Source: Ferrigenium straubiae
Lineage (GTDB): Bacteria; Pseudomonadota; Gammaproteobacteria; Burkholderiales; Gallionellaceae
Assembly: GCA_019449655.1 (NCBI GenBank)
Contig: JAHQXD010000001.1
Coordinates: 934,950-998,949, forward strand
DNA: 64,000 bases
Reading direction: 5' to 3'
In this document: positions 1-64,000 of the stretch, piece by piece
How the letters are laid out: each line of letters starts with the position of its first letter
How positions within the stretch are numbered: position 1 is the first letter of the stretch
The notes under the pieces: generated by a model
Databases searched by the model: none
What the model saw: the letters and a program-made list of their open reading frames with translations, nothing else
Told to the model about the DNA's origin: nothing
Program-made: the position numbers and the translations under genes

Positions 1-2
1 TT

Positions 3-725
3 GCCACCTGCTGGGTTATCGAAAAAAACGGCTGGTTCGGCTACGGCGCCGAGCTGCCTGCCGGCGTGCGCCAGATTCTCCTCGACGAGGACCGCCGCCT
101 GCGCGAGCAGCATTCGCCGCATGACCGCCTGTTACTCGTCGCGCAGGGCATCGTCGCAATCCTCCTGGTGCTGGCCCTCGCCTTTCACGTGGCGGAAATA
201 GGCCTGATCGGGCTTGCAGTGATCGTCCTGGTGTCGGCGATTTCCGGGGTCACCGACGAACACCATATCGCCGAAGCCTTCATGCCGGGCCTGCCATTCG
301 CTTCCCTGCTGGTGGTCTTTTACGTCATCGTGGCGATGATCGGCAGCCTGCAGATGTTCAATTCGGTCATCCACTGGGTCCTGGCGCTCGAGCCCCGGAT
401 GCAGGTGTTCATGATCTTCGTCACCAACGGTGCGCTCTCCGCCATCAGCGATAACGTGTTCGTGGCCGCCATTTACATGAAGGAACTCAAGGCCGCGTTT
501 GACGCCGGGCTTACTACCCGTGAGCTATTCGACGCGCAGTCGGTGGCGGTCGTGATGGGCACCGGGATCCCGAGCATGTCCACGCCGAACGGACAGGCGG
601 CATTCCTCTACCTTCTGACATCCGCGATCGCCCCGCTGATCCGGCTCGGCTACGGCCGCATGCTCTGGATGGCCCTGCCGTATGCGGTCGTTACCACGAT
701 AGTCGCGGGATTGATATTGTTCTAG
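3..725 (+). CDS. nhaB: Na+/H+ antiporter NhaB, C-terminal part
   Basis: This reading frame is open at the left edge of the window, so only about the last 240 residues are present. The first in-window codons read through without a stop, and a GTG at 66 is probably internal. The protein is hydrophobic with several membrane segments and carries stretches typical of NhaB, such as ISDNVFVAAIY, STPNGQAAFLYLLTSA and IRLGYGRMLWMALPY, which closely follow the end of the E. coli protein. NhaB exports Na+ in exchange for protons across the inner membrane. It converges with the rnf operon. Rnf can be Na+- or H+-coupled, so the neighbourhood may reflect ion homeostasis, but that link is inference. Confidence 0.93.
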   Translation, partial: ATCWVIEKNGWFGYGAELPAGVRQILLDEDRRLREQHSPHDRLLLVAQGIVAILLVLALAFHVAEIGLIGLAVIVLVSAISGVTDEHHIAEAFMPGLPFASLLVVFYVIVAMIGSLQMFNSVIHWVLALEPRMQVFMIFVTNGALSAISDNVFVAAIYMKELKAAFDAGLTTRELFDAQSVAVVMGTGIPSMSTPNGQAAFLYLLTSAIAPLIRLGYGRMLWMALPYAVVTTIVAGLILF

Positions 726-810
726 GGGCCGGAACCCCGCGCCTTGGCGGGATGGCGAATCATTCAGGGGCCGGTCAGCCGCGGGAGCGGCGAGCCATTT
801 CTTGACCCGC

Positions 811-1095
811 CTATTCCTCGGATGCGGCGTCCCCGGCCTTGGCCTTGCGCGGCACGGTCTTGGGGTCGCAGATGATGGGGCGATAGATCTCGACGCGGTC
901 GCCGTCGTTGAGCACGGCATCCAGCTTGCTGACCTTGCCGTAGACGCCGACCTTGTTTTTTTCGAGATCGATTTCGGGAAACTGCTTGAGGATGCCCGAG
1001 CGGTTGATGGCGTCCTGGACGGTGGTACCGTCGGGCATTTCGATGTCGAACCAGGCTTGGCGGTGCGGCAGGGCGTAGGCGATTCCGATCTTCAT
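811..1095 (-). CDS. rnfH: RnfH family protein (UPF0125)
   Basis: A 94-residue protein of the RnfH/UPF0125 family, which has a small beta-grasp ubiquitin-like fold. Family-type stretches are IGIAYALPHRQ near the start and GDRVEIYRP near residue 65. It is the last gene of the rnf operon, 9 bp after rnfE, which is the usual place for it. The acidic tail (GDAASEE) is not part of the conserved domain. The exact role is not established; it is generally regarded as an accessory factor of the Rnf complex. The length is normal for the family. Confidence 0.9.
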   Translation of the reverse strand: MKIGIAYALPHRQAWFDIEMPDGTTVQDAINRSGILKQFPEIDLEKNKVGVYGKVSKLDAVLNDGDRVEIYRPIICDPKTVPRKAKAGDAASEE

Positions 1096-1104
1096 GTTCG
1101 TTCC

Positions 1105-1788
1105 TTACGGGGAGCAGTGGGCTGCGGCGCTAACCTGGGCGGCCTTGCTGGAGCGCTCGTCGATCATGCGTTTCGCGACCAGCACCAGGCCGGTGACCAA
1201 AAACGCACCGGGCGGCAGGATCATCATCAATATCCCCGTGTCGGGCGGCAGGACGCGCATCTCCAGGAACTTGAAGGCAGGGCCAAGCAGCAGCGAGGCG
1301 TCGGCAAACAGGGTTCCGGAGCCGGCAACCTCGCGTATCGCGCCTATGACGGTAAGTGCAAGGGCGAAGCCCACGCCCATGAAGAAACCGTCCGCCAACG
1401 AGGGCAGCACGGGTCTTTTCGAGGCAACCATTTCGATGCGTGCAAACGGCAGGCAATTCACCACGATCAGCGGGATGAACAGGCCCAGCACCTTGTACAT
1501 CTCGTGCAGCCACGCATTCATGCACATATCCACCACCGTCACCATGGATGCGATGATCAGCACGAACACGGGAATGCGCACTTCCTGGGAGAAGCGGTTG
1601 CGGAAAATCGATACCAGCGCGGCGGAACCGGTCATCACGAACGCCGTCGCGAGCCCCATGCCGAGGCCGTTGGTGGCGCTGTTGGTCATGGCCATGGCCG
1701 GGCACAGGCCCAGCATCATGCTGAGCACGCCATTGTTCGTCCACAGCCCCTCGCGGGCAATGGTGCGGTATTCAGCCATCGTCGTCAT
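1105..1788 (-). CDS. rnfE: Electron transport complex subunit RnfE
   Basis: Integral membrane subunit of the Rnf complex (227 aa, related to NqrD) with about six membrane helices. Recognisable stretches are NGVLSMMLGLCPAMAMTNS near residue 20 and GDG-type segments such as GVGFALALTVIGAIRE in the middle. RnfE and RnfA form an inverted-topology pair that binds a cluster between them and passes electrons across the membrane. The start overlaps the end of rnfG by 4 bp (ATGA), indicating translational coupling. The C-terminal tail is hydrophilic (KRMIDERSSKAAQ). Complete and normal in length. Confidence 0.95.
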   Translation of the reverse strand: MTTMAEYRTIAREGLWTNNGVLSMMLGLCPAMAMTNSATNGLGMGLATAFVMTGSAALVSIFRNRFSQEVRIPVFVLIIASMVTVVDMCMNAWLHEMYKVLGLFIPLIVVNCLPFARIEMVASKRPVLPSLADGFFMGVGFALALTVIGAIREVAGSGTLFADASLLLGPAFKFLEMRVLPPDTGILMMILPPGAFLVTGLVLVAKRMIDERSSKAAQVSAAAHCSP

Positions 1789-2435
1789 TTAGTTTCCCCC
1801 TTCGCTGGAGCCTTGCCGGTTTCGGCATCTGCCGCCTTGAATTCCATCAGTTTTGCCTTGTTGGCGTCGAAGAATTGCAGCCCTTCGGTGATCGCCTTGA
1901 CCACGGCGCGCGGCGTGATGGTTGCGCCCGCGAACTGGTCGAAGATACCGCCGTCCTTTTTCACCTTCCACTTGTCGAGCGGCGGGTTGCCGATGCTCAG
2001 TCCAGTGAAGCGCAATATCCAGTCGCCCTTCTTCACTTCGATCTTGTCGCCCAGCCCCGGAGTCTCCTTGTGCGCCAGAACGCGCGCGCCGATGATCTTG
2101 CCCTCGGGGTCAACGCCCAGCATGACCTTGATCGCGCCGGAATAGCCAGGACTGGAGGTCTCGAAGGCCACACCGGTCACCTTGCCTTCCTTGGTGGCGA
2201 CATAGATGGTGACTTCATTTCCCTGGTCATTCTTCAGGACGAGGGTGTCCGTGGCCAGATTGTTGTCGTGGATACTTTCCGGAATCACCTGCGCAAGCGA
2301 GTTCTGGCGGTCTTCCAGAGCGCGCATGGCGATGTCGTCCTTGGTGTAGCCGTTGGTCATGACGAGCAGCGTCCCGAAGCCCAGACAGAAGGCGCCGAGG
2401 ATCAGCCCATGGATCAGCGTGCGTTGCGAACTCAT
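1785..2435 (-). CDS. rnfG: Electron transport complex subunit RnfG (covalent FMN)
   Basis: 216 aa with one N-terminal membrane anchor (about residues 8-27) and a periplasmic FMN-binding domain. The flavinylation motif reads DQFAGATIT, placing the FMN-linked Thr at residue 172. The ApbE-type transferase that would attach it is encoded at the head of the same operon. The stretches ETPGLGDKIE and PGYSGAIKVMLGVD are typical of RnfG/NqrC. The gene overlaps rnfD and rnfE by 4 bp on each side. The Ala/Lys-rich tail is probably unstructured. A role in moving electrons on the periplasmic side of Rnf follows from the family. Confidence 0.95.
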   Translation of the reverse strand: MSSQRTLIHGLILGAFCLGFGTLLVMTNGYTKDDIAMRALEDRQNSLAQVIPESIHDNNLATDTLVLKNDQGNEVTIYVATKEGKVTGVAFETSSPGYSGAIKVMLGVDPEGKIIGARVLAHKETPGLGDKIEVKKGDWILRFTGLSIGNPPLDKWKVKKDGGIFDQFAGATITPRAVVKAITEGLQFFDANKAKLMEFKAADAETGKAPAKGETK

Positions 2436-3508
2436 GCTTTTTCCTCCAAGGGCAGCGGTTCGCCCTTGCGGGTGCGTCCGAAGGCGCGCGGGCGGGTGTA
2501 TTGGTCGATGATCGGGGTCAGCGAGTTCATCAGCAGCACCGCGAAGGCCACGCCTTCAGGATAGCCGGCGAAGTTACGGATGCTCCAGGTGAACAGGCCG
2601 ACGCCGATGCCGAAGATGATCTGCCCCGACTTGGATACCGGCGAGGTCACATAATCGGTGGCGATGAAGAACGCGCCCAGGAAAGTGGCCCCGGACAACA
2701 GGTGAAAGGTGCCGGAGGTGAAACGTGCGGGGTCGACGGCATGGAACAGCGCCGCGATCAGGAACAGCGACCCCAGCATGCTGAGCGGGATATGCCAGGA
2801 GATGATGCGCTTCGCCATCAGAAACAGGCCACCAAGCAGGATCAGGATCGCCGAGGTCTCGCCCATGCTGCCGGCGCGGTAGCCCAGCGCCATGTCCATC
2901 AGGTCCGGCATCTGCCCCATCGACTGCGTCACCGGAATGCCGCGCGACAGCTCGGTCTTGACGTAGCCCAGCGCGGAGGCGGCGCTCATGGTATCGGGGA
3001 TGTTGCCGCCGAAGGTGATGGCGAAGGATTCGACCAGTCCCGGTGCGCCCGCCGAAAACAGCGGATGCGGCGCGACCCAGACGGTCATCGCCACCGGGAA
3101 TGAGATCAGCATGACGGTACGCCCGACCATGGCCGGGTTGAACAGGTTCTGGCCCAGCCCCCCGAAAGCATGCTTGGTCAGCGCGATGGCGAAAATCGCC
3201 GCCAGCACGCCGATCCACCAAGGCGCCCAGGGCGGCAGGCTCATCGCCAGCAGCCAGCCGGTCAGTATCGCCGAGCAGTCAGCCAGCGTCGCCGCCACCG
3301 GCTTGCCGGCCAGCGCCAGACAGGCCGCCTCGACAGCCACGCAGGCACCGACCGTGATGGTGAACAGCAGGATCGCCGGCCAGCCGAACAAATAGAAGTT
3401 GAACAGGGTAGCCGGCGTCAGCGCCAGCAGCACCAGAAACATGGTTCTCTGGACGCTGCTGAATGCGTGGCCGAACGGCCCACTCTTTTTCATGATTGCG
3501 GTACTCAT
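2432..3508 (-). CDS. rnfD: Electron transport complex subunit RnfD
   Basis: Membrane subunit of Rnf (358 aa from the chosen start MSTAIMKK), related to NqrB, with around ten hydrophobic segments. The reading frame stays open further upstream, but the ATG at 3508 overlaps the rnfC stop by 4 bp, as elsewhere in this operon. Family stretches include TKHAFGGLGQNLFNPAMVGR (about residues 111-130) and GATFLGAFFIATDYVTSPVS (about 273-290). The usual covalent FMN motif (S-G-A-T) appears here as DTMSAAS at residues 172-178, with Ser in place of Thr. That could still accept FMN, or the cofactor may be bound differently. Confidence 0.94.
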   Translation of the reverse strand: MSTAIMKKSGPFGHAFSSVQRTMFLVLLALTPATLFNFYLFGWPAILLFTITVGACVAVEAACLALAGKPVAATLADCSAILTGWLLAMSLPPWAPWWIGVLAAIFAIALTKHAFGGLGQNLFNPAMVGRTVMLISFPVAMTVWVAPHPLFSAGAPGLVESFAITFGGNIPDTMSAASALGYVKTELSRGIPVTQSMGQMPDLMDMALGYRAGSMGETSAILILLGGLFLMAKRIISWHIPLSMLGSLFLIAALFHAVDPARFTSGTFHLLSGATFLGAFFIATDYVTSPVSKSGQIIFGIGVGLFTWSIRNFAGYPEGVAFAVLLMNSLTPIIDQYTRPRAFGRTRKGEPLPLEEKA

Positions 3509-5007
3509 GCGTTGGCCTTTTCTTCGGTAGTAGCCTTGGTCTCCCCGCCTGACGGGGCAGCTTCTGCAGCCGGCTTGCTTTTCGCGGCCAGGGCGGCACG
3601 CTTGGCCTCGGCGGCTTTCTCGATGCGGATGGTGCGCGTCTCGGCGAGCGTCTTGATGCGTTCGCTCTTGCGGCGCTCGGTCTCCAGCTCCCGCAACACG
3701 CCCTTGGCGTAGTTGAAATAGTGCACCAGCGGGATGTGCGACGGGCATACATACGAGCAGCTGCCGCACGAGAAACAGTCCATCACGCCCAGCTTGGCGG
3801 CAACGTCCAGATTATCCTTGCGGATGAAGGCGGCCATATCCACCGGTGACAAGCCACACGGGCAGACGGTGACGCAACTGCCGCAGCGGATGCACGCGGA
3901 GGTCGGACGGTCGTTGATCTCCTCGGCGGTGAGCGCCAGGATGCCTGAAGTGCCCTTGACCACCGGCGCATCCAGGCTGGCCAGCGGCTGGCCCATCATC
4001 GGTCCGCCGTTGACCACGCTCTCGGGGCGCGACGAGAAGCCGCCGCAGAACTCGACCAGGTCGCTTATCCTGGTGCCGATGGGCGTCATGACGTTGCCGG
4101 GATTGCGTATCGCGCCACCGCTCACCGTCACCACGCGTGCAACCAGCGGGCAACCGAAGCGGACGGCATGATGCACGGCGCGGGCGGTGGCGACGTTGTG
4201 CACCACGATGCCGAGATCAGCGGTCAGTTTGCGCGCCGGGGTCTCGCGACCGGTGATCGCCTGCACCAGATGGCGCTCGGAACCCATCGGGTACTGCACC
4301 GGCACGGCGGCCACTTCGACATTGGGAAAAGCGGCAGCCGCTTTGGTCATGGCCTCGATCGCCTGCGGCTTGTTCTGTTCGATGCCGATGACCACCCTGG
4401 GCGTGCCCAGCGCATGGGCCATGATGCGTGCGCCGTCGATCACTTCGTCGGCATATTCGCGCATCACCCGGTCGTCACAGGTCAGGTAGGGTTCGCACTC
4501 CGCTCCGTTGAGCAGCAGGATTTCAAGTTTTTTCTGGGTGCCAAGATTCAGCTTGATCGCCGACGGAAAGGCGGCGCCGCCCATGCCGACAATGCCAGAC
4601 TGGGCAACGCGATCGTTGATCTCTTGCGGGGTGGCAGTAAACGGATCGGCAATGGGCGTCGGCAAGTCGGCCCATTCGTCCTTGCTGTCCGGTTCGATGA
4701 CGATGGTCTTCTGCGGCAAGCCGGAAGGATGGGGCGCCGCAACCTCCGCCACCGACACGACGCGGCCCGAGGAAGGCGCATGCTGAGATGCCGACACTGC
4801 CCCCTGGTTGCGCGCGATCATCTGGCCTTTCTTGACCAGGTCGCCCTCTTTCACCAGCACCTCGGCCGGCGCGCCGATATGCTGCTGCAGCGGAATGTAG
4901 AGCATGGCCGGCATCGGCATGGCCACGATGGCCTTCTCGCTGGTTAAATCCTTGCGGTATTCCGGATGGATGCCGCCGGTTACGGGGAAAAGTTTCATCT
5001 GTGACAA
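3505..5007 (-). CDS. rnfC: Electron transport complex subunit RnfC
   Basis: Peripheral subunit (500 aa) that carries the NADH site of Rnf. It has an N-terminal RnfC barrel domain, a NuoF-like FMN/NADH domain (GIVGMGGAAFPSAIKL, LLNGAECEPYLTCDDRVM), an SLBB region, then two ferredoxin-type [4Fe-4S] motifs, CIRCGSCVTVCP and CFSCGSCSYVCP. The C-terminal tail is short and rich in Ala/Lys/Glu, much shorter than the repeat-bearing tail of E. coli RsxC. It starts 3 bp after rnfB and overlaps rnfD by 4 bp. In the family it exchanges electrons between NADH and the Fe-S chain leading to ferredoxin. Confidence 0.96.
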   Translation of the reverse strand: MSQMKLFPVTGGIHPEYRKDLTSEKAIVAMPMPAMLYIPLQQHIGAPAEVLVKEGDLVKKGQMIARNQGAVSASQHAPSSGRVVSVAEVAAPHPSGLPQKTIVIEPDSKDEWADLPTPIADPFTATPQEINDRVAQSGIVGMGGAAFPSAIKLNLGTQKKLEILLLNGAECEPYLTCDDRVMREYADEVIDGARIMAHALGTPRVVIGIEQNKPQAIEAMTKAAAAFPNVEVAAVPVQYPMGSERHLVQAITGRETPARKLTADLGIVVHNVATARAVHHAVRFGCPLVARVVTVSGGAIRNPGNVMTPIGTRISDLVEFCGGFSSRPESVVNGGPMMGQPLASLDAPVVKGTSGILALTAEEINDRPTSACIRCGSCVTVCPCGLSPVDMAAFIRKDNLDVAAKLGVMDCFSCGSCSYVCPSHIPLVHYFNYAKGVLRELETERRKSERIKTLAETRTIRIEKAAEAKRAALAAKSKPAAEAAPSGGETKATTEEKANA

Positions 5008-5010
5008 CTC

Positions 5011-5592
5011 CTAGTGCGCAGGCACAGTCTCGGGTTTGGGGGACGTGTTCTCGGCTTCTGGCTTGGGCCAATGCCAGTTGGACAGCGTCACCGGATACTC
5101 AACCATGATGATGGCGTCGGTGGGGCAAACCTTGACGCACTTGGAACAGCCATGGCAGGCATCGATGATGATGGTGTGCATCAGCTTGTTCGCGCCCATG
5201 ATGGCGTCGGTCGAGCACTCCCGGATGCAGCGCGTGCAACCGATACAAAGATCCTCGATGATAAAGGCGTGCTCCGGCCCCTTGTCATCGAGTTCGGAGA
5301 GATCGGCCTCGATGCCCAGTTTGGCGGACAGCGCCTCGACCAGCGGCTTGCCGCCGGGCGCACACAGCATGATCGATGCCTCCTCGCCCTTAGCCAGCGC
5401 CGATGCATATTGGGCGCAACCGACATAGCCGCACTGGCCGCACTGCGAGCCGGGCATCATGGCCTTCAGCTCCTCTTCCAGCGGGTCCTCCTGCACTGCG
5501 AGACGGCGCGCAGCCACACCGAGGATGGCGCCCAGCGCAACACCGATTAACGTAAGACTACCGATAGCGATCAACATGCCAGACATAATCAA
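5011..5592 (-). CDS. rnfB: Electron transport complex subunit RnfB (Fe-S)
   Basis: 193 aa with an N-terminal membrane helix (about residues 4-28) and a cytoplasmic part carrying three cysteine groups. The first is the cluster motif CGQCGYVGC with a later Cys at LCAPGG. The other two are [4Fe-4S] motifs, CIGCTRCIRECS and CHGCSKCVKVCP. RnfB is the likely ferredoxin-docking subunit of the complex. It overlaps rnfA by 4 bp. The C-terminal extension rich in Pro/Glu after about residue 170 varies among relatives. Complete; family assignment is secure. Confidence 0.96.
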   Translation of the reverse strand: MIMSGMLIAIGSLTLIGVALGAILGVAARRLAVQEDPLEEELKAMMPGSQCGQCGYVGCAQYASALAKGEEASIMLCAPGGKPLVEALSAKLGIEADLSELDDKGPEHAFIIEDLCIGCTRCIRECSTDAIMGANKLMHTIIIDACHGCSKCVKVCPTDAIIMVEYPVTLSNWHWPKPEAENTSPKPETVPAH

Positions 5593-6170
5593 CTCGCCCC
5601 CATGCCCGAGAAACCCATGAATGCCAGCGCCAGCAAGCTGACCACGATGAAGGCGATCGGCGGGCCGACGAACAGGCGCGGCACATCCATCACGGCCAGC
5701 CGCTCACGCAGCCCGGCGAAAATGATCAGGACCAGGCTGAAACCCATGGCGGAACCGATGGCAAACAGGACGCTGGTAAGCATGCTCATCTTGGCGTCGA
5801 CCAGCAGCAGCGCGATGCCCAGCACGGCACAGTTGGTAGTGATCAGCGGCAGGTAGATGCCCAGCAACTGGAACAGCGACGGTGACACTTTTCTGACCAC
5901 CATTTCGGTGAACTGCACGGTGGAGGCGATGATCAGAATGAAGGTGATCGTGCGCAGATAGCCAAGTTCGAAAGGGGCCAGCAGCAGCGTGTTGACCGTC
6001 CAGCCCGCGATGGCCGCAACCGTCATCACAAATGTAGTCGCCATGCCCATGCCGACGGCGGCATCCAGGCGCGTGGTGACGCCCATGGTCGGGCACAGCC
6101 CGAGGAAACGGCCCAGAATGACGTTATTGACCAGCGCCGCGCTAAACATCAAGAGCAAATATTCTTTCAT
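5589..6170 (-). CDS. rnfA: Electron transport complex subunit RnfA
   Basis: 193-residue integral membrane subunit, related to NqrE, with about six helices. The N-terminal stretch NNVILGRFLGLCPTMGVT and the middle stretch LPLITTNCAVLGIALL each contain the conserved Cys (in GLCP and TNCA) expected for the cluster shared with RnfE. It is the first structural rnf gene here, 19 bp after rseC. This rnfABCDGE-H order matches the gammaproteobacterial and betaproteobacterial type of cluster. Confidence 0.96.
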   Translation of the reverse strand: MKEYLLLMFSAALVNNVILGRFLGLCPTMGVTTRLDAAVGMGMATTFVMTVAAIAGWTVNTLLLAPFELGYLRTITFILIIASTVQFTEMVVRKVSPSLFQLLGIYLPLITTNCAVLGIALLLVDAKMSMLTSVLFAIGSAMGFSLVLIIFAGLRERLAVMDVPRLFVGPPIAFIVVSLLALAFMGFSGMGAS

Positions 6171-6189
6171 TGTGCTATCCCTTGCCTAC

Positions 6190-6690
6190 TCAAGAACTGC
6201 ATGTTTCGCCCGGCCTGGCGCGACGCAAAAACTGCGGAGCGAGATCGCCCCTCGTCTGTAAATACCCTGCCGCCATCCGCGAAATCACCAGCCCGATGAC
6301 CAGGCCGGCGACCATCGCCGCCATGGTAATGAGGTCGCTGCCAAACTTCCATTGCGCCAACGACCCGGCAAGCAGCAGAATGGCCAGCGGAAGGGCGTAG
6401 GCGGTGATTGATGCCTTCAGCAGCACGTTGTCGCGAATGCCGAACACCACGCGCTCGCCGACGGCGAGATTGGCATTGTTGTCGATGCGGAAACGGCGGC
6501 TGTCCAGCCGGCTGGCCGTAGTGCCGATCCCCTTGGAACCGCATGCATCCGCCGAGGCGCAGCTGCCGCAACTGGAACCCTGCTCGGGCACCAGCCAAGC
6601 GGCCCTGCCCTCTATCTTCACCACCTGTGCGATGCCCTCGGTCATGCTGGGTGCGCTGAAATCCGTGGCGCCATGTGCGAACTCGTCCAT
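6190..6690 (-). CDS. rseC: RseC/MucC-family membrane protein
   Basis: 166 aa from the ATG at 6690 (MDEFAHG). A longer frame exists upstream, but it runs back into apbE, and the 2-bp gap to apbE supports the shorter start. The N-terminal cytoplasmic part has the cysteine set SSCGSCASADAC typical of RseC. Two membrane helices follow at about residues 85-125 (ASITAYALPLAILLLAG and MAAMVAGLVIGLVISRM). RseC proteins are linked to the SoxR-reducing (Rsx/Rnf) system and to sigma-E control in enterics. Here its place between apbE and rnfA supports a role with the Rnf complex. Confidence 0.88.
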   Translation of the reverse strand: MDEFAHGATDFSAPSMTEGIAQVVKIEGRAAWLVPEQGSSCGSCASADACGSKGIGTTASRLDSRRFRIDNNANLAVGERVVFGIRDNVLLKASITAYALPLAILLLAGSLAQWKFGSDLITMAAMVAGLVIGLVISRMAAGYLQTRGDLAPQFLRRARPGETCSS

Positions 6691-6692
6691 GA

Positions 6693-7691
6693 TCACGCTT
6701 CTACGGTGGAGATTACGCCTTCGGGCGTGACATAGATTGCCTTCTGCCCACCGGCAGAACGGAGGATGTGTTGGCGACGCTCGACCGGCGCCATCAGCAT
6801 CGCTGTGGAAAGGCCATCGGCGGCAACGCCGGTATCCGCCACCACCGAGACCCCCAGCATCGCAGGCGCAGTGCGACCGGTGCGGGTGTCGATCAGGTGG
6901 GTGAAGGCGCCCTTGGCATCGAACAGGGTGCCATAGCCGCCCGAGGTGGAAACGCACTTGTCCACCAAATCCAGTGTGACGACTGCACGGTCAGGGTTGG
7001 AGGGATTGGCAATGCCAACGCGCCAGGCGGAACCATCCGGTTTGGTCGAGATTGCACGCGGTTCACCCATGTCCACCAGCATGTTGCCGAAGCCGTGGGC
7101 ACGCAGCGTATCGGCGACGCGGTCGGTGATATAGCCCTGCGCGCCGCTGTTCAGCGTCAGCCCCATGCCGGGGCGGGCGAAGGAGACCTTCCTGTTTCCG
7201 GCATCCACCTCGACGGCGCGCCAGTCTACCAGTTCAAGCGCGGCGGCGAGATCACGCGGCGCCGGGCCGGCCAGGTCTGGGCTGGCTGCGGTGAAATGGC
7301 GGAAATAGGTCTGCCATACTGGCTGGATGGTGGGGTCGTAGACGCCCTCGCTGATCCTGGCCAGCGACAGGGCGCGGGTCAGCATGGCAATGAAATCGTC
7401 CGGCGCGTTTTCGAGCACGCCCTCGCGGTTGAGCTTCGAAATGGAACTGTCCGCGCGGTAAACGCTGAAGATCGCCTCGAGGCGCCTCAGCTCGTCGAGA
7501 CCTGCGGCGATGGCGGCGCGCGCCTGTGCCTCGTCGGCATGGTAAAGCTGGATGGAGGCCGGCGCGCCCAAGGCGGTGCCTTCCCAGCGCACCGGCTTGG
7601 CCTGGGAGCTTCCCGTCTTCAACAGCAGCGGCAGGCCGGCGGCGGCGGCAACGAAAGCGATAAAACGGCGGCGTGACATTACGGCAGTCAT
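6693..7691 (-). CDS. apbE: FAD:protein FMN transferase (ApbE)
   Basis: 332 aa. The N-terminus has a twin-arginine-like signal (SRRRFIAF followed by a hydrophobic run), so export is expected. This suits an enzyme that flavinylates periplasmic Thr residues. ApbE stretches include FSVYRADSSISKLNR (about residue 95), the GAQGYITDRV region, NMLVDMGE, and the C-terminal TGVAADGLSTAM. It would transfer FMN from FAD to RnfG and possibly RnfD, both encoded downstream in the same operon. It appears to be the promoter-proximal gene. An internal ATG 12 bp downstream (MSRRRF) is an alternative start. Confidence 0.92.
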   Translation of the reverse strand: MTAVMSRRRFIAFVAAAAGLPLLLKTGSSQAKPVRWEGTALGAPASIQLYHADEAQARAAIAAGLDELRRLEAIFSVYRADSSISKLNREGVLENAPDDFIAMLTRALSLARISEGVYDPTIQPVWQTYFRHFTAASPDLAGPAPRDLAAALELVDWRAVEVDAGNRKVSFARPGMGLTLNSGAQGYITDRVADTLRAHGFGNMLVDMGEPRAISTKPDGSAWRVGIANPSNPDRAVVTLDLVDKCVSTSGGYGTLFDAKGAFTHLIDTRTGRTAPAMLGVSVVADTGVAADGLSTAMLMAPVERRQHILRSAGGQKAIYVTPEGVISTVEA

Positions 7692-8110
7692 AAGGACGAC
7701 CTCGAATAAATAATTAGCAGCATGCCTGGGGCGGATAAATGCCGCACAAAAGCGATTCCATTAACAAAAAACCTGCGCCGGCCGCATAAGCGGACGCCGC
7801 GTCAAATCTGCCTGAACTATCGGGAAGCGTGCATTGTTGGTGATGAAGCAGGTATTTCCGGACAGGCTGAATACCGGGAACATCTTGTTTTTGCGCTGCG
7901 CTTAAGCCAGTTTGAAGCTCATATTGCGGAACATAAAATTAGTGCATCGCGTTTATTCGGTCAAGCAAAACTTGCATGAAAAACCCATCTTTTAACCCAT
8001 CAGTTAAAACGCTCATCCGTCTGCCCCGTTGACACCGGAAAAACAATAAGATTCAAATCAGGCCATAACCGGGATCGCGCCGCCAAGCGCGACCCGGACT
8101 GCAACTGACC
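7692..8110. other. Intergenic region between apbE and ppdK
   Basis: These 419 bases separate the apbE start from the ppdK stop, both on the minus strand. The stretch is more AT-rich than its surroundings and should hold the rnf operon promoter on its left side. A possible 85-codon frame on the plus strand (7722-7979) has no recognisable protein character and is not called. Apart from the stem-loop at 8069-8097, no clear operator, repeat or RNA was recognised. Confidence 0.5.
8069..8097 (-). terminator. Stem-loop downstream of ppdK
   Basis: The arms CCGGGATCGCGC and GCGCGACCCGG flank a six-base loop and pair with one bulged base, just after the ppdK stop. There is no long T-run on the minus strand, so this is a candidate terminator or 3' protective hairpin rather than a classic intrinsic terminator. 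Confidence 0.45.
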
Positions 8111-10906
8111 TCAGACCGGCTCCTGGTACTGCTCCTCCAGCAGTTTGGCCTGTGCCGCCGCAAGGCGCGCGATAGGCACGCGCGGTCCGGAACAGGAGAC
8201 GTAATTGAGCCCAATATGGTGGCAGAAGCGGATCGAGCCGGGATGCCCGCCATGTTCTCCGCAGATGCCCATCTTCAGCTCCGGGTTAGTTCCCCTGCCC
8301 TTCGCCACGGCCATCTTCATCAACTGCCCCACTCCCTTGATATCCAGCACTTCGAAGGGGTTGTCTTCCAGGATGCCGGTTTCGTTGTAGGCGGGGAGGA
8401 ATTTGTTTTCCGCATCCTCACGGCTGAAGGAGAACGTGGCCTGGGTCAGGTCGTTGGTGCCGAAGGAGAAGAACTCGGCAGTTTCGGCCATGCGCCCGGC
8501 GCGCACGCAGGCGCGCACCACTTCCAGCATCGAGCCGAACTTGAACTGCACGTTGATGCCGTAGGTTGCGTTCACTTCCTGGTGGATGCGCTGCACGTAG
8601 CTGTGGATGCGCTTGAGCTCTTCCACCGTGGCGACCTGCGGCACCATGATTTCCGGATAGATTTCCACGCCGTCCTTGGCGCACAGCGCGGCGGCTTCCA
8701 GAATCGCGCGTATCTGCATCGAGTAGATTTCGGGATAGGTGATGCCCAGCCGCACGCCGCGATGGCCGAGCATCGGGTTGACTTCGGCCAGCGCCCTGAC
8801 CTTCTTCAGGATCACTTCCTTCTTGCCGATGACGTCTTCCTCCATGTGCGACTCCTTGAAGTCGCTCAGGCCGCCCATCAGCTTCATCAGGCCGTCGGCA
8901 TATTGCTGGTAGAGCTTGGGATTGAGCATCTTGAGCGTCTCCGGCAACTCTTCCAGGCCGTCGATGGTATCGCGCAACTGGTGCAGGTGCGCGATTTCCA
9001 GTTCGAGCTGCGCCGCAGTGGGCAGGAACTCATGCATCGGCGGGTCGAGCAGGCGCACGGTTACCGGCAACCCCTTCATCGCCTTGAAGATGCCCTTGAA
9101 GTCGGCGCGCTGGATCGGCAACAGGCGATCCAGTGCGGACTGGCGGGCTTCCGGCGTCTCGGCCAGGATCATTTCCTGAACGATCGGCAGCCGGTCGGTA
9201 CTGTTGAACATGCGCTCAGTGCGGCACAGGCCGATGCCCATCGCGCCGAACTCGCGCGCGCGCGAGGCGTCGCCGGGCGTATCCGCGTTCGCCAGCACCT
9301 TGAGCTTCGCCACCTCATCCGCCCAGGACAGCAGCGTGGCCAACTCCTCGGAGAACTCGGCCTCCACCGTCGGCACTTCGCCCGCGTAAACATGGCCGGT
9401 ACCGCCGTCGATGGTGACGACATCGCCCTCGTGCAGGGTAGTCTCGCCGATCTGCGCGCTGCGCAGCACGTCGTTGATGACGATCTGCTCGCAGCCCGAG
9501 ACGCAGGGCTTGCCCATGCCGCGCGCCACGACGGCGGCGTGCGAGGTCTTGCCGCCGCGGCTGGTGAGGATGCCCTGCGCCTGGAAGAAGCCGTGGATGT
9601 CCTCGGGCTTGGTCTCCTCGCGCACCAGGATGATCTTCTCGCCGGCGCGGCCGCGCGCCTCGGCGGTGTCGGCATCGAACACGATCTTGCCCGAGGCAGC
9701 GCCCGGCGATGCAGGCAGACCCTGCGCCAGCGACTTGCCGTGGAAGTTCGGCGCAAGCTGCGGAACCAGCAGCTGCTCCAGCACCGCAGGCTCGATGCGC
9801 AGCAGCGCGCGCTCCTTGGAAATCAGCCCCTCATGGAACATCTCCACCGAGGAGCGCACCATGCCGCGCGCATTCATCTTGCCGTTGCGCGTCTGCAGGC
9901 AATACAGGATGCCCTTCTCAATGGTGAACTCGAAATCCTGCACTTCGTGATAATGCGATTCCAGCCGGTTGTGCAGCGCCATCAGCTGACGGTATATCTC
10001 CGGCATCTCCTGCTCCATCTCGGCGATTGCCTTCGGCGTGCGGATCCCCGCAACCACATCCTCGCCCTGCGCATTGACCAGGTACTCGCCGTAAATAAGA
10101 TTTTCGCCGGTGCCGGGGTTGCGCGTGAAACCCACGCCGGTGCCGGAATCATTGCCCATGTTGCCGAACACCATGGTGCAGATGTTCACCGCCGTGCCGT
10201 TGGCCTGATCCCTGGTGATCTTGAACTGCTTGCGGTAATCCACCGCACGCTTGCCCATCCACGAGCCGAACACCGCGCCGATGGCGATTTCCAATTGCTC
10301 GTACGGGTCTTGCGGGAAGGGCTTGCCGGTATGGTGCTTGACGATATCGAGAAACTCACCCCCCAGTTCCTTGAGGTGTTCGGCGCTCAGATCTACATCC
10401 TGCGGTGCGCCGTATTTGCGCTTGATCGCAGCCATGCGCTCGTCGAAATGCTCGTCGCTGATGTTGAGCGCGATCTTGCCGAACAACTGGATGAAGCGGC
10501 GGTAGGCATCGTAGGCAAAGCGGGCATTGCCGGTTTGCTTGATCAGCCCCTGCAGCGAAGTTTCGTTGAGGCCGAGGTTGAGGATGGTGTCCATCATGCC
10601 CGGCATGGACATGGACGAGCCGGAACGCACCGAGATGAGCAGGGGGTTCGTGCCGCTGCCGAAGCCCTTGCCGGTCTTCTTTTCCAGCGCCAGCATGTGC
10701 TCCTTGACGGAGTCCATCAACCCATCAGGCAGCTTGTTCTTTTCCAGGTAGGCGGTACACGCGTCGGTGGTAATGGTAAATCCGGGGGGGACATTCAGAC
10801 CGATCTGGGTCATCTCGCACAGATTCGCACCCTTGCCGCCCAGCAACATCTTGTTTTTTCCGTCGCCTTCTTCGAAGGTATAGATGTATTTCTTGCCACT
10901 ACTCAT
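8111..10906 (-). CDS. ppdK: Pyruvate, phosphate dikinase
   Basis: 931 aa from the ATG at 10906 (MSSGKKYIY), preceded by a G-rich ribosome-binding stretch. A further 18 in-frame codons upstream are probably not translated. Domains run in order: N-terminal ATP-grasp (LLGGKGANLCEM, RSGSSMSMPGMMDT, TRNPGTGE), the swivelling phosphohistidine domain with GGKTSHAAVVARGMGKPCVSG (His456 is the phospho-carrier), and the C-terminal PEP/pyruvate barrel (GTNDLTQATFSFSRED, then ICGEHGGHP with the catalytic Cys). It interconverts pyruvate + ATP + Pi and PEP + AMP + PPi. Lying next to pyruvate:ferredoxin oxidoreductase, it could draw acetyl-CoA-derived pyruvate into PEP, or act in the glycolytic direction. 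Confidence 0.97.
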   Translation of the reverse strand: MSSGKKYIYTFEEGDGKNKMLLGGKGANLCEMTQIGLNVPPGFTITTDACTAYLEKNKLPDGLMDSVKEHMLALEKKTGKGFGSGTNPLLISVRSGSSMSMPGMMDTILNLGLNETSLQGLIKQTGNARFAYDAYRRFIQLFGKIALNISDEHFDERMAAIKRKYGAPQDVDLSAEHLKELGGEFLDIVKHHTGKPFPQDPYEQLEIAIGAVFGSWMGKRAVDYRKQFKITRDQANGTAVNICTMVFGNMGNDSGTGVGFTRNPGTGENLIYGEYLVNAQGEDVVAGIRTPKAIAEMEQEMPEIYRQLMALHNRLESHYHEVQDFEFTIEKGILYCLQTRNGKMNARGMVRSSVEMFHEGLISKERALLRIEPAVLEQLLVPQLAPNFHGKSLAQGLPASPGAASGKIVFDADTAEARGRAGEKIILVREETKPEDIHGFFQAQGILTSRGGKTSHAAVVARGMGKPCVSGCEQIVINDVLRSAQIGETTLHEGDVVTIDGGTGHVYAGEVPTVEAEFSEELATLLSWADEVAKLKVLANADTPGDASRAREFGAMGIGLCRTERMFNSTDRLPIVQEMILAETPEARQSALDRLLPIQRADFKGIFKAMKGLPVTVRLLDPPMHEFLPTAAQLELEIAHLHQLRDTIDGLEELPETLKMLNPKLYQQYADGLMKLMGGLSDFKESHMEEDVIGKKEVILKKVRALAEVNPMLGHRGVRLGITYPEIYSMQIRAILEAAALCAKDGVEIYPEIMVPQVATVEELKRIHSYVQRIHQEVNATYGINVQFKFGSMLEVVRACVRAGRMAETAEFFSFGTNDLTQATFSFSREDAENKFLPAYNETGILEDNPFEVLDIKGVGQLMKMAVAKGRGTNPELKMGICGEHGGHPGSIRFCHHIGLNYVSCSGPRVPIARLAAAQAKLLEEQYQEPV

Positions 10907-10997
10907 GACACCCCCCGTTAAAAATTTGCATATTATCGGCCTTTGCACAATCCATGACAAATGTCTTTACCACAATCACCGATCCGCAATGGCAACT

Positions 10998-11025
10998 TCA
11001 CGCGCTTGCCAGGCAAGCGCGGTGA
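10998..11025 (-). terminator. GC-rich inverted repeat between nifJ and ppdK
   Basis: The arms CGCGCTTGCC and GGCAAGCGCG are perfect 10-base complements separated by one base, and pairing extends outward past one bulge. It lies downstream of the nifJ stop and about 92 bases before the ppdK start. No T-run follows on the minus strand. It may end nifJ transcription, act as an operator for ppdK, or stabilise RNA; the sequence does not decide. Confidence 0.35.
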
Positions 11026-11095
11026 GTTAGCTTCTTTTGGTGAATTCAGGAATCCGGTGCAACGCACTCCCGTGCAACGGGAACCCCGGGCCATG

Positions 11096-14683
<3,588 letters not shown>

Positions 14684-14823
14684 AAACTCCTTCAGTCAAT
14701 ATTAATTCTGTCCGGTCGCCCGGAAATTAAGCATGGGCACAGCCCGAAATTCCATAAATTCGCATGATGGTCACACGGAATCAGATCGATAGACCCGCGG
14801 GCGGGCATGGAGTTTTGCGGCCA

Positions 14824-14839
14824 GTCGTATGCATACGAC
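14824..14839. promoter_or_regulatory. Perfect 16-bp palindrome, candidate operator upstream of nifJ
   Basis: GTCGTATGCATACGAC is its own reverse complement. It sits about 140-156 bases upstream of the nifJ start codon in the nifJ/pycA divergent region. The symmetry and size are typical of a dimeric regulator site. No specific regulator is assigned. Confidence 0.4.
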
Positions 14840-15256
14840 CAGTCGAATAAAACATAAGTTCGGAGAATGCCCCAGATCCGCCATGGACGAAGCGGGACCA
14901 CAACCAGAATCTAATATCAATCAGAAGGCCAGTAGCGGCACCAACAACCACCGCACGGCAAATCCAGCGAGTCCGATGCTACGTATTCTATCCTAACTAT
15001 TCATGCCGCAAAGCTTCTTACAGCCCACCGCGATGCGGTTTGCCCACAACCCCTCTATCTCAAATTTGCCATCGATAATACCTAGTGTAATACTACACAT
15101 TATTCGGCATTTTGTCTGTTAGTCCGAAGCATTAATCCGGAAATTAACCCCAAAATAAAGAAACCAAAGCGCTTGCCTGATTCCCCATTTGCCTTTCTGC
15201 CGTTATAACAAAAACTCACGTGCAGCCACTACAATGACCCGGCCAACTAATTGCCA

Positions 15257-15286
15257 TTGAGCATGGCAGGACGATGCCGCTATAAT
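15257..15286 (+). promoter_or_regulatory. Candidate sigma-70 promoter for pycA operon
   Basis: TTGAGC at 15257-15262 and a perfect TATAAT at 15281-15286 are separated by 18 bases. This would start transcription about 90 bases before the pycA GTG. A second TATAAT at 15338-15343 lacks a good -35 partner. Confidence 0.5.
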
Positions 15287-15384
15287 GGCCAACTCGAATA
15301 CTCGGGCAACCCTCCACCAGGGTGCAACCTGAAAAATTATAATCCGGCTGTATTTCATCATTTAGCCAGACGCAGGATCAATTT

Positions 15385-16803
15385 GTGATAACAAAAATAC
15401 TTGTCGCCAACCGCGGTGAAATTGCGGTGCGCATCGTGCGCGCCTGCTCTGAAATGGGCATCAAGTCGGTCGCCATCTACACGGATGCCGACCGCCATGC
15501 GTTGCACGTCAAGAAAGCGGACGAGGCCTACCACATCGGTTCCGAGCCGGTCGCCGGTTACCTTAACGCCCACAACATCGTCAACATCGCGGTAACTTCG
15601 GGATGCGATGCGTTGCATCCGGGCTACGGCTTCCTCTCTGAAAACCCGGAATTGGCGGAAATTTGTGCCCGCCGCGACATCAAGTTTATCGGCCCTGACG
15701 CGGAGGTCATCCGCCAGATGGGCGACAAAGTCCAGGCGCGCAATGCCATGATCGCAGCGGGCATTCCTTGCGTGCCAGGCAGCGACGGCAATCTCGCCGA
15801 TGTGGAAGAGGCGCGTGCGCTGGCCAACAAAATAGGCTACCCCGTGATGCTCAAGGCCACAAATGGCGGCGGCGGACGCGGCATCCGCCGCTGCGACAAC
15901 GACAAGGACCTGGTCGGCAACTATGAGCGCGTGATTTCGGAAGCCAGCAAGGCCTTCGGCCAGCCGGAAGTCTTCCTGGAAAAATGCGTGGTCAATCCGC
16001 GGCATATCGAAGTGCAGGTGCTGGGCGACAGCCATGGCAACACGATCCACCTGTTCGAGCGCGACTGCTCCATCCAGCGCCGCAACCAGAAACTGATCGA
16101 GATCGCCCCCTCGCCGCAAATTAACGCAGAACAGCGCGAATATATCGGCAGCCTGGCCGTCAAGGCCGCTCGTGCCGTGGGCTACGAGAATGCGGGCACC
16201 GTCGAATTCCTGCTCGACCGGGACGGCAATTTCTACTTCATGGAAATGAACACCCGCGTCCAGGTCGAACACACCGTGACGGAAACCATTACCGGCATCG
16301 ACATCGTGCAGGAGCAGATCCGCATCGCCGACGGGCATGAGTTGCAATACAAGCAGGAAGACGTCCGGTTCCGCGGCTATGCCATGGAGTTCCGCATCAA
16401 TGCGGAAGACCCCAAGAACGGCTTCCTGCCGAGCTTCGGCAAGATCACCCGCTACTATGCGCCAGGCGGCCCCGGCGTGCGCATCGACGCCGCCATGTAC
16501 AGCGGCTACGAGATACCGCCCTACTTCGATTCCATGTGCGCCAAGCTCACCGTCTGGGCGCTCACCTGGGACGGCGTCGTCGAACGCGGCCGCCGCGCGC
16601 TCAAGGACATGCTGATCTACGGCGTCAAGACGACCATCCCGTACTATCAGGAAATCCTGAAACACCCCGACTTCAGAAATGCGGACTTCAACACAGGGTT
16701 CGTGGAATCCCATCCGGAATTGATCGACTACACCACGAAAATCCCGCCGGAACTTAGGGCAGCAGCCATCTCGGCCGTGATCGCGGCGCACGAAGGCATT
16801 TAA
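15385..16803 (+). CDS. pycA: Pyruvate carboxylase subunit A (biotin carboxylase)
   Basis: 472-residue biotin carboxylase. The GTG start has AGGA seven bases upstream. Family features are ILVANRGEIAVRI at the start, LHPGYGFLSEN, the Gly-rich ATP-grasp loop KATNGGGGRGIRRC (about residue 160), the HIEVQVLGDSHGN stretch, FMEMNTRVQVEHTVTE (active site) and RINAEDP. In acetyl-CoA carboxylase, accC normally neighbours accB. Here it precedes a carboxyltransferase-biotin protein, so a two-subunit pyruvate carboxylase is the better reading. It carboxylates biotin using ATP and bicarbonate. Forms an operon with pycB, 25 bp downstream. Confidence 0.93.
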   Translation: MITKILVANRGEIAVRIVRACSEMGIKSVAIYTDADRHALHVKKADEAYHIGSEPVAGYLNAHNIVNIAVTSGCDALHPGYGFLSENPELAEICARRDIKFIGPDAEVIRQMGDKVQARNAMIAAGIPCVPGSDGNLADVEEARALANKIGYPVMLKATNGGGGRGIRRCDNDKDLVGNYERVISEASKAFGQPEVFLEKCVVNPRHIEVQVLGDSHGNTIHLFERDCSIQRRNQKLIEIAPSPQINAEQREYIGSLAVKAARAVGYENAGTVEFLLDRDGNFYFMEMNTRVQVEHTVTETITGIDIVQEQIRIADGHELQYKQEDVRFRGYAMEFRINAEDPKNGFLPSFGKITRYYAPGGPGVRIDAAMYSGYEIPPYFDSMCAKLTVWALTWDGVVERGRRALKDMLIYGVKTTIPYYQEILKHPDFRNADFNTGFVESHPELIDYTTKIPPELRAAAISAVIAAHEGI

Positions 16804-16828
16804 TTCAACCTAGCAGGCAAGTAAAACC

Positions 16829-18664
16829 ATGGCAAAAACCCTTATTTCCGAACTGGTGCTGCGTGACGGCCATCAATCCGTGATCGCGACGCGCATGCGC
16901 ACCGAAGACATGCTGCCCATCTGCCACAAGCTCGATAGCATCGGTTTCTGGTCGCTGGAAGCCTGGGGCGGCGCGACCTTCGACTCCTGCGTGCGCTTCC
17001 TGAAGGAAGACCCTTGGGAGCGCCTCAGGAAACTGCGCAAGGCCCTGCCGAACACCCGCATCCAGATGCTGCTGCGCGGCCAGAACCTGCTCGGCTACCG
17101 CCACTATTCCGACGACGTGGTGCGCGCCTTCGCCGCCAAGGCCGCGGACAACGGCATCGATGTGTTCCGCATCTTCGACGCGATGAACGACCTGCGCAAT
17201 CTGCGCGTCTCGGTCGAGGCAGTGAAAAAAGCCGGCAAGCATGCCGAGGGCTGCATCAGCTACACCACCAGCCCGGTGCACGGCATTCCCCAGTTCATCG
17301 AACTCGCAAAAGAGCTGGAAGCGATGGGCTGCGACACGATCTGCATCAAGGACATGGCCGGCCTGCTCACGCCTTATGCGGCCACCGACCTGGTCAAGGC
17401 GTTGCGCGCCGCCGTCGGCCTGCCTATCCATCTGCACAGCCACGCAACCTCCGGCCTCTCCGGCATGAGCTTCCTCAAGGCCGTGGAAGCGGGTGCCACC
17501 ATGCTGGATACCTGCAACTCCTCCTTCGGCGAAGGCGCGAGCCACTCCTCGACCGAGAGCATTGTGGCCGCGCTGAAAGGCACTCCATACGACACCGGCC
17601 TCGACCTCGCGGCGATCCAGGAAGTCACCGCCTATTTCTACGAGGTGCGCCAGAAGTACTGGCAGTACGAGAGCGCGTTCACCGGCGTGGATACGCGCGT
17701 GCTGGTGAACCAGGTGCCGGGCGGCATGATTTCAAACCTGTCCAACCAGCTCAAGGAACTGGGCGCGCTCAACCGCATGAACGAGGTGCTCGCCGAAATC
17801 CCATTGGTACGCGAAGATCTGGGCTACCCGCCGCTGGTCACGCCGACCTCGCAGATCGTCGGCACACAGGCGGTCATGAACGTCCTGACCGGCGCGCGCT
17901 ACAAATCGGTCACCAATGAAGTCAAGAACTACCTGCTCGGCCACTACGGCAAGGCGCCGGGCAAAGTCAATGAACAGATCAGGAAGCTCGCGGTCGGCGA
18001 CGCGGAAGTCGTGACCTGCCGCCCGGCGGATCTGCTCGAAGACGAGATGAACAAGCTCAGGATCACGTGCGAAGACCTGGCGAAGAGCGAGGAAGATGTC
18101 CTCACCTATGCCATGTTCCCGGATATTGCGAAGACCTTTCTGCAGGAGCGCAACGCCGGCACGCTCAAGCCGGAGCCGCTGCTATCCAAAGAGGCCGCCA
18201 CCACCTCCTCCGAACGCTACGCACCCAATGAATTCAAGGTGACGCTGCACGGTGAAACCTTCCACATCAAGCTCACCGGCAGTGGACACCACGGCGAAGC
18301 CCAGCGCCCGTTCTACGTATCCGTCGACGGCATTTCCGAAGAAGTCATTGTCGAGACCCTGAACGAGATCGAGGTTTCCGGCGGCAAGGGTAACGGCAAG
18401 AAAAAAACTGCCGCCCCGGCATCGGGCACCGGACGCCCGCGCCCCTCCCACGAGGGCTGCGTGACGACCGCCATGCCCGGCACCATCGTCGACGTCAAGG
18501 TCAAGGCCGGAGACAAGGTCGAGGCCGGAGATGGCGTACTGGTCATCGAAGCCATGAAGATGGAAAACGAAATCCAGGCGCCTCTGAGCGGCGTCGTCAT
18601 CGGCGTCCATGTCAAAAAGGGCGACAGCGTAGCGCCGGATGAAACCCTGGTTGAGATACAGTAA
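16829..18664 (+). CDS. pycB: Pyruvate carboxylase subunit B (carboxyltransferase + biotin carrier)
   Basis: 611 aa. The N-terminal HMGL-like carboxyltransferase barrel has ELVLRDGHQS, the metal-binding HLHSHATSG, and DTCNSSFGEGASHSST. A conserved carboxylase domain follows (about residues 300-460). A Gly/Lys/Pro linker leads to a biotinyl domain with EAMKMENEI, where Lys577 would carry biotin. The architecture is shared by two-subunit pyruvate carboxylase B and oxaloacetate decarboxylase alpha. No membrane beta or gamma decarboxylase subunit is nearby, and a biotin carboxylase is directly upstream, so oxaloacetate formation is favoured. Confidence 0.92.
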   Translation: MAKTLISELVLRDGHQSVIATRMRTEDMLPICHKLDSIGFWSLEAWGGATFDSCVRFLKEDPWERLRKLRKALPNTRIQMLLRGQNLLGYRHYSDDVVRAFAAKAADNGIDVFRIFDAMNDLRNLRVSVEAVKKAGKHAEGCISYTTSPVHGIPQFIELAKELEAMGCDTICIKDMAGLLTPYAATDLVKALRAAVGLPIHLHSHATSGLSGMSFLKAVEAGATMLDTCNSSFGEGASHSSTESIVAALKGTPYDTGLDLAAIQEVTAYFYEVRQKYWQYESAFTGVDTRVLVNQVPGGMISNLSNQLKELGALNRMNEVLAEIPLVREDLGYPPLVTPTSQIVGTQAVMNVLTGARYKSVTNEVKNYLLGHYGKAPGKVNEQIRKLAVGDAEVVTCRPADLLEDEMNKLRITCEDLAKSEEDVLTYAMFPDIAKTFLQERNAGTLKPEPLLSKEAATTSSERYAPNEFKVTLHGETFHIKLTGSGHHGEAQRPFYVSVDGISEEVIVETLNEIEVSGGKGNGKKKTAAPASGTGRPRPSHEGCVTTAMPGTIVDVKVKAGDKVEAGDGVLVIEAMKMENEIQAPLSGVVIGVHVKKGDSVAPDETLVEIQ

Positions 18665-18683
18665 ATCCGCATAAGCGGCTGGA

Positions 18684-19697
18684 ATGCCCTGCATGAGTGA
18701 CCGTCTCCATCCATCCGACGTACTCTATGCAGGCAGCCGCCCATTTCCCCGGCTTGCCGCGTGCGAGCATTTTGCCGGCAGTGAGAAGCTGCTGAACAAG
18801 GCGCTCCAGATCCAGGCCGAATTATCGGCCGATGGAAGGCCTGTCTTCGATATCACCGCCGATTGCGAAGACGGCGCCCCGGCGGGCAGGGAGCGGGAAC
18901 ATGCGGAGATGATCGCCGGCCTGCTCCTGTCCGGCGAGAACCGCTACGGCCGCATCGGCGTGCGCATCCACGATGTCAGGCATCCGGTCTGGCGCGACGA
19001 ACTGGAAATCATCATCAGCCGTGCAGGGCAATGTGTAGCCTATATCGTTTTACCCAAGCCTGAAAATGCCGGTGATGTTGCGACCCAGATCGCCGCGCTC
19101 GACGAACTGAGGAACCGCTACGGCATCGCGCGCGCGATTCCCGTCCATGTGCTGATCGAGACCCCTGGCGCGCTGCATGAGGTGTGGGAGATCGCCCGCC
19201 TGCCGCATGTCGAAACCATCGATTTCGGCCAAATGGACTTTGTCTCTGCGCATCACGGCGCGATCCCTGCCACCGCGATGCGCTCCCCCGGCCAGTTCAG
19301 CCATGCACTGGTGGTACGCGCCAAGTGTGAAATCGCCGCCGCCGCACTGGGCAACGGCGTCGTACCCAGCCACAATGTCACCACCGAAATTCGCGATATC
19401 AATGTAGTGCGGGAGGATGCGCGTCGCGCCCGGCAGGAGCTCGGATTCCTGCGCATGTGGAGCATTCACCCTGCCCAGATCATGCCCATCGTCGAGGCCA
19501 TGCGTCCGGACTTCGCCGAAGTCGGCGAAGCCGCTACCTTGCTGGCGGCGGCCCAGGATGCGGCCTGGGGGCCTATCCAGCATGAAGGCAAGCTGCACGA
19601 CCGCGCCTCCTACCGCTACTACTGGGAACTCCTGCAGCGCGCACAGGCAACAGGCATGGACATCCCTTCCGACGCCCGTCTGCGCTTCTTTTCCTGA
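18684..19697 (+). CDS. HpcH/HpaI aldolase / citrate lyase (CitE-like) family protein
   Basis: 337 aa with a CitE/malyl-CoA-lyase-type barrel. Seen features are FDITADCEDGAPAG (about residue 52), LIETPGALHEVWEIA with the Mg-binding Glu, a DFGQMDFVSAHHG stretch, and MWSIHPAQIMPIVEAM. Members cleave or form malyl-CoA, citramalyl-CoA or citryl-CoA. The substrate cannot be told from sequence. Placement 19 bp after pycB points to C4 or citrate metabolism: an oxaloacetate- or acetyl-CoA-linked lyase would fit the pathway. A second in-frame ATG nine bases downstream (MSDRLHP) is an alternative start. No CitD/CitF subunits accompany it. Confidence 0.8.
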   Translation: MPCMSDRLHPSDVLYAGSRPFPRLAACEHFAGSEKLLNKALQIQAELSADGRPVFDITADCEDGAPAGREREHAEMIAGLLLSGENRYGRIGVRIHDVRHPVWRDELEIIISRAGQCVAYIVLPKPENAGDVATQIAALDELRNRYGIARAIPVHVLIETPGALHEVWEIARLPHVETIDFGQMDFVSAHHGAIPATAMRSPGQFSHALVVRAKCEIAAAALGNGVVPSHNVTTEIRDINVVREDARRARQELGFLRMWSIHPAQIMPIVEAMRPDFAEVGEAATLLAAAQDAAWGPIQHEGKLHDRASYRYYWELLQRAQATGMDIPSDARLRFFS

Positions 19698-19917
19698 ACC
19701 CGTCCTTTGCGCCGCAGGCGCCGCTAAAAAAGCGAAAAAAGAAGGTTGATGGCCGGAAGATTTTTGAAGTAACATCGTGCCTCCGCGCATCCCGAATGAA
19801 CGACATTCCGGCAATGCAGCAAAACATCCTGATGGTGCAGCAAAAAAACACAAGCCGAAGCGGCATGCCAGCCGGAACGGCAGACAGAAACAAACTTTAA
19901 CCAAAACGGGAAATTCC

Positions 19918-21501
19918 ATGACTCTGATGATAGGAATCCCGCGGGAAACCGCCGCGGGAGAAAAACGTGTTGCGACTGTTCCTGAAGTCGTAGAGAAACT
20001 TATCAAGCTGGGCTTCAAGGTCGCCGTCGAATCCGGCGCCGGTGATGCGGCAAATTTCAGCGACGACACTTACCGTGCCGCAGGCGCGGAAATTATCGAC
20101 GGCACGGCCAAACTGTGGGCCGCGTCCGACATCGTTTTCAAGGTATGCGTGCCGACAACGGAAGAGGTCGGCCTGATGCGCGAAGGCGGCACCCTGATCG
20201 GCTTCGTCTGGCCGGCGCAAAATCCGGAATTGATGCAGCAACTGGCGGCGAAGAAGGCCACTGTGCTGGCCATCGACGCGCTGCCGCGCCAGCTTTCCCG
20301 CGCGCAGAAGATGGACGCCCTGACCTCGCAGGCCGGTGTTGCCGGCTACCGCGCCGTGATCGAGGCCGCCAATGCCTTCGGCCGCTTCTTCAACGGCCAG
20401 ATCACCGCTGCGGGCAAGGTTCCTCCAGCCAAGGTCTTCATCGCCGGCGCCGGCGTGGCGGGCCTCGCGGCCATCGGCACCGCAGCCGGCCTGGGCGCGA
20501 TCGTGCGCGCCAACGACACCCGTGCCGAAGTGGCCGACCAGGTCGTGTCGCTGGGTGGCGAATTCGTCAAGGTCGATTACGAGGAGGAAGGCTCCGGCGG
20601 CGGCGGCTACGCCAAGGTGATGAGCGAGGGCTTCCAGCAGGCCCAGCGCGAGATGTACACCAAGCAGGCCAAGGAATGCGACATCATCATCACCACCGCG
20701 CTGATCCCTGGCAAACCCGCACCCCGGCTGATCACCGCCGAGATGGTGCAGAGCATGAAGCCCGGCAGCGTCATCGTGGACATGGCGGCCGAACGGGGTG
20801 GCAACTGCGAGCTGACCGAGCCCGGCAAGGCCGTGGTGAAGCACGGCGTGACCATCGTCGGCTATACCGATCTGCCCAGCCGCCTGGCCAAGCAGTCCTC
20901 GACGCTGTATGCGACCAACCTGTTCCGCCTCACCGAGGAACTGTGCAAGGCCAAGGATGGCAACATCAACGTCAACATGGACGACGACGCCATCCGCGGC
21001 CTGACGGTCATCAAGGAAGGCGAGGTCACCTGGCCGGCGCCCGCGCCCAAACTGCCGGCTGCACCGGCCAAACCGGCTGCGGCAAAGGCGGCTGCACCCG
21101 CCGCCAAAGGCCACGGCCATGGCGGCAGCAGCGAGCCAATGGCTGGCGGCAAACTGGCGATCATGTTCGGCGTCGCCACAGTCCTGTTCTGGTTCGTCGG
21201 TGCCTTCGCGCCCGCTGCCTTCCTCGGGCATTTCACGGTGTTCGTGCTGGCCTGCTTCGTCGGCTACATGGTGGTGTGGAACGTCACTCCCGCCTTGCAC
21301 ACCCCGCTGATGAGCGTGACCAATGCGATCAGCAGCATCATCGCCATCGGTGCGCTGGTGCAGGTCGCGCCGCCGGTCGGCGGAGCTGATGGCAGGGGTC
21401 TTATCCTCGGCCTCGCCGTCGCCGCCTTGGCGCTCACCGCAGTCAACATGTTCGGTGGTTTTGCCGTCACCCAGCGCATGCTGGCGATGTTCCGCAAATA
21501 A
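19918..21501 (+). CDS. pntA: NAD(P) transhydrogenase subunit alpha
   Basis: 527 aa from the ATG at 19918 (MTLMIGIPRE). The frame extends 47 codons upstream, but that part is low-complexity and unlike PntA. The NAD(H)-binding domain I has AGEKRVATVPE and the Rossmann motif VFIAGAGVAGLAAIGTA (about residue 180). An Ala/Pro linker (about 380-400) joins a C-terminal membrane part of four helices. The single-chain alpha form matches the E. coli length (510 aa). With PntB it couples proton entry to NADPH formation from NADH. Preceded by a 220-bp gap that should hold its own promoter. Confidence 0.96.
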   Translation: MTLMIGIPRETAAGEKRVATVPEVVEKLIKLGFKVAVESGAGDAANFSDDTYRAAGAEIIDGTAKLWAASDIVFKVCVPTTEEVGLMREGGTLIGFVWPAQNPELMQQLAAKKATVLAIDALPRQLSRAQKMDALTSQAGVAGYRAVIEAANAFGRFFNGQITAAGKVPPAKVFIAGAGVAGLAAIGTAAGLGAIVRANDTRAEVADQVVSLGGEFVKVDYEEEGSGGGGYAKVMSEGFQQAQREMYTKQAKECDIIITTALIPGKPAPRLITAEMVQSMKPGSVIVDMAAERGGNCELTEPGKAVVKHGVTIVGYTDLPSRLAKQSSTLYATNLFRLTEELCKAKDGNINVNMDDDAIRGLTVIKEGEVTWPAPAPKLPAAPAKPAAAKAAAPAAKGHGHGGSSEPMAGGKLAIMFGVATVLFWFVGAFAPAAFLGHFTVFVLACFVGYMVVWNVTPALHTPLMSVTNAISSIIAIGALVQVAPPVGGADGRGLILGLAVAALALTAVNMFGGFAVTQRMLAMFRK

Positions 21502-21535
21502 CTAGGCCGTAGAAAACAATACAAGGTAATCAATC

Positions 21536-22957
21536 ATGTCTGAAAGCTTGGCAACAGTTTCATATATCGGCGCAACGATACTCTTTATCCTGAGTCTCGG
21601 CGGCCTGTCCCATCCGGAAACCTCGCGGCGCGGTAACCTCTACGGCATGATCGGTATGGCGCTTGCCGTACTGGCCACCATCTTCGGCCCGCGTGTCACC
21701 ATGGCCGGCATTCCGTGGATCGTCGGCGCCATGGTAGTCGGCGGCAGCGTCGGCATCTACGCCGCGCGCGTGGTAAAAATGACGCAGATGCCCGAACTGG
21801 TCGCGCTGATGCACAGTCTGGTCGGCCTGGCCGCCTGCCTGGTCGGGTTTGCAAATTACATCGACCCGGCGGCAGCGGCCAATTTATCCAGTGCCGAAAA
21901 AGCCATCCACGAGATGGAAATCTACATCGGCATCCTGATCGGCGCTGTGACCTTCTCCGGCTCGATCATCGCCTTCGGCAAACTGTCGGGCAAGATCGGC
22001 GGCAAGCCGCTGCTCCTGCCCGCACGCCACTGGATAAACCTTCTGGGCCTGCTGGTCGTTATTTTCTTCGGCTACAAGTTCCTCAATACGCACTCGGTTG
22101 CCGACGGCATGATCCCGTTGATCGTTATGACCGTGATCGCGCTGCTGTTCGGTATTCACATGGTGATGGCGATCGGCGGCGCGGACATGCCGGTGGTGGT
22201 GTCGATGCTGAACAGCTACTCCGGCTGGGCGGCGGCAGCAACCGGTTTCATGCTGTCGAACGACCTGCTGATCGTCACCGGCGCGCTGGTGGGTTCTTCC
22301 GGCGCGATCCTTTCCTACATCATGTGCCGCGCGATGAACCGCCACTTCATCAGCGTGATCGCGGGCGGCTTCGGCACCGGCAGCGGCGCACCTGCCGCAC
22401 CGAGCGGCGATGCACAACAACCGGCCGGCGAAGCGGTGCCGGTCAGCGCGGTCGAGACCGCAGAACTGCTGCGCGAAGCCAAGAACGTCATCATCGTGCC
22501 GGGCTACGGCATGGCGGTGGCGCAGGCACAGCACACGGTCTACGAGATCACCAAGCTGCTGCGCGAAAAAGGCGTCAACGTGCGTTTCGGCATCCACCCG
22601 GTCGCGGGCCGTATGCCCGGCCACATGAACGTGCTGCTCGCCGAAGCCAAGGTGCCCTACGACATCGTGCTGGAAATGGATGAGCTCAACGACGACTTCC
22701 CGTGCACCGATGTCGCGATGGTGATCGGTGCCAACGACATCGTGAACCCGGCCGCGCAGGACGATCCGAACAGCCCGATCGCCGGCATGCCGGTGCTGGA
22801 AGTATGGAAGGCCAAGACTTCGATCGTGATGAAGCGCAGCATGGCCTCCGGCTACGCGGGCGTCGACAATCCGCTCTTCTACAAGGAGAACAACCGCATG
22901 TTGTTCGGCGACGCAAAGAAAATGCTGGACGAGGTGCTTGCCTCGCTGAAAGCATAG
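21536..22957 (+). CDS. pntB: NAD(P) transhydrogenase subunit beta
   Basis: 473 aa with about eight or nine N-terminal membrane helices and a C-terminal NADP(H)-binding domain III. The latter has [18 protein letters not shown] (about residue 320), [20 protein letters not shown] and [17 protein letters not shown], all typical of PntB. It lies 34 bp after pntA and is followed by a strong stem-loop. In this carbon-metabolism neighbourhood it would supply NADPH. Complete and normal in length. Confidence 0.97.
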
Positions 22958-22977
22958 CGAAGCAGAATTTTGGCAGG

Positions 22978-23003
22978 ATAACGCCCGCACCAGCGGGCGT
23001 TAT
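22978..23003 (+). terminator. Terminator hairpin after pntB
   Basis: A perfect 11-base stem ATAACGCCCGC / GCGGGCGTTAT with an ACCA loop lies about 20 bases after the pntB stop. Only a few T residues follow. The next gene starts about 50 bases further on. Confidence 0.75.
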
Positions 23004-23051
23004 TCCATCTGACGTTAAAATCCCGGACCGGAATTACACGACATCCCGATC

Positions 23052-24416
23052 ATGCCACACACAAGCCTGAACCCGGCCACCAATCAGTTGCTCCAGACCT
23101 ACGCCAGCTGGGATGCCAGCCGCCTGGAGCGGGCGCTTGAGAAAGCCCACCACGCGCAACAGGCCTGGGCACAAACTGCTTTTTCCCGGCGTGCCGAAGT
23201 GCTGCGCAACGTCGCGCATCAGTTGCACGCCCGGTGCGACCGCTATGCAACCTTCATCACGCAGGAAATGGGCAAGCCGCTGCGCGAGGCGCGAGCCGAG
23301 GTCGAGAAATGTGCGAGCGTCTGCGACTACTATGCGCAGCATGCCGAAGAATTCATGCGCTCCGAACCGGGGGAGTCGGACACCGGCCGAAGCTACGTTG
23401 CGCATTATCCGCTCGGCGTGGTGCTGGCCATCATGCCGTGGAACTTCCCCTTCTGGCAGGCATTCCGCGCCGCAGCCCCTGCCCTGATGGCGGGTAATGC
23501 GATGGTGTTGAAACATGCGCCGAACGTGCCGCAGTGCGCGCTGGCGATCGAGGCCGTATTCCGCGAGTGCGGCCTGCCGGATGGAGTGTTTACGAGCCTG
23601 ATGATCGAGGTCGAGCAGACGGCCGAGGCCATCGCCAGCCCGCATGTGCATGGTGTCACGTTCACCGGCTCGGAAGCCGCGGGACGCAAGGTGGCCGCGT
23701 GCGCCGGCCAGCACCTGAAAAAATGCGTGCTGGAACTGGGCGGCTCCGATCCTTTCATCGTGCTGCACGATGCCGATCTGGAGTTGACGGTCAGCACGGC
23801 GGCCGCCTCGCGTTTCATGAATTGCGGGCAGTCGTGCATCGCCGCCAAGCGCTTCATCGTCGTGCCGCAGATCGCCGACGAATTCCTGCGCCAGTTGAAA
23901 GCAAAAGTGGAGACGCTCAGGCTCGGCGACCCAATGGACGACGCGACGCAGATCGGGCCGATGGCGCGCGCCGACCTGCGCGACTCATTGCATGGCCAGA
24001 TCAGCGATTCCATCGCGCAGGGTGCGGTCGCGGTGAGTGGCTGCCAAGCGGTGGAGGGAAAAGGCTTCTTCTACCGCCCCTCGATCCTGGATCGCGTCAC
24101 CCCGAAGGTTCGCGCCTACAACGAAGAAATGTTCGGCCCGGTGGCGACCGTGATCCGCGCCGCAGACGAAGCGGATGCGCTGCGCATCGCCAACGATACC
24201 CGCTACGGACTCGGCTCGTCGATCTGGAGCCGCGACACGGCGCGCGCCGAACAACTGGCAGCGCAGATCCAGGCGGGCTGCACCTTCGTCAACGGCATGG
24301 TCAAATCCGACCCGCGCCTGCCCTTCGGCGGCGTAAAGGCCTCGGGCTACGGGCGCGAACTATCGAAACTGGGGATGCTTGAATTCGTGAATGCGAAGAC
24401 CGTGTGGATCCGGTAG
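23052..24416 (+). CDS. Succinate-semialdehyde dehydrogenase-type aldehyde dehydrogenase
   Basis: 454 aa, an aldehyde dehydrogenase of the Sad/YneI-like succinate-semialdehyde branch. Seen features are the PWNFPFWQA cofactor-domain stretch (about residue 129), LELGGSDPFIV with the general-base Glu228, NCGQSCIAAKRF with catalytic Cys262, and EEMFGPVATV near the C-terminus. It oxidises a semialdehyde to the acid with NAD(P)+. Succinate semialdehyde is the family-typical substrate, and the nearby kor genes would be consistent with succinyl metabolism, but the substrate is not proven. The preceding terminator separates it from pntB. Confidence 0.85.
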   Translation: MPHTSLNPATNQLLQTYASWDASRLERALEKAHHAQQAWAQTAFSRRAEVLRNVAHQLHARCDRYATFITQEMGKPLREARAEVEKCASVCDYYAQHAEEFMRSEPGESDTGRSYVAHYPLGVVLAIMPWNFPFWQAFRAAAPALMAGNAMVLKHAPNVPQCALAIEAVFRECGLPDGVFTSLMIEVEQTAEAIASPHVHGVTFTGSEAAGRKVAACAGQHLKKCVLELGGSDPFIVLHDADLELTVSTAAASRFMNCGQSCIAAKRFIVVPQIADEFLRQLKAKVETLRLGDPMDDATQIGPMARADLRDSLHGQISDSIAQGAVAVSGCQAVEGKGFFYRPSILDRVTPKVRAYNEEMFGPVATVIRAADEADALRIANDTRYGLGSSIWSRDTARAEQLAAQIQAGCTFVNGMVKSDPRLPFGGVKASGYGRELSKLGMLEFVNAKTVWIR

Positions 24417-24458
24417 AAATTCCCGCACAGGATGATTCCCCTCCCCGCCTGCACACGC

Positions 24459-24602
24459 TCAATCTATGGCATGCACTAGCACAAGAACGGCGAGTATGCC
24501 GGCGATAATACCGATGGGAAAAACCCGGTGCCCGTATTGCGCCAACTTGTCCGACACGATGGCAAGGGCAATGAAGAGAATGCCGATGATTATGGACTCC
24601 AT
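24459..24602 (-). CDS. Tiny two-helix membrane protein (paralog 1)
   Basis: A 47-codon frame on the minus strand that begins MESIIIGILFIALAI. It consists of a first membrane helix (about 3-16), a short polar loop (SDKLAQYGHRVFP), a second helix (IGIIAGILAVLVLVHA) and a stop. GGAGGG lies about seven bases before the ATG. It shares the same plan and many residues with the protein at 24673-24822: IIIGI at the start, ALAI, K-x-AQY in the loop, then P-x-G and AGIL. Conservation between two tandem copies argues that both are translated. No known family is recognised. Confidence 0.6.
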   Translation of the reverse strand: MESIIIGILFIALAIVSDKLAQYGHRVFPIGIIAGILAVLVLVHAID

Positions 24603-24672
24603 TTGCAATCCCTCCAAGATGACTTTGCCGCCATGGAAAAATCCCTTTTCATCCAGATTTGAGGCCCCCTAT

Positions 24673-24822
24673 CTACTGCGCGAGCAGGACAATTGCCATC
24701 AATATGCCAGCGAGAGCGCCCATCGGCACGGCATAGCGCCGGTATTGCGCAATCTTTTCCGGCTCGATGGCAAGGGCGACGATGACGATGCCTATACCGA
24801 TCCCGATGATTATGGTTGCCAT
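24673..24822 (-). CDS. Tiny two-helix membrane protein (paralog 2)
   Basis: A 49-codon frame that begins MATIIIGIGIGIVIVALAI. Helix one covers about residues 3-19, the loop EPEKIAQYRRYAVP follows, and helix two (MGALAGILMAIVLLA) ends the protein. A GGGGG stretch lies before the ATG. The upstream in-frame codons of a longer possible frame look non-coding. It lies 70 bases upstream of its paralog in the same direction, so they may be co-transcribed. Both genes run opposite to the flanking dehydrogenase and amidase. Function unknown; small hydrophobic pairs can be regulators of membrane complexes or toxin-like peptides, but nothing here decides. Confidence 0.6.
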   Translation of the reverse strand: MATIIIGIGIGIVIVALAIEPEKIAQYRRYAVPMGALAGILMAIVLLAQ

Positions 24823-25005
24823 TTTCAACCCCCGAAACGTGATTCCTTCCGCCGATGGAAGTGACTTGCACCCGTCGGTGATGTTCGTGCTAATTGCCAA
24901 GCGGATCAATAAGCAAATTCGGGTACATTCCACCTACAGTGTCATGAATCACATCCGGCAATTTACGCATGGGCTAGCCGCTGAAATTCTGATGCAAGCC
25001 AACCA

Positions 25006-26196
25006 ATGAGCCTATCCATGAAACCAGTCGATACCTGCAACGCCTTCGTCCCCGGCGAGATGATTACCGTCTCGCCGACAAAGGAAGGAAAACTTTCCTC
25101 GCTGACCTTCGCGGTGAAGGAACTCTACGATGTCGAAGGATTCGTCACCGGTGCAGGCAATCCGCGCTGGAAGAGCACGCATCCCGTGGCGCAGACGACT
25201 GCGCCCGCGGTCGAGCGGCTGCTGAACGAGGGCGCCACGCTGCTCGGCAAGACCATCTCGGACGAGATGGCCTTCTCCCTCGATGGAGAAAACTTTCACT
25301 ACGGCACGCCGCTGAATTCCAAATGCCCCGACAGGATTCCGGGCGGCTCTTCCAGCGGCTCCGCCTCTGCGGTCGCCGGCGGCTTGGTGGATTTTGCGCT
25401 GGGCACCGACACCGCCGGTTCGATGCGCATCCCGGCATCGTATTGCGGCATCTACGGCATCCGCACCACACACGGCGCAGCTTCCCTGCAAGGCGTGTAT
25501 CCGATGGCGCCGAGCTTCGATGCGGCCGGGTGGTTCGCGCACACGCCGGAGATGATGGCGAGGGTGGGCGGCGTCATGCTCGGCCGCGACATCCCGGAAT
25601 TCAACGCGCGCAGGCTCCTGATCGCGCGCGACCTGTTTGCCACACAAGATGCCGAACTCGCGACGAAATTCGATACGTTCATCAGCGGCCTTTCCCGGCT
25701 CGGCATCGAGACCGCCGAGATCGAACTGGGCAAGCCGGACTTCGCGACCTGGATCGAGACGCTGCGCAACATCCAGTGGTGGGAGCTGAACGAGGCGCAT
25801 GGCGCATGGATTTCTCAGAACCTCGACGCCTTCGGCGCGGAAATTCGCGGGCGGCTCGAAAAGATATCCACGGTCAGCCGCAGCGACATGGAGGAAAAGC
25901 GACTGATCAGAAAGCAGTTGATCGAACAGATTGAAGGCATCGTTTCTCCCGGCACGCTGGTCGTTTTCCCGACCGCTGCCGGCGTCGCACCGCTCAAGGG
26001 CCGGTCGATAGAAGAGGCGCGCGCAGGCCGCCTCAACACCATGCGGCATACCTGCATCGCCGCGGTTGCCGGGCTGCCGCAAGTTTCGATGCCGCTGCTG
26101 GAAAAGGACGGTTGCCCGCTCGGCATCTCGCTGCTGGGTGCGCGCGGCCAGGATGGCCAGCTTCTGGCGGCTGCCCAACTCTTCGGAAAAGGTTAA
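25006..26196 (+). CDS. Amidase-signature family hydrolase
   Basis: 396 aa, an amidase-signature enzyme with the Ser-cisSer-Lys triad visible: Lys38 in AVKELYD, the Gly/Ser loop PGGSSSGSAS (113-121), and nucleophile Ser139 in GTDTAGSMRIPAS. It is shorter than GatA (about 480) and no gatC or gatB is adjacent, so a role in tRNA amidation is unlikely. It would hydrolyse a small amide such as a carboxamide or nitrile-derived amide; the substrate is unknown. A second ATG lies 12 bases in (MKPVD). It is followed 54 bp later by a gamma-carbonic anhydrase. Confidence 0.85.
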   Translation: MSLSMKPVDTCNAFVPGEMITVSPTKEGKLSSLTFAVKELYDVEGFVTGAGNPRWKSTHPVAQTTAPAVERLLNEGATLLGKTISDEMAFSLDGENFHYGTPLNSKCPDRIPGGSSSGSASAVAGGLVDFALGTDTAGSMRIPASYCGIYGIRTTHGAASLQGVYPMAPSFDAAGWFAHTPEMMARVGGVMLGRDIPEFNARRLLIARDLFATQDAELATKFDTFISGLSRLGIETAEIELGKPDFATWIETLRNIQWWELNEAHGAWISQNLDAFGAEIRGRLEKISTVSRSDMEEKRLIRKQLIEQIEGIVSPGTLVVFPTAAGVAPLKGRSIEEARAGRLNTMRHTCIAAVAGLPQVSMPLLEKDGCPLGISLLGARGQDGQLLAAAQLFGKG

Positions 26197-26250
26197 AATG
26201 CTGCCCCATACACCAAGCACCGATTTATCGTTTATCTCCCCGGAGCCTTC

Positions 26251-26790
26251 ATGCCTGTAGCTGCCTACCTCGATAAAATGCCGATCCTCGGAGCACGCGT
26301 CTATGCCCATGCATCCTGCCAGATCATCGGCGAGGTGAGCATCGGCGACGACAGCTCGGTCTGGTGCAATGCGGTGTTGCGCGGCGACGTGAACCGTATC
26401 GTGATCGGCCGGGGCACCAGCATCCAGGACCTCACCATCGGGCATGTCTCGCACAAGACGCCGGACAAGCCGGACGGCTCGCCCCTGCTAGTCGGCGACT
26501 ATGTGACCGTCGGGCATTCCGCCGTCCTCCACGGCTGCACCATCGGCAACGAATGCCTGATCGGCATGGGCTCGGTCATCCTCGACGACGCCGTCATTCC
26601 CGACCGCGTCATGATAGGCGCGGGCAGCCTGGTTCCGCCGGGCAAGGTGCTGGAAAGCGGCATGCTCTACGTGGGGCGCCCCGTCAAGGCCGTCCGGGCG
26701 CTGACCCAGGAAGAAATCGCCCGCCTGAGATACTCGGCCGAGCACTATATCCGCCTGAAAGACGACTATCTGAACAACCCGTCGCGCTAG
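26251..26790 (+). CDS. Gamma-carbonic anhydrase-like hexapeptide-repeat protein
   Basis: 179 aa with repeated hexapeptide turns forming a left-handed beta helix, then a C-terminal helix. Putative metal ligands are His in GHVSHKT (residues 65/68) and in VGHSAVLHGC (His89, His94), the YrdA/CaiE/gamma-CA arrangement. GGAG lies six bases before the ATG. Many such proteins bind zinc; carbonic anhydrase activity varies between members. Near bicarbonate-using pyruvate carboxylase and CO2-using Kor, a CO2/bicarbonate role is plausible. Confidence 0.85.
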   Translation: MPVAAYLDKMPILGARVYAHASCQIIGEVSIGDDSSVWCNAVLRGDVNRIVIGRGTSIQDLTIGHVSHKTPDKPDGSPLLVGDYVTVGHSAVLHGCTIGNECLIGMGSVILDDAVIPDRVMIGAGSLVPPGKVLESGMLYVGRPVKAVRALTQEEIARLRYSAEHYIRLKDDYLNNPSR

Positions 26791-26890
26791 TCCGGGACAG
26801 GCAATTTTCCCGCCAGCCATCGGCGCGCAACCAAATCCATCTTTACCCCTCTAATTCGATGATTCTGCGCGGCGGTTCTTCCAAAACCTG

Positions 26891-26920
26891 TATAATTTCG
26901 TCGGCATATTTTGATATAAT
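26891..26920 (+). promoter_or_regulatory. Two -10-like boxes upstream of korA
   Basis: TATAAT occurs at 26891-26896 and again at 26915-26920 within an unusually AT-rich stretch before korA. No convincing -35 hexamer was found at standard spacing for either, so an activator-dependent promoter is possible. GAGGAG precedes the korA ATG at good spacing. Confidence 0.35.
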
Positions 26921-27002
26921 TATTTTTTTAAATTGTTGTGGCCGCCATGACAGGGCCTGCGGACGGCACACCCCCCATTACTTAGTTACTGAGGAGCAGT
27001 AG

Positions 27003-28724
27003 ATGCAAGGCAAAACCAAGAACGATCTGATCATCCGAATCGGCGGTGAAGGCGGTGAGGGTGTCATCTCAGTAGGCGATTTCATCACTCAGGCCTGCGC
27101 ACGCGCCGGTCTCGACGTCTACACATTCAAGACTTTCCCGGCCGAAATCAAGGGTGGCTACGCGATGTACCAGGTGCGTGCCAGCACCGAACGGGTATAC
27201 AACCAGGGCGACATCTTCGACGTCCTGTGCGCCTTCAACGGCGAAGCGTACAACATGAACCGCGCCTTCCTCCGGCCTGGCACCGCCATCGTCTACGACA
27301 GCCCGAGCGACTTCACGCCGGACATTCCGGAAGGCGTACACGCTTACCCTATCCCGATGACCCAGACAGCCAAGGAATTGAACAACCCGCGCGCCAAGAA
27401 CATGGTGGCGATGGGTGCGCTGTCGGAACTGTTCAACATTCCGGTGGAATCCCTGCGTGAAGTGCTCACCACCAAGTTCGCGCGCAAGGGCGAGGATGTG
27501 GTGCAGGGCAACCTGAAAGCGCTGGAGCGCGGCCGCGAACTGGCCGCTGCGCTGAAAAAGACCGATCCATGGGCCATCGGCACACCCAAGTCCAAACAGG
27601 AAGTCATCGTGATGTCGGGCAATAACGCCATCGGCCTAGGCGCGATCATCGCGGGATTGGACTTCTTCTCCGCCTACCCCATCACCCCGGCGACCGAAGT
27701 CGCGATTTACGTCGCGAAGCACCTGCCCAAGCGCGGCGGCACCCTGATTCAGGCCGAAGATGAAATCGCCTCCATTTCCCAGGTTCTCGGCGCCTCCTAT
27801 GCGGGCAAGAAAGCAATGACCTCCACCTCCGGACCCGGCCTCGCACTGATGAGCGAGATGCTGGGCATGGCATTCATGGCCGAACTGCCTTGCGTGGTGG
27901 TCGACGTTCAGCGTGGCGGCCCCTCTACAGGCTTGCCGACCAAGCATGAGCAATCCGACCTGTTCCTGGCAATACACGGCGGCCATGGCGATGCCGGGCG
28001 CATCGTGCTGTCGGTGGAAAACGTCAAGGACTGCATCGACTTGACCGTCGTGGCGTTCAACCTCGCGGAAAAATACCAGTGCCCGGTGCTGTTGCTTTCC
28101 GACGGCTCCCTGGCGTTCTCGACCCAGAGCGTACCCTGCCCGAACCCGGCCGATTACAAGCTGGTGGAGCGCAAGCGCTGGAACGGCGAAGGCGAGTATC
28201 AACGCTACAAATTTACCGAAGACGGCATTTCACCGATGGCCGATCCCGGCACACCCGGCGGCTTGCACATCGCCACCGGCCTCGAACACAGCGAGAGCGG
28301 TCTGCCCAGCTACGCATCGGCCAACCATGAGGCCATGCAGGCCAAGCGTTTCAACAAGCTCAAGAACGTGGTCAACGATGTCGCTCCGGCGGAAGTGGAT
28401 GGCGAAGGCGCGGCAGACCTCGGCATCATCACTTGGGGCAGCACCATCGGCGTGGTGCGCGAAGCGCTGCAACGCCTGCGTGCCGAGGGATACAAGGTCA
28501 AGGGCTTCTATCCCAAGCTGCTGAACCCTCTGCCGGCGCAGCAATTCGAGGACTTCGGCGCATCGTGCAAGCGACTGCTGCTGCCTGAAGTCAACTTCCA
28601 GGGCCAGCTCGCGCACTTCGTGCGCGCGGAAACTTCGTTGCGCCCCGAGTCCTACACCATTTGCGGCGGAATGCCCTTCACGCCTGAAATGATAGTAAAC
28701 AAAGTCAAGGAGATACTGGCATGA
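27003..28724 (+). CDS. korA: 2-oxoglutarate:ferredoxin oxidoreductase, alpha subunit (gamma-alpha fusion)
   Basis: 573 aa. The N-terminal third is the gamma-type domain (IRIGGEGGEGVISVGDF at about 10-27). The remainder is the alpha domain, with SGNNAIGLGAIIAGLDFFSAYPITPATE (about 203-230, containing the YPITP motif) and GGPSTGLPTKHEQSDL (about 305-320). This fused form is common for bacterial KorA. It works with KorB to convert 2-oxoglutarate + CoA to succinyl-CoA + CO2 with ferredoxin, or the reverse carboxylation. Its last four bases overlap the korB start. Substrate specificity within the 2-oxoacid:ferredoxin family is by resemblance to Kor and not proven. Confidence 0.9.
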   Translation: MQGKTKNDLIIRIGGEGGEGVISVGDFITQACARAGLDVYTFKTFPAEIKGGYAMYQVRASTERVYNQGDIFDVLCAFNGEAYNMNRAFLRPGTAIVYDSPSDFTPDIPEGVHAYPIPMTQTAKELNNPRAKNMVAMGALSELFNIPVESLREVLTTKFARKGEDVVQGNLKALERGRELAAALKKTDPWAIGTPKSKQEVIVMSGNNAIGLGAIIAGLDFFSAYPITPATEVAIYVAKHLPKRGGTLIQAEDEIASISQVLGASYAGKKAMTSTSGPGLALMSEMLGMAFMAELPCVVVDVQRGGPSTGLPTKHEQSDLFLAIHGGHGDAGRIVLSVENVKDCIDLTVVAFNLAEKYQCPVLLLSDGSLAFSTQSVPCPNPADYKLVERKRWNGEGEYQRYKFTEDGISPMADPGTPGGLHIATGLEHSESGLPSYASANHEAMQAKRFNKLKNVVNDVAPAEVDGEGAADLGIITWGSTIGVVREALQRLRAEGYKVKGFYPKLLNPLPAQQFEDFGASCKRLLLPEVNFQGQLAHFVRAETSLRPESYTICGGMPFTPEMIVNKVKEILA

Positions 28725-29620
28725 ACGCGATCCTTCAACCGCACACCCACTTCAACAAGGTGGACTTCAAACCCAAGGATTTCAAGGATGAAAAGACGCC
28801 GGCATTCTGGTGCGCCGGCTGCGGCCACTACGGCGTATTGACAGGACTGTTGCGCGCGCTTTCCGAACTCGGCGTCGACCCGAACCATCTGGTGAGCGTT
28901 TCCGGGATCGGTTGCTCCTCGCGCCTGCCATACTTCGTCAATTCCTACAAGATGCACACCCTGCACGGCCGTGCGGGCCCCGTGGCAACGGGCGTGCATT
29001 TGGCGCGTCCGGATCTCGCGGTAGTGGTCAGTGGCGGCGATGGCGACGGCTTCTCCATCGGCGGCGGGCACATGCCGCATCTGGCGCGCAAGAATATCAA
29101 CATCACCTACATCCTGATGGACAACCACGTCTACGGCTTGACCAAGGGTCAATGCTCGCCCACCTCGCGCGAGGAGATGAAGGCCGCAGTTACCCCGTAT
29201 GGCGGCATGGAAGAGCCTCTGGATCCGATCCTGTACATGCTCACCTACGGTGCCACTTACGTCGGACAGGCGTTTGCCGGCAACGCCAAGCTGGGGGCAC
29301 AGCTCATCAAGGGTGGTATGGAACACAACGGATTCGCCTTCATCAACCTGCTCTCGCAATGCCCGTCATTCAACGAGCTGGATACCGCAGTGTCCTTCAG
29401 AAACGCCTGCGACGAGGTTGATCCTGCCCACGATATAAGCGACCTGAATGCCGCGATAAACGTGGTCACTGCGGCGAAAAAAGCCGGCCGCATCCCCACC
29501 GGGTTGCTGTACAAGACCGATCGCCCCGCCCTTCACGAGCGTATGGCAGAACTGGTCAAGCGCGTCGGCGGGCACAAGGACTATGATTTGAAGAAGATCA
29601 TCGACCTCTCGCGTCCATGA
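28721..29620 (+). CDS. korB: 2-oxoglutarate:ferredoxin oxidoreductase, beta subunit
   Basis: 299 aa, the TPP-binding subunit. Seen features are FWCAGCGHYGVL (Cys31, Cys34), the SGIGCSSRLPYF stretch, the TPP/Mg motif SGGDGDGFSIGGGH and DNHVYGLTKGQCSPTS. It has no extra ferredoxin domain, so electrons should leave through the TPP/Fe-S centre to a partner. Here the partner could be ferredoxin or the Fe-S/flavin proteins encoded immediately downstream. It overlaps korA and the next gene by 4 bp each, which favours a joint complex or at least equimolar production. Confidence 0.93.
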   Translation: MNAILQPHTHFNKVDFKPKDFKDEKTPAFWCAGCGHYGVLTGLLRALSELGVDPNHLVSVSGIGCSSRLPYFVNSYKMHTLHGRAGPVATGVHLARPDLAVVVSGGDGDGFSIGGGHMPHLARKNINITYILMDNHVYGLTKGQCSPTSREEMKAAVTPYGGMEEPLDPILYMLTYGATYVGQAFAGNAKLGAQLIKGGMEHNGFAFINLLSQCPSFNELDTAVSFRNACDEVDPAHDISDLNAAINVVTAAKKAGRIPTGLLYKTDRPALHERMAELVKRVGGHKDYDLKKIIDLSRP

Positions 29621-30288
29621 CGAAAAGCAATACCACGCCTGACGAAAACGACCAGCCCGTCGCCCTGACCATCAACGGCCTCGCCGTCAACGCCTCCGCG
29701 GACATGACCCTGGTCGAAGCCGCATGGCATGGCGGCGTGCCGCAGATAACGAGCGTCGGCTGCATGGAAGGGGTGTGTGGCTCCTGCCGTGTCATGTTGC
29801 GGCGTGGCAAGGAGGTGACGGTAAATCTCGCCTGCCAGACTTTCGTCGAGGACGGCATCGAGGTCGTATTCCTGCCGCCCGCATCGGCGCCCCGCCATCA
29901 TTACGAAATCAACGATTTCAAGGATGGCTGGGACATTCATGCACGCTTCCACAAAATTTTTCCCGAAGCATCGCGCTGTCGGCATTGCCACGGCTGCGTG
30001 CAGGCATGCCCCAAGGACATTGCCGTCGAGGACGGTGTCGCACTGGCTGCGGCAGGCCGCTACCGCGAGGCGGGGGAAGTATTTTTTGAATGCGTCATGT
30101 GCGAACTGTGCGACGCCGCCTGCCCGGAACTGATCGCCCCGGCTCATGTGGGCCTGTTCAGCCGGCGCGTAACGGCTCATTTTCATCTTCGCCCGCCCAA
30201 CCTGATTCACCGGCTGGAGGAGTTGCGCCAGGAGCGCATGAACACCTGCCGTGAGATGGTGGCAAAAAATGAAAATGACGAGGATTGA
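29617..30288 (+). CDS. Fumarate reductase/succinate dehydrogenase-type iron-sulfur protein
   Basis: 223 aa. The N-terminal [2Fe-2S] domain has Cys49, Cys54, Cys57 and Cys73 (GCMEGVCGSC ... NLACQ). The C-terminal alpha-helical domain has two cluster motifs, CRHCHGCVQACP and CVMCELCDAACP. This is the SdhB/FrdB layout, slightly short. There is no membrane-anchor gene next to it, so the complex is probably soluble. It overlaps korB by 4 bp and lies 6 bp before the flavoprotein gene. It should pass electrons between the FAD subunit, the NuoF-like subunit and possibly KorAB; this wiring is inferred from gene order. Confidence 0.85.
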   Translation: MTKSNTTPDENDQPVALTINGLAVNASADMTLVEAAWHGGVPQITSVGCMEGVCGSCRVMLRRGKEVTVNLACQTFVEDGIEVVFLPPASAPRHHYEINDFKDGWDIHARFHKIFPEASRCRHCHGCVQACPKDIAVEDGVALAAAGRYREAGEVFFECVMCELCDAACPELIAPAHVGLFSRRVTAHFHLRPPNLIHRLEELRQERMNTCREMVAKNENDED

Positions 30289-30294
30289 TCGAAG

Positions 30295-31887
30295 ATGAGT
30301 AATGGCATCCCTCTGGCCGAAGCGCTGGCTCGCTACCGCGCTGATGCAGATCTCGATCCGCCACCCGAACTGGCCGATATCGACGCGCTGCTCAACACCT
30401 ACCACCCAGACCACCTGCAAGGCAGCGTGGTCAAGCTGGCAGTCGGCCCCAACGCGGGCGACAATTGCCAGCGCGAACTGGCTGGACTCTTGCAGACCGA
30501 GGCATTTATCGACGAAGCCGACCTGGCTGGCGCTCCGGTAACCGATATCGACGTGCTGGTGATCGGCGGCGGCGGTGCAGGCTGCGCAGCGGCGCTGGCA
30601 GCGGCCGAAAACGGTGCGCGCGTCCTGCTGGCCACCAAGCTGCGCCTCGGCGACAGCAATACGGTCATGGCCGAAGGCGGCATTCAGGCCGCCATCGAGC
30701 CTGAAGACTCGATCCAGCGCCATATCCAGGACACCCTGCGCGGCGGCCACAATGTCGGCGACCCTGCGCTGGTCTCCGCCTTGGCCGGGGACGGCCCGGA
30801 GGCGCTGCAATGGCTGATCAACCTCGGCATGCAGCTCGACCAGACACCCAGCGGCGACCTGCATACGCGGCGTGCGGGCGGCATGAGCACTCCTCGCCTC
30901 GTCCATTGTCGTGACTATACCGGCCTGGAAATGATGCGCGTACTGCGCGAGGCCGTCATCCAGCATCACAGCATCGAAGTCTGGGAGCAAAGCCCCGCCG
31001 TCGAACTGCTGTCCAACGAAGTCGGCCAGAAATGCGTCGGCGCGGTGCTCACCTCGCTGCTGGACGGCCGGCCGCGCATCGTGCGCACCCGCTCCGTCAT
31101 CCTGGCAACCGGAGGGCTGGGGCGGCTGCACCTGAACGGTTTCCCGACCTCCAATCATCTCGGCGCAACGGGCGACGGCCTGGTGCTGGCGTACCGTATC
31201 GGCGCACGCCTGTGCGAGCTGGATTCCTTCCAATACCACCCGACTGGCCTGCTGCATCCTGCCCATCTGGCGGGGAAGCTGGTGACCGAAGGCATACGTG
31301 CGGCAGGCGCCCTGCTGATAAATGGCCTCGGACAGCGCTTCATTGATGAACTCCAGCCGCGTGACGTGGTATGCGCCGCCATCCTGCGCGAGTGCAGGGA
31401 GGGACGCGGGGTTCGTGTTGACGACCAGCGCACCGGCGTATGGCTCGACACACCGCGCCTGGAACGCGCCCAACCGGGAGTACTGGAAAAGCAATTTACC
31501 AGCCTGATGACACGCACCCATGTCGCGGGCATCGACCCGCGTCGTGAGCCCCTGCTGGTCCATCCGACCCTGCACTACCAGAACGGCGGCGCGGTCATCG
31601 ATACCAACGGCGCCACCACCGTTCCCGGCCTGTATGCGGTGGGCGAAGTATCGGGAGGCATCCACGGGCGCAACCGCCTCATGGGCAACGCCCTGCTCGA
31701 AATCATCAGCTTCGGCCGCCGCGCCGGCGCGGCGGCTACCGCCGACCGCGACCGCGGCCCGAAGAAGGTCACCCTTGAACACGTGAACCGGATGCGCCGC
31801 GCCCTGACCCTCGCGGGACAGCCCATGACGCAGCGCGCACCGCAGGTATTGCCTGATTATGCAGCAGGAGGCATATGGAACCGCTGA
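30295..31887 (+). CDS. FAD-dependent fumarate reductase/succinate dehydrogenase-like flavoprotein
   Basis: 530 aa. A helical N-terminal extension of about 85 residues precedes the Rossmann motif VIGGGGAGCAAAL (about 90-102). Other FrdA/SdhA/NadB features are SNTVMAEGGIQAA (Asn where SdhA has its FAD-linking His, so FAD is probably non-covalent), FQYHPTGL, ELQPRD with the conserved Arg, and IHGRNRLMGNALLE. The active-site loop that reads TEG-x-RGEG in FrdA reads TEGIRAAG here, so the Glu is absent. It may therefore not be a standard fumarate reductase. Overlaps the NuoF-like gene by 13 bp. Confidence 0.82.
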   Translation: MSNGIPLAEALARYRADADLDPPPELADIDALLNTYHPDHLQGSVVKLAVGPNAGDNCQRELAGLLQTEAFIDEADLAGAPVTDIDVLVIGGGGAGCAAALAAAENGARVLLATKLRLGDSNTVMAEGGIQAAIEPEDSIQRHIQDTLRGGHNVGDPALVSALAGDGPEALQWLINLGMQLDQTPSGDLHTRRAGGMSTPRLVHCRDYTGLEMMRVLREAVIQHHSIEVWEQSPAVELLSNEVGQKCVGAVLTSLLDGRPRIVRTRSVILATGGLGRLHLNGFPTSNHLGATGDGLVLAYRIGARLCELDSFQYHPTGLLHPAHLAGKLVTEGIRAAGALLINGLGQRFIDELQPRDVVCAAILRECREGRGVRVDDQRTGVWLDTPRLERAQPGVLEKQFTSLMTRTHVAGIDPRREPLLVHPTLHYQNGGAVIDTNGATTVPGLYAVGEVSGGIHGRNRLMGNALLEIISFGRRAGAAATADRDRGPKKVTLEHVNRMRRALTLAGQPMTQRAPQVLPDYAAGGIWNR

Positions 31888-33149
31888 TCGTTGAAACGCC
31901 CCACCTCGGGGCGGTCCAGGTGCTACTCCATGCAGACCGGTGCGTCGGTGCAGACATGGCCCGCTGGCGCAGTTCCGGCGGTGGTGTGGCGCTGGCACGC
32001 GCCATAAAGGACCCCGCCGCCGTGCGCGAGGAAGTGAAGCAGGCCGACCTGCGCGGCCTGGGCGGCAGCGGCTTCCCGGCCTGGCGCAAGTGGGAATTTG
32101 TCGCCGCCGAGGCACCGAAGCCGGACAAGTACCTGATCGTGAACGGCAACGAGGACGAGCCCGGCACCTTCAAGGATCGCCTACTGCTCGAGAAAACCCC
32201 CCATCAGGTGATCGAGGGCGCGGTGGTGACGGCGCTGGCGATCGGCGCCAACCGCGTCAGGTTCTACACCAACCCCGACCTGGCTCGCCCGCTGGCCGCG
32301 ATGAAAGCTGCGCTCGAGCAATGGCAGGCCTCCGGCCTGCTGGAACAGGCCTCGGCCGCGCTCGGCATGCCGCTGGAACTCAAGCTGCTGCCCGGCTCCG
32401 GACACTATATCGGCGGCGAGGAAACGGCTGCCATGGAATGGGTCGAGGGGCGCTTCCCCTTCCCGCGCGGCAAGCCGCCCTACCCGGCGCAGTCCGGCGT
32501 GCACGGCTGCCCGACGCTGATCAATAACGTCGAAACCATCAGCAACGTGCCGCAGATCGTGGCACAGGGTGGCGCATGGTTCCGCGCCCTCGGCAAGGCG
32601 CAGGGCAGCGGCACCAAGCTGTATTCCCTGAGCGGCGACGTGCTGCACCCCGGCGTCTACGAGCTGCCGATGGGCACGCCGCTGCGCGAACTCATCTTCG
32701 ATCACGGCGGCGGTCTGCTCTCGGGCAAGCAGCCCAAGGCAGTGTTCACCGGCGGGCCTTCGAGCACCATGCTGACCCCGGTCGACCTCGACGTGGCGAT
32801 GGATTTCGACTCGCTGCGCGCGCGCGGCGCCAACCTCGGCACGGGCGCGATGATCGTCATTTCGGAGGGCACCGGCATCGTCAAGCGGGTGGCCGAGTAC
32901 GAGCGCTTCTTCGCCCATTCCTCGTGCGGCCAATGCAACTCATGCAAGGTCGGCACCGCCAATATGAGCCGTTTGCTCGACCGGATCGACACCGGATGCG
33001 GCACTGCGGCCGATCTCGCCACGCTGAAGAACCTGTGCGCCATGCTGCCCGGCAGCGGCCGCTGCCACCTCGTCAACGGCGCCGTGGCACTGTTCGACAG
33101 TGCCTTCCACCACTTCCCGGAAGAGTTCCGGCAGGCGCTGAAGCACTAG
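31875..33149 (+). CDS. NuoF-like NADH-binding flavoprotein
   Basis: 424 aa, a NuoF/HydB-type subunit. Seen features are LRGLGGSGFPAWRKW (FMN/NADH site), VNGNEDEPGTFKDR, the GHYIGGEETA motif, an SLBB region, and the C-terminal [4Fe-4S] motif SSCGQCNSCKVGT with a further Cys at GSGRCHL. No nuoE or nuoG partner is adjacent. As the last gene of the kor operon, it would give the complex access to NAD(H). Together with the Fe-S and FAD subunits this forms a likely soluble NADH-linked redox module attached to KorAB or to a fumarate-reductase-like enzyme. The wiring is inference. Confidence 0.85.
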   Translation: MEPLIVETPHLGAVQVLLHADRCVGADMARWRSSGGGVALARAIKDPAAVREEVKQADLRGLGGSGFPAWRKWEFVAAEAPKPDKYLIVNGNEDEPGTFKDRLLLEKTPHQVIEGAVVTALAIGANRVRFYTNPDLARPLAAMKAALEQWQASGLLEQASAALGMPLELKLLPGSGHYIGGEETAAMEWVEGRFPFPRGKPPYPAQSGVHGCPTLINNVETISNVPQIVAQGGAWFRALGKAQGSGTKLYSLSGDVLHPGVYELPMGTPLRELIFDHGGGLLSGKQPKAVFTGGPSSTMLTPVDLDVAMDFDSLRARGANLGTGAMIVISEGTGIVKRVAEYERFFAHSSCGQCNSCKVGTANMSRLLDRIDTGCGTAADLATLKNLCAMLPGSGRCHLVNGAVALFDSAFHHFPEEFRQALKH

Positions 33150-33159
33150 AAAATCCGAA

Positions 33160-33217
33160 CCGCGAATAACACGAAGCACGCGAAGAAAAACTTCGTGATC
33201 TTCGTGCACTTCGTGGT
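33160..33217. repeat. Imperfect inverted repeat (cacgaag / cttcgtg type)
   Basis: CACGAAGCACGCGAAG (33170-33185) is nearly complementary to CTTCGTGCACTTCGTG (33200-33215), matching 13 of 16, around a short spacer that itself contains CTTCGTG. It lies in the 140-bp gap between the NuoF-like gene and amrB. It looks like a small dispersed palindromic element that could also act as a transcription end. Confidence 0.5.
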
Positions 33218-33289
33218 GAGGTGCAGCTCCAGGTTGATTCTTTCCCGCGCTTCCCTCATATTGGCGGCATCGCATGTAGGGAGGTTGTC

Positions 33290-34093
33290 ATGCCCGCCAT
33301 CCGTCCCCCTGCCGTCGCAGGCCTGTTCTACCCAGCCGATCCCCGGCAGCTTGCGCATGACGTGCAAGCGCTGCTGGCCGCGGCCAATCCGCACAGCCTG
33401 ATCCCCAAGGCCCTGATCGTGCCGCACGCCGGTTACATCTATTCCGGCCCGATTGCGGCGACCGCCTATGCCACCCTGACTCCTCTCGCCAAGCGCATCC
33501 GCCGCGTGGTTCTGCTCGGCCCCACGCATCGCGTCGCAGTGCGCGGCCTCGCGCTGCCCGGTGCCGATGCCTTCGATACGCCACTCGGTCGAGTGATGCT
33601 GGATGCGGAGGCGGCGCGCAGCACCGCCCGCCTGCCGCAGGTGACCGTGAGCGCCGAGGCGCACGAGCTGGAGCACTCGCTGGAAGTGCAGCTGCCGTTC
33701 CTGCAGAGCGTACTGGCGGACTTCACCCTGCTGCCGCTGGCGGTCGGCATGGCGACGCCAGAGGAGGTCGCCGGGGTGCTGGAAGCGCTGTGGGGCGGCG
33801 AGGAGACGCTGATCGTCATCAGTTCCGACCTGTCGCACTACCTGCCCTATGCCGTCGCCCAGCGCGTGGACAAGGGCACCGTGCAGGCCATCCTCGACCT
33901 GCGCCAGCCTGTCGAACCGGACCAGGCCTGCGGCGGTATCCCGGTCAGCGGCCTTATCGCCGCGGCGCGCCAGCACCGCCTCATGCCGCATCTGCTCGAC
34001 CTGCGAAACTCCGGGGACACCGCGGGGTCTCATGACCATGTGGTGGGCTATGCCGCCCTCGCCTTTACCGAGGAAACGAGACATGCAAAGTGA
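33290..34093 (+). CDS. amrB: AmmeMemoRadiSam system protein B (MEMO1 family)
   Basis: 267 aa from the ATG at 33290, which has AGGGAGG five bases upstream; a longer frame upstream lacks this. MEMO1-family features are RPPAVAGLFYP at the start, LIVPHAGYIYSGPIAA, VLLGPTHRV, and SSDLSHYLPY, with several His that could bind metal. MEMO proteins share a fold with extradiol dioxygenases. The gene starts a three-gene operon with the AMMECR1 and radical SAM genes, overlapping the former by 11 bp. The biochemical function of the triad in bacteria is not known from sequence. Confidence 0.92.
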   Translation: MPAIRPPAVAGLFYPADPRQLAHDVQALLAAANPHSLIPKALIVPHAGYIYSGPIAATAYATLTPLAKRIRRVVLLGPTHRVAVRGLALPGADAFDTPLGRVMLDAEAARSTARLPQVTVSAEAHELEHSLEVQLPFLQSVLADFTLLPLAVGMATPEEVAGVLEALWGGEETLIVISSDLSHYLPYAVAQRVDKGTVQAILDLRQPVEPDQACGGIPVSGLIAAARQHRLMPHLLDLRNSGDTAGSHDHVVGYAALAFTEETRHAK

Positions 34094-34631
34094 ACGTGGA
34101 AAAGTGTTATTGCCGATCGCGCGCGCCGCAATTTCACGCGCCCTGAATATGCCTTGTGCGGTAGACGAAACCGCGCCCTGGCTGTCCGAGCACGGCGCAT
34201 GCTTCGTCACCCTCACGCAGGACGGCGAACTGCGCGGCTGCATCGGCACGCTGCAGGCGCACCGCTCACTGCTCGCCGACGTGAAGGGCAACGCCGTGTC
34301 CGCCGCCATGCACGACCCGCGTTTCATGCCGCTGGATGCCGGAGAACTCGACTTCACCACAGTCGAAATTTCGCTGCTCTCGCCGACCACCGCGATGGAT
34401 GTGCTGGACGAGGCCGATGCGCTGGCGCAGATGCGCCCCGGCGTCGACGGCATCGTCTTCCAGTGCGGACATTACCGCAGCACCTTTTTGCCGCAGGTCT
34501 GGGAACACTTCCCGCAGCCGCGCGATTTTCTCGCGATGCTCAAGCGCAAGGCAGGCCTGCCGGACGATTTCTGGACGAACGAGGTAAGCCTGCTGCGCTA
34601 TACCGTGACCAAGTGGAGCGAGGAGCGCTGA
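34083..34631 (+). CDS. amrA: AmmeMemoRadiSam system protein A (AMMECR1 family)
   Basis: 182 aa from the ATG at 34083 (MQSERGK), overlapping amrB by 11 bp. The conserved AMMECR1 core is ELRGCIGTLQAHR (about residues 52-64). Other family stretches are DPRFMPL, EISLLSP, GVDGIVFQCG and FLPQVWEHFP. The upstream part of the longer frame is a shadow of amrB and is excluded. Members are thought to work with MEMO1 and the radical SAM enzyme; a nucleic-acid-binding or modifying role has been proposed from the fold but is not shown here. Confidence 0.92.
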   Translation: MQSERGKVLLPIARAAISRALNMPCAVDETAPWLSEHGACFVTLTQDGELRGCIGTLQAHRSLLADVKGNAVSAAMHDPRFMPLDAGELDFTTVEISLLSPTTAMDVLDEADALAQMRPGVDGIVFQCGHYRSTFLPQVWEHFPQPRDFLAMLKRKAGLPDDFWTNEVSLLRYTVTKWSEER

Positions 34632-34632
34632 G

Positions 34633-35721
34633 ATGGACGAGCCGATCGGCGTAGACGAGCGGCACCCAACCAAATACTGGCACCGGCTCGAAGACCAGCG
34701 CATCCAGTGCGACCTGTGCCCGCGCGACTGCAAGCTGCACGAGGGGCAGCGCGGCGCGTGCTTCGTGCGCATGCGCGCCGGCGACGAGATCGTGCTCACC
34801 ACCTACGGGCGCAGTTCGGGCTTCTGCGTCGATCCCATCGAGAAGAAGCCGCTCAACCATTTCTATCCCGGCAGCAGCGTGTTCTCCTTCGGCACGGCGG
34901 GCTGCAACCTCGCCTGCAAGTTCTGCCAGAACTGGGACATCTCCAAGTCACGCAGCTTCGACCGCCTGAACGACCAAGCCAGCCCGCAGGACATCGCAAA
35001 GACCGCGCAGCAACTGGGCTGCAAGAGCGTCGCCTTCACCTACAACGACCCGGTGATCTTCGCCGAATACGCGATGGACACCGCCGACGCCTGCCACGCG
35101 CTCGGCATCAAGACCGTCGCGGTCACGGCGGGCTACATCCACGCAGAACCGCGCCGCGAGTTCTTCGCCAAAATGGACGCCGCCAACGTCGATCTCAAGG
35201 GCTTTTCCGACGAGTTCTACGTCAAGCTCTGCGGCGCACACCTGCAGCCGGTGCTGGACACGCTGAAATACCTCTGCCGCGAAACCGATGTGTGGGTGGA
35301 GCTCACAACGCTGCTGATCCCCGGCCACAACGATTCCGCCCACGAGATCGGAAAAATGAGCGAGTGGATCGCCAGGGAGCTCGGCGCGGACGTGCCACTG
35401 CACTTCTCCGCCTTCCACCCGGACTACAAGATGATCGACGTGCCGCCCACGCCGCCGCAGAAGCTCGTGGGGGTGCGGCGCATCGCCATGGCCGCAGGGC
35501 TGCGCTACGTCTACACCGGCAACGTGCACAACCGCGAGGGCGACACCACGTATTGCCCCTCGTGCCACGGCGCACTGATCGAGCGCGACTGGTACGAGAT
35601 CAGGCAATACAGCCTCACGCCCGACGGCCACTGCCCGGACTGCAACGCGAGGATCGCGGGGCACTTCGAGAAATTCACCAAGGCCTTCGGCGCGCGCCGC
35701 ATTCCGATCACGATGTCGTAA
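34633..35721 (+). CDS. amrS: AmmeMemoRadiSam system radical SAM enzyme
   Basis: 362 aa. The radical SAM [4Fe-4S] motif is CNLACKFC with Cys91, Cys95 and Cys98, inside GTAGCNLACKFCQNWDIS. An N-terminal cysteine group CDLCPRDC (residues 26-33) with Cys43, and C-terminal CPSCHGA and CPDCNARI pairs, suggest further metal sites. It lies one base after amrA. It resembles pyruvate formate-lyase activating enzymes in general layout, but the three-gene context identifies it as the AmmeMemoRadiSam type. The substrate is unknown. Confidence 0.93.
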   Translation: MDEPIGVDERHPTKYWHRLEDQRIQCDLCPRDCKLHEGQRGACFVRMRAGDEIVLTTYGRSSGFCVDPIEKKPLNHFYPGSSVFSFGTAGCNLACKFCQNWDISKSRSFDRLNDQASPQDIAKTAQQLGCKSVAFTYNDPVIFAEYAMDTADACHALGIKTVAVTAGYIHAEPRREFFAKMDAANVDLKGFSDEFYVKLCGAHLQPVLDTLKYLCRETDVWVELTTLLIPGHNDSAHEIGKMSEWIARELGADVPLHFSAFHPDYKMIDVPPTPPQKLVGVRRIAMAAGLRYVYTGNVHNREGDTTYCPSCHGALIERDWYEIRQYSLTPDGHCPDCNARIAGHFEKFTKAFGARRIPITMS

Positions 35722-35768
35722 TCTTGTTTAGCGAGTTTCAGGGAAGATCAAAGGCAAAAGGCAAGTGC

Positions 35769-35818
35769 CCACAGATTACGCCGGATTGAATCTGTGTGAA
35801 TCTGCATAATCTGCGGAC
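35769..35818. repeat. Imperfect palindromic element (cagattacgc type), copy 1
   Basis: CAGATTACGC near the left end and GCATAATCTG near the right end are complementary at 9 of 10 bases. The middle contains repeated GAATCTG units. A second element sharing CAGATTACGC and TAATCTG lies at 39034-39112. It sits between amrS and the hydrolase gene. Confidence 0.5.
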
Positions 35819-35855
35819 TACGGTTTTCAGACTTATTTCTTTCAGGAGAGACGCC

Positions 35856-36482
35856 ATGACAACCGCACATATCCCGGCCGACCAGGTCGAACTCGACGGC
35901 GAACTGATCCTGCCGCCATCTACAAAGGGCGTGGTCGCCTTCGCCCACGGCAGCGGCAGCAGCCGCTTCAGCCCGCGCAACACCTATGTCGCCGAAGTGC
36001 TGCAGCAGCAGGGCATAGGCACGCTGCTCTTCGACCTGCTGACGCGCGAGGAAGACCAGGACTACGAGACGCGCTTCGACATCGCGCTGCTCACGCGCCG
36101 CCTGCTCGCCGCCACGGTGTGGCTGCAGGCCAACCCGGCAACGCAATCGCTCAAACTCGGTTATTTCGGCGCGAGCACCGGCGCGGCGGCGGCCTTGCAG
36201 GCCGCGGCGCAGATGGGCGACAAGGTCGCCGCCGTGGTGTCGCGCGGCGGACGCCCCGACCTCGCCGGCGTAGCCGCCCTGGGCAGCGTCACCGCCCCTA
36301 CCCTGCTCATCGTCGGCGCCTCGGACTACGGCGTGATCGAACTGAACCAGCAGGCTCACGCGCTGCTGAACTGCGAGAAAGAACTCGTCCTCATCCCGCA
36401 CGCAACGCATCTCTTCGAGGAGCCCGGCACGCTGCAACAGGCCGCGCGCAACGCGGCCGCGTGGTTCGCGCGCTACCTGTAA
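35856..36482 (+). CDS. Dienelactone hydrolase-family alpha/beta hydrolase
   Basis: 208 aa from the ATG at 35856, preceded by AGGAGAG; the longer frame runs back through the palindromic element. Features are VVAFAHGSGSSRFSPRN near residue 30, the nucleophile elbow GASTGAAAA, an Asp in GASDYGVIE and a His in PHATHLFEEPG. These make a Ser-Asp-His triad. Enzymes of this type are often encoded next to, or fused with, a phosphoribosyltransferase. Such a gene lies at 39127-39753 across the AT-richer insert. Substrate unknown. Confidence 0.82.
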   Translation: MTTAHIPADQVELDGELILPPSTKGVVAFAHGSGSSRFSPRNTYVAEVLQQQGIGTLLFDLLTREEDQDYETRFDIALLTRRLLAATVWLQANPATQSLKLGYFGASTGAAAALQAAAQMGDKVAAVVSRGGRPDLAGVAALGSVTAPTLLIVGASDYGVIELNQQAHALLNCEKELVLIPHATHLFEEPGTLQQAARNAAAWFARYL

Positions 36483-36572
36483 TTCGATCATCCAAGCATC
36501 GGCCTGACTAGGCGCCTTTCGGCATATTGTTAAGCTGGGACTTTGTTGGTAGTGTGCGTCACATAATTTATA

Positions 36573-37416
36573 GTTAGAGCGCATCTACCCCCTCGCATCT
36601 ATACGCTCGATGTCTAAGAGAACGAAACGTAAGAAAGGAAACGCAAGCCAGGCTGCACAAACGCAGCCCGGCGTTGCTAGGCCATCACCATCCAGTACAT
36701 TGAAAAAGTTGTGGCTATGGCTTGGAGCCTCGGGTTTTCTTGTGACTGGTGCCGGTCTTACGTTTGACTACATCAATAGCGAGCTACAGCTTTCTTACTC
36801 TCAACCGTTGGGCTCTGCCTATGAGCTCGTAATGACAAACGTTGGCCCATCTGATCGTGTGATTGAGAAATTCCGCGTAAAACCTCCCCTTGGGCAGCAA
36901 GTAATTTACAAGATCACCCAAGACATCTATGCCAAGTTCGAAAACGGCAAGGTAGTGCTCCCCGGAGGTCCTGACACATACATTCCTGCAGCAGAGTTCA
37001 AAGAGCTCAATGGACAAGTCATCTCTGCCAAGTCGCAACTCAAGTTTCGCCTCCCACCACTATCTGATAGGTCTTGGTTGGAACCAGAAGCCGCGCTAAT
37101 CAGGATTGAATACTCGAGCGTCCAGAAGAATCAGGCACTTCGTGCAATCGAGAAAGCTCTTCGAGCGCTATCCATTAAAGAATCAAGTGCTACGGTTGAC
37201 TTTCTCGTTCTCCAAAACTACTGGACGCCAGTGAAATCTGGGGTTCTGAAAGATGCTATCGATCAGGCATGTAGAGAAAATTCTTCTGTCGCCAAATTTG
37301 AAGTTTGCCGTTCGCGCAGCTAGTCACCCTATGCGCGCTAACCCATCGTTCAACACTGCTTCACTTCGTTCCGCTCGGACTGATCGCCTACGGCGTCCAG
37401 CCGGTTAACTTAAACA
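36573..37416 (+). mobile_element. Integron-type gene-cassette-like unit
   Basis: The unit starts with GTTAGAGCGC (36573-36582) and ends with an attC-like stretch. The R''-like core GCGCGCTAAC (37333-37342) has reverse complement GTTAGCGCGC, matching the start at 9 of 10 bases. This is the expected relation between a cassette's leading core and its own attC. One ORF (36610-37323) fills the unit and stops just before the attC-like region. The base composition is clearly more AT-rich than the neighbours. No integrase gene is in the window, and the right-hand R' core is degenerate, so it may be a fossil. Confidence 0.5.
36610..37323 (+). CDS. Hypothetical protein with one membrane segment (cassette ORF)
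   Basis: 237 aa. A Lys/Arg-rich N-terminus (MSKRTKRKKG) and a Pro/Ser linker precede one membrane helix at about residues 32-52 (LKKLWLWLGASGFLVTGAGL). The remaining soluble domain has mixed beta and helix character and two Cys near the end. No family is recognised. The orientation suggests a cytoplasmic N-terminus and an external C-terminal domain, but this is uncertain. Codon use and composition differ from the flanking genes, and it is framed by cassette-like ends, so it was probably acquired by transfer. Confidence 0.65.
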   Translation: MSKRTKRKKGNASQAAQTQPGVARPSPSSTLKKLWLWLGASGFLVTGAGLTFDYINSELQLSYSQPLGSAYELVMTNVGPSDRVIEKFRVKPPLGQQVIYKITQDIYAKFENGKVVLPGGPDTYIPAAEFKELNGQVISAKSQLKFRLPPLSDRSWLEPEAALIRIEYSSVQKNQALRAIEKALRALSIKESSATVDFLVLQNYWTPVKSGVLKDAIDQACRENSSVAKFEVCRSRS

Positions 37417-37424
37417 TTCTGCGT
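37333..37424 (+). repeat. attC-like recombination site (degenerate)
   Basis: In order this shows R''-like GCGCGCTAAC, L''-like TCGTTCAAC (37346-37354), a central imperfectly paired region, and L'-like GGTTAACTTAAAC (37403-37415). The place where R' (G-TTRRRY) should follow reads ATTCTGC, which fits poorly. Spacing and content resemble the 59-base-element/attC plan. It lies between the two AT-richer ORFs. Confidence 0.45.
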
Positions 37425-37467
37425 CATGACGTAGCTGTATTTTTCATACGGGAGTCGAAAAATATTT

Positions 37468-38469
37468 ATGTTCACCCTCATTGAGTCCAAAGAAGAAATC
37501 GCCAAGGTTCAACGCAAGCTAGAATCCGCCATTTGCCGAGATTTCAAGCAAAAGGCAATTAGAAACATTGGGTACCCCGGGGGCACGACCTTCGACGCCT
37601 CTGTGTTCACCGATGGAACCTACTGGTACTGGTCATCCGACCACAACAGCAATGATGTCGCGAATCCAAGGCGCTTGAACTGGTTCGGCCTATTTAAGGC
37701 TGAAGGTGGTTTGCAGATTTCGGTCGAGATAAACACCGCATACGAGGGGCGCAATGACCAAGTCGCAGGGTTCTTTGCTCGCGACAACGATACCGGATCG
37801 ATCTACCTTCTACATTCTGGTCGTGTGGGCGGCGGAACCAAAGGCGTTGGTAAATCTGCCTTTCTGGCATGGAGTGACCAGCGTCCTGTTGATGTCGTTG
37901 ATACGTCTGGTGGTGTCCGAGAGGGTGTATTGGTTATGCCAATCGACGGCGTTGCTGCAAGCCGTTCTGCTGCTCGGTATGTCGATATCATTGCCCGCTT
38001 CAAGCTGGCTGTCCGCGCCGGCGACATGGAAACGCCTGAGTTTCGGCGCAAGAAAAAGGAACTCGACGACTTTTACTCCGAAGCGCGTGGTAGGCGAAAG
38101 GGACGACGATCTGCCGAAATCGACTATTTATCTCGTCATGGTGACGTTGTTGATGCTTTGAATTCTTGGCGCACGTCGGAGCCACTTCCCAAAGGAGGAC
38201 GCATTGTTAAGAATGTCCTGATCGACATGGGGGTTGCAGTCGGTCGTGATCTTGTTGAGGTTTTCGAAGTCAAGACGAGTACGGCACGATCAGACGTCTA
38301 TGGCGCCATCGGCCAACTCATGGTTCATGGAACAGCGGCGAACTGCCGGAGAGTAATCGTCCTGCCTCACAAAGAGGCAATCGCTACTGACTTGAAAGAC
38401 GCGCTACAGAGGCTAAGCATTGAGCTTCTGAAATTCAAGCTGGATGCGCAGAAGGCGACGATCCTTTAA
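37468..38469 (+). CDS. Putative PD-(D/E)XK-type nuclease
   Basis: 333 aa, no close family recognised. The C-terminal third has a nuclease-like pattern: Asp253 or Asp261 (LIDMGVAVGRD), then VFEVKT with Glu267-Val-Lys269, then a following AIGQLMVHG segment (280-288). The last is a common helix in restriction-like and repair nucleases of the PD-(D/E)XK superfamily. The N-terminal half has many aromatics (TYWYWSSD, NWFGLF) and could recognise a substrate. A basic stretch (RGRRKGRRS, about 207-215) links the halves. A defence or repair role is inferred from the fold guess and the transferred-looking context. ATG start assumed; the ribosome site is weak. Confidence 0.55.
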   Translation: MFTLIESKEEIAKVQRKLESAICRDFKQKAIRNIGYPGGTTFDASVFTDGTYWYWSSDHNSNDVANPRRLNWFGLFKAEGGLQISVEINTAYEGRNDQVAGFFARDNDTGSIYLLHSGRVGGGTKGVGKSAFLAWSDQRPVDVVDTSGGVREGVLVMPIDGVAASRSAARYVDIIARFKLAVRAGDMETPEFRRKKKELDDFYSEARGRRKGRRSAEIDYLSRHGDVVDALNSWRTSEPLPKGGRIVKNVLIDMGVAVGRDLVEVFEVKTSTARSDVYGAIGQLMVHGTAANCRRVIVLPHKEAIATDLKDALQRLSIELLKFKLDAQKATIL

Positions 38470-38560
38470 TGCCGAGCTCATCATTCCGCCGAAATTAAAG
38501 GAGATTAAAGGGGTCAGCCTCGAATTACTCCTTGCCACCCAGATACCCGCTCAGCGTTTC

Positions 38561-38965
38561 CTACCCCGCCTGCTCGCCGTAAACATCATTGAGCAGCCTC
38601 GCCGCGGTCTGCGCCAGCAGCGCGACATCCAGCGTGCCGATGCACTGCTCGGCCATCTCGATGCCTTCGAGAATGGATGGGCGCTCGGTCTCGGTGATCT
38701 CCCAGACGCCGGTCTCGTCGCCCCGCTTCCTCACGGCCATCAGCGTTTCGATCGCCGCATCCAGCGTTTCGATGGCATGGGGAATTCTGGTCTGCTTCTG
38801 CTCGAGCGCCGTGCGGACGACCGAAATGGCCGCGGCCAGCCGCCCGAAGGAGATGACGCTGAATTGCCCGAGGCAGGCGGCTTGGTACGCGGAGTGCATG
38901 TCCATCGCGTAGATGTCCTTCAGGCCCTGGGTGACCGGGACGCGGAGCGGGGTTTTCTTTTTCAT
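38561..38965 (-). CDS. Hypothetical protein, helical
   Basis: 134 aa, mostly predicted helical from its Ala/Leu/Glu-rich composition, with no membrane segment. Stretches include YAMDMHSAYQAACLG, a central RTALEQKQTRIPHAIETLDAAIETL and a C-terminal TLDVALLAQTAARLLNDV. No function is recognised. Composition is like the chromosomal background rather than the AT-richer neighbours, so it marks the right edge of the insert. It is read in the same direction as the phosphoribosyltransferase, 161 bases further along the minus strand. Confidence 0.6.
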   Translation of the reverse strand: MKKKTPLRVPVTQGLKDIYAMDMHSAYQAACLGQFSVISFGRLAAAISVVRTALEQKQTRIPHAIETLDAAIETLMAVRKRGDETGVWEITETERPSILEGIEMAEQCIGTLDVALLAQTAARLLNDVYGEQAG

Positions 38966-39033
38966 CGGCTTTCTTCTCTGAAGTCGTTGCTAGCTATAAC
39001 TCGAAACAGTCTATCCTGAAATCCGCAGTTCGA

Positions 39034-39112
39034 TCCGCAGATTACGCAGATTCGCACAGATTCTAAAACCATCGTCGAGTTTCTTTTGTTAAATCTCGCG
39101 TAATCTGTGGAT
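39034..39112. repeat. Imperfect palindromic element (cagattacgc type), copy 2
   Basis: TCCGCAGATTACGCAGATT on the left pairs imperfectly with AAATCTCGCGTAATCTGTGGA on the right, around a variable middle. It shares its core words with the element at 35769-35818. The two copies bracket the hydrolase, cassette and nuclease-like genes. Confidence 0.5.
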
Positions 39113-39126
39113 GAAGCTTTTCAGGC

Positions 39127-39753
39127 TCAATCCCCCGCCAGCGCCGCGATCACTTCCTCGTCGCTCACCTGCGGGAAGGACTGGTAGAACTGCCCCACCG
39201 CGTAGAACAGCTCCGGCGCGCTCAGGCAGACTATCTCGTCCGCATAGGGCGATACCTTGTCCAGCGTATCGGGCGGCGCGACCGGGACGGCGCAGACCAG
39301 CTTCTGCGGCTGCCTCGCGCGCAGTGCATGCAGCGCGGCGATCATCGTCGAGCCGGTCGCGAGGCCGTCATCCACGACGATGACGATGCGCTCCGCCGGG
39401 TCGTGTGGCGGGCGCACCGGCGTGTAGCTCGCGCGCCGCTCACGCATCACTTCCATCTGCGCGGCCTTCTCGGAATCGATGTATTCTTGGCTGCCCGCCA
39501 CATGCCGACCATGCTCGGCGAGGTACACCCAGCCGGTCTCGTCCACCGCACCGATGGCGAACTCCGGGTTGCCCGGCGCACGCAGCTTGCGCACCAGCAC
39601 CACGTCCACCTCCCCGCTCAGCTCTTCGGCGATGATTTTTGCCATCGGCACCGCGCCGCGCGGTATCGCCAGCACCAGCGGGTTCTGGCCGCGGTATTGC
39701 GCAAGCGCCTCCGCCAGGCGGCGCGCAGCATCGTCACGATCACGGAATAGCAT
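39127..39753 (-). CDS. Phosphoribosyltransferase family protein
   Basis: 208 aa from the ATG at 39753, which has AGGAGGG upstream; the seven extra in-frame codons would place that ribosome site inside the gene. The N-terminal part reads FRDRDDAARRLAEAL, then LAIPRGAVPMA. The PRPP-binding loop is IVIVVDDGLATGSTM (about 121-135), matching the PRTase signature. The nucleobase or other acceptor is not known. Related proteins are frequently paired with a dienelactone-hydrolase-like enzyme such as the one at 35856. It lies 37 bp downstream of rlmB and may be co-transcribed. Confidence 0.85.
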   Translation of the reverse strand: MLFRDRDDAARRLAEALAQYRGQNPLVLAIPRGAVPMAKIIAEELSGEVDVVLVRKLRAPGNPEFAIGAVDETGWVYLAEHGRHVAGSQEYIDSEKAAQMEVMRERRASYTPVRPPHDPAERIVIVVDDGLATGSTMIAALHALRARQPQKLVCAVPVAPPDTLDKVSPYADEIVCLSAPELFYAVGQFYQSFPQVSDEEVIAALAGD

Positions 39754-39790
39754 GTTCCTGCCCTCCTTTCGCACGTTGATGTTGCCCGAC

Positions 39791-40531
39791 CTACGAATGC
39801 TGCCGCTGCCTCCGCGCCTCGAACAGACAGATGCCCGCGCTCACCGAGACGTTGAGGCTTTCCACGCTGCCGAGCATCGGGATGCGCACCAGTTCGTCGC
39901 AGGTCTCGCGCGTGAGGCGGCGCAGACCTTCGCCTTCCGCGCCGAGCACCCAGGCGAGCGCGCCCTTGTGTTTGAAGCCGTTCAAGTCCTGCTCCGCCTC
40001 GCCCGCCGCGCCGGCCACCCAGATATCGCGCTCCTTGAGTTCGCGCAGCGTGCGCGCGAGGTTGGTGACGGTGATGTAGGGAACGGTTTCCGCCGCGCCG
40101 CACGCGACCTTCTCCACCGTCGCAGTGATGCCGACCGCGCGGTCCTTGGGCGCAATCACCGCGTGCACGCCGAACGCGTCGGCGCTGCGCAGGCAGGCGC
40201 CGAGGTTGTGCGGGTCCTGCACGCCGTCGAGCACCAGCAGCAGGGGCGGCTCCGAGAGGGTATCGAGCACGTCTTCCAGGTGCTGCACGCGGCGCGAGGC
40301 ATCGACGCGCGCCGCGACGCCCTGGTGCCGCGCGTTGCCCGCCATGCCGTCGAGTCGCTTCGCATCGACCGGGATCACGCGCACGCCGCCCGCCTCCGCG
40401 AGCTTGACTAGGTCGCGCATGCGCGGGTCGTTGCGCTGCGCCTGCAGATAGACTTCAAGCACGCCATCCGGATTCTGGCGGATGCGCGCGGTGACCGCGT
40501 GGAAGCCGTAGATCAGGCGCAGGTCAGCCAT
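39791..40531 (-). CDS. rlmB: 23S rRNA (guanosine(2251)-2'-O)-methyltransferase RlmB
   Basis: 246 aa, SPOUT-class methyltransferase. The N-terminal substrate-binding domain begins [12 protein letters not shown]. The catalytic domain has the three conserved motifs: [25 protein letters not shown] motif 1 (about 100-120), LGAEGEGL (about 197), and [24 protein letters not shown] motif 3 (about 217-236). It methylates G2251 in the ribosomal P loop using SAM. The start overlaps the end of rnr by 8 bp, a pairing common in proteobacteria. Confidence 0.95.
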
Positions 40532-42770
40532 GTTGCTTCTTTCCTCTCGTTGCTTTTTTCTCCGGCGCAGCCTTCTTCGCCGCGGGCTGCGACGCGGCTT
40601 TCTTCACGCCCTCGTCCAGCACGAAATCGACCTTGGTGCTCTCCATGTCCACCTTGACCACGCGTACCTGCACGCGGTCGCCGAGGCGGTAACGCTGGCC
40701 GGTGCGCTCGCCGATGAGCTGGTGGCGCGTCGCGTCGAAGTGGTAATAGTCCTTGCCGAGTTCGGAGATGTGCACCAGCCCCTCGACGTACAGATCGTCC
40801 AGCGAGACGAACAGGCCGAAATTCGTGACCGACGAGACCGTGCCGCTGAACACGCTGCCGAGATGGTCGCGCATGTAGAAGCACTTCAGCCAGGCCTCGA
40901 CATCGCGCGTCGCGTCGTCGGCGCGGCGCTCGGTCATCGAGCAATGCTCGCCGAGCTCTGCCCACTTCATCGCGGGCTTGTATTGCTTGCCGTGCAGCAC
41001 CGCCTTGATCGCGCGGTGCACCAGCAGGTCGGGATAGCGGCGGATCGGCGAGGTGAAATGGGTGTAAGCCTCATAGCCCAGGCCGAAGTGGCCGACGTTC
41101 TCCGGCTCATAGCGCGCCTGGCGCAGCGAGCGCAGCATCACGGTCTGCAATAATCCCGCGTCGGGACGCCCCTTGATGCGCTTGAGCACCTTGGAATAGT
41201 CGCCGGCCTGCGGCTCGTCGCCGCCGCCCAGTTGCATGCCGAATTCCCCGAGGAACTCGCGCAGCGCCTCGAGTTTCTCCGGCGTCGGCCCCTCGTGGAT
41301 GCGGTACAGCACGGTGTGCCGGTGTTCGTGCAGGTAACCGGCCGCGCACACGTTCGCCGCCAGCATGCACTCCTCGATCAGGCGGTGCGCGTCGTTGCGC
41401 ACCACCGGCACGATACGCTCGATCTTGCCCTGGTCGGTGAAGATCATCTGCGTCTCGACCGTCTCGAAGTCGATCGCGCCGCGCTTCTCGCGCGCGTGCA
41501 GCAGCTTCTGGAACAGCTCATGCAGGTGTTGCAGGTGCGGCAGGATTGCCACATTCTTTTTTGCCAGCTTGCCGTCCGGCTCTGCCAGCATTTCGGCGAC
41601 CTGCGTGTAGGTGAGGCGCGCGTGGGAGTGCATCACCGAGGGGTAGAAGCGGTATTCGCCGATCTCGCCCTTGCCGCTGATGTGCATGTCGCACACCATG
41701 CACAGCCGGTCCACCTTCGGATTCAGCGAGCACAGGCCGTTGGAAAGTTCCTCCGGCAGCATCGGTATCACGCGGCGCGGGAAATACACCGAATTGCCGC
41801 GCAGGATCGCCTCGCGATCCAGCGCATCGTTCGTCTGCACATAGTGGCTGACATCGGCGATCGCCACCACCAGCCGGTAGCCGCCCTTCTCCGGCGCGCA
41901 ATACACCGCGTCGTCGAAGTCGCGTGCGGTTTCGCCGTCTATGGTCACCAGCGGCAGCTTGCGGATGTCCTCGCGCCCCATCCAGTCCTCCGCCCTGACT
42001 TCCGGCGCGAACAGTTTGGCCTGCTTCTCCGCGTCATTGGGGAACTCGTGCGGCAGGTCGTGCTTGCGCAGTGCGATCTCGATTTCCATGCCGGGGTCGG
42101 CGTAATTGCCCAGCACCTGCACGACGCGGCCGATCGGCTGGGCGTGCTTGTCGGGGTGTTTCAATATCTCCAGGATCACGACCTGCCCAGCCTTGGCGCC
42201 GCCCGTCTCGCCGGCTGCGACCAGGATGTCCTGGCTGATGCGGCGGTTTTCCGCCACCACGTAATGGATGCCGTGCTCTTCGAACAAACGGCCGACGACG
42301 CGGCTGTTGGCGCGCTCCAGCACTTCGATGATCTTGGCCTCCGGGCGGCCGCGCCGGTCCACGCCGCTCTGGCGCACCATGACGGTGTCGCCGTGCAGCA
42401 CCTTGTGCATTTCCTTCTCGCTGAGGAACATGTCGGGGCTGCCATCCTCGGGGATCAGGAAGCCGAAGCCGTCCGGATGGCCCTGTACCTTGCCCTTGAC
42501 CAGATCGAGCTTGTCCACCACACAGATGGCGTGCTTGCGGTTGCGCATGATCTGCCCGTCGCGCTCCATCGCCCGCAGGCGGCGCGCAAACAGGTCTTCC
42601 TCGTGCACCTCGATGTGCAGCAGTTGCCGCAACTCTTCCTCGCCGACCGGCGCGCCCTGCTCCGCCAGGATCTGCAAAATGAATTCGCGGCTCGGCAGCG
42701 GATGCTCGTATTGCTCGCGCTCGCGCTCGAGATGGGGGTCTTTCAGGCGTAAATTATTTTTCTTTTTCAT
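40524..42770 (-). CDS. rnr: Ribonuclease R
   Basis: 748 aa from the ATG at 42770; a TTG two codons upstream is possible. Order of parts: N-terminal helix-turn-helix ([12 protein letters not shown]), cold-shock domains ([17 protein letters not shown]), the RNB catalytic domain with [15 protein letters not shown] holding the metal-binding Asp residues and [15 protein letters not shown], an S1 domain ([19 protein letters not shown]), and a Lys/Ala-rich tail. It is a 3'-5' exoribonuclease that degrades structured RNA. It is the first gene of a minus-strand run with rlmB, and the tRNA-Leu gene lies just beyond its start on the other strand. Confidence 0.96.
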
Positions 42771-42818
42771 TGACAACTAGTCCTTTAACAATTAAATTGC
42801 GCGCCTTCGCAAATCTCA

Positions 42819-42905
42819 GCCCAGATGGCGGAATTGGTAGACGCACTAGGTTCAGGTCCTAGCGGTGGCAACACTGTGGAGGTTCGAGTCCTCTTCTGGG
42901 CACCA
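42819..42905 (+). tRNA. tRNA-Leu (anticodon CAG)
   Basis: The acceptor arms GCCCAGA (42819-42825) and TCTGGGC (42895-42901) pair fully and ACCA follows, so the CCA end is encoded. The anticodon stem CTAGG/CCTAG holds the loop TTCAGGT, giving CAG. A long variable arm (GTGGCAACAC region) and GGTTCGAGTCC T-arm are present. The 87-base length is normal for a class II tRNA-Leu. Confidence 0.97.
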
Positions 42906-42915
42906 ATCATAAATC

Positions 42916-42938
42916 GGCTCGCGCAAGCGAGCCTTTTT
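42916..42938 (+). terminator. Intrinsic terminator after tRNA-Leu
   Basis: GGCTCGC / GCGAGCC form a 7-base stem around a GCAA tetraloop, followed directly by TTTTT. This is a textbook Rho-independent terminator ten bases after the tRNA. Confidence 0.93.
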
Positions 42939-42982
42939 ATTTTCATGCCCCAGCCCTCTTCCGGGCTGTAAATCCCGGTCGA

Positions 42983-43018
42983 AAGCAAAAACGCAGTGTA
43001 CATCGGACACTGCGTTTT
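42983..43018 (-). terminator. Intrinsic terminator after purA
   Basis: AAAACGCAGTGT and ACACTGCGTTTT form a perfect 12-base stem with a 7-base loop. On the minus strand TTTTT follows, 25 bases after the purA stop. The symmetry also allows it to stop plus-strand transcripts. Confidence 0.88.
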
Positions 43019-43043
43019 CAGTGTTGTCCATGCCGCTATCGGC

Positions 43044-44378
<1,335 letters not shown>

Positions 44379-45536
44379 TCAAAGGGGAACAACCTGCCAG
44401 GCGCCGTCGCGCAGCACCAGTTCGCGGTCGCATTGCAGTTCGCGGCGCAACGCGGGATTGCCGAGCAGATCCACCACCACCGTTTCTCCCGCCGCACGCA
44501 GCTGCGCAACCCTGTCGCGCAGGGCGGCATCGTCGAGATGCGGTGCGCAGATGCCCAGTTGCGCCGCCTCGGACGGCAGCAACTGGTATAACTGGCGCAG
44601 GTCCATGCTGAAGCCGGTCGCGGCGCGGGCGCGCCCGAAGCTCCGGCCGAGGTCGTCGTAGCGCCCGCCCAGGGCGATCGCATCGTGGCTTCCGGCGTGG
44701 TAGGCGGCAAACACCATGCCGCTGTGGTAGTGATAGCCGCGCAGGTCGGCGAGATCGATGCCGACGCTGGACGCCAGGGGCTGCAGCTTCTTCGACACCG
44801 TTTCCAGCTCGTCCAGCGCGGCATGGATTCCGGGATAGGCCGGAAGCTCCCGGCGCGCCCGCGCCAGCACCTCGGCGCAGCCGCCATACAGCATCGGCAA
44901 CGCCAGCAGGGCATTGCGCAAGGTTTTCTCGAGCGGCTGCACCAGCGACTGCAGGGCCGCGCTGTCCTTGCCCTGCAATGCCGCAAACAGTTCGTTTTCC
45001 AGCTCCTTGCCGAGCCCGGCATGGCTTGCCAGCGCACGGAATACGCCGACATGGCCGAGATCGAGGTGTATGCCCCCGATGCCCAGCAGGGCCAGCGATT
45101 GCAGCATCAGCTGCTGGATTTCCAGGTCGCTTTCCAGCCCGCCGTGCCCGTATATTTCGGCGCCGATCTGCAGCAGTTCGCGGGTGCGCGTCAGCCCGGC
45201 CGGCTGGGTGTGCAGCACGCTGCCCGCATAGCACAGGCGCACTACCCCTTCGCGGTTGAGCAGATGGGCATCGATACGCGCAACTTGCGGCGTAATGTCG
45301 GCACGCAGCGCCAAGGTGCGGCCGCTCAACTGGTCGACCAGCTTGAAGGTGCGCAAATCCACGTCGCGGCTGTCGTCGATCAGCAGCGATTCGGTATATT
45401 CCAGCAAGGGCGGTGCGACCAGTTGATAGCCCGATCTGCGCAGCAGGTCCAGGAACTGCGCGCGCATCCACTCCACACGCCACGCCTCGTCGGGCAGCAT
45501 GTCCTGTATGTATTCCGGAAGCAGCCAGTTTTGCAT
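44379..45536 (-). CDS. hisZ: ATP phosphoribosyltransferase regulatory subunit HisZ
   Basis: 385 aa, a HisRS-like paralog without tRNA charging. Features are the N-terminal LLPEYIQDMLPDEAWRVE, LRADITPQVARIDAHLL (about 97-113), CYAGSVLHTQ, LLQIGAEIYG, and GGRYDDLG in the C-terminal half. HisZ binds the short HisG and allows histidine feedback in the first step of histidine synthesis. Short HisG is not in this window. The gene is between a DUF2065 gene and purA as in other betaproteobacteria. Confidence 0.95.
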   Translation of the reverse strand: MQNWLLPEYIQDMLPDEAWRVEWMRAQFLDLLRRSGYQLVAPPLLEYTESLLIDDSRDVDLRTFKLVDQLSGRTLALRADITPQVARIDAHLLNREGVVRLCYAGSVLHTQPAGLTRTRELLQIGAEIYGHGGLESDLEIQQLMLQSLALLGIGGIHLDLGHVGVFRALASHAGLGKELENELFAALQGKDSAALQSLVQPLEKTLRNALLALPMLYGGCAEVLARARRELPAYPGIHAALDELETVSKKLQPLASSVGIDLADLRGYHYHSGMVFAAYHAGSHDAIALGGRYDDLGRSFGRARAATGFSMDLRQLYQLLPSEAAQLGICAPHLDDAALRDRVAQLRAAGETVVVDLLGNPALRRELQCDRELVLRDGAWQVVPL

Positions 45537-45546
45537 TACGGCACTT

Positions 45547-45732
45547 TCATTTAACCCAGTACAACAGCATCAGTCCCGAAAGCATCGAGACGATGCCGGC
45601 GAAACGCAGCTGCCCATTCGTCAGCGCAATCATCTTGCGGAAGGTCTCGCGCCACAGGTCGGGAAACGTGAATGGCAGCAGACCTTCGATTACCAGCATC
45701 ATCGCAATACCGAGCAGCCAGTATTCCAGCAC
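45547..45732 (-). CDS. DUF2065 small membrane protein
   Basis: 61 aa, two membrane helices: the first about residues 4-21 (YWLLGIAMMLVIEGLLPF) and the second about 43-59. The middle LWRETFRKMIALTNGQLRFAG is characteristic of the DUF2065 (YjeT-like) family. It overlaps the hflC stop by one base and precedes hisZ by 10 bp. Its place after hflKC is conserved, which suggests a link to the FtsH-HflKC membrane complex, but the function is unknown. Confidence 0.9.
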   Translation of the reverse strand: MLEYWLLGIAMMLVIEGLLPFTFPDLWRETFRKMIALTNGQLRFAGIVSMLSGLMLLYWVK

Positions 45733-46610
45733 TACTTGCCGCCCTTGCCGGAGCTCTTCAGATACTTGAAGAATGCCGAGCTCGGATCCAGCACCATCAC
45801 GTCACTCTTGTTCTTGAAGCTTTGCCGGTAGGCTTCCAGGCTGCGGTAGAACGAATAAAACTCCGGATTACGGCCGAACGCGGCGGCATACACGGAGGCC
45901 GCCTTGGCATCGCCCTCGCCCTTGGTTTTCTGCGCCGTGCGGTAGGCTTCTGCCAAGATGATCTCACGCTGCTTGTCGGCATCGGCCTTGATTTTCTCGC
46001 CTTCCGCCGCGCCGGAAGCGCGTAGTTCGTTAGCCACGCGCTTGCGCTCCGCATCCATGCGGCGATACACCGACTCGCTGATCTCGATCGGGAAGTCGAC
46101 GCGCTTCAGGCGCACGTCCAGCACCTGCACGCCAATCTTGCGCGCATCGCTATCGGTTTTTTCGCGCAGCACCGTCATGATTTTTTCGCGCTCACCGGAT
46201 ACGACCTCGTGAATGGTGCGCTTGCCGAATTCCTCGCGCATGCTGGAATTCACCGTCTGCAGTAGGCGCGTCCTGGCGCGTACTTCGTCGCCTCCCACGC
46301 TGACGTAATACTGTTTCACGTCCACGATGCGCCACTTGACGAAGGAATCCACCAGCACGTTCTTCTTCTCCGCGGTGATGAAGCGCTCCGGCTCCACGGT
46401 GTCCAGGGTGAGGATGCGCGAGTCGAAATAGCGCACGTTCTGCATCAGCGGCACCTTGAAGTAAAGCCCAGGTTCAGTCTTGATGCTGACCGCTTCGCCC
46501 AACTGGAACACAATCGCGTCCTGGCGCTGATCCACCACGAACACGCTCATTCCCAGCAGAACCAGCGCGGCAACCGCGCCGATCAACACGTTGCCCATAT
46601 TTTTGTTCAT
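45732..46610 (-). CDS. hflC: FtsH protease modulator HflC
   Basis: 292 aa, SPFH-domain protein. One N-terminal membrane helix (about residues 8-25) is followed by the band-7 domain (DQRQDAIVFQLGEAV, YFKVPLMQNVRYFDSRI) and a long helical C-terminal region rich in Ala/Glu/Lys. HflC and HflK form a large membrane cage around FtsH and limit its access to substrates. Stop and start abut hflK, so expression is coupled. Confidence 0.97.
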   Translation of the reverse strand: MNKNMGNVLIGAVAALVLLGMSVFVVDQRQDAIVFQLGEAVSIKTEPGLYFKVPLMQNVRYFDSRILTLDTVEPERFITAEKKNVLVDSFVKWRIVDVKQYYVSVGGDEVRARTRLLQTVNSSMREEFGKRTIHEVVSGEREKIMTVLREKTDSDARKIGVQVLDVRLKRVDFPIEISESVYRRMDAERKRVANELRASGAAEGEKIKADADKQREIILAEAYRTAQKTKGEGDAKAASVYAAAFGRNPEFYSFYRSLEAYRQSFKNKSDVMVLDPSSAFFKYLKSSGKGGK

Positions 46611-47798
46611 TTAGCGTGCCTCCCTGTCGCGGCTGAGCAACGAATCCCGTGCGCGTTGCGCCGCGGTGTTATCGTTGGATTGCGTAGTGGCGGGAGCGGG
46701 AGCGGTCAGTGCCTCCGCTACTCCACCGGCGGTGCGCGTGCTTTCCACCAGCTTGTCCAGCGGCAAATACAGCAGGCTGTTGCCGTTCTTCTGGTCGACC
46801 ATCACCTTGCTGATATTGCCCATCACCTGCTGCATCATGTCCAGATACATGCGCTCCCGCGTTACGCTGGGCGCCTTTTCGTATTCGACGAGAATCTGCT
46901 TGAAGCGGCTGGCATCACCCTCGGCATTGGCAATCACGCTCTGCTTGTAGCCTTCCGACTCCTGGATCAGGCGCGCCGCCGTACCGCGCGCGCGCGGCAC
47001 CACGTCATTCGCGTAAGCCTGCCCTTCGTTTTTCTGCCGCTCACGATCCTGACCGGCCTTGACCGCGTCGTCAAAGGCGGCCTGCACCTGCTCGGGCGGC
47101 TGCGCATTCTGCATGGTCAGCTTGCTGATCTGGATGCCGGACTTGTAACGATCGAGGATATCCTGCATCAGCTTGGTCGCCGCGGCAGCCACCTGCTCGC
47201 GGCCTTCATAGAGCACGAAGTCCATCTTGCTCTTGCCGACCACTTCGCGGATGGCGGTTTCCGCCGCCTGGCGCACGTTTTCGTCCGGCATGCGGTTGTT
47301 GAACAGGTAGTCGGCCGGATCGCTCAGGAAGTACTGCACCGCAAACTGGATGTCGATGATATTCTCGTCGTCGGTCAGCATCAGCGACTCTTTCAGCATC
47401 TTGTTTTTGACGTTATCGCGATAGCCGACTTCCACGGTCCGGACCTGGCTCAGGTTGACGATTTCCACCGTTTCGACCGGGAACGGCAAATGCCAGCGCG
47501 GGCCCGGCTGGGTCGTCTCGACCAACTTGCCGAAGCGCAGCACTATGCCGCGCTGGCTGGCATCGACGATATAAAAGCCGCTGCCCAGCCAGATCAGCGC
47601 GGCAATCGCGACGATCAGGCCGATGCCTCCGCCGAATCCCTTTGGCGATTCATTGCCACCGGACTTGCCTTCTCCGCCCTTGCCGCCCATCATGGATGCA
47701 ACTCTCTCGTTGAGCTTGCGCAGCAATTCTTCCAGGTCGGGCGGGCCGCCGCTGTTCTTTTTACCCCATTGCGGATCGTTCAATCCCATAATTTGCAC
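46611..47798 (-). CDS. hflK: FtsH protease modulator HflK
   Basis: 395 aa. The N-terminal cytoplasmic tail has NDPQWGKKNSGGPPDLEELL and a Gly-rich stretch (MMGGKGGEGKSGG). A membrane helix at about 56-78 precedes the SPFH domain (GIVLRFGKLVETTQPGPRWHLP). The C-terminal Ala/Thr-rich tail is probably flexible. Partner of HflC, with which it is directly adjacent. Also adjacent to hflX, giving the standard hfq-hflXKC order. Confidence 0.97.
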   Translation of the reverse strand: MQIMGLNDPQWGKKNSGGPPDLEELLRKLNERVASMMGGKGGEGKSGGNESPKGFGGGIGLIVAIAALIWLGSGFYIVDASQRGIVLRFGKLVETTQPGPRWHLPFPVETVEIVNLSQVRTVEVGYRDNVKNKMLKESLMLTDDENIIDIQFAVQYFLSDPADYLFNNRMPDENVRQAAETAIREVVGKSKMDFVLYEGREQVAAAATKLMQDILDRYKSGIQISKLTMQNAQPPEQVQAAFDDAVKAGQDRERQKNEGQAYANDVVPRARGTAARLIQESEGYKQSVIANAEGDASRFKQILVEYEKAPSVTRERMYLDMMQQVMGNISKVMVDQKNGNSLLYLPLDKLVESTRTAGGVAEALTAPAPATTQSNDNTAAQRARDSLLSRDREAR

Positions 47799-48923
47799 TC
47801 ACTGTGTGGTTGATTTAGTTGCTTCTGCAGCCTGACGCGCGGCCTTGGCCTCAGCCAAGGCAAGCCGCAAACCATCCAGCCCAGCGCCGCTCCTGGCGCT
47901 CAGGAAAACGCGGGCGATTCTACCATAATCGTCACGCTGCACGCTCGGCGGAAGGTCCTGCAAGTCGATTTTATTGAGCACCAGAACCTGCGGAATATCC
48001 GCCGCGCCTATCTCCGCGAGCACCTTGTTCACCTCGGCAATCTGATCATCGCGGATGGCGTTATTGGCATCCACCACATGCAGCAACAGATCGGCCTGTA
48101 TAGTCTCTTCCAGCGTGCTACGGAATGCCGCAACCAGCGAATGGGGCAAATGGCGGATAAAACCGACGGTATCCGACACCACAATCTCGCCCGTCCCCTC
48201 AGTATGCATGCGGCGCGAGGTAGTATCCAGCGTGGCGAACAGCTGGTCGGCTACATAGACATCGGCGCGGGTCAGTCTGTTGAACAGCGTGGATTTGCCC
48301 GCATTGGTGTAACCGACGATGGATACCGAAAGCACATCGGCGCGGCTGCGTGCACGGCGCTGTACGACACGCTGGTGCTTGAGCTTCTCCAGGCGCTCTT
48401 TCAGCAGATGGACGCGTTTGTCCAGCTTGCGCCGATCCAGCTCCAGCTTGGTTTCGCCGGGACCGCGCGCGCCCACGGCATGTTTCTGCTGCCCCATGCC
48501 CTGATTCATGCCGACCAGGCGTGTGGCGAGATATTTGAGCTGCGCCAGCTCGACCTGAACCTTGCCTTCATGGCTTTGCGCGCGTTGCGCAAAAATATCC
48601 AGGATCAGCATGGTACGGTCGATGACGCGCGTATTCAGCCGGTTGGTCAGGTTGCGCATCTGCGCGGGGGAAAGGTCATGATTGAAGATGACGAGCGGAA
48701 CTTCCATGCGCTCGACGAGTTCGGCGATTTCCTGCACCTTACCGCTACCCGCAAACAGCGCCGCATCGGGGTGCTGCCGCCTCCCCTTGATGACAGCCAG
48801 CGTGCGCACTCCGGCCGTTTCGGCCAGCAGGCCCAGTTCCGCCAGGCTCTCGCTGTAGTCGTTCTCGCCGAAATCGATGCTGACCAGGACTGCGGCCTCG
48901 GCCCCCGCGGAGTCTTGCTGCAT
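47799..48923 (-). CDS. hflX: Ribosome-associated GTPase HflX
   Basis: 374 aa. The N-terminal HflX domain has GSGKVQEIAELV and LSPAQMRNLT. The linker has GPGETKLELDRR. The G domain has G1 GYTNAGKST, G3 DTVGFIRHLP and G4 NKID. HflX splits or rescues stalled 70S ribosomes, especially under heat stress. The start codon overlaps the hfq stop by one base. The C-terminal tail is short and Ala-rich. Confidence 0.97.
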   Translation of the reverse strand: MQQDSAGAEAAVLVSIDFGENDYSESLAELGLLAETAGVRTLAVIKGRRQHPDAALFAGSGKVQEIAELVERMEVPLVIFNHDLSPAQMRNLTNRLNTRVIDRTMLILDIFAQRAQSHEGKVQVELAQLKYLATRLVGMNQGMGQQKHAVGARGPGETKLELDRRKLDKRVHLLKERLEKLKHQRVVQRRARSRADVLSVSIVGYTNAGKSTLFNRLTRADVYVADQLFATLDTTSRRMHTEGTGEIVVSDTVGFIRHLPHSLVAAFRSTLEETIQADLLLHVVDANNAIRDDQIAEVNKVLAEIGAADIPQVLVLNKIDLQDLPPSVQRDDYGRIARVFLSARSGAGLDGLRLALAEAKAARQAAEATKSTTQ

Positions 48924-49159
48924 TACTCGGCGGAGTCGTCGTAGGAAATGTTGACCGCGCGTGCCGGAACGATGGTGGAAATGGCGTGCTTGTAAACCAT
49001 CTGCGTAAGGGTGTTTTTCAGCAACACCACATACTGGTCGAATGATTCGACCTGGCCTTGCAGCTTGATGCCGTTCACTAGGTAAATTGCGACCTGCACA
49101 TGCTCCTTGCGCAGCGCATTGAGAAACGGGTCTTGAAGCTGTTGTCCTTTTGCACTCAT
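48923..49159 (-). CDS. hfq: RNA chaperone Hfq
   Basis: 78 aa, typical short betaproteobacterial Hfq. The Sm1 motif region reads [27 protein letters not shown], with QD and the FDQY stretch, and the Sm2 motif has [13 protein letters not shown]. It binds small RNAs and mRNA as a hexamer. It is the first gene of the hfq-hflX-hflK-hflC run; the 185-bp gap on its upstream side should carry the promoter. Confidence 0.98.
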
Positions 49160-49242
49160 ATTATTGCTCTTATCAGTTAGGAACGGGATGGCACTTTACT
49201 GGATTCCGGCGCAACTGTGAACAGGTTTGTCCAAAAGTCGGC

Positions 49243-49267
49243 AAAACACCCCGTTTTTAACAGGGTG
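49243..49267 (-). terminator. Intrinsic terminator after the beta-carbonic anhydrase gene
   Basis: On the minus strand CACCCTGT / ACGGGGTG form an 8-base stem (one G-T pair) around TAAAA, followed by TTTT. It lies about 80 bases after the carbonic anhydrase stop and before the hfq promoter region. Confidence 0.7.
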
Positions 49268-49344
49268 GCCGGCGATACCGCGATAGTGGTGGGCGCATTG
49301 TGGAGCGACGCTATAGAACTGCCGGCAGAAAACCTTGCGCAGCT

Positions 49345-50058
49345 TTATGGCGGCGGGTTTGATTCCCAATTTTCGAACAGGCGTTGCGGTTGGAGCGCCC
49401 CCTCCGACCCTTCGAGACGCAAGTCTATTACACGGAATTCCCCGGCGTCACTGTCGTATTGCATCAGCGTTCCGTTTTCCATGTCGAAATACCAGCCATG
49501 CAGCGCCAATGTACCATCGTTCACGCGCCGACTGACCCACGGGTAGGACATCAGGTTTTCCAGCGACTTGAGGATGGACGCCTGCTCGCAGGCACGCGTC
49601 TGGATTTCCCGCGATCTTCCCGGCAGCTCCTTCAACACCTGTTGCCGGGCATCGGCGGCGATTCCGAGCCATTTTGCGATGAGTTGTTCCTCGTCGAACG
49701 TAGGGGTCTTGTCTTCCATCAGCGCACGGATACCGCCGCATTTGGCGTGCCCCATGACGATCACATGCTCCACCGCCAGGTTGCATATCGCAAACGCAAT
49801 GGCGGAAGTGGTTCCGGCATAGGAAGTCGCCTGGATATATGGCGGGACGAGGTTGGCGACATTGCGTACCACAAACATGTCGCCCGGCTCGCTGTCGGTC
49901 AGCACCCCGGGGTCGCAGCGAGAATCACAACAGGCCACCATCAGTGCCCGCGGGCGCTGCCCTTCTCTGAACAACCGGTCGAAAAGTTCAGGATTCCGGT
50001 CGAAGTAATGATGCTGAAAGCGCCTGAAGCCCTTCAGAAATATGTTTACGTCACGCAT
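49345..50058 (-). CDS. Beta-carbonic anhydrase
   Basis: 237 aa. Zinc ligands and catalytic dyad are visible: Cys43, Asp45 and Arg47 in ACCDSRCDP, and His104 and Cys107 in GHAKCGG. VVRNVANLVPPY and TSAIAFAICNLAVEH are typical. It interconverts CO2 and bicarbonate in the cytoplasm. It is monocistronic between hfq and narI, with its own terminator. A bicarbonate supply for pyruvate carboxylase or autotrophic enzymes is plausible. Confidence 0.95.
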   Translation of the reverse strand: MRDVNIFLKGFRRFQHHYFDRNPELFDRLFREGQRPRALMVACCDSRCDPGVLTDSEPGDMFVVRNVANLVPPYIQATSYAGTTSAIAFAICNLAVEHVIVMGHAKCGGIRALMEDKTPTFDEEQLIAKWLGIAADARQQVLKELPGRSREIQTRACEQASILKSLENLMSYPWVSRRVNDGTLALHGWYFDMENGTLMQYDSDAGEFRVIDLRLEGSEGALQPQRLFENWESNPPP

Positions 50059-50145
50059 ATTGCAGTTGTTGTCATTGATGAATGATGCTCATGAACCGGC
50101 GAGTCGCAGCACGAATCGCAACGTGGATCACCATCATGGCAGGGG

Positions 50146-50183
50146 GCGCTGCCCTTCCGTATAAATGAACGATCGGGCAGCGC
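50146..50183. repeat. Stem-loop between narI and the carbonic anhydrase gene
   Basis: GCGCTGCCC (50146-50154) and GGGCAGCGC (50175-50183) form a perfect 9-base stem with a 20-base loop. It lies about 35 bases after the narI stop and about 90 bases upstream of the carbonic anhydrase start. It could end nar transcripts, though no T-run follows on the minus strand. Confidence 0.4.
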
Positions 50184-50218
50184 GAAGGCTAAGTGACAAC
50201 GGTGGTGCCAGCAACCTA

Positions 50219-50965
50219 TTAATAATCTGCCGGCTTGCCGAGGTCGTACCTGTTGATTTCCTGATACTTCACCTTCTTGGAGCGCACGATCTGGTATGCG
50301 CGAGCCAGGTAACCGAACGGCATGCTCCAGATATGCACCAGACGGGTGAACGGGAAGATCAGGAACACCGTCATGCCGGCCAATACGTGCAGCTTGAAGA
50401 TGGTGTCAACGCCTTCCAGGTATTGCGGGCTTGGATAGAGATAGACAATACTCTGGATCCATTCCGCCATGGCCGTCACCACGCGGGGGTCACCGTGGCC
50501 GGCGTGGCCGATGGATACCGGAATGGTCAGCAGGCCGAGAATCAGCGTAAGCATCACCCAAGTCAGGACAAACTTGTCCGCCCAGCGGCTGGTCAGCGAA
50601 ATGCGCGGATTGCCGAAGCGCCGGAACCACAGGATAACGCCCCCAAACAGGGCACAAAGGCCGAAGATGGTGCCTGCGGTGATAGCCACATATTGGTGCG
50701 ACATGTCATCCATAAGCACCTGGAACACGGCATGCGGTGTCAACAATCCCACGAAGTGGCCGCCGAAAATGGCGATCACACCAAAGTGGAAGAAGTTGCT
50801 AGCCAGACGCATATTGGGTTTGGAAAGCAATTGCGTGGAATCTGCCTTCCAACCGTATTGCTCGCGGTCGAAGCGCAGCCAGCTGCCAATCCAGAACACC
50901 GTAAGGCAGACATACGGATACACGCCGAACAGCAAATTGTTTAGAGTAAAAACTGAATCATGCAT
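50219..50965 (-). CDS. narI: Respiratory nitrate reductase gamma subunit NarI (cytochrome b)
   Basis: 248 aa with about five membrane helices. Conserved His residues for the two b hemes occur in ASNFFHFGVIAIFGGHFVGLL (about 55-75) and near LHVLAGMTVFLIFPFTRLVHIWSMP (about 193-217). The start segment LLFGVYPYVCLTVFWIGSWLRF is typical. NarI oxidises quinol on the periplasmic side and passes electrons to NarH. It lies 10 bp after narJ and ends the operon. Confidence 0.97.
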   Translation of the reverse strand: MHDSVFTLNNLLFGVYPYVCLTVFWIGSWLRFDREQYGWKADSTQLLSKPNMRLASNFFHFGVIAIFGGHFVGLLTPHAVFQVLMDDMSHQYVAITAGTIFGLCALFGGVILWFRRFGNPRISLTSRWADKFVLTWVMLTLILGLLTIPVSIGHAGHGDPRVVTAMAEWIQSIVYLYPSPQYLEGVDTIFKLHVLAGMTVFLIFPFTRLVHIWSMPFGYLARAYQIVRSKKVKYQEINRYDLGKPADY

Positions 50966-50975
50966 TTCATTCTCC

Positions 50976-51506
50976 TTAGGTTAAAGCAGTCAGACGAGTC
51001 AGCGTAGCCCGGCTCTCGATCATGGAAATCAGCGGAGCATAAGGGCTTTCGGCCTTGGCCAGATTTCCGGCCAGAATATTCAGCACCTTGTGGACATCGG
51101 ACAGGAATACCGTCGCTTCATTGCTGTCCAGGTAAGAGGTGAATTCCAGGAGCAGCGGCAGATAGTCCGGCAACTCGTTGGTCACCGTCTTTACGCCGTA
51201 GTCCTTGAACATCTCTCCCAGGTCGATCAGCGCAGGGCCGCGGTTCCTGTCGTCATCATCGCCAAACAAATGGTGTGTCAGGTGCAGGCTGTGCTCTGCA
51301 GTCCTGTCAAAAGTGTTCACATAGTTCACCTGCGCTTCTGTCAGCGGCATGCTCCCCAGGTAATCGAGAAATTTCCGCAAGACTGCCCGTTCCCCATCAT
51401 CGATGCTTGTACTTTGATCAACGATAGAGCGGATTTCCGGCAGGTTGTCGATCAACTCCTCTTCCGGATATTCCAGCAGCGCCGATAGGATTTTATAAGT
51501 TTGCAT
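50976..51506 (-). CDS. narJ: Nitrate reductase molybdenum cofactor assembly chaperone NarJ
   Basis: 176 aa, shorter than E. coli NarJ (236) but of the family: the N-terminal YKILSALLEYPEEEL and the central YVNTFDRTAEHSLHLTHHLFGD (about 63-84) are characteristic. NarJ is a TorD-like helical chaperone that holds NarG for cofactor insertion and NarI attachment. It starts 9 bp after the narH stop. Confidence 0.95.
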   Translation of the reverse strand: MQTYKILSALLEYPEEELIDNLPEIRSIVDQSTSIDDGERAVLRKFLDYLGSMPLTEAQVNYVNTFDRTAEHSLHLTHHLFGDDDDRNRGPALIDLGEMFKDYGVKTVTNELPDYLPLLLEFTSYLDSNEATVFLSDVHKVLNILAGNLAKAESPYAPLISMIESRATLTRLTALT

Positions 51507-51515
51507 GATTTCTCC

Positions 51516-53063
51516 TTAACGGTCGCCCGCGAGCGGCGCTTTTTCCCTGGGTTCCATCGACTCCAGACGGCGCCGCGGGAACAGCGTGACCTTGCTGATA
51601 CCGGTCGAGGAAGTGTTGCCGAAGCTGAACCCGTTCTGACCCTGGAAGCCGTGGGCATCGTCCAGGCGCTCCTCTTCGTGGCCGGTGGGGATGACGAAGC
51701 GGTCTTCGTAGTTGGCAATCGCGAGGTAACGGTACATATCCTGCGCGATCTCCTCGGTGATGCCTGCAGCCTCGAGGGCAGCCGTATTGACCACACCTTC
51801 CACGCGTTTCATGCGCTGGTAGCTGCGCATCGCAATCATGCGATTCAGGGCGCTCACGATCGGCGCTTCCTTGCCCGCAGTCATCAGGTTGGCCAGGTAC
51901 TTGACCGGCACGCGCAACTCGCTGGCCAGCGGGATCACGCCATCCGCACCGGTTTTCAGCTTGCCCTGTTCGATTGCGGTCTGCACCGGAGACAGCGGCG
52001 GCACATACCACACCATCGGCAACGTACGGAATTCCGGATGCAGCGGGAAGGCGATCTTCCAGTCAATCGCCATCTTGTAGATCGGCGATTTCTGTGCGGC
52101 TACGATCCAGTCCTTGCTGATGCCTTCTGCCTGAGCGGCGGCAATCACTGCAGGATCGTTGGGGTTGAGGAATATCTTGCACTGCGCTTCATACAGATCT
52201 TGCGGGTTCTGCGTGCTGGCCAGTTCCGAGATACGGTCGGCGTCATAGAGGATGATGCCGTTGTAGCGGATACGCCCGACGCAGGATTCGGAGCAGATCG
52301 TCGGCATGCCGGATTCGACGCGCGGGTAGCAGGCGATGCATTTTTCGGCCTTGCCGGATTCCCAGTTGTAGTACACCTTCTTGTACGGGCATGAGCTCAT
52401 GCAGAAACGCCAGCCGCGGCACTTGTCCTGGTCGGCGAGCACGATGCCGTCTTCTTCACGCTTGTAGAGCGAACCGGAAGGGCAGGAAGCCACGCACGCG
52501 GGATTCAGGCAGTGGTTGCAGATGCGCGGCAAATAGGTATGGAAGGTCTGCTCGAACTGGCCATAAATCTCCCGTCCGACACCATCCATGTTCTTGTCCA
52601 CACTGCGGTCTTCCCATGCGCCGGCCATGATGTCTTCCCAGTTCGGCCCCCAGTTGATCTTCTCGATGGGCTGACCGGTGATCTGCGAGAGCGGGCGGGC
52701 GGTAGGCGTCGCCTCGGACAGCGGCGCGTTCTGCAGGCGCGCGTAGTTGTAGGTGAACGGCTCGTAATAATCGTCAATCTGCGGCAGATCCGGGTTGGAG
52801 AAGATGTTCAGCAGCCGCGATGCGCGCCCGCCAGACCTCAGTTCCAACTTGCCGTTGACCAGCGTCCAGCCGCCCCGCCACTTTTCCTGGTTCTCCCAAT
52901 CCTTGGGGTAACCGATGCCGGGTTTGGATTCGACGTTGTTGAACCAGACATATTCCACGCCCTTGCGGTTGGTCCACGTGTTTTTGCACGTTACCGAACA
53001 GGTGTGGCAACCGATACACTTGTCCAGGCTAAAAATGAATGCGAATTGTGCACGTACTTTCAT
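51516..53063 (-). CDS. narH: Respiratory nitrate reductase beta subunit NarH
   Basis: 515 aa, four-cluster ferredoxin-like subunit. Cysteine groups are CIGCHTCSVTCKNTW (16-30 region), CNHCLNPACVASCP (about 183-197), CRGWRFCMSSCP with the Trp that marks the 3Fe-4S site, and CIACYPRVESGMPTICSESC. The length matches E. coli NarH (512). It relays electrons from NarI to NarG on the cytoplasmic face. It lies 35 bp after narG. Confidence 0.98.
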   Translation of the reverse strand: MKVRAQFAFIFSLDKCIGCHTCSVTCKNTWTNRKGVEYVWFNNVESKPGIGYPKDWENQEKWRGGWTLVNGKLELRSGGRASRLLNIFSNPDLPQIDDYYEPFTYNYARLQNAPLSEATPTARPLSQITGQPIEKINWGPNWEDIMAGAWEDRSVDKNMDGVGREIYGQFEQTFHTYLPRICNHCLNPACVASCPSGSLYKREEDGIVLADQDKCRGWRFCMSSCPYKKVYYNWESGKAEKCIACYPRVESGMPTICSESCVGRIRYNGIILYDADRISELASTQNPQDLYEAQCKIFLNPNDPAVIAAAQAEGISKDWIVAAQKSPIYKMAIDWKIAFPLHPEFRTLPMVWYVPPLSPVQTAIEQGKLKTGADGVIPLASELRVPVKYLANLMTAGKEAPIVSALNRMIAMRSYQRMKRVEGVVNTAALEAAGITEEIAQDMYRYLAIANYEDRFVIPTGHEEERLDDAHGFQGQNGFSFGNTSSTGISKVTLFPRRRLESMEPREKAPLAGDR

Positions 53064-53098
53064 GAGTTTCTCCTAATTTATCCTAATTCACGTGACGA

Positions 53099-56000
53099 TC
53101 AGCGCTTGCCGACTCCGGGTGGGTTGCGATGCGCTTCCCGTTCCGGGGTAAGCGGACGCTCCAGCCAGTCGATGTCCTGATCCTCCACCTTGCGCAGGAT
53201 GATCTCGGTATCGCGGTTGCATCCCACCGTACCGTAGTAATTGAAGCCGTAGGCCAGTTGCACATAACCGCCGACCATGTTGGTCGGTTTCATGATGACC
53301 CGCGTCAGCGCATTGTGGGTACCGGCACGTTTGTTGGTGGTAACCGATCCCGGCACGTTCACGTTCTTCTCCTGGGAGTGGTGCATCACCGACGCACCGC
53401 GCGGGATACGCTGCGAAATCACCGCACGGCACATGCTGGCGCCGTTGCTGTTGACCAGCTCCACCCAATCGTTGTCCTTGATCCCGACCTGCTGCGCATC
53501 CAGTTCAGAGATCCAGATATGAGGACCGCCGCGGAACAGCGTCAACATACGCAGGGTATCCTGATAGCTCGAGTGGATACCCCACTTGCCATGCGGCGTG
53601 ATGAACCTGAGCTTGAGATGCGGCTTTTGCAGGATGTTAGCCGGCACGTTCTTGAACGACTTCAAGTCTTGCGGCGGACGGTACACACAGAAAGTCTCGC
53701 CGAAGTCCTGGAACCACTCGTGATCCTGGTAGAAGTGAGCCCGGCCGGTCAGGGTGCGGAACGGGATGTGCTCATGAATATTGGTGTAACCCGCGGTATA
53801 CGACACATGCTCGGACTCGATCCCCGACCAGGTTGGCGCGGTAATGATCTTGCGCGGCTGTACCTGGATATCACGGAACGTGATCTTGTCCTCCTCGCGT
53901 GAGGCATACAGGTGATGATGGTCGATGCCGGTCTTCTTCGACAAGGCGGACCACGACTTGTGCGCCACCGGACCGCAGGTTTCCGGCGCCATGCGCATCA
54001 CCGCATCGCACACGGAAATATCTTCCTCAAGGGAGGGCATACCGTAGGAGACGCCCGGCACTCTCACCGTGTAATTGCACAGCTTAAGCTCCTCGTATTC
54101 CGCTTCGGTGTTCCAGTCGATGCCCTTGACGTTGTTGCCCAGCTTGACCATCAATGGGCCGATCGCGATGTACTTGTTGTAGATGCTGCCATAGTCGCGC
54201 TCCACCAGCTTGATGAACGGCATGGTCTTGCCCGGGATCGGCTCACATTCACCCTTGTGCCAATCTTTCACCTGGCCAAACGGCTGTGCCAACTCGGCCG
54301 CCGAGTCGTGCTGCATCGGCCAGATGACCGCATCCTTGCGTGTACCAAGATGCTTCGCGGCCAAGCCAGAGAAGACCCTGGCAAGCTCCTTGAAAATCTG
54401 CCAGTCGGACTTGGAATCCCAGCCCGGCGACACGGCTTCCGACAGCGGATGGATAAAGGGGTGCATGTCGGTGGTGTTGAGGTCGTTTTTCTCGTACCAG
54501 GTTGCGGTCGGCAAAACGATATCGGAGTAGGCACCGGTGGAGTTGAGGCGGAAGTTGATGTCCACAAACAGATCCAGCTTGCCTGCGGGACCCTCGTCAC
54601 GCCACTTGACCAGCTTGTTGTCGTTTCCGTCCCCGCCCTCCTGCAGCACGTTGTTTTGCGCGCCCAGCAGGTGCTTGAGGAAGTATTGCTGCCCCTTGCC
54701 CGAAGTACCGATCAAATTACCGCGCCACACGAAAATATTGCGCGGCCAGTTGATATCCGCATCCGGGTCGGCAAAAGAGATATCCATTGCACCCGACTTG
54801 AGTTTTCCGGCAACGTAATTGGCAACCCCAGCTTCGTCGGTAGCGCCGGCCTTGGCGGCTTCATCCGCTAGGTCGAGCGAGTTGGCGTTCCATTGCGGGA
54901 AGCCAGGCAACCAGCCCATACGAACTGCTGCAACGTTGTAGTCGGCGATCGAGTAACCCTCTTTCGCGTTCTTGTTCCTGCCGGCAGGCGACGTGATGTC
55001 TTCCGCCTTCACGGTTTCGTAGCGCCACTGGTCGGTATGGAAATACCAGTAGGAGGTCGAATTCATCTGGCGCGGCGGACGCTGCCAGTCGAGTGCGAAG
55101 GCAATCGGCGCCCAACCTGCTTGCGGACGCAGTTTTTCCTGGCCCACATAGTGTGCCCAGCCGCCACCGGATTGGCCCACGCAACCGCAAATGTGCAGAA
55201 GGTTCATAACGCCCCGGTACGTCATGTCGTTGTGATACCAGTGGTTAATTGCCGCGCCCATGATCACCATCGATTTGCCGTGGGTTTGCGAGGCATTCTT
55301 CGCGAACTCGCGACCGGTGCGCTCAATATCCATAGCCTTGATGCCGGTAACCTTGGATGCCCATGCTGGCGTGTAAGCCACGTTGGCGTCGTTGTAGTCC
55401 TTGGCGACATTGCCGCCGCCCAAGCCGCGGTCGATACCGTATTGCGCAACCTGCAGGTCGAACACGGAGGTGACCAATACTTCTTCGCCGCTGGCCAGCT
55501 TCAGCTTGCGCGCCGGCACATTGCGGAACAGCAGGCTGTCTTCGCCATGCGCGAAGTGCGGGAAGCCCACCGAAACCACCGCATCCTTGCTGTTGATGCA
55601 GGTCAGTTCGGCCATAATTTCCTGCTGGCTGGCGCCATTCTTCGGCAGCAAATTCCACTTACCTTCCTCGCCCCAGCGGAAACCGATTGATCCGTTAGGC
55701 GCAACAAAGGTCTTGGACTTTTCGTCATAAACGATGGTTTTCCATTCCGGATTGTTGGATTCGCCCAGATTGCCCGCAAAATCGGAGGCACGCAGGCAAC
55801 GGTCGGATACATAAGCGTCGCCTTCCTTGCGCAGCATCACCTGGATCGGCATATCGGTGTACTTGCGGTTATATTCCTGGAAGTACGGATCCTGTTTGTC
55901 TACCAGGAATTCTTTCAGCGCCACATGCCCAAACGCCAGGAAGGCAGCTGAATCGGTACCCGGATTGACCGGCATCCACAGATCGGAAAGCTTGACGTGT

Positions 56001-56860
56001 TCGCCATAGTCAGGGCTCATCGCGATGATCTTGGTGCCGTTATAACGCGCCTCGACAGCGAAGTGAGCATCCGGCGTACGCGTGGTCGGCAAGCTGGAAC
56101 CGGTGACGATGATGTAGGAGGAGTTGTACCAATCCGCCGATTCCGGCACGTCGGTCTGTTCGCCCCAGGTTTGTGGGGAAGCCGCCGGCAAGTCGCAGTA
56201 CCAGTCGTAGAACGAGCCGCATACGCCGCCGATCAGGGACAGGTAACGCGCACCGGATGCGTAAGAAATTTGCGACATGGCCGGGATCGGCGAGAAGCCA
56301 AAAATCCGGTCCGGACCCCATTTCTTGATCGTGTAAATGTTGGCGGCGGCGATGATTTCGTTGACCTCATCCCATTTGGCGCGCACAAATCCGCCGAGGC
56401 CGCGCACGTGAACGTATTGCTTGCGCTTGTTCGGGTCAGCCTGGATTGCTGCCCAAGCGTCTACAGGATCCTTGCCGCTCTTACGCTCGGCACGATACAG
56501 GTCGAGCAGGCGGCCACGGACCAGCGGGTGCTTGATGCGATGGGGGCTGTACAGATACCAGGAGAAAGAAGCTCCGCGCTGACAGCCGCGCGGTTCATGG
56601 TTGGGCAAATCCTCGCGGGTGCGCGGATAGTCGGTTTGCTGCACCTCGTATGAGACCAATCCGTTCTTGACAAAAATCTTCCAGGAGCAACCGCCGGTAC
56701 AGTTCACACCGTGCGTGGAACGCACGATCTTGTCGTGCTGCCAGCGGGTGCGATAGGCCTGTTCCCACTGGCGATCCTCGTTGGTGACGATGCCGTGACC
56801 ATTGGAGAAAGTCTCCTTGATTTTTTCAAAAAACTTCAATCGATCGAGAAAGTGACTCAT
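53099..56860 (-). CDS. narG: Respiratory nitrate reductase alpha subunit NarG
   Basis: 1253 aa, matching E. coli NarG (1247). The N-terminal Fe-S site has His and Cys in STHGVNCTGGCSWKIFVKNG and a later Cys in RGCQRG. ADWYNSSYIIVTGSSLPTTR contains the expected Mo-ligand Asp. It binds bis-MGD and reduces nitrate to nitrite in the cytoplasm. The start has AGGAG-like sequence upstream. It is the third gene of the narK1K2GHJI run. Confidence 0.98.
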   Translation of the reverse strand: MSHFLDRLKFFEKIKETFSNGHGIVTNEDRQWEQAYRTRWQHDKIVRSTHGVNCTGGCSWKIFVKNGLVSYEVQQTDYPRTREDLPNHEPRGCQRGASFSWYLYSPHRIKHPLVRGRLLDLYRAERKSGKDPVDAWAAIQADPNKRKQYVHVRGLGGFVRAKWDEVNEIIAAANIYTIKKWGPDRIFGFSPIPAMSQISYASGARYLSLIGGVCGSFYDWYCDLPAASPQTWGEQTDVPESADWYNSSYIIVTGSSLPTTRTPDAHFAVEARYNGTKIIAMSPDYGEHVKLSDLWMPVNPGTDSAAFLAFGHVALKEFLVDKQDPYFQEYNRKYTDMPIQVMLRKEGDAYVSDRCLRASDFAGNLGESNNPEWKTIVYDEKSKTFVAPNGSIGFRWGEEGKWNLLPKNGASQQEIMAELTCINSKDAVVSVGFPHFAHGEDSLLFRNVPARKLKLASGEEVLVTSVFDLQVAQYGIDRGLGGGNVAKDYNDANVAYTPAWASKVTGIKAMDIERTGREFAKNASQTHGKSMVIMGAAINHWYHNDMTYRGVMNLLHICGCVGQSGGGWAHYVGQEKLRPQAGWAPIAFALDWQRPPRQMNSTSYWYFHTDQWRYETVKAEDITSPAGRNKNAKEGYSIADYNVAAVRMGWLPGFPQWNANSLDLADEAAKAGATDEAGVANYVAGKLKSGAMDISFADPDADINWPRNIFVWRGNLIGTSGKGQQYFLKHLLGAQNNVLQEGGDGNDNKLVKWRDEGPAGKLDLFVDINFRLNSTGAYSDIVLPTATWYEKNDLNTTDMHPFIHPLSEAVSPGWDSKSDWQIFKELARVFSGLAAKHLGTRKDAVIWPMQHDSAAELAQPFGQVKDWHKGECEPIPGKTMPFIKLVERDYGSIYNKYIAIGPLMVKLGNNVKGIDWNTEAEYEELKLCNYTVRVPGVSYGMPSLEEDISVCDAVMRMAPETCGPVAHKSWSALSKKTGIDHHHLYASREEDKITFRDIQVQPRKIITAPTWSGIESEHVSYTAGYTNIHEHIPFRTLTGRAHFYQDHEWFQDFGETFCVYRPPQDLKSFKNVPANILQKPHLKLRFITPHGKWGIHSSYQDTLRMLTLFRGGPHIWISELDAQQVGIKDNDWVELVNSNGASMCRAVISQRIPRGASVMHHSQEKNVNVPGSVTTNKRAGTHNALTRVIMKPTNMVGGYVQLAYGFNYYGTVGCNRDTEIILRKVEDQDIDWLERPLTPEREAHRNPPGVGKR

Positions 56861-56987
56861 GTTTTTCTTGCTCCTGTGTAAAAATTTTTATTCAAACTTC
56901 CCGGTCCGGTTTTTTACCCTCAAGCCGTAACCAGCCATCATTTGCGGGTCGGACGCAATGCAGCCGACCCACCCTGCCTAAAGCCCT

Positions 56988-58667
56988 TTACGGGTTCTTG
57001 ATCTCAGAGCCGCTACGCAAGTAGAACCACCAGTTCAAAATCAGGCACAAAGCGTAGAACACTGCGAATCCATACATGGCGTTTTCCGGCGTGCCGGCCT
57101 TGATCTGTCCGCCGATCACCACTGGTGCGATGAACGCGCCATAGGCAGCTGCAGCGGAAGTCCAGCCGAGTACTGGGCCTGCCTGCTGCCGGTCAAAGAT
57201 CACGCCCACAGTGCGGAACGTGGAGCCGTTCCCTGTGCCGCTCGCCGCAAACAATATGACGAACAAAACCATGAAGATCATGAAATATTCTTCCGGAGTC
57301 GCCGACTTGTAGGCCAGCATCATCACGTAACCCGTTGCGGCGGAGGCCACTACCATCACCGCCGAGATGATCTGCGTAACGATGGAGCCACCGACCTTGT
57401 CGGAAATCCAGCCGCCCACCGGGCGGATCAGCGCACCGATGAACGGACCGATCCAGGCATAGGTCAATGCAGAAGGAGCGTTGGGATTCTTCAGGGTATG
57501 CGTCATCAGGCCGGTTGCCGGGTCAACCACATGCTGCACCCCGAAGATCACCGTGATGGACAGCGGAAGGGCCATCGAAAAGCCGATGAACGAACCGAAG
57601 GTGAGCAGGTAGAGCACGGTCAATGACCAGGTATGCTTGTTGCCGAAGATGGCAAACTGCTTGTTGATGCCGGCCTTCATCTCGCCGAACGCCGCGAGTT
57701 TCATCACCATCAGCATGGTGATCATGATCAGCGGCAAGGCCACCCACATATTAAGTACGCCAAGGCCAGTCGGTGCCGGAAGGTACAGATAGAGGCCAAC
57801 AACACCAACGACGCAGGTCAGCCCCCACAGGTACAGTATCTTGGCAAAACCAGCCAGCGTGCCGCCATAGTTGGGGGACAACGGCAGCAGGTTGTTCATG
57901 CCGAAGAAACCGAGGAACGCCAGCGGAATCAGTGCCAACATCCAGACGAAACCGGCATTCTGAATATAGGTTGCGGTACCGGCAGTGATCTTGCCCATGA
58001 TCCAGCCGGAATCCTTCAGCAGCGCCATCGAGTCGCCCGCCATCGCGCCGAAAATGCCGGCGGTCATCACCAGCGGAATCAGGATCTGCATGGTGGTCAC
58101 GCCGAAATTTCCCAGCCCGGCATTGAGCCCCAGGGCGGTACCCTGCAAGCGCTTGGGATAGAAGCCGCTGATGTTGGACATCGAGCAGGCGAAGTTACCG
58201 CCACCGATGCCGGACAGGAACGCCAGCATCTGGAACACCCACAGCGGGGTGGTCTTATCCTGCAGCGCGATACCCGCTCCGATGGCCGGGATCATCAGCA
58301 GCGCGGTGGTCAGGAAGACCGTGTTGCGCCCGCCGCTGAGACGAATGAAGAACGATGCCGGGATGCGGAAGGTCGCGCCCATCAACCCCGAAATCGCGGT
58401 CAGCGTGAACATCTCGGCCGGCGTAAAGGGAAAGCCGAGGTTGATCATCTGCACTGTGATGATGCCCCACATCAACCATATCGCGAAACCCAGCAGAAGG
58501 CTGGGGATCGAAATCCACAGGTTGCGGCTGGCGATCTTCTTGCCTTTCGATTCCCAGAAGGCGTTGTCTTCCGGGTTCCAATCGGCAATGTCGGCGGAGC
58601 TGTAGCTGGTCGAGCCTTCCATGCTCACCGCGCCAACCGAGCCGCGTTGTTCTTTCTTGTTTATCAT
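56988..58667 (-). CDS. narK2: Nitrate/nitrite transporter, NarK2 type
   Basis: 559 aa, major facilitator with twelve predicted helices. It is longer than usual owing to a hydrophilic N-terminal tail (to about 50) and a long central loop. FWESKGKKIASRNLWIS and FRIPASFFIRLSGGRNT (substrate Arg) are NarK-type, and GGGNFACSMSNISGFYPK and GNGSTFRTVGVIF are the two nitrate-signature regions. It likely exchanges nitrate for nitrite. It lies 37 bp after narK1 and 127 bp before narG. Confidence 0.92.
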   Translation of the reverse strand: MINKKEQRGSVGAVSMEGSTSYSSADIADWNPEDNAFWESKGKKIASRNLWISIPSLLLGFAIWLMWGIITVQMINLGFPFTPAEMFTLTAISGLMGATFRIPASFFIRLSGGRNTVFLTTALLMIPAIGAGIALQDKTTPLWVFQMLAFLSGIGGGNFACSMSNISGFYPKRLQGTALGLNAGLGNFGVTTMQILIPLVMTAGIFGAMAGDSMALLKDSGWIMGKITAGTATYIQNAGFVWMLALIPLAFLGFFGMNNLLPLSPNYGGTLAGFAKILYLWGLTCVVGVVGLYLYLPAPTGLGVLNMWVALPLIMITMLMVMKLAAFGEMKAGINKQFAIFGNKHTWSLTVLYLLTFGSFIGFSMALPLSITVIFGVQHVVDPATGLMTHTLKNPNAPSALTYAWIGPFIGALIRPVGGWISDKVGGSIVTQIISAVMVVASAATGYVMMLAYKSATPEEYFMIFMVLFVILFAASGTGNGSTFRTVGVIFDRQQAGPVLGWTSAAAAYGAFIAPVVIGGQIKAGTPENAMYGFAVFYALCLILNWWFYLRSGSEIKNP

Positions 58668-58704
58668 GACTCAAATTCTCCTTTTATTGAAATTTGATAC
58701 CCGG

Positions 58705-59967
58705 TTATTCAAGTGAATCTGCCAATCTTTTTCTCTTGCCCGCAGCCTTGTCCAGCGTCCGCACTTCGGTCCAGTACATCCACATAAGGGAGACCCACAC
58801 GATGCCGAACATCAGCATGAACGACGAAGAGCGGATGCCCGTCAGATCCACCAGCGCGCCGAACATGATTGGCAGCAGAAACCCGCCCATACCGCCAGCC
58901 AGCCCCACCACGCCGGAAATCACACCGATGTTGTGCGGATAGTCGTCGGAGATATATTTGAAGACCGATGCCTTGCCGATCGCGAAGGCGATACCCAGGG
59001 TAAACATGATGATGGTGAACACCGTCGCGCTGAGGCCTACATAAAAAGTCGTAGGGCCATTCACGGTCTTGATGGTGAACTCGGCGTTCGGGAAGGACAG
59101 AAAGAACAGGCAGACCAGCGACACCAGCATCACCCACCAGGTGATGGTATGCGCCCCGAAGCGGTCGGAAAAATAGCCGCCCAATGCGCGCAACACCCCA
59201 CCCGGTATGCTGAATGCGGCAGCCAGAAAGGCTGCCGTCTTGAGGTCGAACCCGTATTCATTGATGTAGTACTTGGTCATCCACAGCGCCAATGCCACGT
59301 ACCCGCCAAACACGATGGAATAATACTGGCTGTACTTCCATACCGTGGGGTCCTTGAGCGCCGCAAGCTGTTCGCGGATCGACACGCTCTTACCCGCTAC
59401 GTGGGACGCATCGGTATAGGTGAAGAACCAGAACAGAATCGCGGTGCCCAGCATCAGCGCCGCATAAACCTGCGGCACCATCGTCCAGCCGTACGCAACC
59501 ACGATGGCCGGCGCCACCAGCTTGGTCACCGCCGCACCGGTATTTCCCGCACCGAAAATGCCCATAGCCAGGCCTTGCTGGCTCTTCGGGAACCAGCGCG
59601 CGCAGTAGGCGATACCCACCGTGAACGAGCCGCCAGCCACGCCGACGAACAGGCCGGTAACCAGGTAGTGCCAATATTCCGTGCCGAGGGAGATGAGATA
59701 AATCGGGATAACGGTAGAGAGCATGATCACGAAGAACACCATACGCCCGCCGAACTTGTCGGTCAGCATGCCGAGCGGCAGGCGGATCAGTGATCCGGTG
59801 AGCACCGGCATGGCGATCAGCAAGCCAAACTGGGTCTCGTTGAGACCCAGCGTCTGCTTGATCGGAATACCGATCACCGCAAACATCATCCAGATCATGA
59901 AACACACCGTGAACGCCAGCGTGCTCATTATTACCACCGACCACGCCTTGTATTTTTGCGATGCCAT
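58705..59967 (-). CDS. narK1: Nitrate transporter, NarK1 type
   Basis: 420 aa from the ATG at 59967 (MASQKYKAW), preceded by a G-run; 21 further in-frame codons upstream look untranslated. Twelve-helix major facilitator; signature regions are RLPLGMLTDKFGGR (substrate Arg), GVAGGSFTVGIAYCARWFP and GLAGGMGGFLLPI. NarK1 proteins are nitrate/H+ symporters. The order narK1-narK2-narGHJI is the same as in Pseudomonas aeruginosa, and in Paracoccus the two are fused. It is the first gene of the operon. Confidence 0.93.
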   Translation of the reverse strand: MASQKYKAWSVVIMSTLAFTVCFMIWMMFAVIGIPIKQTLGLNETQFGLLIAMPVLTGSLIRLPLGMLTDKFGGRMVFFVIMLSTVIPIYLISLGTEYWHYLVTGLFVGVAGGSFTVGIAYCARWFPKSQQGLAMGIFGAGNTGAAVTKLVAPAIVVAYGWTMVPQVYAALMLGTAILFWFFTYTDASHVAGKSVSIREQLAALKDPTVWKYSQYYSIVFGGYVALALWMTKYYINEYGFDLKTAAFLAAAFSIPGGVLRALGGYFSDRFGAHTITWWVMLVSLVCLFFLSFPNAEFTIKTVNGPTTFYVGLSATVFTIIMFTLGIAFAIGKASVFKYISDDYPHNIGVISGVVGLAGGMGGFLLPIMFGALVDLTGIRSSSFMLMFGIVWVSLMWMYWTEVRTLDKAAGKRKRLADSLE

Positions 59968-60056
59968 GGCGACCCCCCCTTTGCTTTTACTTATGGCATC
60001 AGGATAGGCTTGCATGGATAGCGTGCCCATTCTTCCGAAGTACAGAGGCCCGCAGG

Positions 60057-60110
60057 AAAAAGAACTAAGCGAATCGAAAAAAAGAACTACTCCAACGGTA
60101 AAAAGAACTA
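60057..60110 (-). promoter_or_regulatory. Three phased AAAAAGAACTA repeats, candidate regulator array
   Basis: The 11-base word AAAAAGAACTA occurs at 60057-60067, 60079-60089 and 60100-60110, with starts 22 and 21 bases apart (two helical turns). The last copy merges into the palindrome AAAGAACTAGTTCTTT. On the minus strand each reads TAGTTCTTTTT, 90-143 bases upstream of the narK1 start. It does not match the E. coli NarL heptamer well. Confidence 0.6.
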
Positions 60111-60215
60111 GTTCTTTCGGGTAGTCGAGGGAGGTAGATCAAGTCACCTTACTGGCGGATTTCGTCTGCCTCGAGGCCGGATGCCATAGGCAGGCCACCG
60201 TTAGTGGCCTGCTGA

Positions 60216-60249
60216 TTAAAAAAGAAAAAAACCGGCAGGGACTGACCGG
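60216..60249 (-). terminator. Intrinsic terminator after narL
   Basis: On the minus strand CCGG-T-CAG / CTG-CCGG form a hairpin with a three-base loop, followed by seven T, a C and six T. It lies about 27 bases after the narL stop. A second perfect hairpin (GCAGGCCAC / GTGGCCTGC, about 60190-60212) follows it, which may act in the other direction. Confidence 0.85.
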
Positions 60250-60275
60250 CGATCACAGGGAGGGCGGGGAACCGG

Positions 60276-60929
60276 CTAGATGAGGCCGTGCGCTACCGCA
60301 TAGACGGCAGCCTGCACGCGTTTGGCGATATTGAGCTTGCGCAGGATGCCCTGCACGTGAATCTTGATGGTGGATTCAGACAGATTGAGTACGCGGGCAA
60401 TTTCCTTGTTGCTGGCGCCGTGGGCGAGCATGACGATGATTTCCCGTTCGCGCGGGGAAAGTTTGCTTGGGCTGACGTCCGCTGCCGCAGCGTTCTCCTT
60501 CGGCGGGGCGCGCAGGGAGTCCGCCAGCTTGTGGGCGATTTGCGGCGACATCACGGATTCACCTTGTGCCGCCCGCCGGATGTATTCCAGCAGGAACTCG
60601 GTATCGATATTCTTCAGCAGGTAGCCGCGCGCCCCGGCGCGCAGGGTTTCCAGCAGATCTTCGGCATCTTCCGAAACGGTCAGCATGACAACCTGCGTTT
60701 CCGGCACATCTTCCGCCAGTACGCGCAACGCTTCCAGTCCGCTGGTGCCGGGCATGTGCAGGTCGAGCAGCACCACATCGGGCTTGAGTTGTTTAGCGCG
60801 CTTGATGCCTTCCAGCCCGTCGCCGGCTTCACCGACCACTTCGAATCCCTCGTGCCGCTGCAATACCAGCTTGATGCCGCTGCGAAACAAGGTGTGATCG
60901 TCAACGATCAGAATGCGTATCGGTTTCAT
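60276..60929 (-). CDS. narL: Response regulator NarL (LuxR-type)
   Basis: 217 aa. The receiver domain has acidic residues at DD (10-11), phospho-acceptor Asp56 in VVLLDLHMPGTSG and the Lys near 107 (GYLLKN). The C-terminal LuxR helix-turn-helix reads LSPREREIIVMLAHGASNKEIARVL then STIKIHVQGILRKL (about 152-195). The length matches E. coli NarL (216). It overlaps narX by 4 bp and likely activates the nar operon that follows. Confidence 0.95.
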   Translation of the reverse strand: MKPIRILIVDDHTLFRSGIKLVLQRHEGFEVVGEAGDGLEGIKRAKQLKPDVVLLDLHMPGTSGLEALRVLAEDVPETQVVMLTVSEDAEDLLETLRAGARGYLLKNIDTEFLLEYIRRAAQGESVMSPQIAHKLADSLRAPPKENAAAADVSPSKLSPREREIIVMLAHGASNKEIARVLNLSESTIKIHVQGILRKLNIAKRVQAAVYAVAHGLI

Positions 60930-62866
60930 GCTATCGAGTCTCTCCTGTGCGGCAGGACAAGACGCACCCGCGTGCCCTGTCCGGGTTTCGATTCCAGCGC
61001 CAACTCGGCGCCAATGCGGTGCGCCCGTTCGCGCATGATGCTCAGCCCCACATGGGTATCGCCGGCATCGTGCGCGGCATCGAAGCCAATGCCGTTGTCA
61101 TTGATGCAGAGCGAGCATTCTCCGTCACAGACAAGCTCCACGTCAACGCGGTTCGCCTTGGCGTGCTTGCGCACATTGGAAAGCGATTCCTGAACGATGT
61201 GCATGGCCTGAAGCACGTGTTCCGGCGGCAGATCCGGCACTGTCCCGCGATGCGAAAAACTGGCGTGTATACCGGTCTGTCCTTCGAATTTCTCCAGCGC
61301 ACTGCGCACGGCGGTTTCCAGGTCGGCATTGCCGACCCGCGTGCGGAAATGCACCAGCAGCTCGCGCACATCGTCGTAGCTTTCCTGCACACCCTCGCGT
61401 ATTTGTTCCAGGCCCTGCAAGGCAGTGCTTATCTGCCCCTCCTGCAGGTCGTTGCGCAACAGTTGTATCTGGATGTTCAGGAAGGCGAGCGACTGGGCGA
61501 TGCTGTCGTGCAGCTCCTGCGCGAGCAGGTTGCGCTCCTCCGATACCGCCATTTCCTTCTCGCGCGCGACGAGCCGCTGATTTTCGATGGCGACGCCGAG
61601 ATGCTGCCCCACCGATTCCAGCAGCCGTATTTCCGACGGCGGCAGGATACGCGGCGTTTCGAAAAACAGATTGAGCATGCCCATGACCCGCTGCTTGGAG
61701 CGGATCGGGACAGCCACCATCGCCTGGAACCCGTCCCGTTTGCATGCGTGCAACAGCAGCGGTTGTGTCGGAAAGGAAAAATCGGAGCTGATGGCAATGC
61801 CGTCACGCGCAACCGTGCCGCACAGGCAATCACCGACGGCAAGACAGGTTTCCTCGGCCAGGAAGGATTTCGAAACGCCGCGCGAGGCGACAATCTGCAG
61901 TTGCTCCCCCTTTGGGTCGACCAGACGCACCACGCCGTCGCGCGCACCGATCAGGGTAGCCAGCTTATCCAACACAATGCCGCACAGGGGTTCCGTTGCG
62001 GTCGAGGAATTCAGGAATGCAGCCACATCGTAGAGTGCGGTGAGCTCGCGATTCTTCACCTCTAAGCTGCGGGATTTCTCTTCTACCCGCTGCTCCAGCG
62101 TGGCATAAAGATCCTGCAACTGGTCGGCCATCTGGTTGAACCCCTCGGCCAGCTCGCCGAATTCATCCCGCTTGGCAACCTTCAGGCGCACGCCGAAATC
62201 CGCCTTACCCATGCGCTGCAACCCTTCCCGCAGGCGGTTGACGGGGCGCACCACCATCAGCGAAAACAGGTTCATCAGCAACACCGTGCCGATAAACGCC
62301 AGACTCACCAGACCGATCTGGAAAGTGCGCAGCAGCGTGGTGGCACGGGCATTGCTGGTTTCCACCATCGCAACCAGGTCGTTCACGTTGCCGACAAAAC
62401 TTTCCACGACATACCGGTATTCCGCCAGCATTCTCTCCTGCTCCGCCCGTTGCGAGGTATCGAGTATGCGCTGGATACGCGGCTTGATTTCGCCCTCCCA
62501 AGCCTGGTGCAACTTGCTCATCTGAGCGCGCACCTCCTTGTCCTTGGGCAGCGAAAGCGGCCGCCGCGGGTCGCCGCGGTCAAGGTCGGACAGGATTTTT
62601 TCGAACTGCACAACCTTCGCCTCGATTTCGTGGCGCAGTTCGACGGAGGGTTGCTGCACCTGCTGGCCGAGGAGGAAAGCGATGTGATAGGAGCGCATGC
62701 GCTCGCTGCCGGCGTCGTTGATCGCCGCGGCGCCGCCCTCGAGCCGCCAGGAAACATACAGCGTCGAACTGATGGCAACCAGGGCAACGAGGAAGTAGAA
62801 CACCAGCAGGCCGGTGATTTTCTCCTGGAGTTTCAGTACTGCGACCATCTGCCCCTTGCCGATCAT
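60926..62866 (-). CDS. narX: Nitrate/nitrite sensor histidine kinase NarX
   Basis: 646 aa. Helix 1 spans about 17-37. The periplasmic sensor has INDAGSERMRSYHIAF (50-64), which resembles the NarX nitrate-binding P-box. Helix 2 spans about 184-206. HAMP (207-260), a GAF-like domain with clustered Cys (Cys341, Cys347, Cys349, Cys375), the H-box with His453 in QELHDSIAQSL, and HATPase_c (NDNGIGFD) follow. The class matches NarL-type regulators (HisKA_3). It would respond to nitrate and phosphorylate NarL. Confidence 0.93.
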   Translation of the reverse strand: MIGKGQMVAVLKLQEKITGLLVFYFLVALVAISSTLYVSWRLEGGAAAINDAGSERMRSYHIAFLLGQQVQQPSVELRHEIEAKVVQFEKILSDLDRGDPRRPLSLPKDKEVRAQMSKLHQAWEGEIKPRIQRILDTSQRAEQERMLAEYRYVVESFVGNVNDLVAMVETSNARATTLLRTFQIGLVSLAFIGTVLLMNLFSLMVVRPVNRLREGLQRMGKADFGVRLKVAKRDEFGELAEGFNQMADQLQDLYATLEQRVEEKSRSLEVKNRELTALYDVAAFLNSSTATEPLCGIVLDKLATLIGARDGVVRLVDPKGEQLQIVASRGVSKSFLAEETCLAVGDCLCGTVARDGIAISSDFSFPTQPLLLHACKRDGFQAMVAVPIRSKQRVMGMLNLFFETPRILPPSEIRLLESVGQHLGVAIENQRLVAREKEMAVSEERNLLAQELHDSIAQSLAFLNIQIQLLRNDLQEGQISTALQGLEQIREGVQESYDDVRELLVHFRTRVGNADLETAVRSALEKFEGQTGIHASFSHRGTVPDLPPEHVLQAMHIVQESLSNVRKHAKANRVDVELVCDGECSLCINDNGIGFDAAHDAGDTHVGLSIMRERAHRIGAELALESKPGQGTRVRLVLPHRRDSIA

Positions 62867-63096
62867 GAAGTGAATTACCGCAGCCCGGTTATAAACTCTG
62901 ATGCAGCGCGATAGCTGTCTGGCGCGGCAAATTGAGCCGGTTCAGTCTGGCGCAGGACTGGAAATCATCGCCATTCCCGGGCGGTGTTTTCCGTTCTGCG
63001 GAGATTGCGGAACGGCACTATGATGCGACCAAGATGCCTTTTATGCAAGCAAGGGATTTTCCCTCACCGGCATATTCCGATGTATCGGTGGAAGCG

Positions 63097-64000
63097 CTAT
63101 CCGGCTTTTCCATCCGCCCGCGGCCGCCAGTAGAACGGCAGATAGCGCAACGTCCACGGCACAAAACACATCAGCCAGGCCGAAGCCGCGGCCAGATACA
63201 GCCAATGCATGGCTTGCACGGGAAGCATGTCGGCCAATACGCGCAACAAGGCGGCAAGCTGTATGCCGGCAAACATCAGCTTGACCCCTGTGTCCGCCTG
63301 CATCGGCAGGCCGGAATGCCCGAGCGTGACGCGCGTCCCCATGCCGATCAGCAGCGTTGCAAAACAGCCGATGGTCAGCGCGTGCAGCGGCGCGAGCCCC
63401 CAGATGAAGGTTGCGCCGTGGCTGATGAATAACGCAAAACTTTGCAAGGTGGACAGCAGCATGGCGATGCCCAGCCAGGCAAAACCGATGTGCAGCACAC
63501 CGAGCATCGGAATGCGCAGGCTGCTGCGCAGCCCCCAGACATAGGTCAGATGGAAAACCGCAACCGCCAGCGGTGCGTCGCATAGCCACAGCCAGGCGTC
63601 TGCCTCGGCAAGCTTCAACAGGCCGTGCATCGCACTGGCCGCGAGGATGGTCCACCATGCCCAGTAGGGGCGCGCCACGAGCCGATTCGGCAATGCGGTA
63701 CTGGTGAAGAAGGGGATCATGCGGTGCCCGACGCTGGCAAAGACCGGCAGCAGGAATAGCCACAGCCCGCCGTGTATGGCGAGATGCAGCCAGGCCGCAT
63801 TGTCGCTCCACAGCCAGACCAGATAGGCGGCGAGGCCGCACCAGCCCATGCTCAGCGCGATGAAAATAATCTGCGGGTGCCGCTTGTCCGGGTGCTGCGT
63901 ATCGAGCAATACGCGCAATAGCGCATACAACGCCACTCCCCAACCGGCAAGTGTGGCAACAGCGGCGGCAATCAACACGGGGCGGCCACCCGGCAATCCC
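63097..64000 (-). CDS. nnrS: NnrS family protein, C-terminal part
   Basis: About 300 residues are present and the frame runs off the right edge, so the N-terminus is missing. The protein has about nine membrane helices. Family stretches include HGGLWLFLLPVFASVGHRMIPFF, HLTYVWGLRSSLRIPMLGVLHIGFAWLG and ALTIGCFATLLIGMGTRVTLGHSG, with conserved His residues. NnrS is a heme- and copper-containing membrane protein associated with nitric oxide resistance and denitrification, which fits its place next to narXL. The 230-bp gap to narX has no other clear feature. Confidence 0.88.
   Translation of the reverse strand, partial: GLPGGRPVLIAAAVATLAGWGVALYALLRVLLDTQHPDKRHPQIIFIALSMGWCGLAAYLVWLWSDNAAWLHLAIHGGLWLFLLPVFASVGHRMIPFFTSTALPNRLVARPYWAWWTILAASAMHGLLKLAEADAWLWLCDAPLAVAVFHLTYVWGLRSSLRIPMLGVLHIGFAWLGIAMLLSTLQSFALFISHGATFIWGLAPLHALTIGCFATLLIGMGTRVTLGHSGLPMQADTGVKLMFAGIQLAALLRVLADMLPVQAMHWLYLAAASAWLMCFVPWTLRYLPFYWRPRADGKAG

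Follow-up and report, generated by a model that had tools for sequence, protein, structure and literature searches.

The five-gene run korA-korB-frdB-frdA-nuoF of Ferrigenium straubiae is best understood as encoding two enzymes of one reductive limb of the tricarboxylic acid (TCA) cycle, with KorAB as a predicted 2-oxoglutarate synthase and the FrdB-FrdA-NuoF trio as a putative separate, soluble NADH:fumarate reductase, in a genome whose other genes could close the limb into a cycle. Judged from sequence, we give this reading a probability of roughly 0.65. We infer substrates, electron path, direction, co-transcription and cycle operation from gene content, gene order, residues and distribution. 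The run lies on the + strand at 27003-33149 of the window (the whole stretch of 64,000 nucleotides analysed) and comprises five open reading frames:

27003..28724, + strand: korA, 573 aa, alpha subunit of a 2-oxoacid:acceptor oxidoreductase, gamma-alpha fusion (TIGR03710, PDB 6n2n_A)
28721..29620, + strand: korB, 299 aa, beta subunit with thiamine diphosphate domain (TIGR02177, PDB 6n2n_B)
29617..30288, + strand: frdB-like relay, 223 aa, [2Fe-2S] and two CxxCxxCxxxCP [4Fe-4S] motifs
30295..31887, + strand: frdA-like flavoprotein, 530 aa, fumarate-site residues retained, with Asn at the position of the FAD-linking His (FAD_binding_2)
31875..33149, + strand: nuoF-like NADH/FMN subunit, 424 aa, with [4Fe-4S] cysteines (Complex1_51K)

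All five genes start with ATG and follow one another, in this order, with a 4-bp overlap, a 4-bp overlap, a 6-bp gap and a 13-bp overlap; AGGAGG is found 5' of the nuoF-like start. Coordinates and spacing thereby confirm the tight gene run described in an earlier, sequence-only reading, and, as was also said there, no membrane anchor, nuoE or nuoG is seen in the run. Two further NuoF-like genes lie elsewhere in the genome. The families named in that reading hold for KorA and KorB and, by Pfam, for the FAD and NuoF-like proteins, all of them over the cut-offs; the small Fe-S protein called SdhB/FrdB-type stays below every NCBIfam cut-off.

In the mechanism proposed, KorAB would convert succinyl-CoA, CO2 and reduced ferredoxin to 2-oxoglutarate, and the trio would work as a quinone-independent reductase: NADH would reduce FMN on the NuoF-like subunit, electrons would pass from the [4Fe-4S] cluster of that subunit, by way of the FrdB-like relay and its clusters, to a non-covalent FAD on FrdA, and this FAD would reduce fumarate to succinate. 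Succinyl-CoA synthetase would link the two enzymes into a limb leading from fumarate to 2-oxoglutarate, which may be why KorAB and the trio are encoded together. Closure into a reductive TCA cycle would be provided by a run of ATP-citrate-lyase-like, aconitase, isocitrate dehydrogenase (IDH) and sucCD genes present in the same genome outside the window. Ferredoxin would probably be supplied by Rnf, encoded in the window together with the following genes:

1105..6170, - strand: rnfA, rnfB, rnfC, rnfD, rnfG, rnfE, ion-translocating ferredoxin:NAD oxidoreductase, candidate source of ferredoxin (NCBIfam subfamily models, 6/6 over cut-off)
8111..10960, - strand: pyruvate, phosphate dikinase (TIGR01828, 1308.5 bits)
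11096..14683, - strand: pyruvate:ferredoxin oxidoreductase (PFOR), 1195 aa (TIGR02176, 1768.3 bits)
15385..16803, + strand: biotin carboxylase subunit, adjoining the pyruvate carboxylase B gene (NF005525, 917.5 bits)
16829..18664, + strand: pyruvate carboxylase subunit B / oxaloacetate decarboxylase alpha type (NF006761, 909 bits)
19777..22957, + strand: pntA and pntB, NAD(P) transhydrogenase (NF006942, 799.1 bits; NF006974, 723.2 bits)

A search among open reading frames of 40-140 codons with CxxCxxCxxxC gave no small ferredoxin gene in the window. Genes assigned to ATP citrate lyase (ACL), 2-oxoglutarate:ferredoxin oxidoreductase and pyruvate:ferredoxin oxidoreductase are all present in the genome. 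AclS scores 59.5 bits against PF16114 (cut-off 26.8); the best PDB matches of AclS and AclL are citryl-CoA synthetase subunits, and the C-terminal two thirds of AclL matched no Pfam family.

The assignment of KorAB builds on scores of 648.9 bits for KorA against TIGR03710 (cut-off 482.75) and 273.6 bits for KorB against TIGR02177 (cut-off 261.9), and on matches of 915.8 bits (residues 6-571) and 419.5 bits to 6n2n_A and 6n2n_B. Both subunits align along their full length with 6n2n/6n2o, a two-subunit 2-oxoglutarate:ferredoxin oxidoreductase; the Ferrigenium enzyme differs in its operon context, and its substrate is predicted from sequence. Because sucA is encoded in this genome, as it is in 53 of the 61 genomes of the genus sample, an oxidative cycle exists too, and the idea of KorAB as stand-in for a missing 2-oxoglutarate dehydrogenase is weakened.

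FrdA scores 267.6 bits against FAD_binding_2, over the Pfam cut-off, and falls below every curated NCBIfam cut-off (SdhA, FrdA and TfrA models), the best TfrA model giving 345.4 bits at a cut-off of 718. It was aligned in 81 rows together with the genome's own SdhA and NadB. H315, E332, R356, H427 and R461, which we take to be the dicarboxylate-site residues of the fumarate reductase flavoprotein, are invariant in 81/81 rows; Asn122, likewise in 81/81, occupies the FAD-linking position where SdhA has His, and Ala194 stands where NadB has Glu. L-Aspartate oxidase was rejected on the replacement of this substrate-loop Glu and on a NadB-model score of 318.2 bits, below the cut-off of 452.75, and a role as the genome's sole succinate dehydrogenase or aspartate oxidase on the separate SdhA and NadB encoded elsewhere. 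The membrane succinate dehydrogenases/fumarate reductases share the FAD-domain family and the active-site residues, but this type was also rejected: the run holds no anchor, Asn122 replaces the FAD-linking His, the relay carries two [4Fe-4S] motifs and no [3Fe-4S] pattern, and an NADH subunit takes the place of the quinone site. A structure model of FrdA (mean pLDDT 64) was set aside. An NADH-dependent reductase of an unsaturated acid other than fumarate is unlikely in our judgement, for the fumarate-site residues are kept and the trio of several lineages has TCA genes as neighbours (Kor, sucCD, aconitase, IDH, ACL, Mdh), even though FrdA is under every curated cut-off, about 85 residues precede its FAD domain, and the trio loci of Nitrosomonas mobilis and Nitrotoga (L079, L088) have no Kor within 6 kb.

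The small Fe-S protein has two full [4Fe-4S] motifs and lacks the [3Fe-4S] pattern that marks quinone-linked enzymes. Models of TfrB, SdhB/FrdB and HoxU score it about equally at 24-25 bits, none reaching its NCBIfam cut-off, and the label SdhB/FrdB-type is used because of the cluster motifs and the FrdA-like neighbour. Its structure model has a pLDDT of 86; the Foldseek TM by query length is at most 0.34 among the 50 matches listed, so the matches are local only, and a second structural comparison matched the two domains separately. The NuoF-like protein scores 135 bits against Complex1_51K, over the Pfam cut-off, with its [4Fe-4S] cysteines C351, C354 and C357 present in 64/64 rows and C397 in 63/64. 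T98, K100 and Y178 occur in 64/64 rows and GGPSG in 0/64, which is the non-bifurcating, NADH-only pattern. For bifurcating NuoF/HydB, section 17 of PMC7311640 names A/E together with M for the NADH region, an F close to FMN, and GGPSG; an enzyme of this type was rejected for all 64 rows. By these residues and motifs the three genes make up a conserved module.

Rare co-occurrence elsewhere would speak against the sequence-only reading; within the genus and its neighbours, the five genes are not rarely together. Of the 15 genus-sample genomes with this KorA (window genome counted), 14 show the full gene order, the fifteenth having a contig end inside korB. Among 80 named loci (best 80 of 389 found) the trio adjoins korAB in 34, a Kor of divergent type in 9 and sucC(D) in 3; at 8 of these 80, all having 6 kb on both sides, the trio has no Kor within 6 kb. 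Two divergent Kor lineages adjoin the trio in opposite gene orders, the second with the trio before Kor, and aclL-acn-idh immediately precedes korAB in L018 and L020. In a class sample of 370 genomes, Kor occurs in 10 of 14 trio-type genomes compared to 71 of the remaining 356 (p = 7e-5). Eight of the 14 have it next to the trio, and in 4 of the 14 it was not found, at most three candidates being scored per genome. These findings also bear on the trio as electron outlet of KorAB, in which 2-oxoglutarate would be oxidised and the electrons passed via FrdB and NuoF to NAD+, with FrdA a structural or side partner. The tight korAB-frdB order with its 4-bp overlaps would suit such a role, as would the precedent named in the sequence-only reading, Kor enzymes of Azoarcus/Thauera relatives in which an additional flavin subunit links to NAD(P)H; with the FrdA active-site residues invariant, sucA present, the trio found without nearby Kor, and the trio ahead of Kor in the second lineage, we regard it as quite improbable.

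Within the genus sample (n = 61), ACL is found in 19 genomes, any Kor in 21 and both in 18 (p = 2e-11), and PFOR is present in 17 of those 19 compared to 6 of the 42 others. G081 and G021, taken as 'Ca. F. bremense' BP06 and 'Ca. F. altingense' AG11 from nitrate-reducing Fe(II)-oxidising cultures, hold the five genes with ACL and PFOR; G063, probably F. kumadai, holds the five genes, and neither ACL nor PFOR passed the cut-offs applied to it. ACL was found in just 5 of the 370 class genomes. As 13 of the 14 trio-type class genomes, and G063, are without ACL, a closed cycle need not accompany the operon.

The genus sample holds both the KorAB-trio and an OorA-type/Hdr module, and the FrdA of the former is only 43-45% identical to that of the Hdr-type cluster in related genomes. 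KorAB-trio is the only Kor/fumarate-reductase module found in 8 of the 19 ACL genomes, which speaks for its place in the reductive limb, and 4 others have the OorA-type/Hdr module only, for which bifurcation is proposed in the available part of PMC6315080. This distribution, the NADH and ferredoxin chemistry of two enzymes within one tight run, and local matches of the FrdB-like model to subunits of bifurcating enzymes could be taken to favour one five-subunit complex, in which exergonic NADH-to-fumarate reaction would drive low-potential electrons to KorAB, as a smaller equivalent of the Hdr-Flx/Oor/Tfr system that has been put forward for tubeworm symbionts. The sequence-only reading had offered one large, possibly bifurcating complex beside a reductive-TCA pair of Kor and NADH-fumarate reductase. 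The complex is disfavoured because the NuoF-like residues are non-bifurcating in 64/64 rows and the trio occurs without nearby Kor (8/80 named loci, best 80 of 389); moreover, the run has no NuoE-like or NuoG-like gene or additional Fe-S domain, and the Rnf genes of the window offer an alternative ferredoxin source. We thus consider it very unlikely, whereas the pair gains from the residues, from the neighbouring genes and from what else the genome encodes. Highly improbable for us, too, is the wider proposal of a minimal five-subunit machine, its NADH-driven fumarate reduction energising 2-oxoglutarate synthesis and replacing the far larger Hdr-Flx-Oor-Tfr system, with the Ferrigenium found in cultures that oxidise Fe(II) and reduce nitrate as dual Calvin/reductive-TCA autotrophs.

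Understood as two enzymes of one limb, the operon invites comparison with known systems. A soluble NADH-dependent fumarate reductase was reportedly described by Miura in 2008 from the reductive TCA organism Hydrogenobacter thermophilus; likened by description, it is also soluble and NADH-linked, but is said to have five subunits from scattered genes as compared to three from one run here. The tfrAB/korABCD/hdr-flx reductive TCA cluster of tubeworm symbionts and Thioflavicoccus, as given in the available part of PMC6315080, likewise combines Kor and a fumarate-reductase-like pair with NADH input in genomes having ACL-type genes; the Ferrigenium run differs in its two-subunit Kor and NuoF, with no Hdr or Flx. 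Among the open-licence papers listed, neither a reductive TCA cycle in Gallionellaceae nor the FrdB-FrdA-NuoF trio was reported by title or abstract start, and the available part of PMC11366258 speaks of a reductive TCA cycle for a mixed culture containing Gallionellaceae.

Lastly, the analysis has importance in offering a concrete and testable candidate, found across Gallionellaceae and sulfur oxidisers, for a soluble NADH:fumarate reductase of three subunits. With 'Ca. F. straubiae' KS isolated, according to the available part of PMC12622760, the question of which pathway fixes carbon in the presence and in the absence of oxygen is open to direct study. By genes, the reductive TCA set would represent a second carbon-fixation pathway in freshwater iron oxidisers, and it matters because these organisms are usually described as Calvin-cycle carbon fixers, RuBisCO or the Calvin cycle being named for carbon fixation in the available parts of papers on them.

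The sequence-only reading had claimed a five-gene operon with 4-bp overlaps, a 6-bp gap and a 13-bp overlap, and in gene content and spacing this is confirmed for the window (G000:C4:934950-998949; G+C 60.8%), which lies in a genome of 2,659,708 bases that is 99.99% complete.

27003-33149, + strand: korA-korB-frdB-frdA-nuoF, five genes
34633-35721, downstream of the operon: radical SAM protein, among genes recurring in relatives

KorA scores above the cut-off of TIGR03710, its residues 6-571 align to PDB 6n2n_A with 915.8 bits, and KorB matches 6n2n_B with 419.5 bits; the PDB title reads 'pyruvate flavodoxin/ferredoxin oxidoreductase', and we take the protein to be the 2-oxoglutarate enzyme of Magnetococcus marinus. 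Right behind nuoF (33160-33230), CTTCGTG/CACGAAG words are seen by eye, repeated and inverted, possibly a repeat element or terminator. Genes at 33291-35721 recur beside the operon in several relatives, and two of them besides the radical SAM gene presumably resemble Memo and AMMECR1.

FrdA is a member of the fumarate reductase/succinate dehydrogenase/aspartate oxidase superfamily, and among its matches listed (at least 25 models) no NCBIfam cut-off was reached. Its best named matches (84-94% identity) come mostly from bins of Candidatus Ferrigenium, Gallionella and Nitrosomonadales; one at 91%, on a short contig binned as Opitutia (L027), is probably a binning error. From 80 named loci we extracted 71 FrdB, 80 FrdA and 66 NuoF sequences; with 3 short or broken NuoF left out and the window included, 72, 81 and 64 rows, respectively, were counted. 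H315, E332, R356, H427 and R461 of FrdA, presumably the fumarate site, are invariant in the 81 rows. Asn122 aligns with a His of the genome's own SdhA, at what we assume is the FAD-linking position, and Ala194 with a Glu of its NadB, assumed to be that of the NadB substrate loop. In a tree of 43 selected rows, SdhA and NadB stand on a long branch away from the others, and four rows of tFrd, the FrdA-like protein of the Hdr-type module, form one clade. The FrdB-like relay keeps 12 cysteines in 72/72 rows (C49, C54, C57, C73 and two CxxCxxCxxxCP motifs). In NuoF, C351, C354 and C357 are conserved in 64/64 rows and C397 in 63/64.

Two functions had been proposed for the operon, a reductive-TCA pair or one large, possibly bifurcating complex. 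Residues that tell bifurcating from NADH-only NuoF homologues, derived from hydrogenases, formate dehydrogenases and complex I, are listed in excerpts of PMC7311640; we located their positions by aligning NuoF with 7t2r_B, a bifurcating hydrogenase subunit. NuoF has T98, K100 and Y178, each in 64/64 rows, where the bifurcating protein has A, M and F; it has GGPSS against GGPSG, a motif found in 0/64 rows, which is the weakest criterion because a single residue makes the difference. A bifurcating complex is thus possible but disfavoured, and we consider it very unlikely. The pair is the part of the proposal that fits: we favour KorAB and the trio of FrdB, FrdA and NuoF as two enzymes of one reductive limb, with a probability of roughly 0.65.

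Among the named loci (best 80 of 389 found), korAB adjoins the trio in 34, the trio is followed by a divergent Kor in 9, and it stands with sucC in 3 that are closely related to one another; in 8 the trio has no Kor in the 6 kb to each side, and in 11 its flanks are short and no Kor was visible. Another 6 have FrdBA but no visible NuoF (short flank in 1), and 9 have FrdA but no FrdB match (short flank in 3). Kor of the second lineage, which in class genomes shares 36-40% identity with the window KorA, occurs in the order trio, Kor, 823-aa protein, RnfB-like, PorA-like. Two Kor lineages with two gene orders argue for functional coupling, beyond common descent alone. The 823-aa protein (L069 16761-19229; relatives in L080, L081, L089-L091, L167, L169, L171-L175) sits between korB and the RnfB-like and PorA-like genes and is recognised only in its C-terminal ferredoxin domain, PF13370. 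In L056, L060, L061, L064 and L071, one clade in the tree, FrdB-FrdA without visible NuoF is divergent from aconitase and transhydrogenase genes. Excerpts of PMC11636981 describe a 'PFOR-like' gene of Endoriftia that responds together with a dimeric korAB; that locus is perhaps of the kind seen in L069, L080, L089 and L090.

Further genes that may serve a reductive TCA cycle, and nitrate reductase genes, lie in the window.

1105-22957, upstream of the operon: Rnf (rnfABCDGE), ApbE-like, pyruvate-phosphate dikinase, pyruvate:ferredoxin oxidoreductase (PFOR), two-gene pyruvate carboxylase, pntAB
18684-19697, between carboxylase and pntA: 337-aa HpcH/HpaI aldolase/citrate-lyase family gene (PF03328, 41.1 bits)
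53099-56860: respiratory nitrate reductase alpha subunit (Pfam)
56988-58667: MFS transporter (Pfam)

ORFs 51516-53063 and 50976-51506 presumably resemble nitrate reductase beta and delta subunits. Outside the window, at L134, AclS-AclL-Acn-IDH-SucC-SucD form a single-strand run. In AclS, the citrate-binding domain PF16114 scores 59.5 bits against a cut-off of 26.8. The best PDB matches of AclS and AclL alike are the citryl-CoA synthetase subunits of 6hxq, at 121 bits each; beyond about residue 285, AclL has no Pfam match. The genome also encodes RuBisCO, SdhA, NadB and sucA. RuBisCO or the Calvin cycle is named for Gallionellaceae in excerpts of PMC10734482, PMC10734462, PMC12607638 and PMC12622760; the last three nowhere use the term 'citrate lyase' in their main text. 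Excerpts of PMC6315080, which make no mention of NuoF, describe gene sets for both the Calvin and the reductive TCA cycle in tubeworm symbionts and Thioflavicoccus, and place a dimeric korAB at a separate site in the symbiont genome.

FrdA matches occur in 18/370 class genomes; 14 belong to the trio type (at least 554 bits) and the remaining 4, with 433-438 bits, to the tFrd type. Kor, counted from at most 3 scored candidates per genome so that misses are possible, is present in 81/370: 10/14 trio-type genomes against 71/356 others (p = 7e-5). It adjoins the trio in 8/14. The ATP-citrate-lyase-like pair AclS/AclL (ACL) is found in 5/370, namely the window's genome and the four tFrd-type genomes. 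In four class genomes, relatives of AclL (68-70%) have tFrd, rubrerythrin-like, Hdr and Oor genes as neighbours, the type II ACL arrangement in excerpts of PMC6315080. Since 13/14 trio-type genomes are without ACL, the presence of the trio with Kor does not signal a closed cycle.

The genus sample (61 genomes) has ACL in 19, any Kor at cut-off in 21, window-type KorA in 15 and the OorA type, the Kor of the Hdr-type module, in 9. PFOR is found in 17/19 ACL genomes against 6/42 others. The single-contig genome G063 (L137) has the five-gene run, and neither ACL nor PFOR at the cut-offs used. The 19 ACL genomes comprise 8 with KorAB only (7 of them with the trio read, G062 being cut short), 4 with the OorA type only, 6 with both and 1, 66% complete, with neither. 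Clusters of the OorA type were inspected directly in G005, G007, G013 and G061 and partly in G020; those of G016, G064, G068, G074 and G083 were judged from single matches. With KorAB alone in 8/19 ACL genomes, KorAB and the trio seem able to serve without the Hdr-type module.
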